Source: Pseudisothecium myosuroides
Taxonomy: Eukaryota > Streptophyta > Bryopsida > Hypnales > Lembophyllaceae
DNA length: 64,000 bases
NCBI GenBank assembly: GCA_951799445.1
Contig: OX637297.1
Coordinates: 14,446,001 to 14,510,000 of the forward strand
Direction: 5' to 3'
Below are positions 1 through 64,000 of the stretch, in pieces. Numbering within the stretch: the stretch's first letter is position 1; the number at the start of each line of letters is the position of its first letter. The notes beneath the pieces are model-generated. The model worked only from the letters and a program-made list of their open reading frames with translations, was not told the origin of the DNA and ran no database searches. The translations under genes and the position numbers were made by a program.

Positions 1-314
1 AATGCGCACATAGCCAGAAATCCGAATGTCCACTTAGTGGCTCAGATTAGAGAAAAAGGAGAAATGAACATAAACTAATGCACATAAAATGGGCAAGGAT
101 GGAATGAGAGGGCAACAAGCTGCCCTCCACTTTAAAAACCCAAACAAAAAGCCAAAAAGGCACACCAAAAATCCAGGTGACCAATCAATAACTGACCACA
201 TTATTCGGAAAGTTCAAAGTCAACTACTCCTAAGAATCCGGAACCGGGCCCCACGAACGGAAAATCCGCTCCAGATTCAAAAAAACTCTAACTAACTGAA
301 AACATGCTAACTAA
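1..314. other. No gene seen; 3' flank of the split gene
   Basis: I see no credible coding region. On the minus strand this lies just downstream of the stop that closes the C-terminal half of the split gene (315-1369), so it is probably its 3' untranslated or flanking DNA. Confidence 0.4.
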
Positions 315-1369
315 CTACTTTCCTCGCTTCGATTTCTTCGCGCTGCTACTCGGCCCTGCAGGTGGTTTCTTGCTCGTTTTTGGTGGAGTGACCTTCGTTG
401 CAGCCTGGGTCGGTATCTTTCGCTTGATTGGCGGAGGGTCATCATCCGAGGCCGTCTCCTCCCCGGAATCGAATTCTCCCTTCTCGGACTCCTCGATCAT
501 CTCCCTCCTTACTTCCTTCTCCGGCGAATCCTCCAGATGAATCGTTGCTGTATCCCGCTTCGGCAACACCTTCTACATATGCGGAAAGTCGGTCGGATTG
601 GTCCGAGCTGGATTTGACAAGGCCCCCATCCGTTGGATTAAGTCACTTCGGACTGAAGTTCCGGTTGTCGGGACGGAACTCCCTGCTACTATCGGAATCA
701 ACTGGATACTCCTCGTATGGCCCTCCTTAGTAGCCGTCGTTTGAATCCGTGTTTGGCTTGAAGTAGGTTTTGGGGATGGCTGTAGAATGATCCCCTGTCC
801 CGGCCTTTGGGGCATCTTCAACGAGTCAACATTCAGTAGCTCCGGAAAATGAGTGAAGTCTAGAGGCTTGTTCGGGTCGAGGTGCCCCAACAGCTGAACC
901 ATCTCCTTCAATATTCCTTCCATTCGGGCCTGGAAATCGACCAAGATAGTCACCACCTTGGACCCGGATAAGTGGCCTATACCACTCAGCTGGTTGTTGA
1001 AGAGTCTGGACTTCAACACGGCTTTCGCGGGCTGCTCCACCAATGTTGTCAAGTTGTGGACGAGTTGGAGAGCTTCTGTCTCCTTCTGTCGTGCAGCTGC
1101 GGAATCCGTCTCCGCCCAATTCACCCGAGCTAAGAGGTCGTCTCTCTCCTTTTCCAAGTTCTGGATTTGTTCATCCTTCTCACGCAGCAGATCCGGGTTT
1201 GGTCGTCGCCGGATCTCCGTCAAAATATCTTCCGGCTCCACCTTCAACTCCGCGGCAATGCCCAAAATCATGTCTGACATTCCGAAGTACATGTGCTGAG
1301 CTTCCTCCATCCACTGCTTTCCGACATCGAAGAAGTCCGACTGCAATTCCGATCCCGGGGGTTGACTGG
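315..1369 (-). pseudogene. C-terminal half of a gene split by a retroelement insertion; unknown coiled-coil protein
   Basis: The minus frame is open from the insertion junction at 1369 down to an amber codon at 573-575, and stays in the same frame to a final stop at 315. It encodes about 350 codons. The middle is a charged heptad-like stretch (around LREKDEQIQNLEKERDDLL), which predicts a coiled coil. The tail is Ser/Pro/Lys rich with an acidic patch and ends in KKSKRGK, a plausible nuclear signal. The upstream half of the same frame lies at 20534-21382, beyond the inserted unit. No family is recognised with confidence; it may be an old transposon-associated gene. The amber is best read as a decayed CAG. 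I considered an antisense ORF of the retroelement and rejected it because the frame continues on the far side of the insertion. Confidence 0.6.
1365..1369. repeat. Left target-site duplication ACTGG
   Basis: ACTGG lies immediately before TGTGAGC at 1370 and recurs immediately after CCCACA at 20534-20538. Five bases is the usual duplication length for LTR-retroelement integration. Confidence 0.7.
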
Positions 1370-2660
1370 TGTGAGCTCCCAATTTGTCACTTGGGACTCG
1401 TAGAATTATTTTTTTTTGGAAATTTGCAATTTAAAGTTGATAAAAGTATAGAAAAACCCATAAAAAAAGTGTAGAATCGAAATAGGTTTGTGTCATACCC
1501 ATTACAGTATTTGGTTTAGATTTGTGTTTTTTACTTAGAATCCCCCAAACCTTGCCTAAAAATAGTATAGAAATAATGAAAAAGTTAGATTTGGAGGATT
1601 CGAGTCACAAAGCCCCAAAGGGGCTAAATCCCACTATGAATGAGGCGATTCATGGCTAGGTCGGTCTGAGGGATCCACAGCGAGGCCACTAGGTCGGGTC
1701 CTAGAGTTAGATTTAGAATTCCCCATTAGATCGACGAATTCCCAAAATCCCGATTGTTAACATACAGGAGCCACTCACGCAAGATCGGGCCCGTGGAGGA
1801 ATCTATAGCTCAGGGATGGTGTTCTAGGGTGAATCCCATGCCAGGAGTCCAACGGCGAAATCGGTTCGCCAAGATTCCTCCACTTGCAGAAGATTCCCGC
1901 ACCGTCGCTAATTCGAGGAGATGGCTAGTTTTAATCTCCATTGACCAATCGTGCCAGGTACAGAAACACACCCGCACGTCTTTCATGCGTCTCCCTGAGA
2001 GGTCACGTGAAAAATCCCGGCATCTTCCGACTTGCAGAAGAACCTTTTCCGGGTGGTCAACCCTCCTAACCTCCAATGGGAATTTCATGGAAATTACCCA
2101 AGTTACAATAAAACCTCACTAAAAATTAGACTAGCTTGTTTTATGTTAATAATGCGCTTCGTGAAGTTTCACGACATTCCGATAGCGGCAAGTACCCGAA
2201 TCGGCGAGATTTCTCAGGAATTAACCACGTGGCGGGATCCCCGCTACGTTGACCGGCATCTCGGGCCCATACGATGGCGAAACGAAGTCAACCAAAAGTC
2301 CTTCCCGACTCTCTCGCACCTACCGGAGATCCTAGGCTATTCACATTTCTCAAAATAGGAGACCCCCAAGATCTAGGATTTTACCACGATTTGTTTTTTA
2401 AACTAAATTAGCCTACAATGGGTTTTTGGCCTCGGTACGGGGGATAGAGGGGAACAAGACTAAACACGGCGATCTGGATCCAACGGCGCAATCCGTTTGG
2501 CGATTGGAGCTAATCTCCAAAAGTTAGGATGTTGGTCCAGCATAGATGGTAGAAGTAGAAATTTAGGATGTAGGATGAAAATCTTTGAGGATGAGGATGA
2601 AAATTCCCGTTGATAAGGTTACCTTAAAGCTTTAGAGAGAGGGGTGAGCCCTTGGGAAAC

Positions 2661-2670
2661 CTATATAAGG
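2661..2670 (+). promoter_or_regulatory. Candidate TATA box of retroelement copy 1
   Basis: CTATATAAGG lies 1.29 kb into the unit, followed by a pyrimidine-rich stretch and ACACCCCCTC. Copy 2 has GTATATAAGG at 39301 in the matching place, which supports a conserved U3-type core promoter. Confidence 0.55.
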
Positions 2671-3229
2671 GCCCCATTTCTCTCTCTAAAACACCCCCTC
2701 ACTTTTGTTTGGGTCCGTGGGTCCAATTTGCTTTGGATATTTTGGCGTTTGAAGCCAAAAACCTCTACGGTGTTTTTGGAGCACTTTTTGCTCCATTGTT
2801 GCTAGATTTCAAGCTTTGAAGGTCCTTAGGGGGTCCTTCTATCTTGCCTTGTGTACTTCTCGTGCGTTGTTGTACCTTTGTTACGAGTTAAGAGTCCTCG
2901 TTTCTCTCTTGTAGTTCCTTTGTGATCTAACTTGTGAGTTTAGGAGTCTTTTGGTGTCTTGTTCTAGTCCTAAAGTCACCCCCCACCGTACCTTGGCGAT
3001 GCCGCTTTGGGGGGCCTTTAGCTTGTGAATTTGTGTGTCTTTACCTGTTCTAACCGTGTTGTTTTTTCCTCACTTGTGTATTCTCATCCTCTTCTAATCT
3101 TCCCCTTGTTGTATGGACCCCCCCTCGGGACGATGAAGCTTTGGCTTTGTCACGTGTGTTTCTCAAGTCTGTCTTTTCTACCTTCTTCTAATATTCCCCT
3201 TGTTGTGTGAAACCCCCCCACGGCGGCGA

Positions 3230-3430
3230 AGCTTTGAACTAGTGACCACGTCAAGTCCTATAGTGTGTGTTAAAATAGTCTTAGACGGCGGAGCTTTGAA
3301 CCCGTGGAGTGTTACAAGTCCTATAGTGTGTGTTAAAATAGTCTTAGACGGCGGAGCTTTGAATCCGTGGAGTGTTACAAGTCCTAAAGTTGGTGTTAAA
3401 ACCAATTTTACGGCGGAGCCTTGAACCTCC
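3230..3430 (+). repeat. 63-bp tandem repeat (about 3 copies)
   Basis: The unit carries GGCGGAGCTTTGAA, GTGGAGTGTTACAAGTCC and TGTGTTAAAATAGTC. Because 63 is divisible by three it makes an open minus frame repeating GLVTLHGFKAPPSK, which I take as a by-product rather than a gene. Copy 2 has a shorter relative around 39800-39890. Confidence 0.75.
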
Positions 3431-3670
3431 ATAGCCTTAGATTCCAAAGTCTAGTTTCCAAGACCTTCTTGGAAAAGTCCAGAGTTTAGCTTCCAAGATT
3501 GGTCACGAGTTTCTAGGAAGAGAGTGACCATCCCGTAACACTCAGCTTAGGTGACCGTTCTAAAAATTTGGGGTCTAACTCCCCGGACGGTGAAGCTTCG
3601 ATCCTAGCCCTAACCCCCTACTAAAAATCCAATTTAAGTTTGTGTTAGTGGGTTTCCCTAAGGGAATCCG

Positions 3671-3679
3671 GTGGGGAAT
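3671..3679. repeat. Left target-site duplication of MULE composite 1 (imperfect)
   Basis: GTGGGGAAT here matches GTTGGGAAA at 18126-18134 in 7 of 9 positions. Nine bases is the usual MULE length. The mismatches imply age, or boundaries that are off by a base or two. Confidence 0.45.
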
Positions 3680-4230
3680 GCTGGTATGTGAGTGGTGAGC
3701 GGTGAGCAAGGAGCGATGAGCAGGGATTGGTGAGCGGGAATTTGCAAAATTGACATTTTTTTTTAAAGTGGAAGAAAAAGGATAAAAAAGTGAATGAAAT
3801 TTTATAAAACAATAGATGAAATTTTTGGAAAAGACGATGAAAGGGTTAGAGAAAAATGGATGAAAGTTCATTAAATTTTTTAAAAAGAAGTTGAATTGTG
3901 GGAGAAAATGGATGAAAGTAGATGGATGGAATGGATGAAAGTAGATGGATGGTATGGATAAAAGTAGTTGGATCACTTGGATGAAATGGATGAAAAAGGT
4001 GGATGAGAAAAATGGATGAAATCAAAAAATGAAAAAATTAGATGGAACACTTGGATGAAATCTAATTATAATGTATGACAAAAATGAATGAAAAGGGTTG
4101 GAAAAAATGGGTGGAGGATTAGGAAAGGTAAACAAAAGTAAGGGTTTAGGTATGAGAGCTGGATGCAGGGAACAGGAAAAGCAAGTGAGGAACAGGGATT
4201 TTATTTCTAAAAAATTCAAAATCCTATTAC
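3680..4230. repeat. Left terminal inverted region of composite 1 (GTGAGC and GGATGAAA minisatellites)
   Basis: The outer part (about 3690-3740) is a run of GAGCGGTGAGC-like units; the inner part (about 3775-4130) repeats GGATGAAAGTAGATGG. Both recur in inverse orientation at 17690-18125, where they read as CATCCA/TTTCATCC and GCTCGCCGATCCCCGCTC. Confidence 0.7.
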
Positions 4231-5346
4231 CGTGAAGAAAAGTATCTACAACCATAGATTCAATTTGTTTTAAATAATTTAGATTGATTTTTTTAATCCA
4301 AACTTGACCTGAAGTTGTGGAATTTTAGAAGCTCAAACCTATAGCCATGCCCAGATGTAAGCATTATGATCCTTTAATTTTCAGACATTTGAAGTCTTAT
4401 ACAAGAGCCCAGAGTAAAGATGAAAGAGCAAAGAATTGGGTATTGAAGTTTCATTTATGAAATATAAGAGACCCAATTATTGTGTATTTTTCATTTGAAT
4501 TTAATTATTGGAGTAAAAAATCATGTAAAGTGGTGGGTTTAAAAAATAATGAGGTTAACATATAAAGTGATGGTTTACCATTTTAGTGAAAGTGGGAGGA
4601 GATCTATGATCGTCAATCAAGACTTAGGATGATAAGATTAATTAGTTTAAAATAAAATAAATGAAAAACTATAATTGTACAGTACCACCAAAAAAATGAC
4701 ACCTATAGGAATGGCATGATATTGAAACTATAAAGATTATAGGCATGTGTGAAACATTTACAAACAAATCTAGTCTTGAAAATAGGCATAGAAGACCAAT
4801 ACTCATTCAAAAAAGAAGATGCAATAATTTAATTTGTTTGATCCACTTGCATATATCATTTAAAATTGAGAGCGTGCACAATTTAATGCCTGCATATTAT
4901 AACAAAAATAAAGAATATACCACAAAATTGTAGGGCCATTTAGAGCCACAATAGTCAATCCCACTGGAAAACGAAAACCATTCAAAAATCATCACTAGAA
5001 TTGCAATCACTCAAGGCAGCACCTTCAATCTCAAATTCTTCTCCTTCATCTGCTTCTATATCCAAAAACTCTGTAACCTCCAGATTATATCGACGTTTCC
5101 GTCAATTCAATACAGGAGAGGGGGCTTCAACATATGCCTGAGCAATCCTTTCTGCATAAATTGGGAGATTGAAATTGAAAGGCGGGCTCTGTTCATTTGT
5201 ACCTTGCACTCGTTCTACCATGGTGCTTCTACAAGACAAAAAATAGAGGTTGCAATAAGTAAAATATAATGCAAAAATCATTTACGAAAAATGTAATATA
5301 TTCATATCATAGGTGTTTATGAAAAAATAAGTGAATCACAACTTAC

Positions 5347-5904
5347 GCACAAGAGATGAATCGATTCTTCTTTGGTTTCTTTGTAGGTGTCTGATTAGGT
5401 GGTGGTGTGATGACCCTGTCCTTGCCTTTAGAAGTAGACATTGCAATAGGGGCGAATGGAGAAATTTTGGCCTTAAAGATGAGAGGATCATCTTCTAAGG
5501 CCAAGATGTGTCGCCCAGTCTCCAAACAAGCCTTGATGTATGATTCTGATGGAAAATAAAAGACATATGAATGAATTATGAAGATTCAATTACTTACAAT
5601 AGTGAAAAGAATTTGAAATTGTAGAAAATAAAGAAATATCTGTTGCAGCTTTGCAATCAAGGACAATATCTCCAGGCTTGCAAAATTGTAGAATGAGATC
5701 TCGCATGAAGGGTAAGTTCTTCTCACGTGGCCCTCTCCACGGAACTTCCTTGTTCATAGTAAGGTTTTCGGTGTCCGTCAAATTGAAGACAGCATCATTT
5801 TTTTCTATTGGTTCACCGTCATAAGAAGAGTCGCGGTTCTCTTGGAACGAAAACCGTGAAGGAATGTCCCGCCGAATGAACAATTGAATCCAGAACCTAA
5901 CAGA
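5347..5904 (-). CDS. Methyltransferase SAM-binding exons (motifs I and II) of copy 1
   Basis: Exon 5598-5904 encodes FCKPGDIVLDCKAAT, matching motif I of SAM-dependent methyltransferases (hydrophobic strand, Asp, small-residue loop). The next exon (5347-5545) continues KACLETGRHILALEDD, with a motif II acidic residue at the end of strand 2. Copy 2 reads GDIVLDCSASIG then ACRAIGRHVVALEED. This resembles the C-terminal block of beta-class DNA N6A/N4C methyltransferases (GD-VLDPF-GSGTT ... R-IGVE-D). The expected donor after AAAGCTGCAACAG reads AT, and a GTAAGT lies about 50 bases further on. Use of that site would add residues to the SAM loop. Confidence 0.6.
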
Positions 5905-6051
5905 CTGGAGCATTCAAAAGTTAAAAATTAGAAGAGAAATTGTATTCCCCATATCCATCTTTACAATTCAAGCATATATTAAAATTTAATTCAACCATTC
6001 TCCTAAATCCTTACAAGTAGTAAAGATGTAAATTGCAAATCTTCTATTTAC

Positions 6052-6394
6052 CGTCATTGATGGGTCGCGTGCAGATGCAAGATGAAGCTCATTGATTCCC
6101 CACCAATCTTTGGCCAACTTCATGTCATATTGGTTGGCCAACTCATCAACTTCTTTTAGCAAAGTACGTTCGTCACAATGTATGAGTAGTAGGGCACCAT
6201 TGTCGTGCAAATACATGTACGCCATCTCAAAGAGACTTTCAACGTAGTTTTTTGAGCGTGAGTTCCAGTCTGGAACTAAAGTCGAAATACCTGGAACGAG
6301 GAGATTCTTAGGAATGTCTGCAATAATTAAATCAATCCCCGTATGCTTGTACTTTTTACAGAAGTCGGATGTGACAGTACGATTGCGAGTAGCA
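6052..6394 (-). CDS. Methyltransferase catalytic-region exon (motif IV position) of copy 1
   Basis: The exon encodes GIDLIIADIPKN, then VPDWN, an alpha-helical stretch, DNGALLLIHCDE and KDWWGINELHLA. Copy 2 (48740-49087) gives DLIIVDVLEG, DAGALLVIYPC and EWWGTNRLHLT. The hydrophobic strand ending in Asp sits where beta-class enzymes have (D/N/S)PP(Y/F/W), but the tetrapeptide is DIPK here and DVLE in copy 2. Motif IV before motif I is the beta-class order. Whether the protein can transfer a methyl group is open; binding DNA or SAM without catalysis is possible. Confidence 0.55.
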
Positions 6395-8607
6395 CTAATT
6401 TGTACAGTTCATATATCTCAAGTTAGAATTGAAATCTTCAAAAGCAATCGCATGAAAAGAAAAATGCTAGATTTAGGTTTAGAATACAATATCTTGGCGA
6501 TGATATTATGCAACTTTATCCATCGAGGATCAGGGCTAGTGGGCTCTTGTAAACTATTCAAGAGAGTAGTAATCGAAGTGCACTCTACAAAGACATGAAG
6601 AGAGTGTGGCTCTATCATAGGAGAGCTGACTGAAGGGAACAATAATTGTTTCTTTTTCCGAATTCGGTGAGTAGTGGCGTGAACAACATTTGATAAAGAG
6701 GAGTCTGGAGCAGCGGGTGCAAAGCCGTCATCAGAGCCTTGGTCCGACATAGGTGTTGTTTCATGACTCTCTGAGGGCAAGGCCACAAGCTCATTCTCCG
6801 CTTTTTCTTTCTCCGCCTTCTCTTTTGCCATCTTTTCCGTCTCTTCCTTCTCTTTAGCCGCCTTTTCTATCTCCAATTTCTCTTTCTTTTGTGAGCCTCT
6901 TCTTCTTTGGTGCCTTCTCTTGTGGCTGAATTTCTATGGAATTCCCTTCTTGCGCATCTTCAGGGTCAACAGGAATAAGCTTACCACCGTCAAAAGTTGT
7001 TCTCTCTGCAACCTCTGAGTCCGGAGTGTAGTTTCGATGGCAATCAAGATACCACTCTCCTGCTTCCAAGTGTGGAGGTTTGAATTTCTTCAATTGCTCA
7101 AATGTATACATACAAAGATCAGAGTCTTTCTGTAGCCAATACAGAAAAAATGGTGGTACAACCTCTATCGAGATTGCATTCTTCGGAAGTAGAACTCGCA
7201 TGAAGTACCTGAAGTTGAAGATACAAATGGCATGATTGATGAGCAATCATTTCATGAAACATCTTACAAGAATAACAAATGAAGCATTTTCATCTATTAC
7301 ATATGTAACAATAACGAAGAGGGATCCAAAATTAAAAGACAATAAAAACCTAAATAATTAAAGATGCTAACAATTTGAATAGCATTGTAGTACCTATATA
7401 CAACACGTTTCACTGTACTTTCAGTTCCAGGGAACTCTTTGAATATAGACTTCTTCGTATAGAGTTTTTGATCTTTGTTTCCAAATAAAGAAGTGAATGT
7501 TTTGTCCCACAGAAGGATGCGCCAACTCTCAACATAATTAGAGGGCTTTCGAACTCCTTGAATGGTCCAATCCACAATGATTTTCTCGTCTTTGCAAATG
7601 TTTGCAACCATCTTAACAACTGCCTCCTCCAACTGTTAAAATGAAATAGAGAATGTTAAAAAAACAAAGAATAAAACCATAATAATTATAATTGAAGAGT
7701 TAATTTGTGATGTTAGAACAATACCTCAGCCCAAAAAGATGCCTTGTTGATCCAAGAATCCCAAAAGACGTCCTTATCTTTAGACCCTAGAAAACGATAA
7801 GACTGTCGAACAGTCGACGATGCATTCCACCATCTTAACCACCGTGCTTTGTGTTTTGATTCAATGTTAGCGGTGGCTATCTTTTATAGCTTTTCGATTG
7901 TCATTTCGGGAGTTGGATTTTTGCTGAAGTGGCGATCAATCTAAACACATGATAACATTTATGTTAGAGCAAAACAAATATAATGAAATATTTTGAGATT
8001 ACAATTATAAATGAAGTAAAAATGAATTTATACCTCTTTCAAAAAATCATTTCCATTCTTTGGATTTGCCACCGCAAGATACTTATCAAAATCTTTGGCA
8101 TGAATGGCCTTAACAAACTTGTCCGAGGCATTCTTCATTGCTTCCCAAATGCCTAGAGCAGTCCTTTCTTGGAGTGGTATTCGCATTGTATACTCTTGAG
8201 CTGTTTCATCGGCGGCCACTGCAATCTCCCGCTACAATTGGAAATAAAATATCAAGAGAATTACATAAATCATACAAACTATATGAAAAAAAACAATTAG
8301 AAAGACAATTGTACCTTATATAAGAAGGAGATGAAGACATTGACCATCAAAGAAAACCAACTTGGTCTCATTGCCTTGACCTTCTCACAATATTGGTACT
8401 CTTCAGGGGAAATAAGGTCTTTGAAATCAGCGAGAGGTAGAACTCCAAAATTCCTAACTCGGCGCAATCTGGCTGGAATTGTGCTCTTGACATGATCGTG
8501 CTCAGTAGACCTATACAATGCATTCAAATGGGAATGAAAACAAACTCAATTACAATAAATTCATATTGAAATCATACAAATATATTCAAATCAAGTAGTA
8601 AACGTAC

Positions 8608-9200
8608 CAATTAACGTCATTCATGGCATTTAGCAAGTTTGCCACTTGACCCCTTGGATCCAATATAATGCAGTGGACTCGCCAGTGCCAATGCAATTCT
8701 TCAGGATGACAATTGGTGATATGGCGCATCCATGCCGTCAAACGGTGATTCCCGTCCCAAACATAAAACATTTTACCTCTCAATTGGACAAGGTCATCAT
8801 CTTCCATCAACTCCTTCTCGAATTCCTCATTGACAAGTTGCCAAAGAGGATCCCATTTTGCCATTTCTTCTTTGCTCACGTCCATAGTTTTTTCTAAATT
8901 GTTGTATAAAGAAATGTACAAAACGCGATCACCATCACGGTAGTCAGTCACAAACTCACTCTCCAATTTTTGGACGTCTACTTCGCCGATTGGTCGAATC
9001 TCGTCCATTGCAATCATTCTGCAAAGAGGAATTTGGAGACGAGACTTCGTACTTGGTTGTATACGTAGTGAGTTGATGAGACCTGTGGAGTCGACCTTCA
9101 GCTGTTTGCGGTGGAGTTGCTCACTCTCTACCACGTTCGTTACATGAGGTAGACATTCGCACATGGGTTCATCGTCTTCTTCAAGATCAATTGATACAAC
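8608..9200 (-). CDS. ParB-like (ParB/sulfiredoxin-fold) exon of copy 1
   Basis: The exon has about 197 codons. The key motif is FYVWDGNHRLTAW (near 8735-8770), the DGxHR-type box of ParB/sulfiredoxin-fold domains, preceded by IPLCRMIAMDEIRP, which resembles the strand leading into that fold. Copy 2 aligns as IPLCRLVPVPMVRP and FICDVNHRRLAW, with the Gly lost. In bacteria this fold binds CTP in ParB proper or acts in nucleases, and it is often fused upstream of DNA methylases. The exon ends at a GTACGT donor. Confidence 0.65.
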
Positions 9201-10249
9201 CTTCAAATGCACAATTTACAAACATGAGTATAAAATAATAAAAGATATGACTCCAATATATAAACCAGAAGCGAGTTCACATTAAATGATGTGAACTTGA
9301 TATTGATAAAATCTCAAAGTAAATTGAGACGTGCAATTCGCGCCGAGCGCCGAGGAGTACGACGATAAAACTCCAGTGCCATTTGCCTTGCAACTCGTGA
9401 TCGCAAATGACTAGGGGTAACTGGCAAAACCCTAACAACATCTCTATCATGTGTGGAAGCCACAGATGGCCCCGACGTAGACATGGGTGAGGCCACCATA
9501 CGAAGACGCCTAAATGATGATGTCGGAGTATGCGGAAAAGAGGACCTAGCCTCCCCATATGCTAACGACGTACTCCCTACAACACTAAACAGGCAGTGGC
9601 AGTACGTCGTGTCAACACTTTCGATATCGCTGAGGTCAATCACCTCGTAAGGTGGGTTTGCAGGCACAATCTGCATAGCCTACATCCGCAATGGACATTT
9701 TGAAAATTAGCACAGATATTCAAAATAACGGTAAATAACATTGTACAAGTGGAAAGTAGATGAATTTACAAATGCTTGAAATTGACATGTACCTGAACTA
9801 GTAGTGGTGGCAAATCTCCCGTAAGTACAGGTGGAGATGTTGCAACTGTGTCCATTTCTCCTGTAATAGCCTTGTCGGCATTATCCTCATTCTCGCCATC
9901 TTCTTCAATGACATGGGTAATGTTGACTGTCTCGTCCTCATCCTCGACATATGACGCAATAATGATTGCTTCCTGGTTCTCTTCATCCTCCTCATCCATC
10001 TGATTAATGTACACATTCCGAAATAAAATATAAATAATGTATAAATGGAAAGTCATAAAAAGGCAAAAAATTCTAAATTTTTACAAGTCATGAGTACCTT
10101 CGTGAACGAGGATCCATCAGTTAAAGACAATTGAAACTTTGATTCGTACATCAATGGCAAACTAACTTGAAATAGCATAATCTAAAAAAATATTTTACCT
10201 AAAACCCTAAATCCTAAATCTCAATTTGCATGAAAAGAATAAAACTAGT

Positions 10250-11095
10250 CCCCTAAACCAGACATCCTCGTGAATGAGGAACCCTAAAAAATCAGCACAC
10301 CGGTGGACCCTCATGACCTAAACTAAGGATGCCTAAAAATTCAGCACATTGGTGGCCCCTAAATCTTACATCGTAATAGCCTAAACAAAGTGTTCTCGTG
10401 AACGAGGTCTCTTCCAAAATCAACATACCGTTGGCTCCAAAATCGTACACCATAATAGCCTAAACAAAGTGTCCTCGTCAATGAGGTCTCCTACAAAATC
10501 AGCATACCGTTGGCTCCAAAATCCTACACCGTAATAGTTTAAATAAGGTGTCCTCGTCAACAAGGAAGCCTACAAAATCAGCATACCATTGGCTTCAAAA
10601 TCCTACACCATAATAGTTTAAATAAGGTGTCCACGTCAACGAGGAAGTCTACAAAATCAGCATACCATTGGCTCCAAAATCTTACATCGTGATAGCCTAA
10701 ACAAAGTGTCCTCGTCAACGAGGTCTCCTACAAAATCAGCATATCGATGGCTCTAAAATCCTACACCGTGATAGTTTAAATAAGGTGTCCATGTCAATGA
10801 GGAAGCCTACAAAATCAGCATACCATTGGCTCCAAAATCCTACACCGTAAGAGCCTAAACAAAGTGTCCTCGTCAACGAGGTCTCCTACAAAATTAGCAT
10901 ATCGGTGGCTCTAAAATCCTACACCGTAATAGTTTAAATAAGGTGTCCTCATCAACAAGGTCTCCTACAAAATCAGCATACCGGTGGCTCCAAAATCCTA
11001 CACCGTAAAAGTCTAAACAAAGTGTCCTCGTCAACGAGGTACCCTACAAAATCAGCATACCAGTGGCTCCGAAACCCTAAACCGTAAAAAAAATG
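10250..11095. repeat. 79-bp minisatellite in an intron of the ParB-methyltransferase gene, with CTCG-N4-CGAG palindromes
   Basis: About 10-11 units lie between the exons at 11120-11215 and 10098-10166. Core positions such as 10474, 10553 and 10632 are 79 bases apart. Each unit has a core like CCTCGTCAACGAGG, then CTACAAAATCAGCATACC, TGGCTCCAAAATCCTACACC and a TAGTTTAAATAAGG-like end. The core is a palindrome, CTCG-N4-CGAG. The last bases of the neighbouring weak exon (CCTCGTTCACGAAGG) resemble it, so the array may have grown from that exon edge. A further CTCGCCGACGAG lies near 11258. Confidence 0.85.
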
Positions 11096-11215
11096 GACAT
11101 GAAGGTAATAATTTCTTACCTCAATGTCTGGCTGGATGGCTCCCTCTTCTCCATGCGCCGCATACTCCTCCTCCTCCTCTCCATGCATCGCATATCCCCC
11201 ATCCTCCTCCATGAT

Positions 11216-11928
11216 CTAAAATGAATCAAAACTCCAAAGCCTTGAGTGAAAAGGCTCCTCGCCGACGAGCACTCAAAAGAACCTACCATTGCAAACTACA
11301 GTTTATATAGTAGCTAAAGTGTCTGTTGGACTTTGGGGGAAAAAAAAAAAAAAAAAAAAAAGAGTACAAAATTGGTAGATTTCGGTCAAGGGAATCTCCT
11401 TAATAGCTTTTGTGATTTTGAAGATTTTAAATCCAAAATTTTTTTACGCATAGTTTATAACCTCACAACTCACCTCAAATTTTTTTCAGAATTTTTGAAC
11501 TCACGACCAATTTCCTAAAAATCCTCAAAGTCCTCTAAAAACTCCGTGGGCAAGATTTGGCCTTAACAACTTCCGATTCTATAGATTTCAGGCCAGATTC
11601 CAATATTCTGTTTTGTTTTTTAGTCTCTAAAACATTCAATAAGTGTCCGTTTGAGGCGTGTTATATACCGTTGGAATCGTATTTTCAAGATACACGATCT
11701 AGTCATTTCTATAAAATGAAACTCTACGATAAAAAATTTGATGTAAATTCAACACACTATCTTGTAAATTTTGTGGCCTTCTTCTTACACTTACAACCTT
11801 CTACTCACGTTGATATGCACCGAGCTTGTAAATAATTATGTACTAATTGTATTTCTACTTTCTTGAATTCTCAAAGATGCTTATTAAAAAAATTCATTGC
11901 AAATGACTTCATAATATGATATACTTAC
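11216..11928 (-). other. Probable intron near the 5' end of the copy 1 ParB-methyltransferase gene
   Basis: The stretch runs from a GTAAGT donor (11923-11928) to an acceptor TTTTAG at 11216-11221. It contains a poly-A run (about 11340-11360) and otherwise AT-rich DNA without a convincing exon. Confidence 0.45.
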
Positions 11929-12234
11929 CAAATCTTCTCTACCTTCATTAGCCTCCTCATTCTCATCTTCTTCTGCATCATCTTTGTTGCCCTCCTCTCC
12001 TGCTACCATAGACATTGGTTCTTCAATAACTTTATCTAGGCTCAAGGAACCATCGCCAGCGATGTCGTCCACCTCCAGGCCTCCAAAATCAAGTGCTTTA
12101 GACGTTTCACCATAGCCCTCGTTTCCTCGACTCAAAACTTTGGCAGCCGCTCTCATCTTAGATCTCAACCTTTCCTTCGGAGTGGTGTAATATAGTTTGT
12201 TTCTTCTTTTCTTCTTTGTTTGCCTACTTGCAAC

Positions 12235-13167
12235 CTACAATGGTGGAACCGTAATGAATTCAAGCCTTTGATTTACCACACATACATCTCTAAACAATGA
12301 GCATCTTAATACTTCTCTATTGCCTCCGCACTATTTATTGTTCATCCATTCTACCTTAAGATGATATTTCTAAAGACATTGACTCTACCAAAAAGAAAAC
12401 ATACTTAGCTATTCAAAGTCTTCAACAACAACACATGTCCTATATAATAATCTCTTACAATCTCCCTTCACATAATAGGGAACAACAACCCAATACACTA
12501 ACTAACGTAAAACAAACTCTAATTGCCTAGAAGACATAGACAGTGAGACTATAAGGTCCTCCGGTTCTGATGAAGGTGATAAATAAAAGGCGGTTACAAA
12601 AAGTGTTTGAAATCTCTGACAATCACACAGTTTTCAAGAAAATCAAAATTATGAAATCTAACGGATTTATTGTTATAATTGACACTTTCTGCTTAAATAC
12701 ACCACTACCATTTTACTACAACGTATACATAAAGGTTGATTCGGCGCTCTTTTCATTAGTGTCACCGAATATAAAAATAAATGGGAAGTATTCAAAATGT
12801 TAAACGTTATTCTACATTTCCTTAACATGTTTCGATTCAGTAAAATATCCTTCCTTTCAATTCATTTTCTTAGAGTGCAGTTTTCTTAGAGAGCTATATT
12901 TATTCATTTCATTATTGTTCTACAACGTCTCTCCAGCCTAAAAGCTACAATTAGTTAGGGCAACCACAATGGTGCACAAAGGAGATCAAAGATAATTGCA
13001 TTGTATATGCTGTTCCATGATGTTTGTCTCCATTGCCTTTCATATGCCATATTAGTATAGTTTCTTTGAGTATGCCTCCAAAATGAGTTTACGTAGGTCT
13101 CCATCTCAAGGTAATATCCAACCATTCATAGTTCAAACATTTTTCCACCATATAGGGGTGCCATCTA
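12235..13167. promoter_or_regulatory. Divergent intergenic region between methyltransferase and transposase genes
   Basis: These 0.9 kb separate the first visible methyltransferase exon (minus) from the transposase start (plus). They must hold both promoters and probably the missing first methyltransferase exon. I see no single clear TATA or paired regulatory motif. The matching interval in composite 2 begins at 41604. Confidence 0.35.
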
Positions 13168-16100
13168 ATGGAACAATTCACAGATATGGTGGTCGTGAGA
13201 GAAAACGGTGAGGGTGTACTTGTAATTTTTCCAGTAGGAATAGATGGGCTTGCTTTTGTGTCGGCATTGAGGTTAAGTCTCAGGTTTAAACTTAAGCCTG
13301 ATTCTATTCATTTAGATGAAGACATTTTTGATCCCGACTTTGGGAACCTTACTCACACTGTCGGACAACTACCGTCTTCAGTTGGAGAAAATACAATGTG
13401 GACCCTCAAGGCTGGAAGGTATAGGGCTTACGGAGTCGCTAATATAGTTGAATCCAACTCCAGGGGCGCGGGAATTGTCCCTTGGTCGTCTTCAGCTTCC
13501 TTTCAAACTCCACTTCTGAACCATGTCAAAGTTGAACCTCAATCGCACTTTGTCACCGTCCTCAGTTCAGATTCAGAAACGAACTTTCCTGAACCAAGCT
13601 TCAATTTGGAAACTCCTTCTTCGAACGCAGTTTTGGCTACCAATCCTTCATTTATATCAGTAGTGACCCCTAATCCAGGTGTCTCTAGTGGGTCAGGTTC
13701 ATCTATAATTGATTGCTTGAGAGGATTGCGTAATTTGAAAGGATGTAGGAATGTCTTGTCCAAACTAGACTATGATAGTATACAAATTAAAAAAGTGACA
13801 GTGTTACCTCCATCTTTCAATGGCGATGTCATATACGAATTGCCTGCAGCTGATACTAGTGGTACCTCATTCCAAGCAAAACAAATGGCCGGCATGGATA
13901 AGCGGTACGATGGCCATGTTTGGTCAAAGACAGTGATCACAAATATAGCCAATCGAATGGGTTTGTCTTTTCGAAAATCTAATTGCTTGGGGCACCTTCG
14001 ATGTGTGAATTCTAAGTGCGAGTTTATGAATCGTATTTATCAAATGAAGGAAGTCAATGAGTTAGAATGGGAAGGGCTTTCACCAACAACACTTGATGTT
14101 GGACAACCGCATCCACTAGGTTCGACGTTGGTATGCAAGATTTGCAAAGAGCCTCCGGCATGTATTGCGCGGTGTACTGTGCAAGTGTATTATGTGGCAG
14201 GAAATTACACGCTGACTAGGGCGTTTGTTCATCTCGGGAGTCATGCACATCCGGTAAAGGACGGAGAACTTAGAGACATGCAAGAGAGAACCCGAACTCT
14301 AATTGGAGAGCAATTGGAACAAACGCCTTCAGCGACAAATTCCTCAATTGTCATGGAGGCTACAAAGGAACTTCTAGGAGGCTTACTTTTGTGTCCGGAC
14401 GGAGAGCAGCCAAAGGCCATGGACTTTGACAATCTCATGCCGGTCTTAGAAAAATGCAAGTACTTGAGCTCTCCAAGAATACGGAACGAGGTAACTTCCT
14501 TCAAGTACTTGAGAAAATTTGGAGTGATTGATAGTATAACCAGATTGAGAGGATCCAGCACATGGGCATTTGTACAAGAAAGTAAATTTCCTGGTCAAAG
14601 GACGGATGTAGATAAGGTATTTGTTTTTAAAATGTCCGAAATAGGTCCAGGAAGTGGAGTTGATTTGGTGAAGCGTATGCAAACGAGTGGAGATCTTCAA
14701 GAAGCTTGGCTGATGTTTGATCACGTGAAGCGTGTTAAAGACTAGACAACCATGGCATGTCACGTCTATGACTCAGCTTATTGTTGTGTTATGACAATTG
14801 CATGTTGCGACATGCAATCCAAGGATTGCGCAGCACAAATTCTTTTTTATAAGAACTTGAATTCAGTTCTAAAACGACATGGTGTAGCAGAGACTCAATT
14901 CAAGGGCTTCATGGTGGATAGTGCTCAAGCCAATTGGAATGCTATGAGGATCGTGTATGGTTCAGGGAACATTGCTGAACCTATGCCCAATCGAGAAAGA
15001 ACTTGCCTTTTCCATTGGACTCATTCCATGGAGAAACACACAAAGACAGACATTCGAGGTGACTTGCAAGATCAATATCATTTGTTATGCAAGCAGTATA
15101 AGAACGCCTCATCGACTGCACAGTCCGAAGAGCGTTACCTAGCCATCAGAGCATGGTGGTTGTCATCAAGTGCCACTACGGAGGAAGGGTTGCGCCGCTT
15201 GGAGCTGTGGCTTTCATTTTGGCATTTTCGATATCGACAATGGGGAGGGTTCAATCAACTTGTAAGTTTTTTGCCTCATTTACAATCATTTGTAATCATG
15301 TCAGACTCTTTATTGGTGAACTGAATTGACCTTTTCCTTCTCAAGCATCAACACAAAAGTTTTATAATTTGTTTGGCACTGGCATACAATGTTGTCAATA
15401 TTGGACATTGTCTCATGGTTAGGGCACCTACCAAGGCCCTTTTTGAAACTGAGAGGTACTTCCCCCATTGTTAGGGTGTGCAACATTTTTTCTTTTTTCC
15501 TTTTAACACGTGCCGTATTGCAACACTGAATATACTCACTTAAATGACAGTCTTTCTTTTTTATGACTTTGTAGTATGGAGTAGCTTGGAGCCTACAAAG
15601 ATGTAACATAGGTGTTGTATTTCTGTGATTGCAGGATCTTACTGAGTCTGAGAAAGCTGAAATTCCATCGTGCAACCTAGCGGAGACAGTTCACAATAAG
15701 TGGCTTCAACAATCTGGAAATCGTAGAAACGACTTATATGTAGCTACTGTCGATGATTTTGTAAGAGCGTTTATGCAAATGGTAAAGTATTACCAATATC
15801 TAAAAGGAAATCAAGCAGGGACCGGGCCGGGGAAGGAAGAGCTCCTGCTACGAGTTGCACAACGTTCGGCACAAAGAACTGGAAATCCAAAGTCTCTCAC
15901 TGTAGCTATTTCAAATATTCCGGGAGTTGAAGAATTTATCAATAGGGAACCCCATTTGGAAGGTCAAGAAGTGTTTGGATCGCAGAAGAGGAAGGCTGAC
16001 ATGCCTCTTGGCTGCGAATTTGATTCACATAGGCCTGATAAGGTGAATTTCTCTCATCCATGTATCCAAACAAGGGCCTCCCAAGCGTCAACAAGCGCAG

Positions 16101-17104
16101 ATGAACTCAATCCAATTTTAGAAGAGGTTGCTGCACCTGAGTATATGGAAGTCCATGATTCAATGTCAATTGACAAGAATCTTAGACAGCCTGATCCTCG
16201 TGAGTGGACTCATGTGTCAGCAATCCAAGAGAGTGTGTGTGATGAGGCGCAATGGCACATTACCCGATTGGCAAAAACATCAGCGAAAGCATGTTTTGCA
16301 CTTCAAGCAATTACAAAGAAGAAGTGCACAGCCAAAATCATCCAAAACAACATTGCGACAGCTGCGCCGACATATACAGGTATAATGGTGAATTACAGGA
16401 AGAATTCACATGAGCGCATGCAGTTTTACTTCTGCAATGATGACATTGAACGTTGTGTAAAGGGAACACGGCGCAAGTGGGTATTATCTGTGCCACCTGT
16501 GCCCACCATTTGGCCGATTCAAATAAGCACAAAACTTTCAAAGGCCGAAATCTTAGCTCTTGAGTCTGCCGGTTTTATGCTTCCACAACGGCAAGTTATT
16601 TCACCTCGACGACTCTTCGGCGGAGAAGAAGGCATAGAACTTGTTTGTGCCTATCCTATTCCATCGTCACCAGATGAGCATCCCAAGATTCGAGCAGGTA
16701 AAGTTGTTCGCAGGAACCCCAAAGCACCAACAACAAAGCAACAGAACAATTGCGCTTCGGCACTCATTTTGAATGCCCGCATTCAAAGGGTTACAATGGT
16801 TCCACATCCGGGATTTGGTTGCATTGTTTCTTTGAATTCAGGGATAGAACCTCGAAATGAAAATTACATGCTAACAATTTCGTCTTTCCCAGAGTACACC
16901 TGTCCAAATTTCAAAGAGATGAAGTTGAGTTGTTTGGGTAAGCGTGGAAGCTGGGCGAACTGTAAACATCTTTATTACATCTTCACTGTAATTTGTAATC
17001 TACAGTGCACAATAGATGTCTTCATCCATGCTGCTAGTTTCAGCTTCAATGAAGTGAAGCAAGTTTTGCTTAGTGGGATCCTAAATCATTTGGGATCTAG
17101 TTAG
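13168..17104 (+). pseudogene. MULE transposase, copy 1 (one nonsense codon)
   Basis: Two exons (13168-15261 and 15635-17104) flank a 373-bp GTAAGT...TTGCAG intron in phase 0, encoding about 1190 codons. In order: an N-terminal domain (GIDGLAFVSALRLSL), a Ser/Pro-rich linker, a Cys/His DNA-binding-like region (DKRYDGHVW, CLGHLRCVNSKC, CKICKEPPAC), and a MULE-type DDE core. The core has Asp518 in LMFDHVKRVK, Asp584 in GFMVDSAQANW, the C/DxxH-like CLFHWTHS, and Glu in IPSCNLAETVHNKW. The C-terminus is a SWIM-like zinc finger (YTCPNF...NCKHLYYIF). Codon 526 is amber (14743-14745) where copy 2 has Trp. Everything else is open, so inactivation looks recent or the stop is read through. The first SWIM Cys reads Tyr here; copy 2 has the CxC pair. 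The start was chosen as the first ATG before the N-terminal domain shared with copy 2. Confidence 0.8.
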
Positions 17105-17689
17105 GTTTTCTTTTCAGCTGGAGATGATTTTTCCTTGTTTTTACAGGTCTATTATGTACTTATGAATGAAGATGTAGTGAGACTAAAAGGGCCACTACTT
17201 GCATTACATTAAATTCACCTGATTAAAAACTACAAGACAATGGTGTCCCTTGTATTGAATGCATGATGGTCTGAATTTGAAGTGTCTGAACCATGTAGAC
17301 TTTTCTCTGGGCTGTTTAAATTGTGCCTTTATTTTACTTGCACCCATAGACATGACAGAATCCCATTACTGTTTGCAATCTAGATTCATTAGGACCATGA
17401 GTGAATATACTAACAAGCTCCTAAACTACTATGTCACCCTTCCAAGGTAAAAAGAACAATTCAGTCCTACTATCCCATATCAACCACGGTAATAGGTATA
17501 GGACCCTAAACCCGTGACATGGAAGCAACATCCCTAATTTACATTTGAAACGGTCATAGGACTCCCAAGTTGTAATTTTAGTTGCAAGCCAAAATTCTAT
17601 GAATTTGCTTGATGATTTTTAATGGGATTGTCATTCATTTTCCTATCGTCAAATGCAAAGTCATAGTTGAAAACAATATCGTTCATTTT
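17105..17689. other. 3' flank of the transposase gene
   Basis: Between the transposase stop and the right terminal repeats I see no gene. It probably holds the 3' UTR and polyadenylation region. Confidence 0.35.
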
Positions 17690-18125
17690 TTTCCTAAATC
17701 TTAAGCCAATATTTTCTCTACTATCACTAAAATTCTTACTTTTGGTTCATCCAAATTTTTAATGAAGTTCATCCAACATTTCCATCTACTTTCATCCACC
17801 ACTTTTTCTACTGTCATCCATTTTTTTCATTCAATTTTTCTTCTACTTTCATCCAATCCTTCTATTTCCATCCAATTTCTCCATCTCCTTCCATGTACAT
17901 CCTTTAGACCCTTCCATCCTAATTTTCAGCAAATCCTTTCCATATTTGGACCATCAACTTTCATCCTATATTCAAAATGATTCTACCCAAATTTAGGTTG
18001 AATTTCCTCTATTTTTATTTTTTTTTAATTCACATTTCTCTTTTTCGTCCAAGATGTACGCTCCCCACTCACCATTTTCTGCTCCCCGCTCGCCGATCCC
18101 CGCTCCCTGCTCGCATACTAGTAAC
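17690..18125. repeat. Right terminal inverted region of composite 1
   Basis: This is the inverse of 3680-4230: CTTTCATCCA-type units (17745-17980), then CTCCCCGCTCGCCGATCC units (about 18060-18115), ending GCATACTAGTAAC. The outer end resembles the GTGAGC-rich ends of composite 2. Confidence 0.65.
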
Positions 18126-18134
18126 GTTGGGAAA
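18126..18134. repeat. Right target-site duplication of composite 1 (imperfect)
   Basis: GTTGGGAAA, against GTGGGGAAT at 3671-3679. The retroelement leader resumes directly after it. Confidence 0.45.
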
Positions 18135-18164
18135 CCAGTTGTGTGGATTTTTTGGAAAGGACAG

Positions 18165-18360
18165 CTAGTACCCCGGGCCAGCATACAGCCAGCCATACCG
18201 GACCGGCATACCAGACCAGCTGGCAGCCAGCCATACAGCCAGCATACATCGGGCAGTCAGCTTAACTGAGCTGAACATTAGCATCGGGCTAGTCTGTTTG
18301 ACTGAACTGAATATCAGCCATCGGGCTAGTCAGCTTGGCTAACTGAACTAAATTTCTGGA
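18165..18360 (+). repeat. Leader minisatellite of retroelement copy 1
   Basis: Short repeats of the types CCAGCATACAGCC and CGGGCTAGTCnGnTTGACTGAACTGAA. Copy 2 has a comparable G/C-rich block with GACTGAACTG units at 40130-40390, at the same distance from the 21-codon exon. Confidence 0.6.
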
Positions 18361-18959
18361 TTTCCAGTACTAAACGGGACGATGCCTTGCAAGGCCCCAA
18401 CCACCCTTTTTTATTTTATTTTTTGATCTTTTAAAGTCTGAAATTTTGGAATCCAGTTGGGGAGAGGAAAAAACTCAAATTGGAACTTCAAAAACACAAG
18501 AGAAAGGGGGGGAGAAATAGAAGCTGCCACTCTACGCGCCACCTGCACAAAAACATCCGATCCTACCTGTATCACCACTCACACCTACACACAATGGAAG
18601 GAAATTAGGGAGAAGGATGTATTATAGGAGTGGAAAGGAGAGAGACGATGAATAGTGCCAAGCTAGGAGATTAGGTAGGAAATCTAGAAGAACTCCTTGC
18701 AACCGTTGGGAGGAGGATTAGGATGACACAAAGCAAGGTTGCGTAAGAGGGTAGGAAGAACATTTAAACCCTTCTCGTAGTTTGAAACCATGGTGTAAGA
18801 CTCATAAAAGCTTAGGAGGAATAGTGCTAGTGTAGAAGAGAGGGGAAGAAAGAAAAGAAAGGAGGAAGGGAAAGAAGGAGTTTAGATCATCAAAAATTGT
18901 AATATTTTCTCAATAAGCGGTGAGCTCGGAAAAAATTCAAAACAAAGCCAAAGACTACC

Positions 18960-19022
18960 ATGGAACGTGAGGATGTACACGTGGACGTGGATGAAGTTAT
19001 TTCCGACACCGGTAGTGAAAAG
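18960..19022 (+). CDS. Short conserved 21-codon exon of retroelement copy 1
   Basis: The ATG opens exactly 21 codons (MEREDVHVD...SDTGSEK) and then meets GTGAGT. Copy 2 has an ATG exon of exactly 21 codons ending NNDTNSE before GTAAGC (41025-41087). Equal length, acidic character and donor position in two diverged copies suggest a real first exon whose downstream exons are missing. No function is known. Confidence 0.45.
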
Positions 19023-19084
19023 GTGAGTTTTTTATTTAATCTATGATGTTTCTCCCTAATTAGCATTTATTTTCCTAATCAACC

Positions 19085-20200
19085 CTTAGAGCGTGATTAG
19101 CACCCGAGATTAGTGCAAATTAGAAGTTTAGATTCAAAAAGTTATAGATTAGTGATAAAGGTTTCCAAAAACATCTTATAATTAAGATTTGATCGTAAAC
19201 TAACCCCGTTAGGCTAAGTTAAGCGGTAGGGGGTAGAACGGAGGAATTTTAATTAAATTTGATCCACAAGGAACAATGGACGGAAATTAGGATTATATTA
19301 GAAGGAGGATTTAGGATTAAAATTAAAGATCAAATAACGGTTTAAAAACCTAGAGTTAAATTAAGATTTTAATTAGGGAAGTTAAAATTCAAAAGTCGAA
19401 ATTTGGAGTTAACTTTGGGAGGTAAAAAGTAGAGTAGGAAATAGAAGTCAAAAGTAGAATCCACTTAGGAAGTAGATTGTTGAGTTAGAAATAGAGTTAA
19501 AATTAGAAGTCAAAACCCTAGAGTTAAAAGTTGGAATTAAATTTAGGAGGGTAACATTTAGAGTTAATCTAGGATTAAAACGATAGGATTAAAGTTGGAA
19601 GTAGGAGTCAAAAGTCAAAAGTCAAAAGTTTAGATTGAATTTAAAGGTTAAATTTTAAAGTCAATAGGGGAGTAAAAGGTTAGAGTGAAAAGCTAAAAGT
19701 AGAAGTTAAAACTTAGAGGTAGAAGTAAAATTTTAGAGTTAGTTGGAAGTAGAAAAATCTAGAGTCAAAGTGAGAATGTAGAGTTAAATTTGGAGGTTTA
19801 GATTGGGGATTAATTTTAGAAGTAAAAATTTAGAGTTAAAAGTCAAAAACCTAGAGTTAAATTAGGAGTAAAAATCTACAGTAAAAAAGTGAAAAGTTAG
19901 AGTTAACTTTAGAGGGTAAATCCTAGAGTAGTTTAGAAATGAGAATATAGAATTAAAAGTGAAACTGAGAATTACCCTAGAAGGTTAAAACTTGGAAGTT
20001 AGGAGTTGAAGTTGATTTAGAAGTAAAAACCTAGAGTCAAAAGTCAAAATATAGAGTAGAAGTCGGTAGTTAATACCTAGAACCAAGCTGAAGAAGTAAA
20101 ATCTAGAGTTACATTAAGAAGTTGGAACTTTAGGGGTAGCTTTTAAAAGTAGAACTTCTAGGTGGAGTCTTAGAAACCCAAGATAGTCTTAAGGGTTCAT
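19085..20200 (+). repeat. Purine-rich low-complexity tract (AGAGTTAAAAGTCAAA type)
   Basis: About 1.1 kb of degenerate short repeats built from TTAGAGTTAAA, AGTCAAAA and TAGAAGT lies directly downstream of the exon donor. It accounts for most of the length difference from copy 2, which has only about 300 bases here. No coding potential. Confidence 0.7.
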
Positions 20201-20533
20201 GGAAGGAACATATGGGTTCCCCTTTTTACGTAGTTAGGGACGTTAGAAATGACGCCAACTACCCAGTCGACCCTCGACATAGGATAGATAGTTAGGGAGT
20301 CAGGATTTCACCATCACTCTGAACATCGTAGTTAACTTGTGAGTTACTACATGCATTATTAATTATTCGCTGCCATCCACGACCCTTAGGAAACGTTAGC
20401 AAAAAAGATCCATTGCTTGGAAGGCACAGTGGACCGCGCTGACAACACCCCCATATATTAAAAATGTGGATAAAGGCATAGAACCTGGTCGGTGTTCGCT
20501 TTATTACCAAGGGTGGATAATCTAGCGCCCACA
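20201..20533 (+). other. Right terminal segment of retroelement copy 1
   Basis: Non-coding sequence ending GGATAATCTAGCGCCCACA. The CACA end mirrors the TGTG at 1370 and is followed at once by ACTGG. Confidence 0.5.
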
Positions 20534-20538
20534 ACTGG
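20534..20538. repeat. Right target-site duplication ACTGG
   Basis: Matches 1365-1369 exactly and directly follows the CACA end of the retroelement unit. Confidence 0.7.
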
Positions 20539-21382
20539 GTCCTCCTTTTTCCGGGGTCGTCTGTCCCACCCTCGAGTTCAGATCGGTCGACTTCCTCCTC
20601 TTCTCCCGTTAGTCGACCAGGTCCTGCTGCTGCTATTCTTCTTCATCGTCTTCGTCATCTTCTTCCTCCTCTTCCTCCTCGATTGGAGTATCCGGCGGAA
20701 TTTCGTGCGTGAGACCATACTTTAGGATTTCCAGTCCGGTGTTGTATATCAACACCTCCTCGCTAGTGAGGACCTCTTGCTGATGATACAGGTGGAACAA
20801 GTACGGACTGAGAAGGCTAGGCTTCCCCTTCCCTACGTGATCCACTAGTTTCTTCACTATGCCCGCTATAACCTTCCCCCAGTGGACTACTTTATCTTCT
20901 AATGCCTCGAAGAGAGTGTTGGCCACAGTAATTGTAACTTGGGTGGGCTTTTCCGGATACAGGATCGGAATTAAAAATTCCAACATCCGTTTCTGCCTAG
21001 CATCTTTACAGTCACTCACGGGGTATCCGTCCTTAGTGGTAACCGGATTACGGAACTTCCCAATTCCGTACTTTTCTACCCGAGAACCTAGTCCGGATCC
21101 GTTCTTCTCGAACTCGTACACATCAACCCATACATCTGCTGTCCATGCTTCGAGTTGGCCTCTCACGGTCAACTGAAACTGATTCGGGCCCCCGGAGACG
21201 AGTTGCTCCAGCATCTCCGGGTCCTTAACATTCCATGGGCGGCGGATCAAACCTACGCATCCCATCCAGGTCAGATCTATCTCTAATTCCTTCCGAAAAG
21301 TTGGGTCGGTGGGAATGACCGGCCTAACTATCCGAGCCATGACTGAGGTCCGACGCGCTACCGGGTTGCTAGACTCCGCCAT
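20534..21382 (-). pseudogene. N-terminal half of the split gene; unknown protein
   Basis: From the ATG at 21382 the minus frame runs 249 codons to an amber at 20633-20635. It continues in the same frame through one ochre to the insertion junction, where it joins the frame of 315-1369. The protein starts MAESSNPVARR and has a folded-looking region (LTWMGCVGLIRRPW, FRNPVTTKDGYPVSDCK, RMLEFLIPILYPEKPTQ). It then enters a long Glu/Asp run (IEEEEEEEDDEDDEEE) followed by QQQ. The amber directly precedes three CAG codons and the ochre follows GTCGAC, consistent with CAG to TAG and CAA to TAA. The family is not recognised; it resembles retrotransposon-associated proteins of non-flowering plants only in general character. 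Confidence 0.6.
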
Positions 21383-21680
21383 AGTTCACCGACACCGACC
21401 ACTAAATCCGGTGCAATCGGCACCGACTTCACCCTTCTCTCCCTGTTGCGATCTCTAACTCACCACTCTTTCTCTCAACTAAGTGCGCAAGACGATCAGC
21501 AAAGTGAGAATGAGAAAGATTAGGTCTAGCGAAGGTTTAAGTACTAGTCAAGCTGTCGACCGTTCCCGTCGGCGAACGGAAAGAGGTCCGTTCCCGTAAC
21601 GGTTCCCTAGGGTCGTAGGTCGGATACCTATTCTATAGCTCGTTCCGATCCGACTCAACCCAGATTTAAGATTTGTTCTT
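21383..21680 (-). promoter_or_regulatory. Probable 5' region of the split gene
   Basis: On the minus strand a CTATAGAAT element near 21630 lies about 250 bases upstream of the ATG at 21382, with mixed GC-rich leader sequence between. It is a plausible core promoter and 5' UTR on position alone. Confidence 0.3.
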
Positions 21681-21689
21681 TCTTCCGGT

Positions 21690-23270
21690 AAAACCTGTTT
21701 TAACGGATCTAGAACCTCGGAATCTGATTATCCGGTATTTATCTGTATCCGGATCTAATTCCCTACATCTTACCCAAATTTTGAAATTTTTGATTAACTT
21801 CTACCCTATTTCTACACTACGTCTCTTCCTTATGAGTTTCCGTGCTCCCACACTTATGCAACTCCAGAGCCGTCCACTCCAAACTTACATAAGGCTAATC
21901 AAACACAAGGGTTGAGAAGAAGGCAGCTAGGTTAAAAATCCTTATTCATAGGAACAAAAAGTTGTTTCTTCTGCAACAAAGGCTCATACAACTAGTTGGC
22001 AAAAAAAAAACTAGACGTCCAAATTTTGAACAATAAATAGTAAAGCAAGCACAGATCAAAGAGAGGGAAATATACAACAAGAGAACCTAAAGCCTAGCTC
22101 AGGTTTGGGCCTCTTCTGCGAAGATCCATACAAATCCATATCCAAACTTGTAGCTAAAACCTTGTCAAACAAATCACACTTTGAGTCAACAACTAATACA
22201 AAACACAAAACATTTCTTCAAAACTGCCACTCACATCAATAAACCAAACAAACCAGCAAACGCTTCTATTTGCAGCTCAAATGCTTAAACAACAAATAAA
22301 CTCCCAAGAAAAAAGGTACAAATTAAAAAACAGCTACTCTCTCTCAACCAAGCACAACAAATACTAAACAAGAACACCTCTTCCTAACCCCGCTCCATCA
22401 AAACAGTATAGCACTCAGCCTTGGAAAGGAAGAAACAATTTAGTTTACTACCAAATTAGCGCTCCATGCTAAAGCTTTGGGCTTTGAACTATAGCTATGG
22501 TTGAAATTTCTCTAAGGCAGGGTTAGAGAAATAGAAAAGTAGACTCTGAAGGTTGTGAGCTTGTTCAAATGGTGAGACTAGGGATAAGATTTGCACTTTC
22601 AGGGTTCGGTTTTGAAGCTTTGTTGTTGTTGCTACAACGACGGCTGGCGCACATGGCGACCCACTTTATCAGGAAGCTTCGTCTTGGGTGGGGGGAATTC
22701 AAAGCTACATAATGGATGAAGTTGGATGAACCACACACGTCTTAAGGATGAAGATGGATGGAATTGCTTGCATGGATGAACGTAGAAAATCCTAATTGAA
22801 ACATTTCAGGCGTACTTACTTCACATGGTAGGCCATGGTGACCAAAAGTAGGAAATCCAATTGTCATGAAAGTCAAGAAATGCATGCCATGTGTGCAGCC
22901 ATGTAGTCTAAAACTGTTCAAATATTTTCTCAACAAAGATGTGTTGATTAGTATTCCTTGATTTGCCAAACTAACAGAGCAAATCTTCAATTTTGCCTAA
23001 TCAACACGACTATGTAGATCTCCTGTCGATTAGGGTAGGACATTCTAGTAGTGGTAGTATATATATGTAATCTATAGCTGGTGTTCTATACAAGTTAAAA
23101 CTACGCATAGTCTTAAATCTACTCTATGCTAAAGCCGTAGTCAGTGAGGCGAGAGACACCTACACCACAAAATCATGGAATGTCCAATCCGCCCCTGTCA
23201 AACCAAAATGAATAGAAAGAAGAGTCACTTCATTGGAAATGATAGGTTGATGGAAGTCACAGAACGCATG
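21690..23270. other. No gene identified
   Basis: Mostly AT-rich DNA without convincing exons. A few GGATGAAGTTGGATGAA-type words occur at 22710-22780, like the terminal minisatellite of composite 1. They may mark a decayed MULE end, but no partner end is visible. Confidence 0.3.
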
Positions 23271-23279
23271 CACCAAGTA

Positions 23280-25860
23280 GCATTTCTTTAACTCATTAGT
23301 ATTCATAAGGGTCACAGAGTTCACGAGAGATTATCTTAGTTGCGTTTTCTACAAGAGAGTTGTCGTCCTTCTCTGCCAAAGTATCGCCTTGTCCTTCTAT
23401 CACCTCCATCTTCTCTAAGTCATCCTCTTTCACCTTCTCCTTCTTACAATCCACCTACTCCTCTTTGACAGGTGGATTGTTGTACTCAAGGACTAGCCCT
23501 TCCTCTGCCTCCAAGGCCTAAGTGCATCTCTCGACAAGATTATCATCAAATCAAGGATGGTCTTGATCCTCCTCAATGCGTAAGATCACAAGAAACTTGC
23601 ACACACTCTCTACAATTGGATCAACAACATCCTGATTAGCTGAAGGGGTGAATGGACGGACAAGAGCCACAATCTTTGGTTGAGAAGGACACTGAGCCGG
23701 TTCAGGGGCCTGAATTTGGGTCTCTGGCTAAACAGGACCGTCAACAGCACTATTGTTGTTCTTGTGCTTATCCTTGACTCAAGAATCCGACTGTTTGGCC
23801 AGCAATCGCTTATACTCTACCACTTGTGCCCTTAGCGCGTCTATCTTGGCATCTTTGCTCTTTGAGTCCTCATAAGACTTCATCCGCTTTTCTCATGCGG
23901 TGACTTTATCCGCCTTTGTCTTCTTTTTTCTTTGTCTCTATCCCTCCAAAGAATTAAATGCATCATTGACCACGGGGAGAACAGCTACACTCAAAACCTC
24001 TTCAATAACTTCCACCGCGGGTTTTGTGTCTAAGTTGGATTGGTCACCGCTAACAACCACAACATTGGGAACCTTCACATGTCCACAGATGGGATCCTTT
24101 ACCGCAATGTGATGTAATTCATTGGAGGGACCTGGAATGTGAACTTGAATCCCAAGCCCAAGGCGGGAATCGTGCTGAGCTTTAGTGATAGGGATTTCAA
24201 GAGCATCTTCTTTGTCACCATCGTTTTAACTCAAGATCCACTGTTGTTCAACTCGGTTGGACCCAAAGTTAACTCGTCGACTTTTGGTAGTCCAGGATTA
24301 GACCCACTTCTAAAGACCTATGATGCTATTTCATCTTTTAATCCTTCATTGGTGTTAATACAACTCTCTTCCTCCTCCTCCTCCCTCGTCGAGCTCTCGA
24401 CAACTTCTTTGGTGGTGGCCTAACATTTAAAAGCCTGATATAGAATGGTTTGTAAGGGGAGTTGTCGTATAGGAAGCCATTGTGGTCTAGTTTGTCAGCC
24501 AACATTGCCAACTCTTGGTGTCTTGGACTGAGAACATCGTTGGCTAATCCCTGGTAATGCAGTCGATACATCTGCAAGATAAAAAACAATAGTTAGAAAT
24601 AAGCCTCCTGATTGAAAAACATGCAAAGCATTACAAGAGTGTGAATTATCCTCAACTTGAGGATGTCAAGAAGCATCAGAAGAAGATTGAGAATGTAGGA
24701 AGGAGACATGTAAATAAGCAATTATTACCATCTGATCTAAGAGAGGAGATAGCTATCCTCGACTTGAAGATAAAAAATCAGTCAAATGGAAGTATACCTT
24801 TGCGGCCAGCATACACTTTGTTCTTGCGTATATATCCACACAGTTCTCTCCAAACAAGGCAAAACTCTACAGAATCTCAATATAGAATTCCATATGTAGT
24901 TTGCTAATTGAGGTTCTCCACTTGTGCTCATAGTTCTTAGATTGTCTTTGGTTGGTAGTATTCAAGAGTCTCCAAAGTTGTGTACTTTGTTTTTATCCTG
25001 TTCTTCATTGAATTCGCATATTCATTTCCTATCTTAAAGAAAAACAAGAGTGGCACTTTGGGATTATTGCCTCAAGAAGTGATATTGTTCAATCGCTCTG
25101 AAATCACAAGAATGTACGTCAAGACTATGCACTCAAATTCTTTGAACTCAGCCACAATGAAGTCTGTGACAATCTTAGTGTCCCAATTATTTGCAACTAT
25201 CTACATCCACACATTTGAAGTTGTCATTGCAGGCTCCATATTTTTCTTCATGTTCTTCAGAAATGGTAGAAAGGGTGGTGGATTCATAGGATTGTACTTT
25301 CTTTTTGGGGCCTCACAAAGAGCCATGATCTCAAAGTTTAGCATCTGCTTAACGTACTTTATGGCAGTATTCTTTGTCAACAAGAGCAAAATCATGTTGC
25401 GGTCTTGTATTTGGATTGACCCCAAGCTTGGATGCATGTGGTACTTCGCCTCCAAAATGGGCAGAAGTTTCTTGAATACTTTCGAGAAGTCCTCTGCAAA
25501 TTTGTTCTTTCCTTTGTTGGTCAAGCACTTAGTTAGAAACGGCTGTGATATCTCGCTTAGCAACCAATTCTAGGTGGCCAAAGAAAACCTGTGCCTGTGC
25601 TTCTACACCCGCCAAGTCTCGTCGACGATGTTCCAGTATTTGTCTTTCCAATTGAGTGTGGGCTTCAATTCCATTAGCTCATCCAGAACCACCTTCTTGC
25701 GTTTCTGGCACTCTACCCACTTGGCTGCCAATATATTGTTTGGAATCATGTTCTTTGTTTTGTTCACCAAAATCTTCAGGTAGTACAAGGTCTGACCAGG
25801 CGTGCAGCTAAGCAAATGAGTGGCAAAGATTATGCAATTCCAATTTGTAAAATGATCCAT
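23280..25860 (-). pseudogene. Decayed multi-exon gene of unknown function
   Basis: Starts at ATG 25860 (MDHFTNWNCIIFATHLLSC). One frame is recoverable down to about 25120, crossing several in-frame ambers (after DETWRV, after FSLAT, after SNVWM), each best read as a former CAG. A second exon after TTGCAG near 24573 gives MYRLHYQGLANDVLSPRHQ and leads into an acidic Glu run. Further down (about 23880-23300) is a Lys/Glu-rich coiled-coil-like frame with at least five stops. There are no recognisable catalytic motifs. It may be another repeated or transposon-borne gene. Confidence 0.5.
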
Positions 25861-25869
25861 GTTTTAAAA

Positions 25870-26730
25870 AAATTCTCACTTTAGCATATAGCTCTTCAGA
25901 TTGAAATTTTTTGCATCTCGGAATGGTTTACACCTCCAGGGACTTATGCAATTCCTCAACCTTCAGTTACTGCAACTTTGGAAAATTTGGAAGCTGCTGG
26001 CGCCATGGTCGATCCAGATATTGATGACGATGGAGAAGATTAAGCCGGCAAGTATGCAATGGTTGTCGTTTGCTAGCTAGTATATCATGTGTGTTGGCCA
26101 GCAGCCAATATATTATGTGTGTCGTCTACCGGCCGATACCTTAGTTGACTATGTCTCAGTACCAACTATTACCAGACAAGTAGTGTCATACCAAAGAAGC
26201 ACGAAGTAGTTGTCCGCTGGCAACAATACTAGATTTCTTTGTCGATGGACTAGTTATTGGCCAGCGGCCGATATGCCGACGACCTTTAGGGGCTTTGAAG
26301 GCTTCGGGTTTAGGATTTAGAGTTTTAGGATTTTAGAGTTAGGATTTAGGGTTCAGTAAGTTCCGCCGTCGGATGCCATCCAATACTTTGATCTTCAGAA
26401 CTTTATGTACTAGGGCAATGATAGTGGCTCTGGCTTGTACATTTCACTTATGAAAATAAATAATCGATTGTATTATTTTCAGCCACGAAATTCTATGTTT
26501 GCAGTTGTGTTGGCGAGCTATCACAACTAGTGTATTATGCAATTGGATGTGAAATTATTGCTTGCCAGGTCACTTTCTGAAATGTTTGGACTGATTCCAA
26601 TATCAATCTGCTAAATATGTTGGCTGGCCGTCGATACTTTACACTTGTTTTGTTGTTTTTTGGTTGTCGGAGGGGACATAAACTACCTGGTTCTGTTCAT
26701 AATTGGTCTCAAAGTCTATAATTAGTTAAA
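25870..26730. other. No gene identified
   Basis: Non-coding AT-rich sequence. A short degenerate TTTAGGG-like patch occurs at 26307-26355 but is too irregular to call telomeric. Confidence 0.35.
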
Positions 26731-29700
26731 TTGAAGTAGTTCTTTGAATCGTAGGACCGGGGGGACGTTTTTTAGCTTACATGGTATGTTTTGGAAAAAG
26801 TAACATGGACTTTTTTTACTCATGACTCTTCACTTCATGAGCAGAGTATTTACAATTTGTACATATTTTTTTTCATATTGACTTGTACTAATTTCTAAAT
26901 GATTTATGGAATGAAAGTTCTTTGAACAGTAGGACCAATAAGGCCTTTTTTAAGGTTACGTGGTAAGTTCTGGAAAAACTAACATGGACTATTTTTGCTC
27001 ATGACTCTTCACTTTATGAGCGGAGTACTTATAGCTTGTGCATTTTTTTTTCATACGAGCATGTACTATTTTACAAATGAACTATGGAATGAGAGTTGTT
27101 TGAACCGTAGGACCAGGGGGACCTTTTTTAGGTTACGTGGTAAGTTTTGGAAAAAGTAACATGGACTTTCTTTACTCATGATTCTTCACTTCATGAACGG
27201 AGTATTTACAACTTGGATTTTTTTATTTTCATACCAACTTGTACTATTTTCTAAATGATTTATGGAATGAGAGTTCTTTGAACTGAAGGACCAAGGGACG
27301 TTTTTTAGGTTATTCGGTAAGTTTTGGAAAAAATAACATGCATTTTTTCCACTCATGGCTCTTCACTTCTTGAGCGGAGTATTTACAACTTGTACATTTT
27401 TTTTCTTCATACTGACATGTACTATTTTATGTATGATTTATGGAATGAGAGTTCTTTGAATTGCAAAACTGGAGGACGTTTTTTAGGTTACGTGGTAAGT
27501 TTTGTAAAACGTAACTTGGAGTTTTTCTGCTCATGAGTCTTCACTTCATGGGCAAAGTAATGACACTTTGTATATTATTTTTTTTCATACCGACTTATAC
27601 TATTTTATGTATGATTTATGAAATGAAAGTTGTTTGAACAGCAGGACTAGGGAGCCTTTTTAAGGTTACATGCTAAGCTTTGGAAAAAGTAACACGGACT
27701 TTTTCCACTCATGACTCTTCACTTCATGAGCGGAGTATTTACAACTTGTACATTTTTTTTCCATACCAACATGTCCTATTTTATGTTTGATTTATGGAAT
27801 GAGAGTTGCTTGAAACGCAAGACCAGGGAGCCTTTTTCAAGTTACGTGGTAAGTTTTGGAAAAAGTAACCTTGATTTTTTTCCCTCATGACTCTTCACCT
27901 TACAAGTGGAGTACTTGCAGCTTGTACATATTTTTTTCCATATGGACTTATACTATTTAATGTATGCTTTATGGAATGAGAGTTCTTTGAACCGCAGGAC
28001 CGGGGGGACCTTTTTTAGGTTACGTGGTAAGTATTGGAAAAAGTAATTTGGACTTCTTTTGCTTATGACTCTTCACCTCATGAGCGGAGTATTCATAATT
28101 TGTATATTTTTGTAGGGTTACCGACATGTACTATTTAATGTATGATTTATTGAATGAGAGTTGTTTAAGCCACAAGACCGAGGAGCCTTTTTTAGGTTGT
28201 GTGGTAAGTTTTGGAAAAAGTTACATGGACTTTTTTTACTCATGACTCTTTACTTCATGAGCGGAGTATTTACAACTCGCACATTTTTTTTTTCATACTG
28301 ACTTGTACTAATTTCTAAATGATTTATGGAATGAGAGTTCTTTGAAGTGCAAGACCGATGAGGCCATTTTTAAGGTTACGTGGCAAGTTTTGAAAAAGGT
28401 AACATGGACTTCTTTTGCTGATGACTCTTCACTACGTGAACGGTGTATTTACAACTTGTACATTTTTTTTTTCATACGGGGATGTACTGTTTTATGAATG
28501 ATTTATGGAATGAGAGTTGTTTGAACCACAGGACGACATGACCAGGGGGACCTTTTTTAGGTTACATACTAAATTTTGGAAAAAGTAAAACAAACTTATT
28601 CTGCTCATGAGTCTTCACTTCATGAGCAAAGTATTCACAACTTGGATTTTTTTAATTTTCATACCAACACGTACTATTTTATGTATGATTTATGGAATGA
28701 GATTTGTTTGAACTGCAAGACTGGGGAGCCTTTTCTAGGTTACGTGGTAAGTTTTGGAAAAAGTAACTTGGATTTTTTTTGCTCATGACTCTTTACTTCA
28801 TGAGCGGAGTATTTACAATTTGTACATTTTTTTTCATACCGACTTGTACTATTTTATGAATGATTTACGGAATGAGAGTTCTTTGAACCATAGGCTTGGA
28901 GGGACGTTTTTTAGGTTACGTGGTAAGTTTTGGAAAATGTGACATGCACATTTTTTGCTCATGACTCCTCACCGCACGAGCATAGCACTTACAGCTTGTA
29001 CATTTTTTTTTCATACCAACATGTACTATTTTATGTTTGATTTATGGAATGAGAGTTCTTTGAACTGCAGAACCGGGGATGTTTTTTAGGTTACGTGGTA
29101 AGTTTTGGAAAAAGTAACTTGGACTTTTTCCGCTCATGAGTCTTTACTTCATGAGCGGAGTATTTACAACTTGTACATTTTATTTTCCATACCGACATGT
29201 CCTATTTTATGTTTGATTTATGGAATGAGAGTTGCTTGAAACGCAAGAGCGGGGAGCCTTTTTTAAGTTGCGTGGTAAGTTTTGGAAAAAGGAACCTTGA
29301 TTTTTTTTACTCATGACTCTTCACCTTACGAGCAAAGTACTTACAGCTTGAACATTTTTATTTTCATACTGACTTGTACTATTCTCTGAATGATTTATGG
29401 AATGAAAGTTCTTTGACCGCAGGACCGAGGGACCTTTTTTAGGTTACGTGGTAAGTTTTGGAAAAGGTAACATGGACTTTTTTTGCTCATTACTCTTCAC
29501 TTCATGAGCAGAGTATTTACAACTTGTACATTTTTTTTAATACCGACATGTACTATTTAATGTATGATTTATGGAATGAGAGTTGTTTGAGTTGCAAGAC
29601 CGAAGAGCCTTTTTCAGGTTACATGGTAAGTTTTGGAAAAAGTAACATGGAGTTGTTTTTTCTCATGACTCTTCACTTTATGAGCGGAGTATTCACAACT

Positions 29701-29890
29701 TATATTTTTTTATTTTCATACCGACTTGTATTATTTTATGTATGACTTATGGAATGAGAATACTTTGAACCGCAAGACAGGAGGGACCTTTTTTAGATAT
29801 GTGGTAAGTTTTGGAAAATGTAACAAAGACTTTTTTTGCTCATGACTCTCCATTTTTACAACTTGTACATTTTTTTTTCTTACCAACATG
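26730..29890. repeat. Satellite B, tandem array with a unit of about 177 bp (about 18 units)
   Basis: The repeat carries AGGTTACGTGGTAAGTTTTG, GGAAAAAGTAACATGGAC, GCTCATGACTCTTCAC, TTCATGAGCGGAGTATTTAC and GGAATGAGAGTTCTTTGAA. GGTTACGTGGTAAG-type anchors recur at about 27131, 27308, 27486, 27664, 27840 and 28018. The unit is 59 codons long, so chance ORFs repeat across it; these are not genes. It abuts satellite A near 29890. Confidence 0.9.
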
Positions 29891-30707
29891 TACTTTTTTA
29901 CGTAAAAATATCCAAAACATTTTATAAACATGGACACTAAAATACAGGGCCTCTGTTTGTTTCCAATTTCTTTTAATTCCCATAGAGATGGATTTGAAAT
30001 AGGTATAAGTTGCATATTTTATTGGATTCTAAATCCTTTGAATATTAAAAACTTGCTTGTTTTATTTTAAATCATTTATGTATGAATATCCATGGCCACT
30101 TAAATAGAGGACCTCCGTTTATTCCCATATTTGTTTAATTCATATGCAGATGGATTTGAAATGAGTATAAGTTGCGTATTTTTATGGATTCTAAGTCCTA
30201 AGAATAATTATAACTTGCTCAATTTTTTTAAAATCATTTGTGTACAAATATCCAAAACATTTGACATACATGGACATTTAATTACAAGGCCTCCATTCAT
30301 TCCCAATTTTGTTTAATTCACGTGGAGATGGATTTGAAATGGATATAAGTTGCAATTTCTTTTTGGATTCTTAATCCTAAAAATATTTTCATTTTGCTCA
30401 ATTTAAAAAATTTAAAAATTAACGTACAAATATCTATGACATTTGATATTCATGGCCACTTAAATCGAGGGCATCCGTTCATTCTTAATTTTGTTTAATT
30501 CTCCAGAGATGGATTTGAAATGGGTATAAGTTGCATATTTTTTTGGATTCTAAGTCCTACGAATATTTACAACTTGCTCAATTTTTTTTGAACCATTTAT
30601 GTATGATTATCCATGAAATTTGATATACATGGAGACTTAAATACAAGGCCTCCTTTCATTCCCAACTTTGTTTATTTCACATGGAGATGGATTAGAAATG
30701 GATTTAA
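29890..30707. repeat. Satellite A, left segment (unit about 180 bp)
   Basis: The units contain GGAGATGGATTTGAAATGGG, TATAAGTTGCATATTTTTTT, GGATTCTAAATCCTAAGAAT, CATTTACGTACAAATATCC, TGACATTTGATATTCATGG and GGCCTCCGTTCATTCCC. The segment is cut at 30707 by a Harbinger element and resumes at 33339. Confidence 0.9.
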
Positions 30708-33338
30708 GGCCCCGACCGCACCTATAGCCATAGCTAAATAGCCATGGCTATGGCTTTAGTTAGCCATGGCTAAGCTTAGCCATGGCCCAGCCGCACCAAA
30801 GATAGCTACACTAGCTTAGCCATGGCTAAAATTTTGAAGTGGCTATTGCTTTCTGCGGGCTGCCCGTCAAAGAATTTTAGCCCGCGACTATCCAATCCGG
30901 CGCTCACTTCTGCGAGATCACTGTACTCGCCTTTCTTGTGAATGCCATTTGTTGTGAATGTCGCTTGCTGCAAATTTTCAGACCAGGGAGTGAATTGAGT
31001 TGATTAGGGTTTTGGCAATGATCTTCTGTACTTGTTTTGTTGTGTTCATCAAGCTATGAGTATATTCATTTTTGAAACTATGAAATCTCGGTCCTCAAGT
31101 TTTTGAGCTCGACCGCCCAAGAGGAGTTACAAATCAAGGTGCGACTGGTTGCTCGGGAGCTAGACTGTGTTTCCCAAACATTTCAGCAGACTTGATGAGT
31201 TCTAGGGCTTGCGGCACAACTGCTTGATAAATTCTCAAATCCTGAAAATGTAGACAATCCTGAAATCCTGAAAATTCTGAAAATCCTGAAATCCTGAAAA
31301 TTCTCTGGTTGCTGGTTGCCGAGCAAGGCCCGGGAGGATTTCCACAACAAGGTGCGCACTGTTGTTCGGGAGCTTGACCGTGTTCGTCAATCGCATACAT
31401 GATGCATAATTGGGGATTTTTTGAGATGACATTCATTTTTGCAACTCGGTCTGCGTTTCTTGCAATTAGGTCTCACTATCTTGCCACTGTTTTCCAATCT
31501 CTTGCAATTGGGGACTGAATTTCGTCTCCCTGGTGGAATAGGTGCAACGGCTCTCCGGGAAAATGAGTATCCATGTGTCGCAGTCGGTGGACTCTTTGCA
31601 ATGTGATAGCGAAGCTCCTTTGACTCGCAAGCATCCTTCTTCGTCATCGTCATTCTCAGCATTACGTTGTTGGCTAGAGTATTCTTGGAACTCCTCAAAC
31701 ACCTCGTTCTCCTACCAGAGACATACACTTTGTATTTAGTAATGTAATGCCATCTCCAGTGATCATGCAGTGATTTCCAGTGATCATACAATAAGGATGA
31801 TAAGGATAATACAGTAAGGATAATACAGTAAGGATGAGCTTATTAAGTGAGGACAAAACTTACATGTAGTAAGAGGCCCAAGAAGCTGCCTGAAGCCGCT
31901 GAATTGGACTTTGATGGTACAGAGTTTTCTGTTTGATGAGATGATGAGATGGATGGGATGGGTGTTATGCTCTTCAAAATGCTTGAGGTGGCTCTCTGAG
32001 AGTTGCAAGGACGCTCAGCCATGAAGTCCATATCAACATACAAATCGCGAGAAAACAATTTGGGAGGCCATTCTCATCTCTCTCTCCAGAAGTCATTTTC
32101 CAAAAGTCTAGGTTACCAGTGCTTTTCAACTGAAAATCCTTGATCAATCGATAAGCCTTCAGAAGATGGTTCCATTTATTGCGAATTTGATCAGCATCTC
32201 TACCTGTCACCCCATTGCTCACAAGAGTGTCCATAATATTGTTCCATTTCTCCTTGTCAGTCACCATGTTTCCTCTGGCAGAATTCTTCTTATACTCCTG
32301 CCATTCTTTTGCTTTTGCCACAGCAAGAATGTGCATCTCCTGGTCTGACCAGTTGCGATCTCGCTTCCTCTTTTTTAGCTCCGGAGTGGCCATCTGTAAC
32401 TGACATGAACAAATTAAAGCTTGAAAACATGTCCTCAAACAAACTGTCCAAAATCCAACCCTGTCTGAATGACCATCGTAAAACCCCAAAACTGACATTT
32501 AGACTTCCAATGCCTCCTCCTCCGATAACCCTTGTACGTGAAACAATGATGGAACTCACATCGGTTCAAACACCAAGCATTCAAACCTGCCATCTATGTT
32601 GTGCATTACGTACCATTCCTTCAGCAGGAATCATGCAATCCACATGCACCAGCAGCAATGCAAAGAATCCAAACCACCAAACCAATCAGCATACCAGACC
32701 TTTGATCGCACAACACTCACCAACACTCACCAACACAGGTTCTTGGATACAGGTTCTTGATTCAAGAAAGTGAGGAATCCGAATTCAAGAAATGGCACAG
32801 TGGCACAGTGAGCCGCCCTGCCTTCCCTGAGTCATAGCATGTTCCCCAATGAACTCACTCCCCTCAAATATACCGAATTAATGTTCTTGATTCAAGAAAG
32901 AGAGTGATCGATTCAAGTGGGGATTCAAAAAACTTACGATCTCCAAGGTGAAGATTGCGCCTGTCGACCTTGCGCCTTCCAAAACCTTGTGCGCATTCAA
33001 AAACCAAAAAACTGCAGATCATAAACCCTGAAGTAGGAAGAGCGACAAAGAGGGAGAGAGGCGCGAGCTATGCAAATCATAAACCCTGAAGTAGGAAGAG
33101 CGACGAAGAGGGAAAGAGGCGCGGGCGATGCATGCAGGCAAATTTTAGAAGCTGCCCGATGTTGCTAAATTTAGCCCATAGGCTAAGGTCTTGTTAAACA
33201 ACCCAAGCAAGTGCTTAACCATGGCTAAGCTTAGCTAGCCTTAGCCATTTTGGTGCGGGTGGGTCATTTTACTTAGCCATGGTTAAGAGACTAGCTAAAG
33301 GCCTTAGCCACGGCTTAGCTCTTGGTGCGGCCGGGGCC
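30708..33338. mobile_element. Non-autonomous PIF/Harbinger element with Myb-like gene
   Basis: The termini are GGCCCCGACCGCACC on the left and GGTGCGGCCGGGGCC on the right, an inverted pair. They are flanked by TAA on each side (30705-30707 and 33339-33341), the 3-bp TWA duplication typical of PIF/Harbinger. Subterminal regions are rich in TAGCCATGGCTAAGC palindromes. The only gene is the Myb-like protein (minus). No DDE transposase is visible in its 2.6 kb. The element lies in a satellite A unit, whose sequence continues on both sides. Confidence 0.85.
31400..32393 (-). pseudogene. Harbinger Myb/SANT-like DNA-binding protein (decayed)
   Basis: Starts at ATG 32393 (MATPELKKRKRDRNWSDQE). The N-terminus is a trihelix/Myb-like domain: RNWSDQEMHILAVAKAKEW, then DKEKWNNIMDTLV, ADQIRNKWNHLLKAYRLIKD and LDFWKMT. 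This is the accessory protein carried by PIF/Harbinger elements, where it helps the transposase bind termini and enter the nucleus. After ENGLP a one-base frameshift near 32066 moves the frame to KLFSRDLYVDMDFMAERP, followed by Ser-rich sequence to a GTAAGT donor at 31858-31863. A second exon from 31711 (ENEVFEEFQEYSSQQ) leads to a coiled-coil tail with in-frame stops. The DNA-binding domain itself is intact. Confidence 0.7.
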
Positions 33339-33866
33339 TAAGTTGCATATTTTTTTGGATTCTAAATCCTTAAAATATTTACAACTTGCTCAATTTTTTT
33401 TAAATCATTTACGTACAAAGACCCATAACAATTGATATTCATGGACATTAAAATATATGGCCTCCGTTCATTCCCAGTTTTGTTTAATTCACGTTGAGAT
33501 GGATTTGAATAGGGTATAAGTTGCATATTTTTTTGGGTTCTAAGTTCTAAAAATAATTATAACTTGCTCAATTTTTTTAATCATTTACGTACAAATACAT
33601 AACATTTGATATTTGTGCACATTAAAATACAAGGCCTTCGATCATTCCCAGTTTTATTTAATTCATGTGAAGATGGATTTCAAATGGGTATAAGTTGCAT
33701 ATTTTTTTGGATTCCAAATCCAAGGAATATTTATAACTTGCTCAATTTTTTTTAAAATCATTTACGTACAAACATCCATGACATTTGATATTCATGGACA
33801 TTAAAATACAAGGCCTTTGTTCATTCCCAATTTTCTTTAATTCACGTCAAGATGGATTGAAATGGG
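33339..33866. repeat. Satellite A, middle segment
   Basis: Same 180-bp units as the left segment, about three copies, ending GATGGATTGAAATGGG where MULE composite 2 is inserted. Confidence 0.9.
33858..33866. repeat. Left 9-bp target duplication TGAAATGGG of composite 2
   Basis: Identical to 50439-50447. The word is part of the satellite unit (TTTGAAATGGGTATAAG), and the unit continues on the far side at 50448. Confidence 0.85.
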
Positions 33867-33912
33867 CAACAACACAAAATTGTGAGCCTAAAAGCGCGAG
33901 CTTGAGAGTGGT
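33867..33912. repeat. Left terminal inverted repeat of composite 2
   Basis: Starts CAACAACACAAAATTGTG, then AGCCTAAAAGCGCGAGC and TTGAGAGTGGTGAG. The complement of the right end has GTGCTATTTTGTGAGC and TTTGGAGCATGAGCC. GTGAGC matches exactly, with about 60% identity over the next 21 bases. Confidence 0.6.
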
Positions 33913-35040
33913 GAGTGCAGATTTTGCAAGCCCTCAGATCCTTTAAAAAAAGTTGGATATTTCTAAGGGTTTGGATAAAAAAATCTGGATACATTTTGGT
34001 AAGGTAAAAAGTAATAGGGTACCCTAAACCTATGACCGTGGACCTATTATTGTGGAGGTATTAGTGTCGACCTATTATCGTGCACCTATGATCATGGACT
34101 TGGTATTGTGGAACTACTAGTGTTGACCTATTACCGCAATTTAGGTACCACTAACTCATGAACGAGGAGCATATTGGTATGAACCCAAACCAAAACACCT
34201 ACATCTTTTTTGTTTAAATTGTGAAACCAGGTTCCCCATAGAGTATTGCACTGCAATGATGGAGCCCCATGATGGTACTTCCGATCGTAACTAAAAAAGG
34301 GAGTAAGGGAGGAGGTCGCCCTTTCCCTGATCAAAAACCAACTTTCTTCAATTTTTGTTTAAAAAATGCAAGACCGGCACCCTGAGAAGGAATTTTTGGC
34401 AGCGACAGAGCCACAATTGGGTTCCTCAAAGAGGTTTACATCAAAAAATTAAAACGGATTAGAATTTTCCTTCTTTCTATTAGGAACCAATGCACTTGCA
34501 TTAAAAAAAAATATTGCAACATTGACACCCCGAGTGGGCCCTCTCAGCATTGAGAGACCCCCACAAGGTTGACACTGTTGCAACCAAAAAATATAGAAGG
34601 GGAATTAGTTTACTGTTGTACAAACCGAACCCATGAAACTCAAAGTTTTTCAAAGTCCAACACTATGGAGCCTGACATCGAATGCCAGAGATAAGTTCTT
34701 TGAGATATTTGGCCTGAGTTGGGCTAGGCCAATGTTGCGCTACTCAAATATTGGACTAGTTGATTTTTTAATCAATAAACATCCATTTTCAATCCATCCA
34801 AGGGTATAAAATACATTCATTTGCCAAAATGTCACCTTTCTTATAATGCTTGGAATACATGGACTTTGCTTGTAGGAAAGTGATTACATAGGAATTTAGG
34901 TACGCGTATAGTACTTCAAAAAAGTAGACTTTTAATTTGTAATCCTCTACATTGAAAGTCTAAGCTTCTACATCGACACATATACAAGTGCAATACTAAA
35001 TTCATCCACTAACAACATATTTGATGTTAATACTATTGTT
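33913..35040. other. 3' flank of transposase copy 2
   Basis: AT-rich DNA between the left terminus and the transposase stop, without exons or ordered repeats. It should contain the transposase 3' UTR. Confidence 0.35.
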
Positions 35041-38035
35041 TTAGGCAGTATTTTTCACCATCCCAGCCATTTCCAGTAGTCTCATCACTTCATCCATACT
35101 GAAGCTTGGTGCGTGAATGAAATTATCCTTCTGCTGGTCCAACTTGCACAAGTATCGAAAAATGTAGTATAGATGTTTTCAATTGATATATTTCCCTCGC
35201 TTTCCAATAGATGCAAACACCATACCAGTGAAATACAAACAAGAACAAGTTGGAAAATTGAAGATAGTGACTCAATACACCATGTGATGAGGTTCAACTC
35301 CAGATTGTAGAATGATGACAGCTCCAAGTCCTCGGTATGGCAAAATGTTCATTGCATCTCCAAGAATATTCCTGGTAACATTCCGGGTGCTCTCCCAATG
35401 GTTCCGGTGATCCTCAGTTGGCGCCTTTTTATTTTGGCAAATGTTTTTTCCATTGCGGATGCATGGAGGCTTGTTAGCGTGAGGAGGTCTTGTGTAAATC
35501 TACTCTACAACTTCAAATAGTTTTGAGGAAGTGAAGAGCCGTCGCGGCAACAAGGAAGGTTGTTCTTGCAAGTGGAAGCTTATTTCCTCAAAGAGAATAA
35601 TCTCGTTAGAAGAGAGGGCTGTACCAATCAGCACTAGCCAGACATCAGGGATTCTTGGTTGACTAAGAGTATGAGACCTTCTCGGACCCATCACGCAACG
35701 TTTGATATCATCCGAACAGAACCAAAATTTCTTCAGTCTCCACTCTTAAACCTTTGAACTCACATTTCTGACCCTTATACGTGAGAGCAGCGGTGGGTTT
35801 AGAGCCCTTAGCTATTGTCATCTTGCACTTCACCTCCGTTTGAGACTAAATAGTATGACACTTCCTCTTTGACTTCACAGAGATGCAGGCTATGTGCCAC
35901 TCAAAAGGGTCACAATCCGTCTCCAAAACATGCTTTGCATGAGGAAAGCTTGAAGTAAATTCCTCCACACCACCAACTACAACATCGGTTGACCTCAATT
36001 GCACTCTAGGATGAGAAAAATTCACCTTTATCAGGCAATGAAAATCACCTTTGGATCCAATAGGTATATCTAGTTTCCGTTTTGTTGACCCAAACACTTC
36101 CTCTCCTTTCAAATGAAGAATGCGTGTACATACTTCCTCGGCACTGCGTATACTGCACAAGGCGTCCATAATTCTCTTTCCATCCATGGATGCTACTGCT
36201 CTCTTGAGCTTCAAATCATGTCGCAAGGGGCCAAATTCAGAGGGCCACCATTGAGGTACACCCTGTAATTGATCATTTGCATGAACGTTCATATCCAATC
36301 ATCACATGTCGCAATGTATAAATCCGTACCACGTTTCCCTGATGCCTGCAGCCATTTGTTGTGAACTATTTCAGAGAGATTGCAAGATGGAATATCTGCC
36401 AACTCTTCAATTGACAGATCCTGCACAAGTGAAAAAGACGTATTAGGTACATTTCAAAGCTCATAGTGAAACTCCAAATACCATAGCGTAGAAGAGAATG
36501 GAAGGAAGAATAAAGGGCTTACAATTTCCATGAAGCCACTCCATTGACGGTATCTAAAATGTCAAAATGCTAACCACAACTCCAACTCCCTCAAAGATTC
36601 TTCCGTTGCTGCAGCAGAGGAGTACCACTAGGCCTTGATTTGGAGGTACTTGCTCTCAACCTCGTCTAGATTCTTTGAGTCTTTGTAGTCTTTGTAGAGC
36701 TTGATATGTTAGTTCTAAAACTCTTGCTTAATAAGTCTCTCTGTGTGTTGCTTCATTGAGGTGGCCCAGTGGAAGAGGCAGGTGTATTCTTGGTCCACCA
36801 TCTTCACAAAAGGATTGTCGGAGCCGTAAACAATTCAAACTGCATTCCAATTGACTTGAGTACTATCTGCCATAAAGCCTTTGAAATTGGGATTTGGTAA
36901 GCCATTCCTCTCTAAAACTCTATTGAGACATCTCCACATAATCACTTGTCCATCAGTGTCTTCTAACAGCATATTGCAAACAGTAATAGTCATGACCTTA
37001 CAATAACTAGAATCATATACATGACATGCAATTGTAGTCCAACCCTTGACCCGCTTAACATGGTCAAACATGAGCCAACAATTAGCCAAATCTCCCCTCA
37101 ATTGCATCCGCCGTACAAGATCAACTCTGTTCCCGGGGCCGTCGACAAGCATCTTGAACAAATACACTTTTTCTTGTCCTTGACTAGGAAACACACTATC
37201 GTGAAAGAACTTGATTTTGGCTTGCTTCTTCATTGCTAGTAGCCAATTGATCTCCCCTCCTCCAACTCCAGTGCTACGGAACGACGCAATTATATTTCTA
37301 ACATTCGGTGAACTCAGGATTTGGAACTTGTCCATAACATCCTCAAGTTCCTTCCTCTCAACATTTCTTTAGGTCCGTCATCCGCATGAACCAAAAATGT
37401 GTCTAAGAATTCTTTGCTGACAGCAAGAGCTATCACAGAGGCTTTAGTTGTAGGTGTTTTCTCTACTTCTTTTGCAATTAGTCCTGATATAGTATCCATG
37501 GAATCCCTACACTCAGAGGCCATCAGCAAAAGGGTGGTTATGAGTGCCTAAATGAATGCAAGCCCTCGTCATATCCGTTGAATCTACAACATAGTAAATT
37601 TTGTCGTCGCAAAAATTGATGCAGATTGGTGGTAATTTACAAACTTTGCATACAGGTGTCAAATCTTTTGGAGGAATCGACCCTACGTGGAATGGAATGC
37701 CAGTGTTACCGGACCACTCTGTTTTGTTTCGCTTTGAGCAACAATTCAAGTAATCACAAGCCTCATTCATGCAGGTCAAGTGCCTAACACAAGAAGACTT
37801 TCTAAACTTGAGACCAAAATTGTTGTGAATGTTCGATGTTATAGTACAACACCATGTATGACCATCATAGCGTTTGTCCATGCTAGTCATGTTCTGTGAA
37901 GAACTAGAGGACGGTAATGACCGGTAAGGTGGCAACTCTAAAACAATGTCACTGTCAAAACTGGTTGGCAGAAACTGAACCTTTTTGTGAGTAATAGACT
38001 CAAAATCCAGAGTTGCAAGCTCGTTCCTACACCCT
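35041..38035 (-). pseudogene. MULE transposase, copy 2 (main part, heavily decayed)
   Basis: Collinear with copy 1 from GCRNELATLDFESI at 38034, next to the inserted retroelement, to the stop at 35041-35043. Recognisable parts: DKRYDGHTW and CVRHLTCMNEAC zinc-type region, Asp in WLMFDHVKRVKGW, Asp in GFMADSTQVNW, CLFHWATS, an intron GTAAGC...TGTGCAG near 36425-36520, Glu in IPSCNLSEIVHNKW, and a SWIM-like end with TCSC and WKHLYYIF. The CxC pair missing in copy 1 is present here, while the CxH Cys became Trp. Several stops fall where copy 1 has Trp (KA*WYSS, LAF*HFRYRQW), and there are frameshifts. It is non-functional. Confidence 0.75.
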
Positions 38036-39300
38036 TGTGAGCCCCTAATTCGTCACTAGGGACTCACAGTTTTCTTTTTTTTCAATTTTTACAAATTTAA
38101 GTGTAATTTTATATACAAAAAGCCCAAAAAAGAGTATAAAACCAAAATAGGTATGTCACGTACCAATATAGCATTTGGTCCCTTATAGGTTGTCTTCCCC
38201 CAAATAAATCCCATTTCCACTTGTACATAGGTTAAAACGTGAAAATATCGATAAAAAGTAGAATTAAGGGCTAACTTGACCCAAACAGCCCAAAATTACG
38301 GTACATATGACATCTTATGGCTAAAATTGGTCCCAGGGAGCACCATTGAGGTCCTAAGTCCATTCCCAGAGATAGATTTTACTTTCCCCATAGCATCGAA
38401 GAAATAGCGAAAACCCCAATTGTTGGCTTATAGGAGTTACAAACTCAAGATGGACCCGTAAGAGGAATCTACGGATGGAGTACGGTGTTCTAAGGTGGAA
38501 ATCACATTTGGGACTCAATGGCAAAATTGGCTTGCCAAGATTCCCTTGTATGTGAAAGATTCCCTAGTTGCCGGAATTAAAAGGAGAAGACAGAATTTGA
38601 TTCTCCTCTGACCTTTGTGCAAAGTAAAAATATGAGCTTGCACATCCTTTGTGGAATTCCATGAGAGGTTCCATAAAAAGTTTCAGAATTTTCTGACTTG
38701 CAGAAGATGCCCTTCCGAACGGTCAACCGCCAAAACCTACGATGGAAAATTCCTAGAAATTATCTAGGTTGCGGTAAAATCTCACTAAAAATTATATTAG
38801 CTTCTTTTATGCTAATAAGATGCCCCACCAAGTTTCAAGACATTCCGATAGCCAGAACTGCCCGAACCGGCGAGATTCCCCAAAAATTGGCGAAATTGAA
38901 GTTTACGGTGGAGTTGACTTGCGTATCGGGAGCATACAAAATCAGAATGAGGTCAAATCTATGTCTTTTCTTACTCTCCCATACCTACTAAAGAACCTAG
39001 GCTAGTTACTTTTCTTAGAAAAGTCAACCTCCAAGATTTGAATTTTTACTCTTTTTTGGCGTTCAGTTAGCGGTAGATTATGTTGCGTTTTTTGGAGTTT
39101 GGTTAAGGGGTGGAGGATTTCTTAAGACTAAAAATGGCCTTCTGAAGCCAACGGCGCAATCGGTTTTCAATTTGGAGTTAATCTCCAAAATTTAGACGTT
39201 TGGACCATCGTAGAAAGTCAAAAATTGAAGATTAGGATGAAAATCTTAGTTGATAAGATTACGGCTTAGGAAAAGAGGGGGGGTGAGCATCCTTGGAAAT

Positions 39301-39310
39301 GTATATAAGG
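39301..39310 (+). promoter_or_regulatory. Candidate TATA box of retroelement copy 2
   Basis: GTATATAAGG, 1.27 kb into the unit, followed by a C/T-rich stretch and ACACCCCTTG, as in copy 1. Confidence 0.55.
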
Positions 39311-41024
39311 GGGCTCATTTTCCTCTCACAAACACCCCTTGTAGCCATATTTTGACTTACTTTGCACATTTGGATTCATTTAGTTGGATTTTGGCCATTT
39401 TAGGCCACGTTGCCAAATTTGTGTGTTTTGAAGCGTTTTAAGCTTCATTGTTGGTGTTTTTGGAGCTCTCTTTGAAGGACATTGGGATCCCTTCAAAGTC
39501 TTCTCTTATTGCCTTGTTTGAAGTCTTGTTATGATATTGTTGTTAATTGTTGTTGTATTCTACTAATTCTAGAGTATACCTCCCTCCGTACCTTGGTGAT
39601 GCCGCTTTAGGGGGCCCTCTAGTGTCTTCTTTGAGAAAGTTGTGTTCTAATCCATCTTGACTAACTTGTGTTCGAGTTTTAGCCTCTACCAACCATCCAA
39701 GCTCCCCTCGTGTTAGTTTTGTGTTGGTTTTTAGCCCTTGTAGAGTTGTATTAACAATCCTCCTTTGTTGGTTTGGACCCTTGATGTTAGTAGGCTCTCT
39801 AATACGGCAGAGCTTTGACTTTGCTTTGTTCGAATTGTCTAGGAGTTTGGGGATTTTCTAAAATACGGCGGAGCTTTGACTTTGCTTTGTTACAAGAAAG
39901 AGTCTCAAACCATTAAGTGCTAGTAAAAATCCCCAATTTTCCCTTATCACCAAGTTTAGTGTCCAAAACACTATTTTGGACCATCAAGTTTAGCATCCAA
40001 AAGGGTAATTTAATTATTGCCGGAAAAGACTAGAAACTTTGAGACCAACCTTAGTGTAAGCAACCTTCCCTTTTTTTTTGTTTAAATTGTTGTTGTTTTT
40101 TTCCGTAAAAATCAAAATACCAAAAGAATCAAAGAGTCCGAAGGGCCTGGATGGACTAGCAAGCCTGTTCAAGGCAAACCAGCAAGCCTGTTTAGGACGG
40201 GGGCTGCAAAGACGGAAGGGCTGTAAGGACGGACGGGGGAGCCGGGCCACCACGCCTTGCCACGTAGCGTGGCCACGCGAGGGAGCGGCCGCGACTGAAC
40301 TGCTGTGACTGACTACTGTGACTGAATTGCGGTGATTGAATGCTGGGGACTAGATGTTGGCTGCAAGCTGGCCATGGCTGAACAAAAACTTGGCTGAGAG
40401 AAAAAAAAAACTTAAAACTCAAGGTCAGTTGGAGGCATGCCTCGGCCCAAATTTTGAATTTTTATCAAAAACCCTTCACATCTTCATCTTGCATTTTAGG
40501 AATTAGAAATGTTAGGAGTCTAGAAAAATAGAGAGAAATTGGAAGTAGGATTAGGAGGAGAGAAATTAAGAAAGTAAGAGTCCAAAGAATCTCAATTTGC
40601 AACGTTTTCATTGCAAAAAGAGGCTCAAAAACCATAAGAAGTAGAACACTTGGAACTTTCAAAACCACTTTGGAAATGGAGAAAGATGAAGTGAAAATTT
40701 AGGAGTTTGAAGAACATTTAGAAAGAGATAGGATTAGGTGGAAATCTAGGAAGAGCAATTAGAACCATCAAAACTTGGATAGAATAATAATTGACCAAGG
40801 AGTTGAAGAGTCAACTATTAGTTGGGACTTGGGAGTCGATTCAATTATTTTAGTTCAAGACTAGTCAACCCTTTGAAGTGCAAATAATTTAATTAGAATA
40901 GTGTTAGAAGAGAAAGCGAAATTAGAAGAAAAAGAAAAGAAAAAGGAAATCCAAGAAATTGGCAAACCTTGTACTAAAACTCCTACTTTAAGCCGTGGGC
41001 AAAATTACCAAAAAATTCCAAAAC

Positions 41025-41087
41025 ATGGCAAATGACAAGGAGTTTGAAGGGATATACGATTACCTAAACAATGACACCAACTCCGAG
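41025..41087 (+). CDS. Short conserved 21-codon exon of retroelement copy 2
   Basis: MANDKEFEGIYDYLNN...SE, 21 codons, then GTAAGC. It is the counterpart of 18960-19022; only length, acidity and the donor are conserved. Downstream exons are not visible. Confidence 0.45.
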
Positions 41088-41390
41088 GTAAGCTCCTAAC
41101 TTTAAACCATCCATTTCAATTTCTCAAAAATAGGCGTTTACAAGTAGGACCAAACTCTCAAGTCAATTCAGAGTGTCTAGAATAGGAATATTTCAAGAAC
41201 CAGGGTAGTGGTGTTGTATAGTCTAGTTAGAGGTTTCCAAAACCATCTCACACTTAGGATTTGGAGCTAAAAGGAGTGAGATATGGAAGGATGAAGTTTA
41301 GGACCTAATTTGGATGAAAAGTGATTAGAAGATAAACAAGACAAGTTAAATTAGGAAATATCAAGCTCTAAAACAACCCACCGATAAACT

Positions 41391-41603
41391 CTAGGTGTAA
41401 CCATGCACATTGCTAGTCCTAGGCATAAGGAATGTCTGAAGCAGAGTTCCAAACAATGACCAAATCTCTTCGTCCATATAAATAGAGGATTCTTTAAAAC
41501 CATAACAAATGTGAAGCAGGTCACTCAAAACATCAGCTACCCCATCGACGTTTAGGCGCAGAATCAAAGGCACTTCATGGCCGTCAGCTCTAATGGAAGC
41601 CAT
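41391..41603 (-). pseudogene. N-terminal fragment of transposase copy 2
   Basis: MASIRADGHEVPLILRLN continues VDGVADVLSDLL and SSIYMDEEIW. It aligns with copy 1 residues of the form IDGLAFVSALRL and SIHLDEDIF. It lies beyond retroelement copy 2, in the right order and strand to be the 5' end of the gene at 35041-38035. Confidence 0.7.
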
Positions 41604-42870
41604 GACTTAGGTAAGATGTCAAAGAGAATTCACTTGAGACAGCAGAGTATTTCAATACTCCAGGTAATGTATGTGGAAACACATTAGGGTTTTAGGCGTC
41701 TTGCATATCCACCCTGATTAATGCTTGGCGTCATATTAGATATGTATTACCAACAAATATGTAAGGTATAAGACATAATTAAACAATATATGTAGAAATC
41801 AAGAACAATAAATACGATATAATGAAATTCCAAGAGAAGCTAATCACAGAATCCATCTAGATGTCATGTGCGATGTATGAAAAAAACATCCAAACAATTC
41901 TGTCTTTATTAGTGCCAAATGCATTTAAAAAAATCAATGAGTACAATAATCATTCCAGAAAGCTCCAATTCATCCTTAGTACCGTAGTGCAGTAATAGAA
42001 ATTTTGGAAATAACACATAGTTCAAAACGTGACAACCACGTATTATGGTGAATATATGATTTTAAGAAGATCAATACTAGGAGTGTAATCCAATTTCAGC
42101 TAGTTTTTTGCCAGCATTTATGATTTTATGGTCATCAAAATAAAGATTGAATACGTATAAATCTCCGGTAATGTAGAGAATCATAAGTACTAAATCTATC
42201 AAAATCAACAGTGAAAATTCCAAATGTTTTACATTGACAAAGCCGTAACCAAATTTCAAATCAACACCTTGGCTGACAAAGGTTGTCTCCCTACAATAGT
42301 ATAAGAAGTTGCAACATGCCTTCATGTTGTCTTTCACTCTATCAATTGATAGCTCCCTTACTGATATAGATTTTGACCTATACCATGAGTGTTAGACTAA
42401 ATGTATATGTTTGAAACTAGCCAAGTAGATAAGATAGATGCAGAAATCTAGGATCCAGGGCAGGAAGAAGAAAAAAAAGTACACTGCGCTTTAGTAGTAC
42501 TAAGGAGATAAGGAGGTCCAAAATGAAGAGATAGAATGCAGGACGTGTAGCTCTATCAAATGTAAATCCGACACATTTAGAAGGCAACACTTCCCCGGTG
42601 CGACTCAGTACTGCAACATTTGAAAGGAACACGCATTCCAATTTTCAAGATCTTGAAGCTAAGGAGGAATTTTAGGAAGTTATATTACGTCACGGTCATC
42701 AAATACTCATTGTAAGTAAAGAGGTCACTATGTAATTTGCAACCATTAGAGTGTTCATTGAAATAGCGTCCGCTTATCTATTCCATCATTTGTATGAATC
42801 AATACATCTTTTTGAATTTCAATATAATTAAAGAAACTTAATAAATCAAAAATTATAATTTTCAAATTAA
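41604..42870. other. Divergent intergenic region of composite 2
   Basis: AT-rich DNA between the transposase 5' end and the methyltransferase side, without a clear exon. Promoters of both genes should lie here. Confidence 0.3.
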
Positions 42871-43205
42871 AATGCAGAGGCGGTTTTAGGGGCTCAGCTA
42901 GTCCTGGGCTTCTCAACTGCCGATTTGAAACCTTCACCCACAAGCGCCCCTCCCGCTTCCAACCTCTGCTTGAATCTCCGTCGTGCACTCAACTCACCAA
43001 CCGGAATCTCCTTCCAGTAGTTAGCTCACCTCCTTTCTCTTGCGGTTTAGGATACTGGTCGCCATGTTTCAACTCTTGTTGTGGAGAACGAATCGATGGA
43101 GCCACAAAGCGGATGGGAGCACTCGCGGAGGGAGGAAACTTGCGTAGCCGAACTAGATCCACAAGCTTAAGAACCCGAAGTGAGAATCTTGTCTGACTCC
43201 TGCGT
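42871..43205. other. GC-richer block starting with a hAT-like terminus
   Basis: Starts GCAGAGGCGGTTTTAGGGG, resembling plant hAT-type ends (CAGAGGCGGA...), and is clearly richer in G+C than its surroundings. A minus frame across 42755-43300 is open except for one TGA. No matching opposite terminus or 8-bp duplication was found, so this is tentative. Confidence 0.25.
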
Positions 43206-43209
43206 TTTA

Positions 43210-45190
43210 CCAGCAAGTGTTCTTTAAATTTGGCAAGAAAGGGGAGATTGTCGCAACAAGTCAAGTCAGGGGGAGCCCCCTTGTCACTGAGAGCTCCCAC
43301 ATTGAGTCCACAACTTGTAGTTTTTTTAAGTCACCAAGTGAGGTATAGTAGGGGGAGGGGAGATGAAACCCCCTCCCAATTTCTTTTTGGCACAACAGGT
43401 TATCCCTGGGGGAGCCCTCTTAGTGACGAAAGCTCCCTCGTCTCTTATACAACTTGCATTTTTTTTAAGTCTCCAAGTTAGGCTCAGCACGGGGAGGGGA
43501 GATGAACCCCCCTCCCCATTTTTTTGGTCGCAACAAGTCAAATCAGGGGAAGCCCCCTTGTCACCAAGAGCTCCCCTGTTGAGTCCACAGCTCGTAGTTT
43601 TTCTTAAGTCACCGAGTGAGGCTCATCAGGGGGAGGGGAGATGAAACCCTTTCCCTATTTTTTTTCTCGCAACAAGTTATCCTTGGGGGAGCCTTGTTGG
43701 TGCTGAGAGCTCCCTTGTTGAATCCACAGGTCCCATTCTTTTGTATTTCTCTGGGTAAGCCTCAAGCTAAGGAGGGGAGATCAAATTCCCTCCCATTCTT
43801 TTTGTCGCAACATGTCAGATCCTGGAGTGGCCTCTTGGTGACAAGAGCTCCCACCATTACCATAAATCATGTAGATTTTTATTTGTCCAAGTAAGGCTAA
43901 ATAGGGGACGGGAGTTCAAACCTTCTCATTGCTTTCTTGTTGCAACAAGTCAAGTCCTGGGGACACTACAAGAGAAAGGGGTGTTTTAAGTAGTGTCTTA
44001 GACATCACGTCTTTTCAGTAACATCTTTTGAGTAAGTTTTTAAGTAAAATTTTACTATAAAAACAATCTTTTTAGTAAAATTTTACTTAAAAACGTACTT
44101 AAAAGACAATACTTAAAAGACGTGATGTCTAGGACACTACTTAAAACACCCCTTTCTCTTGTAGTGGGAGCCCTCTTGGTGACGAGAGCTCCCCCCAAGA
44201 CATTGCAGCTTGCAGTTTTTTATAAATGAACCGAGTGAGGCTCATCAAGGAAGGGGAGGTCAAATCCCTTCCTTTTTTTTTGTTGCAACAAGTCAAGTCC
44301 TAGGGCGCCCTCTTGGTGACGAGAGCTCCTCCTAAGACATTGTAGCTTGTAGTTTTTTATAAATGAACCGAGTGAGGCTCATCAAGGGAGGGGAGGTCAA
44401 ATCCCTTCCCTTTTTTTTGTTGCAACAAGTCCAATATTGGGGAGCCCTCTTGTCACTGAGAGCTCCCCCATTGCATCCACAGCTTGCATTGTTTTTTATT
44501 TGTCCGAGTAAGCCTCAAGTAGGGGAGGGGAGATCAAATCCCCTCCCATTTTTTTGGTCGCAACATGTCAAGTCCTGGAGAGCCCTCTCGATGACAAGAG
44601 CTCCCACCATTACCATGAATCTTGCAATTTTTTATTTGTCCAAGTGAGGCTAAGTATGGGAGCGGTGTTCAAACCTTCTCCCCAATTTTTTTGTCACAAC
44701 AAGGAAAGTCCCGGGGAACCCTCTCGGTGACAAAAGCTCCCCCCAAGCCTGTGCAGCTTACAGTTTTTTTTATTTCTCCGAGTAAGCCTCAATTAGGGGA
44801 GGGGAGATCAATTTATCCCATCCCATTTTTTTTGGTCGCAACAAAGCAAGTCCGAGGAAGCCCTCTTATCATCGAGAGCTCTCCCATTGCAATCACAGAT
44901 CGTAGTTTTTTAATTTATCCAAGTGAAACTCAAGAAGTGGAGGGGAGACCAAACCTCCTCTCGAATGTTTTGGTTGCAATAAGTCATCCACGGGGGAGCC
45001 CTCTTGTCACCGAGAGCTCCCCCCAAGCCTGTGCAGCTCGCTGTTTTTTATAGTTGTTTATAATAAAGCTCAAGCAGGGGAGGGGAGCTCAAATCTTTTT
45101 TACATTTTTTTTTGCAATGAGTCATGGTCGGGCTAGCCTTCTCGGTGACGAGAGCTCCCCCACATGTTTTACAGCTTGCAGTTTATTATT
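43210..45190. repeat. 138-bp tandem array 5' of methyltransferase copy 2 (about 13-14 units)
   Basis: Anchors of the type CAACAAGTCAAGTCCTGGGG recur at about 43253, 43394, 43532, 43671, 43808, 44286, 44422, 44560 and 44697. Each unit has a CTCGGTGACGAGAGCTCCC-like core (CTCG-N4-CGAG), a GTAGTTTTTTATAA stretch, GAGTGAGGCTCATCA and GGGGAGGGGAGATCAAA. The unit is 46 codons, so it shows chance open frames in both directions. A CACTA element is inserted in one unit. Its place, 5' of the ParB exons, matches the 79-bp array of composite 1. Confidence 0.9.
43964..44166. mobile_element. CACTA (EnSpm) foldback miniature element
   Basis: 203 bp, starting CACTACAAGAGAAAGGGG and ending CCCCTTTCTCTTGTAGTG, flanked by GGA at 43961-43963 and 44167-44169. 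The CACTA terminus plus a 3-bp duplication identify the superfamily. Long near-perfect inverted arms (more than 50 bases, TAAGTAGTGTC...GACACTACTTA) make it a hairpin. Skipping it restores TCCTGGGGAGCCCTC of the host repeat. Confidence 0.9.
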
Positions 45191-45344
45191 CTTCATCTTC
45201 ATATTTTTATGATTTTTTGTACAACAACCTTCTCGCCTTCTTTCATATTCATTGTCTTTGATATGTGTGTTCCTTCTGCAAATTGCACTTATTCGGGTCT
45301 CCAGCTTTTTATCTTACAAATTTGATCATTTGCAAGCAAATCAC

Positions 45345-48300
45345 AACAATCGAGACATTGACCAACAAAACCTCTATGGCTTTGGTGCAAGATCTCGGGG
45401 GGGGCACCTAGTATTTTACTACAAACCACGTGCGAACAAGTGGTTTCTAATGAACTATAATTTCAACTTAAAATTTTGAGGGTTGCTTAATAATGACTAT
45501 AGGTTTCTATTGCCAAAATTTCAAACTAAAATAATAGTTGAAATGATTTGTACAAAAGGTTGAAAATGGCCTAAAACAGCATGTTTTTCAACTCAAATAT
45601 TTATAGAGATCACATTTAGATGACCATTGCATCAATACTCAACTCAAAATGAACTTTCAATAGAAAGCTATTTTTAGGAATTTTTTGTTCATTTTTTAGA
45701 CAATTTTTTAGGATATAATATAGGGGTGTGAAAGTTATTTTTCAGTTGTACAGTGTATCTAATTACTTCAAAAATTTGTAACTAATTGTCATTAACAAAT
45801 AAAAATATCAATAATTCAAAACATAAACTTTTGAAGTAGGAAAATCTAGTCATATTTTTTTTATTTCATTTTATTTAAATTTTAGGATATAATATAGGGG
45901 GTCCAAAGTTTTGTTCGCACGTGTTTTCTAATGGACACTCTAAGTGACCCCCTCGAGTGCAAGATTTGACTCGTGGTCCACAAAATGCCACTGTTTCTGT
46001 TGGTGACGTTCTACATGATCCCATCAAGGATGGCCAATAGCCCAGTGGTGGTGACGTGATCATTGGAGAGGACAAAATCCACCGGAAGCAGAAGATTGAT
46101 TATGTTTCTACAATTACCAATATACGCATACAACCTCACCACCTCTCACGGATGGACATTCCGCTATGTCGTCTAGTTCCTGTGCCCATGGTTAGGCCTA
46201 CTTTGGAATGTGACTTAATCCAACTAGAGACGGATTATGTCCACGGTTATGAAGTTGGTGCTCGAGTATTTTATGTCTGAGTTTCGGACAAGGGTGGCCA
46301 GGCAGGTGTATTCTCTGAAGCAGAGAAGGCAGAGTAGGGACCCCTATGGAATACTATCAACAACAAATTCAATGCTTACCACAACAATCAACCTGACCTG
46401 AAACACTTGGTGGGTGCAAAGTTTTTCATTTGCGATGTCAACCATCGCCGTCTAGCATGGATGGGACATATTAAAAGGCTTCACAGCAAAGAACCAAAGT
46501 GGCACATCCGTATTGATTCGATAGTTCTGGACACCAAAGGAAGACTTGCTGCAGCCATGCAAGTCATGCATGATTTTATTCAGTGAGTTCCACACGATCT
46601 GTTTGCAATTTTATGATTTATTTAGGTGTGTATGGCTTCAGTCTGACAATGTGATTCTGTCCTTCCATGTAGGCACACTAAAAACTCACACGTGAAAACG
46701 AATCTTGTCCATACCTTGTACCGTATTTGTAAGTATGGCATAATGCCAATAGAGAAGTTCATTGATTTGTTGAGCGTTGAGGATGCAAAGGCATGTCAAC
46801 AAAACGTTCAAAAATCATGGTACACAATGCCTATGGAGGTATTTACTTCATTTATTTTGTGGGTAATCTTCTTTTTATTCAGAAGTTCATCATTTTGAGT
46901 TTGGAATCTAGGTTGACGTGTCCTTCTACAGTCCTTGATATTTTTCCATTCAATCTATTTGTGCAGCAAGATATCTCAACATCATCAGATGTAGCCGTCC
47001 GCAAATACCACAAAGACACTGTAGTGAAGGATGTTACTCTAGCTGGTGTTACTGCAACGATGCGAACTGCAACAAAGGAAGCAACTAGATTGCATGTCCA
47101 AAAACTCTCTAAGATTCAATCTGTGGCCACTCCTATTTTAGGGGATGAGTGGCTGCAAGAGGTACATGGATTGGAGTCTTTTTTACTGCTAGATTTGTTG
47201 TTGTCAATACCTTGTTGAGGATGCTTATTTGCATCTATCTTGTCTCAGATTGAGTGGCATTAGAGCTTATACGCCGTTTAGGAGTTGACATTGGACAAGT
47301 TGCAACTCATTGCAACCGCAAATGCAGACACCCATCACAAAGTGAAGTAGCTTAAGTGGATAAACTCATCCGCCCCTACCCGTGAGGCACGTCGTATTCC
47401 ACCAAGACCAGCAAATGATGACAAAATAATAAGCTATCTTTCGAAGGCTTGTTGGTATGTTGCGGTAAATTTTTTTCTAATATCATATTCCAAAGCTTTT
47501 GGAAATTCTTACTTTTTCTTGCATTTCTAATTTTTTTGGCACAATCTCATTTGACAGCTTGAAGACTCTGCCCTCAAGTTATACAAGACTATCATTAAAG
47601 CCGACAACATTCACGTGAGTATGGACGTGCCTACAGAGCTAGTGACACTTTCTGACTACATTAAGGGATGGTGGATGAAACTGTGGGACCATGCATACGC
47701 AGGAGTCTTTAAGGGGGTGACTCTTTCAAAAAGTCTGATTCCTTTAAGGAATTCAAGGGCTCTACCATTGCGGTGAAGATGATCATTTACAGGTATAAAA
47801 TTGGTTTTTGAGGTATTTCATTAGTTTTCTCCTTCTCAGTCAATCTCCGTTTCTGTTTTTGAGATTAAGATCGGTGAAATGTATAGCTAAGAAATTGATT
47901 CTTGACTAGGTATTTCAAATTCGAACTATATGCAAAGAAGGCCATTTCCAAGGTCGATTTACCGTCGTTTCTGAACACTTGGCTAGATCGATTGTTCGAT
48001 GCATATATGTTCTCGGCTGCCCAGGACAAGAATTGGCCCAACGGTCATTTTCAAGCCGGCGCCTAGTACCTCGATTGCCTTGATGGATTTGTACTGGCGG
48101 AGGAAGAAGCTCTTTAAAAAAGCATTAAGGAGAGTCCCGTTCTAGAGGCGGAGGTACCTGAATTAGTTGGCCTTGATGCTGAAGCTTGGGAGAAGGCGTT
48201 GAAGAGGCGCAAGTTAGCCAACAAGAAAAAAGAGGAGAAGTGGGAAACCGCTAAGAAGAAACTTGAAGAAAATGAAGTGAAGAAGAGAGAGCGCAAAGCA

Positions 48301-50129
48301 GAGAAGGCCAAAATGGATGCCCAAGGCAAGCAAAAGAGGAAGAAGAGAAAAGCGGAGACTCTGGTGGTGGATCAAGCGACTAGTGATGGAGCCATGAAGG
48401 ACACTTCTTCAGGCTTCTCACTCACTCGGTCGTACTTGTTGCATGGCCTACCTTTGCAGGTTCTAGGCTTCAGCGCGATCGCCGCTATTGACCAATGTAT
48501 CTTGAATGTTTCTGTCTCTAGTCTGGATGGATTGGATAAAGTCCTTGTCTTGCAAGCGTTTAAGGACGTGATCACCCTTCTAGAAAAGGTACTCCATACA
48601 ATTTTGGTTAAGTTGGCATGTCTTTGCGAGCTGATTAGTATATTCTTGGACCTTATGCAAGTATTCACTCCGTGGCATGCCGTTGTAGTTCTCTGTTTTA
48701 CTAATGCTAACAGTTCTTGACATCTTTACATGTGTGCAGCATGCCTTGGACAAAGAACGCTTCTTCAATGGAGTGGTTACAGGAGAAGCAGTTGTGGACT
48801 TGATAATTGTTGATGTCCTGGAGGGTTTACCAGTTCCAACTGTATCAATTCCACCAACATCGATTCCACAGTGGAACCAGTTCTCCGCAGATGCTTTGCA
48901 GGCCATTTTCAACCTAGCGGCTAACTATATACACGACGCTGGTGCTCTTCTTGTGATCTACCCTTGTAGCCGGGACATTAAATCCTATGTCTTGGAGTAT
49001 TGTGAATCATTTGGGTTCAAATCCAAAATGGAGTGGTGGGGCACAAATAGATTGCATTTGACATCTCCCATAGACCTAGTTGACACGGTAAGCTCATTAC
49101 CATGGATAGTGGTCCATCTTTTCAATTGAATTTATGTTTAAGTTGAAGTAAGTTTATTTCCAAATTGGGTACTAATTGAAAACTTGTTGCAAACATTGCT
49201 CTTCAAAATGTCTCTATACGTGAAGGCTACAATTGGACGATCCAGGTCTTAGTTTAAATTCCAACATGTTCCACCTCATGCAAAAGCAGGCGTTAATGCG
49301 GGAAAAGATGACCTTCTTCAAAAATTTGCAACAAGGAGGACCAGACCATGAATGGTAATATTTCTTAGCGTGGGCTTCAAGAGAAGGCCAGCCCCTTCAT
49401 GCAAATGCATATTGAAGGAACTACCTCGCATGGTGACATTGTCCTAGATTGCTCTGCATCTATAGGTTAGTTAGGTGTTTTTTATTTATTCTTACAGTTA
49501 TTGCTTCTCATTAGCTAAACTCTACGAAATTCTAATAATTTTGGTTTTGGCATCTTTCTATCTTTGAAAGTGCCAGCATTTATGCTTGTCGGGCTATTGG
49601 GCGGCATGTAGTGGCCTTGGAGGAGGATAAGCCTATTTATGAGGCCCTCCTTGCTTCTTTTAACCACCCCGTTCTGATTCCAGAGCTGACACCACAAAGC
49701 TCTAAAGTTCCCTTGGTTGATTTGGATGAGGAGGTGGTGCTGGTGCAATGGGTGGTGAAGACATCATGGTTTAGTAAGTAAGTTTATCCCTATGCTTTTG
49801 AACCACAAATACATATGTAGATTAGTTTTGATAACTTGTTCTCATATTTATTTCTTGGTCTTTTGTAGAAAAGGTGCAAAAATGAAGATGGCATCAAATC
49901 AATCGTTCATTGCAGATCCGGCCTTCTTCCGTAGTCCTCCTAAAGCTTTTGAACTTCCAGTGTATGCTGAACCAGGCAGCTTGAGAGCCATGACCCTAAG
50001 CCACATTCTAGGGCCCAAACGGTAGATCCACGTGTTCTATTTTTTGTAGATGATTCCACTAAAGATTTTGGCGGTGAGTCATCAGACATTGATGAGAACT
50101 CTGCATCCGAATCTTCCAGCAGTACCTAA
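45345..50129 (+). pseudogene. ParB-like/DNA methyltransferase cargo gene, copy 2 (decayed)
   Basis: Exons placed by splice sites and alignment to copy 1: about 45345-46582 (interrupted at 45394-45956), 46673-46838, 46967-47161, 47249-47464, 47558-47792, 47910-48588, 48740-49087, about 49227-49465, 49571-49778 and the last pieces to 50129. The ParB box reads FICDVNHRRLAW (Gly lost). The methyltransferase core has DLIIVDVLEG, GDIVLDCSASIG and GRHVVALEED, and the tail is acidic (SSDIDENSASESSSST). At least six in-frame stops occur, most where copy 1 or sense suggests Gln or Trp (for example KVK*LKW against KARWLRW, AGA*YLD against AGEWYLD), plus a frameshift near 47720. It is divergent from transposase copy 2. 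Confidence 0.7.
45394..45956. mobile_element. Mutator-type miniature element inserted in a methyltransferase exon
   Basis: 563 bp flanked by the perfect 9-bp repeat GTGCAAGAT (45385-45393 and 45957-45965). The ends are CTCGGGGGGGGCACCTAG on the left and, complemented, TCGAGGGGGTCACTTAG on the right. The inverted arms reach CACGTGCGAACAA, about 45 bases. There is no coding content. Removing it joins SMALVQ to DLTRGPQNATV in one open frame of methyltransferase copy 2, which supports both the boundaries and the exon. Confidence 0.85.
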
Positions 50130-50364
50130 GCTCAAGGATACTCCCGAACCCTATCTATTGTATTTTGTATATTTCTCTATATAGTTATGATGTCTTCTCT
50201 TTGCATAGTATGATATCTTGCTTTTATAGGGTTTAGCAATTTTTTCCCTAGTTTGTACTCTACAACCTCACAAACCTTTAATTTGCACGTTTCAAAATTG
50301 GAAAATTGTAATATTTTGTAATCCACGGTCATAGGCCCACATCTAAAAATATCCAAAAAAAATT

Positions 50365-50438
50365 CATCCTAAACTTGAGGCTCACAGGCTCACAGGCTCA
50401 CAGGCTCATGCTCCAAAGCTCACAAAATAGCACCCCCG
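50365..50438. repeat. Right terminal inverted repeat of composite 2
   Basis: Contains GGCTCACA repeated in tandem (about 50381-50408), then CATGCTCCAAAGCTCAC and AAAATAGCACCCCCG. The complement begins CGGGGGTGCTATTTTGTG and continues AGC, matching the left end at ATTGTGAGC. Short GTGAGC-type tandem units also mark the ends of composite 1. Confidence 0.6.
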
Positions 50439-53400
50439 TGAAATGGGTATAAGTTGCATATTTTTTTGGATTCTAAATCCTAAGAACATTTAAAATTTGC
50501 GGAATTTTTTTTAAATCATTTACGTTCAAATATCCATGACATCTGATACTAATGGACATTAAAGTATATGGCCTCCATTGATTCCCAATTATGCACCAAT
50601 TTTCTTTAATTCACGTCGAGATGGATTGAAATGGATATAAGGTGCATAATTTTTATAATATTCTATATACTCTAAATATTTATATTTTGTAATATTTTTT
50701 AAGTCATTTACGTACAAACATCCATGACATTTGATATTCATGGACATTAAAATACAGGGCCTCTGTTTATTTCCAATTTTGTCTAATTTATATGGAGATG
50801 GATTTGAAATGGGTATAAGTTGCATATTTTTTTAGATTTTAAATCCTAAGAACATTTAAAACTTGCACAATTATTTTTAAACCATTTACATTCGAATATT
50901 TGTGACATTTGATACTATGGACATTAAAGTATAGGGCCTCCACTGATTTCCAGTTTTGTTTAATTCACATGGAGATGGATACTGAAAAGGGTGTAAATTG
51001 CATAATTTTTTAGATTCTAAATCTTAAGAATATTTACAACTTTCTCAAGTTTTTTTGAACCATTTACATACAAATATCCATGACATTTGAAATTTGTGGC
51101 CATTAAAATACAGGGCCTCCATTGATTTCCAATTTTCTTAATTCACATGGAGATGGATTTGAGATGAATATAAGTTGCATATTCTTTTGGATTCTAAATC
51201 CTAAAAATATTTACAACTTCCTCAAGTTTTTTGAAATCATTTACGTACAAGTATACATGACATTTGATATTCGTGGCCATTAAAATATAGCGCCTCCGTT
51301 CATTCCCAGTTTTTTTTAATTTATGTGGAGATGGATTTGAAATGGGTATAAGTTGCATACTTTTTTTTGGAATCTAAATTCTTAGTATATTTAAAACTTG
51401 CTCAATTTTATTTTAAATCATTTATGTATGAGTATCCATGACATTTGAAATTTGGGGACATTGCAATACAGGGCGTTCATTCATTCCAAAGTTTTTTTAT
51501 ATCACATTGAGATGGATTTAAAATAGGTACAAGTTGCATATTTTTTTAGATTCTAAATTCTAAGAATATTTACAACTTGTTCAATATTTTTATATCATTT
51601 GCGTACAAATGTCCATGACATTTGAAATTTGTCGCCATTAAAATACAGGGCCTCCGTTCATTCCCAATTTTGTTTAATTCACGTGGAGATGGATTTGAAA
51701 TGAGTATAAGTTGCATTATTTTTTTGGATTCTAATTCCTAAGAACATTAACGACTTGCCCAAAAAAAAATTAAATCATTTACATACAAACACCCATGACA
51801 TTTGATATTCATGGACACTAAATTACAAGGCCTCCGTTAATTTCCAATTTTGTTTAATTCAAGTGGAGATGGATTTGAAATGGGTATCAGTTGCATATTT
51901 TTTGAATTCTAATTCCTAAGAACATTAACAACTTGCCCAAAGAAATTTAAATCATTTACCTACAAATATCCATGACATTTGATATTTGAGGCCCTTAAAC
52001 TACAGAGGCTTTATTCATTTCCAATTTTACTTAATTCACAAGGAGATGGATTTGAAATCGGTATAAGTTGCATAATTTTTTGGATTCTAAATCTTTAGAA
52101 TATTTACAACTTGTTCAATTTTTTTAAATCCTTTACGTACAAACACTCATGACATTTGATATTTATGGACATTAAAATATAGGATCACCGTTCATTCCTA
52201 TTTTTGTTTATTTCACGTGGAGATGGATTTGAAATGGATATAAGCTGTAATTTTTTTTTGGAATCAAAATCCTAAGAATATTTTCATTTTTCTCAATTTA
52301 AAAAAGAAATTAACGTACAAATATCTATGACATTTGATATTCATGTCCACTTAAATACAGGGCATCCATTCAATCCCATATTTGTTTGTCAAGTGGAGAT
52401 GGATTCAAAATGGGTAGAAGTTGCAATTTTTTTGGATTCTCAATCCTAAAAATATTTACAACTTGATCAATTTTTAAAAAAAATTAACGTACAAAAATCT
52501 AAGACATTTGATATTCATGGCCACATAAATACAGGGCCTTCGTTTCTTCCCAATTTTGTTTAACAAATATGGAGAGAGATTTGAAATGGGTATAAGTTGT
52601 ATATTTATTTGGATTCTAAATCCTAAAAATATTTATAACTTGCCAAATTTTTCTAAGTCATTTACATACGAGTATCCATGACATTTGATATTTGTGGCCA
52701 CTAAAGTGCAATGCCTCTGTTCATTTCCAATTTTGTTAATTTCATATGGAGATGGATTTGAAATGGATATAAGTTGCAAATTCTTTGGGATTCTAAATCT
52801 TTAGAACATTCAAAGCTTGCTCAAATTTTTTTAAATCCTTTATGTACAAATATCTATAACATTTGATATTCATGGCCACTTAAATACAGGGCCTTTGTTC
52901 ATTTTCAATTTTGTTTGTTTCATGTGGAGATGGATTTGAAATGAATATAAGTTTCATACTTTTCTTGGAATCTAAATCCTAAGAATATTTACAACTTGCT
53001 TAAATTTTTTTTAAATCCTTTATGTACGATATCCATGACATTTGATATTTATGGACATTTAAATACAGGGCCTATGTTCATTCCCAATTTGGTTTAATTC
53101 TTGTGGAGATGTAATTTAAATGCGTAGAAGTTGCATATTTTTTTAGATTCTAACTCCTAAGAATATTTACAACTAGCTCAAGTTTTTTGAAACCATTTAC
53201 GTAAGAATATCCATGGCATTTGCTATTCATGGACACTTAAATATAGAGCCTCCGTTCATTTCCAATTTTGTTTAATTCACAAGGAGATGGATTTGAAATA
53301 GGTATCAGTTGCATATTTTTTGGATTCTAATTCCTAAGAACATTAACAACTTGCCCAAAGAAATTTAAATCACTTACGTACGAATATCCATGACATTCGA

Positions 53401-55635
53401 TATTTGAGGCCTTTGAGCTACAGGGGCTTCGTTCATTTCCAATTTTATTTAATTCACAAAGAGATGGATTCAAAATCAGTATAAGTTGCATATTTTTTTG
53501 GATTCTAAATCTTTAGAATATTTACAACTTGCTCAATTTTTTTTAAATCCTTTACGTATGAACACCCATGACATTTGATATTTATGGACATTAAAATATA
53601 GGGTCACCGTTCATTCCTATTTTTGTTTATTTTATGTGGAGATGAATTTGAATTCGGTAGAAGTTGCAATTTTTTTTTTTGATTCTAAATCCTGAGAATA
53701 TTTTCATTTTGCTCAATTTAAAAAAGAAATTAATGTACAAATATCTATGACATTTGATATTCATGTCCATTTAAATACAAGGCATCCTTTTAGTCCCATA
53801 TTTGTTTAAGTCAAGTAGAGATGGATTTGAAACGGGTATAAGTTGCAAATTTTCTTGGATTCTAAATCCTAAGATTATTTACAAGTTGCTCAAATTTTCT
53901 AAAATCATTTACATACGAATATCCATGCAATTTGATATTTATGGACATTAAAATACAAGGCCTCCGATCATTCCCAATTTTGTTCAATTCATGTGGAGAG
54001 GGATTTGAAATGGGTATAAGTTGCATACTTTTTTGGATTCAAAATCCTTAGAATATTTACAACTTGCTACTATTTTTTTAAATCATTCACATACAAATAT
54101 TCATAACATTTGATATTTGTGGCCACTAAAATACAAGGCCTCCGTTCATTCCCAATTTTGTTTAATTCACGTGGAGAGGGATTTGAAATGGGTATAAGAT
54201 GTATACTTTTTTGGATTCAAAATCCTAAGAATATTTACAGCTTGCTACTATTTTGTTAAAGTATTTACATACAAATATCCATGACTTTGGTATTCATAGC
54301 CACTAAAGAAAAGGGCCTTTGTTTATATGCAATTTTGTTTAATTCACGTTGAGATGGATTTGAAATGAATATAAGTTGCATACTTTTTTGGATTCTAAAT
54401 CCTCAAAATATTTACAACTTGCTTCTATTTTTCTAAATTTTTTACATACGAATATCCGTGACATTTTATATTTATGGCCACTTAAAAAAAAGGCCTCCAT
54501 TTATTCCCAATTTTATTTAATTAACGTAGAGAGAGATATAAAATGGATATAAGTTGCATATTTTTTGTGATTCTAAATCCTAAGAATACTTACAACTTGC
54601 TCAAATTTTTTAAATCATTTATGTACAAATATCCATGACATTTGATATTCATGGACATTAAAATATAGGGCCTCCATTTATTTCCAATTTTGTTTAATTT
54701 ACCCGGAGATGTATTTGAAATGGGTATAAGTTGCATATTTTTGTTGGATTCTAAATCCTAAGAACATTTATTTTTTTATTTTATTTTTTTAAATCATTTA
54801 CGTACAAGTATCCATGAAATTTGATATTTGTGGGCATTAAAATATAGAGCCTCCTTTTATTCCCAATTTTGTTTAATTCATGTGAAGATGGATTTGAAAT
54901 GGATATAAGTTGCATATTTTTTTGTGATTCTAAATCCTTAGAATATTTACAACTTGCTACTGTTTTTTTAAATCATTTACATACAAATATCCATGAAATT
55001 TGATATTCGTGTCCTCTAAAGTACAAGGCCTTTGTTCATTTCCAATTTAATTTAATTTATACGGAGATAGATTTGAAATGGGTATAAGTTGCATACTTTT
55101 TTGGATTCTAAATCCTAAGAATTTTAAGATCTTGCTTAAATTTTTTTAAATCATTTACATACAAATATCAATGAAATTTGATATTTGTGTCCTCTAAAGT
55201 ACAAGGCCTTTGTTCATTTCCAATTTAATTTAATTTATAAGGAGATGGATTTGAAATGGGTATAAGTTGCATACTTTTTTAGATTCTAAATCCTAAGAAT
55301 ATTAAGATCTTGCTTAAATTTTTTTAAATCATTTACATACAAATATCAAAGACATTTGATATTCCTGGGCATTAAAGTACAGGGCCTCCGTTCATTCTCA
55401 ATTTTGTTGAATTCATGTAGAGATGGATTTGAAATGGATATAAGTTGCATATTTTTTGTGGATTTTAAATCCTAAAAATAATTAAAACTTGCTACTATTT
55501 TTTTAATCATTTATATAAAAATAGCCATGGCATTTGATATTTGTGGCCTTTAAAATACAGGGCCTCCGTTCATTCCCAATATTGTTTAATTCATGTGGAG
55601 ATGGATTTAAATGGGTATAAGTTGCATCATTAGAA
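50439..55635. repeat. Satellite A, right segment (about 29 units of about 180 bp)
   Basis: A continuous array with the same unit as the left segments; for example CCTCCGTT anchors lie at 51651 and 51831. Units are diverged from each other, and the array ends at GGTATAAGTTGCATCATT near 55630. The 9-bp duplication of composite 2 is at 50439-50447. Confidence 0.9.
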
Positions 55636-55639
55636 TGAA

Positions 55640-57810
55640 TCTGAGGCTTAGTGGGGGCCGCGAGTTTGAAGAGAGCTTTAGTAACTTTTACTTCAACCTG
55701 CGGGCAGATTAGGGTTTTGGAGACAACCATGTAGGACGTGGGAAGCCACGCAATAGGACCTTTGCTTCTTCTTCATTGCAACGCTACTAGCGAAGTTGAT
55801 TTTTTAATCTCTGTTTTAGCATGATCGCAATTCCAGTGACTTGTAATTGTCTAGTAATCCGCAATTCCATTTTCACGATTTTCTCGATGTTTAAAAATGA
55901 TTTTCACGAATTTTTGACGATTTTCTTGGGTTTCTTTACGGTATGAGACAATCTTTCTTGCAATTCTAGTCTTCTTCTACACAATTTTCTTGGGATTTCA
56001 TTTACAGCATGAGGTGGTTGTCTTTGCAACTCCACTCTCCTTCTTCGCAATTTTCAACAATGAGGCAGTCTTTTTTGCAACCCTAGTCTTAGTCTTATTT
56101 TGGCAAACTTACGGTCTGCCAGGACTATGCTATTGTATCTGACAATACTCCTGACAATATCCATGGCAAACTTTTTTTATTTCTTTTCAAGCATGAGGCG
56201 GCCCAAAACCAGCTTCCAAGCAGTGGCTCTATTCATTCAGAAAAATGAAGATGGTGACTGGATAACCGTTAGATATGAATTGCAATCTTGGATTACATTG
56301 CAATCAGGAAAGTGGAGCAGCCATACCAAAGACTCTTCTAAGTATGAATGAGATTCTACAGATGGAGCTTGGAAAGCTCAAATTCAAAGATTCAAAATGA
56401 AGGCAGGATCAAAGGATGTTGTATCTCAGATACTTGTGCGACATGCTTATCAATTTCAAGAGCTAGACTTGGACCCTTTACTTGGTGCTTCAACAAGAGC
56501 ATGTAGCTGTAAGTCAAAATTATTCTAATTCCAGTAGCTTTGTTATAATTGATTTTGCTCTCAACTCAGAACTCTCTTGTTTGATAGTTTCTCCAAGTGA
56601 AAGTCGGTTACAGGATTTGAGGCAACTTGATCTAAATTTGTTAGAAGCATAATTATATTGGAGCATAGTTCCCATTATTCAGTATTATTTAGCTGTTTAA
56701 CCTGTTCTTTTGTTAAATCTCTTATTAAAATGGTGAGCACTGATTGAACAAGGCTTTCTCACAATTGTTTCTAGTGACTCCTGCTTTTTACAACTCTGTT
56801 TCTTTTTTTTGGTCTTTTTTAATTTGTAATGAGAAGGCAACTTTTGATTTGAATAGAATCGGAGTGATTTAGAGTTTTTTTGTTGTTTGAAGCTTGTACA
56901 AGTTTTGACTTGTATTTGTAAGGTAGATCTTTATCTATCATCGTACGAGGACTGGATGGATCCCAAGAGCATTACATGGGTTATTGTTGTTCTACATGCT
57001 GATATTGGAGAAGCAATACAAGATAGACAAAGTCATAGAGTTGATGGAGAGCAGCATTTTCTTCTACAATGCAATGTTTGTGCCAAAAATTGGAGAAGAC
57101 TTATATGGACATCTAGAAGCATTGCCTCTTCCAGACTTCAATGACCCACAATGGCCTTTACTAGATATGGCCACTAGTGAAGGTTTTCGGCACCGCATGT
57201 TTGAAGATATTTTTAAATCCATGAAAGCCAATACTGGTAGTAGAGATAACCACCTGCAATGGTTTATTTCATCCATGTAATGGTTGACCTATTTGTTGTA
57301 TCTTCTAATATCCACAGAACACCAACATCCTTTGTGTTAAAAAATCCTTCTTCAAAATTGCTAGTCATTGTTGGACAAAGGATGGGATGAGAAGCTTCAT
57401 ACAAGTGCAGACATCATCAAGTGTAAGGTGAATCGACAAAGTATCATTTTCAGGTGACAATCATATAATCTTTGCAACTTCTTGTTTATATGAATAAAGT
57501 GTTTTGCACATCTTCTTATTATTGGGTTGATTGCAGATACCACATTTCAAGACAAACCTTGTATATGAGATTTCAATTCAACCGCGAGTGAATGCTACCC
57601 AATAAAACTTGGGTACCTATAGATCAATGTGAAGCAATTGAAATGATATTCATCACATGCAAAATGGATGAGTGCCGGTAACAAGTGCAAGTGGGACGAA
57701 AGTGGTCTATAGCAAATCTTTGTGAGGAAATAAAGATTGTGCTTGGACATGATGGTCCAAAGAGGTTTTGGTTGTACATAATAGAAGATCAAGGACAAGC
57801 TTTAAAGGTA
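55640..57810 (+). pseudogene. Decayed multi-exon gene of unknown function
   Basis: Exon-like frames: MRRPKTSFQAVALFIQKNED and DWITVRYELQSWITLQSGKW (about 56180-56350, then TGA), AWKAQIQRFKMKAGSKD to a GTAAGTC donor near 56510, YEDWMDPKSITWVIVVLHAD (56939 on) shifting frame near 57020 to KVIELMESSIFFYNAMF, GEDLYGHLEALPLPDFNDP and SEGFRHRMFEDIFKSM (to 57280). A last piece reads YHISRQTLYMRFQFN and LCEEIKIVLGHDGPKRFW (57540-57808) before a GT donor. Stops and shifts separate the parts. There are no catalytic motifs that I recognise. Confidence 0.45.
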
Positions 57811-58480
57811 GTTTCATGTCACATACTTTTGTGTTTCTTTTAAGATCCTTTGAAGTGGCTTATTGGCTTATTGATGATTCAATGAGATTATATTGGACTT
57901 GGGTAGATCAATGAGAAGAATGAGAAGCAAATATTAGTGGAATTTTTTTTTCCTCCCAACAAACTACAGATAGTGCCTCATGATCTATGATATTTTTCTC
58001 ATAGATTGTATGTACAATTAAACGTAGAAACACCTAGATCAATTGCATAGATTTTCCAACAAATTCCCAACCAGCTTTTCAAACACTCCTCAACTTAAAC
58101 ATGTTTCCCCTTCACCTGCGCTAAGGTTTATAAGTAAGGTAGCTACAGGATCGATCTCATTTGCATTGGTTTTGTAATTTCGTTGGACGATGGCTAGGGG
58201 AGATAGCAAGATCACAAGCATTTCAATTGGGTGCCAATCGCTTTGGCCAATTAGCCTGAAAAGTAGAAATCTGGATCTTAGAGTTAGCAGGCACCTGCTT
58301 GTCTACCTACTTGCAGAAGAATTTCAGTCAAATTGCAATGGAATCTCAAGTGCAGGAGTCAATTGATTTGGATTGAATCTCAAGTGCAGGAGGCCTAATT
58401 GACTCTTGAGTTGCCACATGGCAGATTTGACCTAATCAACCTCTCGCACAACTCTTAAAATCAGAAAAGAATTTTAATTG
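57811..58480. other. No gene identified
   Basis: AT-rich DNA with no exon or repeat structure that I can support. Confidence 0.35.
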
Positions 58481-60420
58481 CACTAGAAGAAACCCGTGTT
58501 TTCCATGACAGTGTAGAAAATGCGAAACCATGTCGTCTGCGACTTGTGCATAGCCGGCGCAAATGTCACAATAAATCCGTTCCTATGAACGTTTCAAAAA
58601 TGCGGTGAAATCTAAACAAACATACTGCACAGTTTGCATGCTTTCTAAAAATGTGTGGACCAGCACACTGTTTGAAGCTTGTAAGAAGGTGCCATTAAGA
58701 TGCCACGCAATGTCCATGTCAGCAACATGTACGCGGGCAGTGCCACCAGGACTATTTTAAAATTCCGCCCGCAGCTAAAGTGTCCCAATAGTTGGCGCCC
58801 CGCGTTTTCGACGTGGACACAAAAAGAGATGACGTAGACTGCACAATCATCGTAGTCCATGTGGCCTTGCAATGCAGATGATGTTGTTTTGGACGTGCGT
58901 GTTGACAACGCGCACGTTTTTCCAAACAACACGGTAGACATTCATGACATCTTAAAATTATGCAAGAAATGTGACTTTGCGTGAAACATGGTGTACGCTG
59001 CAAAGCACACGTAAACATTGCCCAAACTATAGTGAACGTCAATGTTGGTATTTAACATGACTTTAGGTTGTTGTTTGTGCTGTCTTGCAAAACATGAATG
59101 ACTACGTACAGAGTATGGATTTTGCGTTTTTTTGCTATAGGCTTACGAGACAATGACAAGTTTGTAAATGTTCAAAAAATGCCATTTTTGACAATGCAGT
59201 ATGTGGTACACGTGAAGGTGCATGCATTCTATGACATTGCGAATGACGGTGATCTGCGCTATAGCTGTTCTTATGAACATGCACGTTCATGACGTGCATG
59301 TTTTTCAACAGAAAGCGGCAGACAATTTTGCTTTCGGGAAAATGTGCAGCTGATGCAAATTCACGTCAAATCTAATACGTGCTGTGAACGCTACCATGAT
59401 TGCGTGCATGTTGCTGGTGCCATGCTTCAAGTCAGTGGTGGTACTGTAATTGACTCATGGACGTCTTCTCAACTATTTTATAGAACATCAGCAAATATGA
59501 AATTCGCCGTTATGGTGTTCTGTTGTATAATTCATGAGGGATGATGGCTTTGTAGTCGCAACATAATAACGCTGTTTTTTGCCAATACTGTACTATTTCT
59601 TCTTACAATTTATGCGTCATCTGACATTGCATTTGACATTTTATTGTGCAGTCTGTGTTGTTGCGGACATTCACGTTGATGATGCGCGTATTTGTAAAGA
59701 CAATGCGGCGGACAATACTATATTCTATGAAGTGCGCTGGTGAGCACCTTTGCAAAGAATTTGGAACTTGCTGTCCTCAATGGCATGAACAAGTGGATGT
59801 TGTCAACACCAATGACGACATCACAATTGATACCGTCCATGACTCATGTCAATGCTGTGCATTGTTCTTAGAAATGGGAATTGCTAAATGGAGCGTACAA
59901 AGCATGTTTTCTATTTCCGTTATATAAGGCATGTGGAAGGATATCAATGAAGTAGACATCTATGCCTAACACCGATGTTGACACTAAAGCATGTATAACG
60001 TATTCTTCTCCGTGCGTGGTTCAATATAGACTAAGACGTTGCTCATTATGCATTGCTGCTATGTTGGATTGTCATATGTGCATGCAGTAGCCGTTTTAGC
60101 TTACGACAACATTGCACTACGTCGACCTCTTCCCAAATGGCTTTTTGTGTTCTTTGACTGTTCACAACTACACGTTGAAATGGGTATTCTACAATGTTGA
60201 AGTCTATGTTCTTATGCCCTTTATCAAAATAACATGCACAGTAACAGAGCTCAATGTAGTCAACATATCTCCTGCAACACTTATCGCACAATCATTGCGC
60301 TGGTCAATGCTAACAACTATTTCTAGTGAAAAAAGCATGTTCTTGGAATATGTGGAACTAAAAGGAAGTCCACATAATGTTCACAGTCCACCATTCCATG
60401 TGCAATTTAGTAGGGACCAC
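58481..60420. mobile_element. CACTA-like terminus with degenerate repeats of about 385 bp (partial)
   Basis: CACTAGAAGAAACCCGTG at 58481 has the CACTA start and AAGAAACC pattern of plant EnSpm elements. Downstream, related blocks (GCACGTTTTTCC...GGTAGACATT, GCATGTTTTTCAACAG...GGCAGACAAT, GCGTATTTGTAAAG...GGCGGACAAT) recur at about 58911, 59296 and 59686, some 385-390 bases apart and strongly diverged. Subterminal repeats are common in CACTA elements. I found no opposite terminus in the window, so the full extent is unknown. Small ORFs here look spurious. Confidence 0.4.
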
Positions 60421-61780
60421 TAGTTTGTACTCTCTATGTTAGACAGAACAAGTGTATTTCAAAGAAGTATGCGATAATGGTACAGGAATCAAATGGACTA
60501 CTTAGGAATAGATGATTATATAAAGACAACCTATCCCCAATAGTTGAGCATGTTCAAACTAGGTGATTGGCACCACAATCATGTCGCTACTGCTTCTCTA
60601 AAACTTATATATCAAAAGAGATGGCAAGTCACAAGCTTTTTAAAGCTTGTTTCAGCTGCTTCAAGGTTGCTGCAATCACCGGAGGTTGTCAATTCTTAGC
60701 ACATGTCCAACTCTTCAAACTTTGCAAATGGCGTGCATTTCAATAGTGTGGTTTAGCACAACGTCTGATGCATCAAAATTGCTTAAATCTATAGCATGTA
60801 TAAATTGCAAATCTATTCCCTCCCTCATTTCTATCGTCCTTCCTTGATCTAGAACTGAACATAGGAAGTGACATTCTACAGTTGTGCATCAAACTTTCAA
60901 AATAGAGCATGTAGTTCATGTATCTAGTTCTAGTATGACAGTGACCCTGCAATGGAGGAGTCGTTCCTTTCCTTCACATGCGACTTGCACTCCGTGCCCT
61001 CAATTGCTTCATACAATTGAAGAAAACTACCTCCTTTTTGCATCTTGCTTTCATTTTCCACGTCTGGAAGGGCCGCTTAAGATGGCACTTGTATTTCCTA
61101 TCATCCATCAAGTAACAAATAGGAAAAGTATGACCTCATGTGATGATGTAGTAGTAACATAAGTTTTCTCAATTTTGGTGAAATACATCACAATCTTTGC
61201 CATCTTGCCAAAGCAAGATCATGTCCAAACTTGCATATTGCACTTTGTGGTTCTATCGTACCCCTACATCCTTTGGCGGTCTTCTTAGCATATGACAACA
61301 GAACGTGCAGACAAAAGGCACCAGTAAACACAGGTCTATAGCTTTGTCATTGACAATCGCACAACAAGGAAATTTGTGTCTTGTTTGACTGAAAATTAAC
61401 AAAAGTCTGTCAGTTGCTATGTCAGCCGGAACGTCTCAATTCGGCCACTTTTTTGACAGGATTTTGTCAAATATTTTGTCACAATGACAAAGTTTTCATT
61501 AGCTTCTGTTCCCTGATATCCTCCTTCATCATTGAACCCGTTGCCTTGGCTGCTCTTGCACACGCATTACCTGAATATCATTGAAAATCGTTTATCCATA
61601 GACAATACCGGATAATGATGGATTCAAGACAACCTTGGCTACACAACAAAAAGAAAAGAAGTTTCAGCCTCAAATTCTCAATCTTCGGGAATGTCTAGAG
61701 TCATCAGGTATGTTGAACAACAAATGTCATTGGATAGTCCGATAGTGTGTTAGTATGGCAGCCAGCATGTGATTGTTCGT
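60421..61780. other. No gene identified
   Basis: Mixed AT-rich DNA, possibly the interior of the CACTA-like element. Short plus-strand ORFs lack splice support and protein-like composition. Confidence 0.3.
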
Positions 61781-61994
61781 CTCTGACTTAATCAAAGTTT
61801 TCATTCTCAAAGAAAGCTAGAAAGAAATCAACTGGTAGGGAAAAAGTGCCCTGCCTTGTTTCTTTCTCGCGCAACATCAATGACGTAGACTTATGAAATT
61901 GATTCATCCAGGAAAGTTTTTTGGAGTCTGATGATCGAGTGAGTACCTCAGATTTCACAAATTCATGAAGGACTAGCAAGAACAACTCCTGCAC

Positions 61995-62205
61995 CAAACT
62001 CCTGTTGGACCTCACCATGAGATCCTACAGAGAGCGACTGCTGAATTCTAGACTCGTCGTCTTGTGGTGCATCTTCTATAAATTGTGGTTCATGTTGAAA
62101 AGGCCCTGGATCAGCAACGAGTATGTGAAGTGCCTCCCCTTTGGATAATTCACGAAATTCATGTTCAATACATACTCCAAGTTCTCAGGCCTAACAATGT
62201 CACCG
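61995..62205 (-). CDS. Exon-like 3' end of an unknown gene
   Basis: One minus frame is open over about 65 codons, containing IEHEFRELSKGEALHILVAD, PGPFQHEPQFIEDAPQDD and SVGSHGEVQQEFGAGVV, then TGA. It is polar and acidic like a protein C-terminus and free of stops upstream to a possible acceptor. Family unknown. Confidence 0.3.
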
Positions 62206-62539
62206 AGAATCAACCATTAATCCCCAATTGTAAGAATGTCGAAGTACTCAACCACATACCGTAATTCAACTTATGCAATCCTAAATCCTAATTGAATGAG
62301 TCTAGCTGTAAGTCCTAGCTATTTGACGACACACGACACGATTTTCAAACAGCTTTGCTAGTTTATATCTTAAGGTATTAAATCTACTAATTCTAGTTTC
62401 ATTATCTTAACTATGGTTCATATCCTTCATCTTAACAAAACTAAATGAATAACTCAACATGCATCGTCTCTTAATAAGTACCCACATTGCTGCATTTGAA
62501 CTTTACTACAAAATCCCCTCCAGAAACGAATGACAAAAG

Positions 62540-62727
62540 TTTCAAGCAAATGAACATTGAATTCAGGAAGTGAAGATAATACTTTGGTATACCAAAAAGA
62601 TCATTCCTGTTCATACTTGAGGTAGTCGTGAATTGGATCCCTTCATCGAAAAAATGCTTTTTGCAGAACATGTATGTCTCACTCTTTTCAGCATGTACAG
62701 TAAGAGCGATGCCATATCCATTGCTAC
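62540..62727 (-). CDS. Exon-like fragment of an unknown gene
   Basis: After an acceptor-like CTTGGTCTCAG the minus frame reads SNGYGIALTVHAEKSETYM, then FCKKHFFDEGIQFTTTSSM and DLFGIPKYYLHF. The composition is protein-like, with balanced hydrophobic and charged residues. It does not obviously join the neighbouring fragments, and I do not recognise a family. Confidence 0.3.
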
Positions 62728-63183
62728 CTGAGACCAAGCAGGGACAAGAATTTCAAACATGAGGTTTAGTGACAGTGATTTCTGAGTCCCAGCTTAATAT
62801 ACTTTGACCTCATATCTGAATCTATGCTTAATTCTCCTGTTAACCCCCAATTGTAGCCATTTGATCCTTTACTCCATGTACAATGAGCATGAACGTAAAA
62901 TAGAGGGAATACATCCTTGATGACACAATGCACAAGCTTGTGGTCAACCTACTCCCACATCCAAACAAAGACTGATACAATCCAAAATGATTAAACAAAT
63001 CTAGAATTGAGCTTTAACTTTGTTTTCAAAGAACTCCCATCATGGACTAAATGCATCGCCCCATATAAGCAAGAGCGTCAGTTTAGACTAAAAATATTCA
63101 TTTTCACAGAAAGTTAAAAAGTTCAAATGGAAGACATATTGCTAGGAAAGAATTTCATATCATACATCACAAGAAGCTCTCAG

Positions 63184-63602
63184 TTAAATGTCTCCAAATT
63201 GGTCTGTATCGTTTGGTTTACCAGTCCCATTCAACTTTTTCACTGAGCCTCGCAAAGAAGCAGAGGGACTGATTGAAGGCAACTTCTTGTACAAAGGCAC
63301 ACCTTGCAAAATACTACTTTGTAGTTCTGGAGTTATAATTTTAGTGGCTTTTGATTTGAACATATTCAACCCTTCTTGCATCAAGAAAATGGTTGGAATA
63401 TATATTAGAAATTGTAAAAGTACACCACCCGCCAAATCGTGTTGAAATTTGAATACGACATGAAAAGAGATTCATTAGGACTACACACATGAGCAATTGC
63501 AACTGCAGGCCGCCAAAATTTGATCAGGTAGATTGGATCCTGCTTTGTCTTGTTTTTAGGTCTACTACAAATAGCTTTGTCACTTTCCATTTCAGAATCC
63601 AC
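63184..63602 (-). CDS. Two exon-like pieces of an unknown gene, with a terminal stop
   Basis: The first piece reads RPKNKTKQDPIYLIKFWRP and SPNESLFMSYSNFNTIW (63602-63440). After an acceptor-like TTGATGCAAG, the second reads NMFKSKATKIITPELQS, ILQGVPLYKKLPSISPS and KLNGTGKPNDTDQFGDI, then stop at 63184. This could be the last exons of a host gene running in from the right. The identification is weak. Confidence 0.3.
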
Positions 63603-64000
63603 TTATAGAGGGCTGAATACTAACAATTATACGTTTCATAATTTTGGACATTGATGCCAATCCTTGACCGAACACAAGTCCAGATAACAAATTATTTCAT
63701 GGCATACCTCAATGGCAGTTCCCTTAGATGAAACACGCTTGTTTCCAACATGAGCCCTTCAATTCCCTTCGCTGCACTGCCTTCTACAATTTGTTTCACT
63801 TCAAAAACCTACGCTTTCTAAGAATGACTTCTTAGTTTCATATTGCTAGAAAACTACAGTCTGTCCAATAGTATATCCACTTGAAAACTCAATGTTGTAT
63901 CAATGAAGCCATCACAAAGAGCTTAAAATGAAATCTTGAAAACCAACAAAACTCTACTTTGTGCACTTACTATTGAATGAAGAATTTCGGTTTCTGTGCT
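63603..64000. other. No gene identified
   Basis: I see no supported exon or repeat up to the window edge. Confidence 0.3.

Follow-up and report, generated by a model that had tools for sequence, protein, structure and literature searches.

The window, the whole 64,000-nucleotide stretch analysed (C11:14446001–14510000), holds one DNA transposon of 14,457 bp at positions 3673..18129, with ends placed from other copies in the genome (388 Mb and 222 contigs searched). Within it lie two divergent genes. The transposase gene, on the forward strand, is modelled as two exons separated by an intron at 15262–15634, the first (13168..15261) with a zinc-finger-like region and the candidate DDE residues D, D, CxxH and E, the second (15635..17104) with a SWIM-like C-terminus. 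On the reverse strand, gene models give a multi-exon ParB–methylase gene running from 9200 to about 4985. It begins with a ParB-fold exon carrying a GxxR box, here GNHR (8608..9200, assigned from AlphaFold and PDB structure matches), and continues through predicted linker exons at 8315..8510 (spliced model, with a homologous piece in composite 2, see below), 8034..8231, 7725..7940 and 7394..7632 (the last from the model and comparison with composite 2) and a linker with a lysine/glutamate-rich region at 6488..7208. The methylase-like part, defined by the spliced model and alignment, comprises a core exon with the motif IV region (6052..6394), in which DPPY is replaced, an exon with PWRG[PA]REK and motif I (5640..5904), and the motif II (ALExD) exon (5347..5545); one or more C-terminal tail exons at 4985..5228 are predicted by the model only. 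Both genes are disrupted in the window copy. The transposase has a single in-frame stop in exon 1 (14743–14745), and the ParB–methylase gene has an in-frame stop in the 7725..7940 linker exon, an apparent frameshift near 6880 and a lost splice donor at the 5640..5904 exon, a donor that is present in another copy (L059). Transposase copies open across both exons are found elsewhere in the genome. In the window copy, a 79-bp tandem array of 9.6 copies (10332..11087) separates the conserved portion of one gene from that of the other.

Further along the window lies a second set of the same two genes, composite 2, both decayed. Its fragmented transposase (35044..38052, reverse strand) consists of pieces 30–71% identical to the window transposase, with identities of 45% over 180 aa and 55% over 67 aa; its fragmented ParB–methylase gene (46041..50126, forward strand) shows 39–41% identity in ParB and 39% in the core.

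The first-pass annotation had placed the element between inverted termini at 3680–18125. A single element with paired ends is indeed present, but its limits are corrected here to 3673–18129 and its inverted terminal regions are imperfect. Elsewhere in the genome, six window-like copies share both of these ends. The right end falls at 18129 in six of the eight window-like copies read there, with BLAST placing one of these 2 bp later; of the remaining two, one (L044) gave no match and the other (L046) is rearranged. In two more distant copies this end lies at 18129 or 18131. The left end falls at 3673 in the same six copies, one of which is placed 1 bp earlier by BLAST. The right sides of the six are 95.8–98.1% alike, and the left sides 84.8–94.7%. 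Perfect target-site duplications flank five of the six, of 10 bp in four cases and 9 bp in one, and the sixth has none. The window copy itself is bordered by a decayed duplication (3663..3672 and 18130..18139), the two halves of which agree by eye at 8 of 10 positions. The left terminal region (3673..3738, forward), delimited against the right ends of relatives, and the right one (18070..18129, reverse), delimited by copy comparisons, form a putative, imperfect inverted repeat: in three relatives the right end, when inverted, is 77% identical to positions 3679–3738 over 60 bp, and the outermost bases of the two element ends differ. Copies of the element are 97.3–99.6% identical over 4.4 kb, and the family has therefore moved recently. 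This is a cut-and-paste DNA transposon that is real, abundant and recently mobile.

The transposase had been described as a MULE with visible DDE and SWIM motifs. The residues that we take, by eye, to be the DDE triad (the candidate D, D, CxxH, E) are conserved across the aligned transposase sequences, and the SWIM pattern CxCxnCxH occurs in 10 of 20 relatives fetched, but the window copy lacks its first Cys. The duplications of 9–10 bp fall within the range of 8–11 bp given for MULEs (PMC6446971), which, with the residue pattern, speaks for the assignment; against it, a comparison of 11 transposases with the MULE profile PF10551, allowing E values up to 10, gave no match. A profile comparison with eight ordinary MULE matches from the same genome was negative as well, a comparison of little power (Neff 1.3–1.8). 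Because there is no PF10551 match, the transposase is called MULE-like here, a designation resting on sequence features and short of proven membership.

Searched as a single sequence, the ParB–methylase protein gave no match, and profiles were needed; Pfam searches with ten single exons or reading frames likewise gave no convincing match. Sequence profiles alone left the ParB domain unnamed, with no convincing Pfam family and with a ParB-like match to phrog_1033 (E 0.025) in 2 of 11 members. The ParB fold is supported by structural modelling. AlphaFold predicts the ParB exon with a pLDDT of 91 from a 68-sequence alignment, a value that depends on alignment depth (35.5 with 3 sequences), and Foldseek with this model returned only members of the ParB/Srx superfamily at PDB ranks 1–37 (best E 0.022); the third BFVD match is a phage protein named DNA methylase. 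The GxxR pattern (Box II) is present in 68 of 76 database homologues, and of the eight lacking it, four instead have the methylase part (PWRG).

The second domain is, by sequence, homologous to N6/N4 DNA methylases (PF01555). This family is listed for all ten spliced domains at E up to 10 (best 2.8e-8), the match displayed for one domain lies above the curated cut-off, and a profile of the domain finds CcrM at 1e-6; DNA methylase families in NCBIfam, PHROGs and PADLOC were matched by single members. The motif order IV…X–I is present as in N6/N4 methylases of PF01555. Motif IV Asp is invariant in ten aligned domains. Motif II acid is invariant in the ten domains of the host genome and is Glu in 24 of 26 database rows, and motif I G-x-G is seen in 37 of 47 rows, four of the 47 looking misaligned; its first glycine is lost in 9 of 10 aligned domains of the host genome. 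DPPY has a role in catalysis by N6/N4 methylases, and CcrM DPPYNL aligns opposite a motif that in the element is replaced, mostly by D[IV]PE[NG]L. The local copies read, 14 loci plus the two in the window and several closely related to one another, have D[ILMV][PLK][EDSK][GN]L or DCQENL. The final homologue search listed the best 120 of 195 matches; the database set comprises 192 proteins, which gave 156 aligned rows, 96 of them ungapped across the motif. The pattern (D/N/S)PP(Y/F/W) is found in none of the 16 local copies and none of the 96 database rows, which at position 4 have E (89 rows), K (5) or D (2) and no aromatic residue. The sole phage relative found keeps DPPY. Two contigs filed under a cyanobacterial MAG read DVPEDL and show an intron-like break at the corresponding position.

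The pairing of the two genes extends across the genome. First-look searches gave 560 candidates for the transposase exon, 404 for the ParB exon and 288 for the methylase core, and the best 150 of each were scored. A listed ParB exon lies within 20 kb of 78 of the 150 listed transposases, at a median distance of 5.8 kb, and 77 of these 78 are divergent, with ParB upstream on the opposite strand; random placement (200 trials) gave a mean of 0.6 pairs and a maximum of 3. The divergent arrangement is thus a stable one, and chance adjacency, which had been excluded on the strength of composite 2, is now excluded on far more pairs. Among the most window-like copies, 23 of 24 transposases are paired, as are 23 of 28 ParB exons, the other five being without a transposase among the matches listed, which runs counter to the proposition that the two genes mostly occur apart. 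The 72 listed transposases with no ParB exon listed within 20 kb are not thereby shown to be unpaired, both listings being truncated; counting core exons as well and widening the distance to 25 kb gives a divergent partner, ParB or core, to at least 93 of the 150. Listed ParB exons also lie within 20 kb of 108 of the 150 listed cores, 106 of which follow ParB on the same strand, and listed transposases within 25 kb of 81 cores, 79 of which face away from the transposase. Since the core follows ParB and faces away from the transposase, the two form one accessory gene. At C6:0.43/0.48 Mb and C6:29.21/29.26 Mb, loci with equal scores look like duplicated segments.

The two proteins show correlated evolution. 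Over all 77 pairs, identity to the window copy is correlated between transposase and ParB (rho 0.65), but in the 54 pairs outside the window subfamily this correlation is absent (rho -0.008), and full distance matrices were used for this reason. For 17 elements these are correlated (Mantel r 0.65, p 0.0001), as co-evolution of the two would predict, and the shallow clades of the transposase and ParB trees agree. One group (C2:20.1, C1:36.3 and C2:35.3 Mb) groups in the transposase tree with the window type but in the ParB tree with composite 2, and this discordance makes it probable that modules were exchanged between lineages at least once. In every usable comparison dN/dS is below 1 for both genes: 0.20, 0.48, 0.11 and 0.29 for ParB; 0.51, 0.41, 0.32, 0.53, 0.28 and 0.13 for the core (the last with saturated dS); and 0.04, 0.08 and 0.10 for the transposase between subfamilies. 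Three rows among young transposase copies gave 0.54–0.72, with little power. Six of nine transposase rows were usable, three with L011 and L032 being left out, and ten ParB/core rows with saturated synonymous sites gave no ratio. The idea of a spliced ParB–methylase gene as stable transposon cargo is therefore borne out by an intron-bearing gene, many copies and correlated evolution.

We lean, with moderate confidence, towards a transposon with a dedicated accessory clamp protein acting in anti-silencing or in the transposition complex. The ParB module would load onto element DNA as a nucleotide-switched clamp, with the 79-bp array or the element ends as candidate loading places. The methylase-like domain appears to keep features of a SAM pocket (motif I glycines in most relatives and the motif II acid); it would perform no ordinary N6/N4 methylation and would serve as a grip on SAM or DNA. 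In this way the protein may keep the DNA of the element that encodes it accessible for transcription and transposition, by sequence-specific anti-silencing comparable to that of VANC of VANDAL elements or by assembly of a transposition complex. More tentatively, the protein can be seen as a ParB clamp joined to a former methylase, with DPPY changed to D-x-P-E and conserved across land plants, that would act as a SAM-sensing shield against host silencing or as a SAM enzyme with new target chemistry.

The same protein could instead be a transposition helper, needed like mudrB for excision, integration or targeting and not for countering silencing. The tight linkage and matching subfamilies agree with this, and several MULEs carry additional ORFs, mudrB being apparently needed for integration (PMC6446971); we consider it rather unlikely. 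Nothing specific speaks against it, though the one deep exchange between transposase and ParB lineages suggests that close matching of the two is unneeded. An active methylase, one that would bind the element and place 6mA or 4mC on that element's DNA, is in our judgement unlikely; the authors of an Ectocarpus study also suggest such a role (PMC12477816). The PF01555 homology, motif I G-x-G in 37 of 47 rows and motif II Glu in 24 of 26, the invariant motif IV Asp and dN/dS below 1 speak in its favour, whereas the aromatic residue of DPPY is missing from all 16 local copies and all 96 database rows, with Glu in its place in 89 of 96, and the lone phage relative does keep the motif. With DPPY replaced in the copies read, self-marking by 4mC or 6mA, as envisaged in the first-pass annotation, is doubtful. 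The better fit is a clamp that binds SAM or DNA, with a possible anti-silencing role, and the protein probably manages element DNA otherwise than by ordinary methylation. Inactive methylase partners exist, METTL14 among them. AMT6/7 are described as inactive partners as well (PMC12695648).

Passive carriage of a captured host gene, in the manner of Pack-MULEs, was rejected as very improbable: plant MULEs often capture host fragments (PMC6446971) and five window-like ParB exons adjoin no transposase among the matches listed, but the gene has many copies (288 core candidates, hardly an ordinary single-copy host gene captured twice), keeps its orientation even where ParB is as little as 37% identical to that of the window, and shows dN/dS below 1 between subfamilies. 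That the genes are chance neighbours or an assembly artefact, for which the segment-like C6 loci speak, was likewise rejected and has a negligible probability given five insertions with a target duplication each, and 77 divergent pairs among 78 where 0.6 are expected at random.

Elements of this kind are already known, and the one described here is a variant of an emerging class; what is new is its occurrence in a land plant, with a MULE-like transposase and with the catalytic motif substituted. Sola1-1_Ec32 of Ectocarpus is likewise a DNA transposon; its accessory gene lies on the opposite strand and codes for a ParB-like and an N4/N6 DNA methyltransferase domain. Compared by description, it differs in its Sola1 transposase, its length of 21.5 kb and its brown algal host; its methylase is predicted to be active, without active-site analysis (PMC12477816). 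Green and red algal transposons with ParB–methylase genes are cited in the same paper (PMC12477816). Phage ParB–N6_N4 methylase fusions have the same two domains but are prokaryotic, whereas the gene described here is split by introns, has a linker spread over several exons and lacks DPPY; the main text of that survey of ParB-CTPases, which includes eukaryotes, contains neither 'transpos' nor 'plant' (PMC12704722). VANDAL elements with VANC share a plant host, an accessory DNA-binding gene, degenerate ends and noncoding tandem repeats, but VANC is described, in the passages compared, without mention of a ParB or methylase domain (PMC10398659). MuDR and plant MULEs resemble the element in duplications of 8–11 bp, a SWIM finger and an extra, often antisense ORF, and differ in that the present transposase has no PF10551 match; 'methyl' does not occur in the main text of this 2019 MULE survey (PMC6446971). 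Fungal DNA transposons with TET/JBP genes also carry cargo acting on DNA modification, in their case a dioxygenase and not a ParB–methylase (PMC12730594). Within the literature searched, from which subscription papers and preprints mostly fall outside, no land-plant or MULE-like version and no lost DPPY was found.

Plants and transposons contend over DNA methylation, and here a bacterial-type ParB–methylase lies beside a transposase in many copies, under selection and without the methylase signature. This offers a system in which to ask if dead methylases find a second use in selfish DNA, as clamps or as readers, and the question can be tested on young copies, which have open frames and are up to 99.6% alike. 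Relatives in a moss and a fern suggest that the system is general rather than local. The host itself is probably a moss or some other non-seed plant. The ParB part has a homologue in the fern Adiantum nelumboides. KC19_N032100 of the moss Ceratodon purpureus, with a precomputed PF01555 assignment, is a homologue of the methylase part, and its gene model is spliced at motif I as in the window model.

The 14,457-bp transposon at 3673..18129, with its divergent transposase and ParB–methylase-like genes, has a near twin 186 kb distant (locus L046, contig C11 at 14.646 Mb). The transposase exons of the two copies are identical across 172 aa, and the ParB exon of the twin is 95% identical and carries a stop. 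The segment homologous to window positions 17590–17938 is inverted in the twin. Within the window transposon, a 79-bp tandem array of 9.6 copies occupies positions 10332–11087.

Among the listed matches (150 scored of 560 first-look candidates for the transposase exon and 150 of 404 for the ParB exon), one ParB subfamily, whose members have 195-aa frames and score almost alike, lacks a transposase partner. Examples lie at G000:C5:30894717-30895247, C7:10778617-10779147 and C3:11036205-11036735 (genome and contig handles). This subfamily could have a more distant transposase as its partner, or it could be non-autonomous. A relative with an intron-like break is encoded on L105 and L106, contigs that are filed under a cyanobacterial metagenome-assembled genome (MAG) and are probably eukaryotic contamination.

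Several further features were noted in the window. A 249-aa reading frame (20633–21382) lies between composite 1, the transposon described here, and composite 2, a second, decayed pair of the same genes. One repeat is present in two copies 36.7 kb apart (1951–2546 and 38617–39214; 71–77% alike), one of them between the composite 2 genes. A MITE-like 98-bp inverted repeat (43964–44166; arms 92% complementary, 7-bp loop) is embedded in an array of ~138-bp repeats. Satellite repeats of ~178 bp form two arrays (26700–29900 and 50400–55770), possibly pericentromeric, whose units are at least 60% alike.
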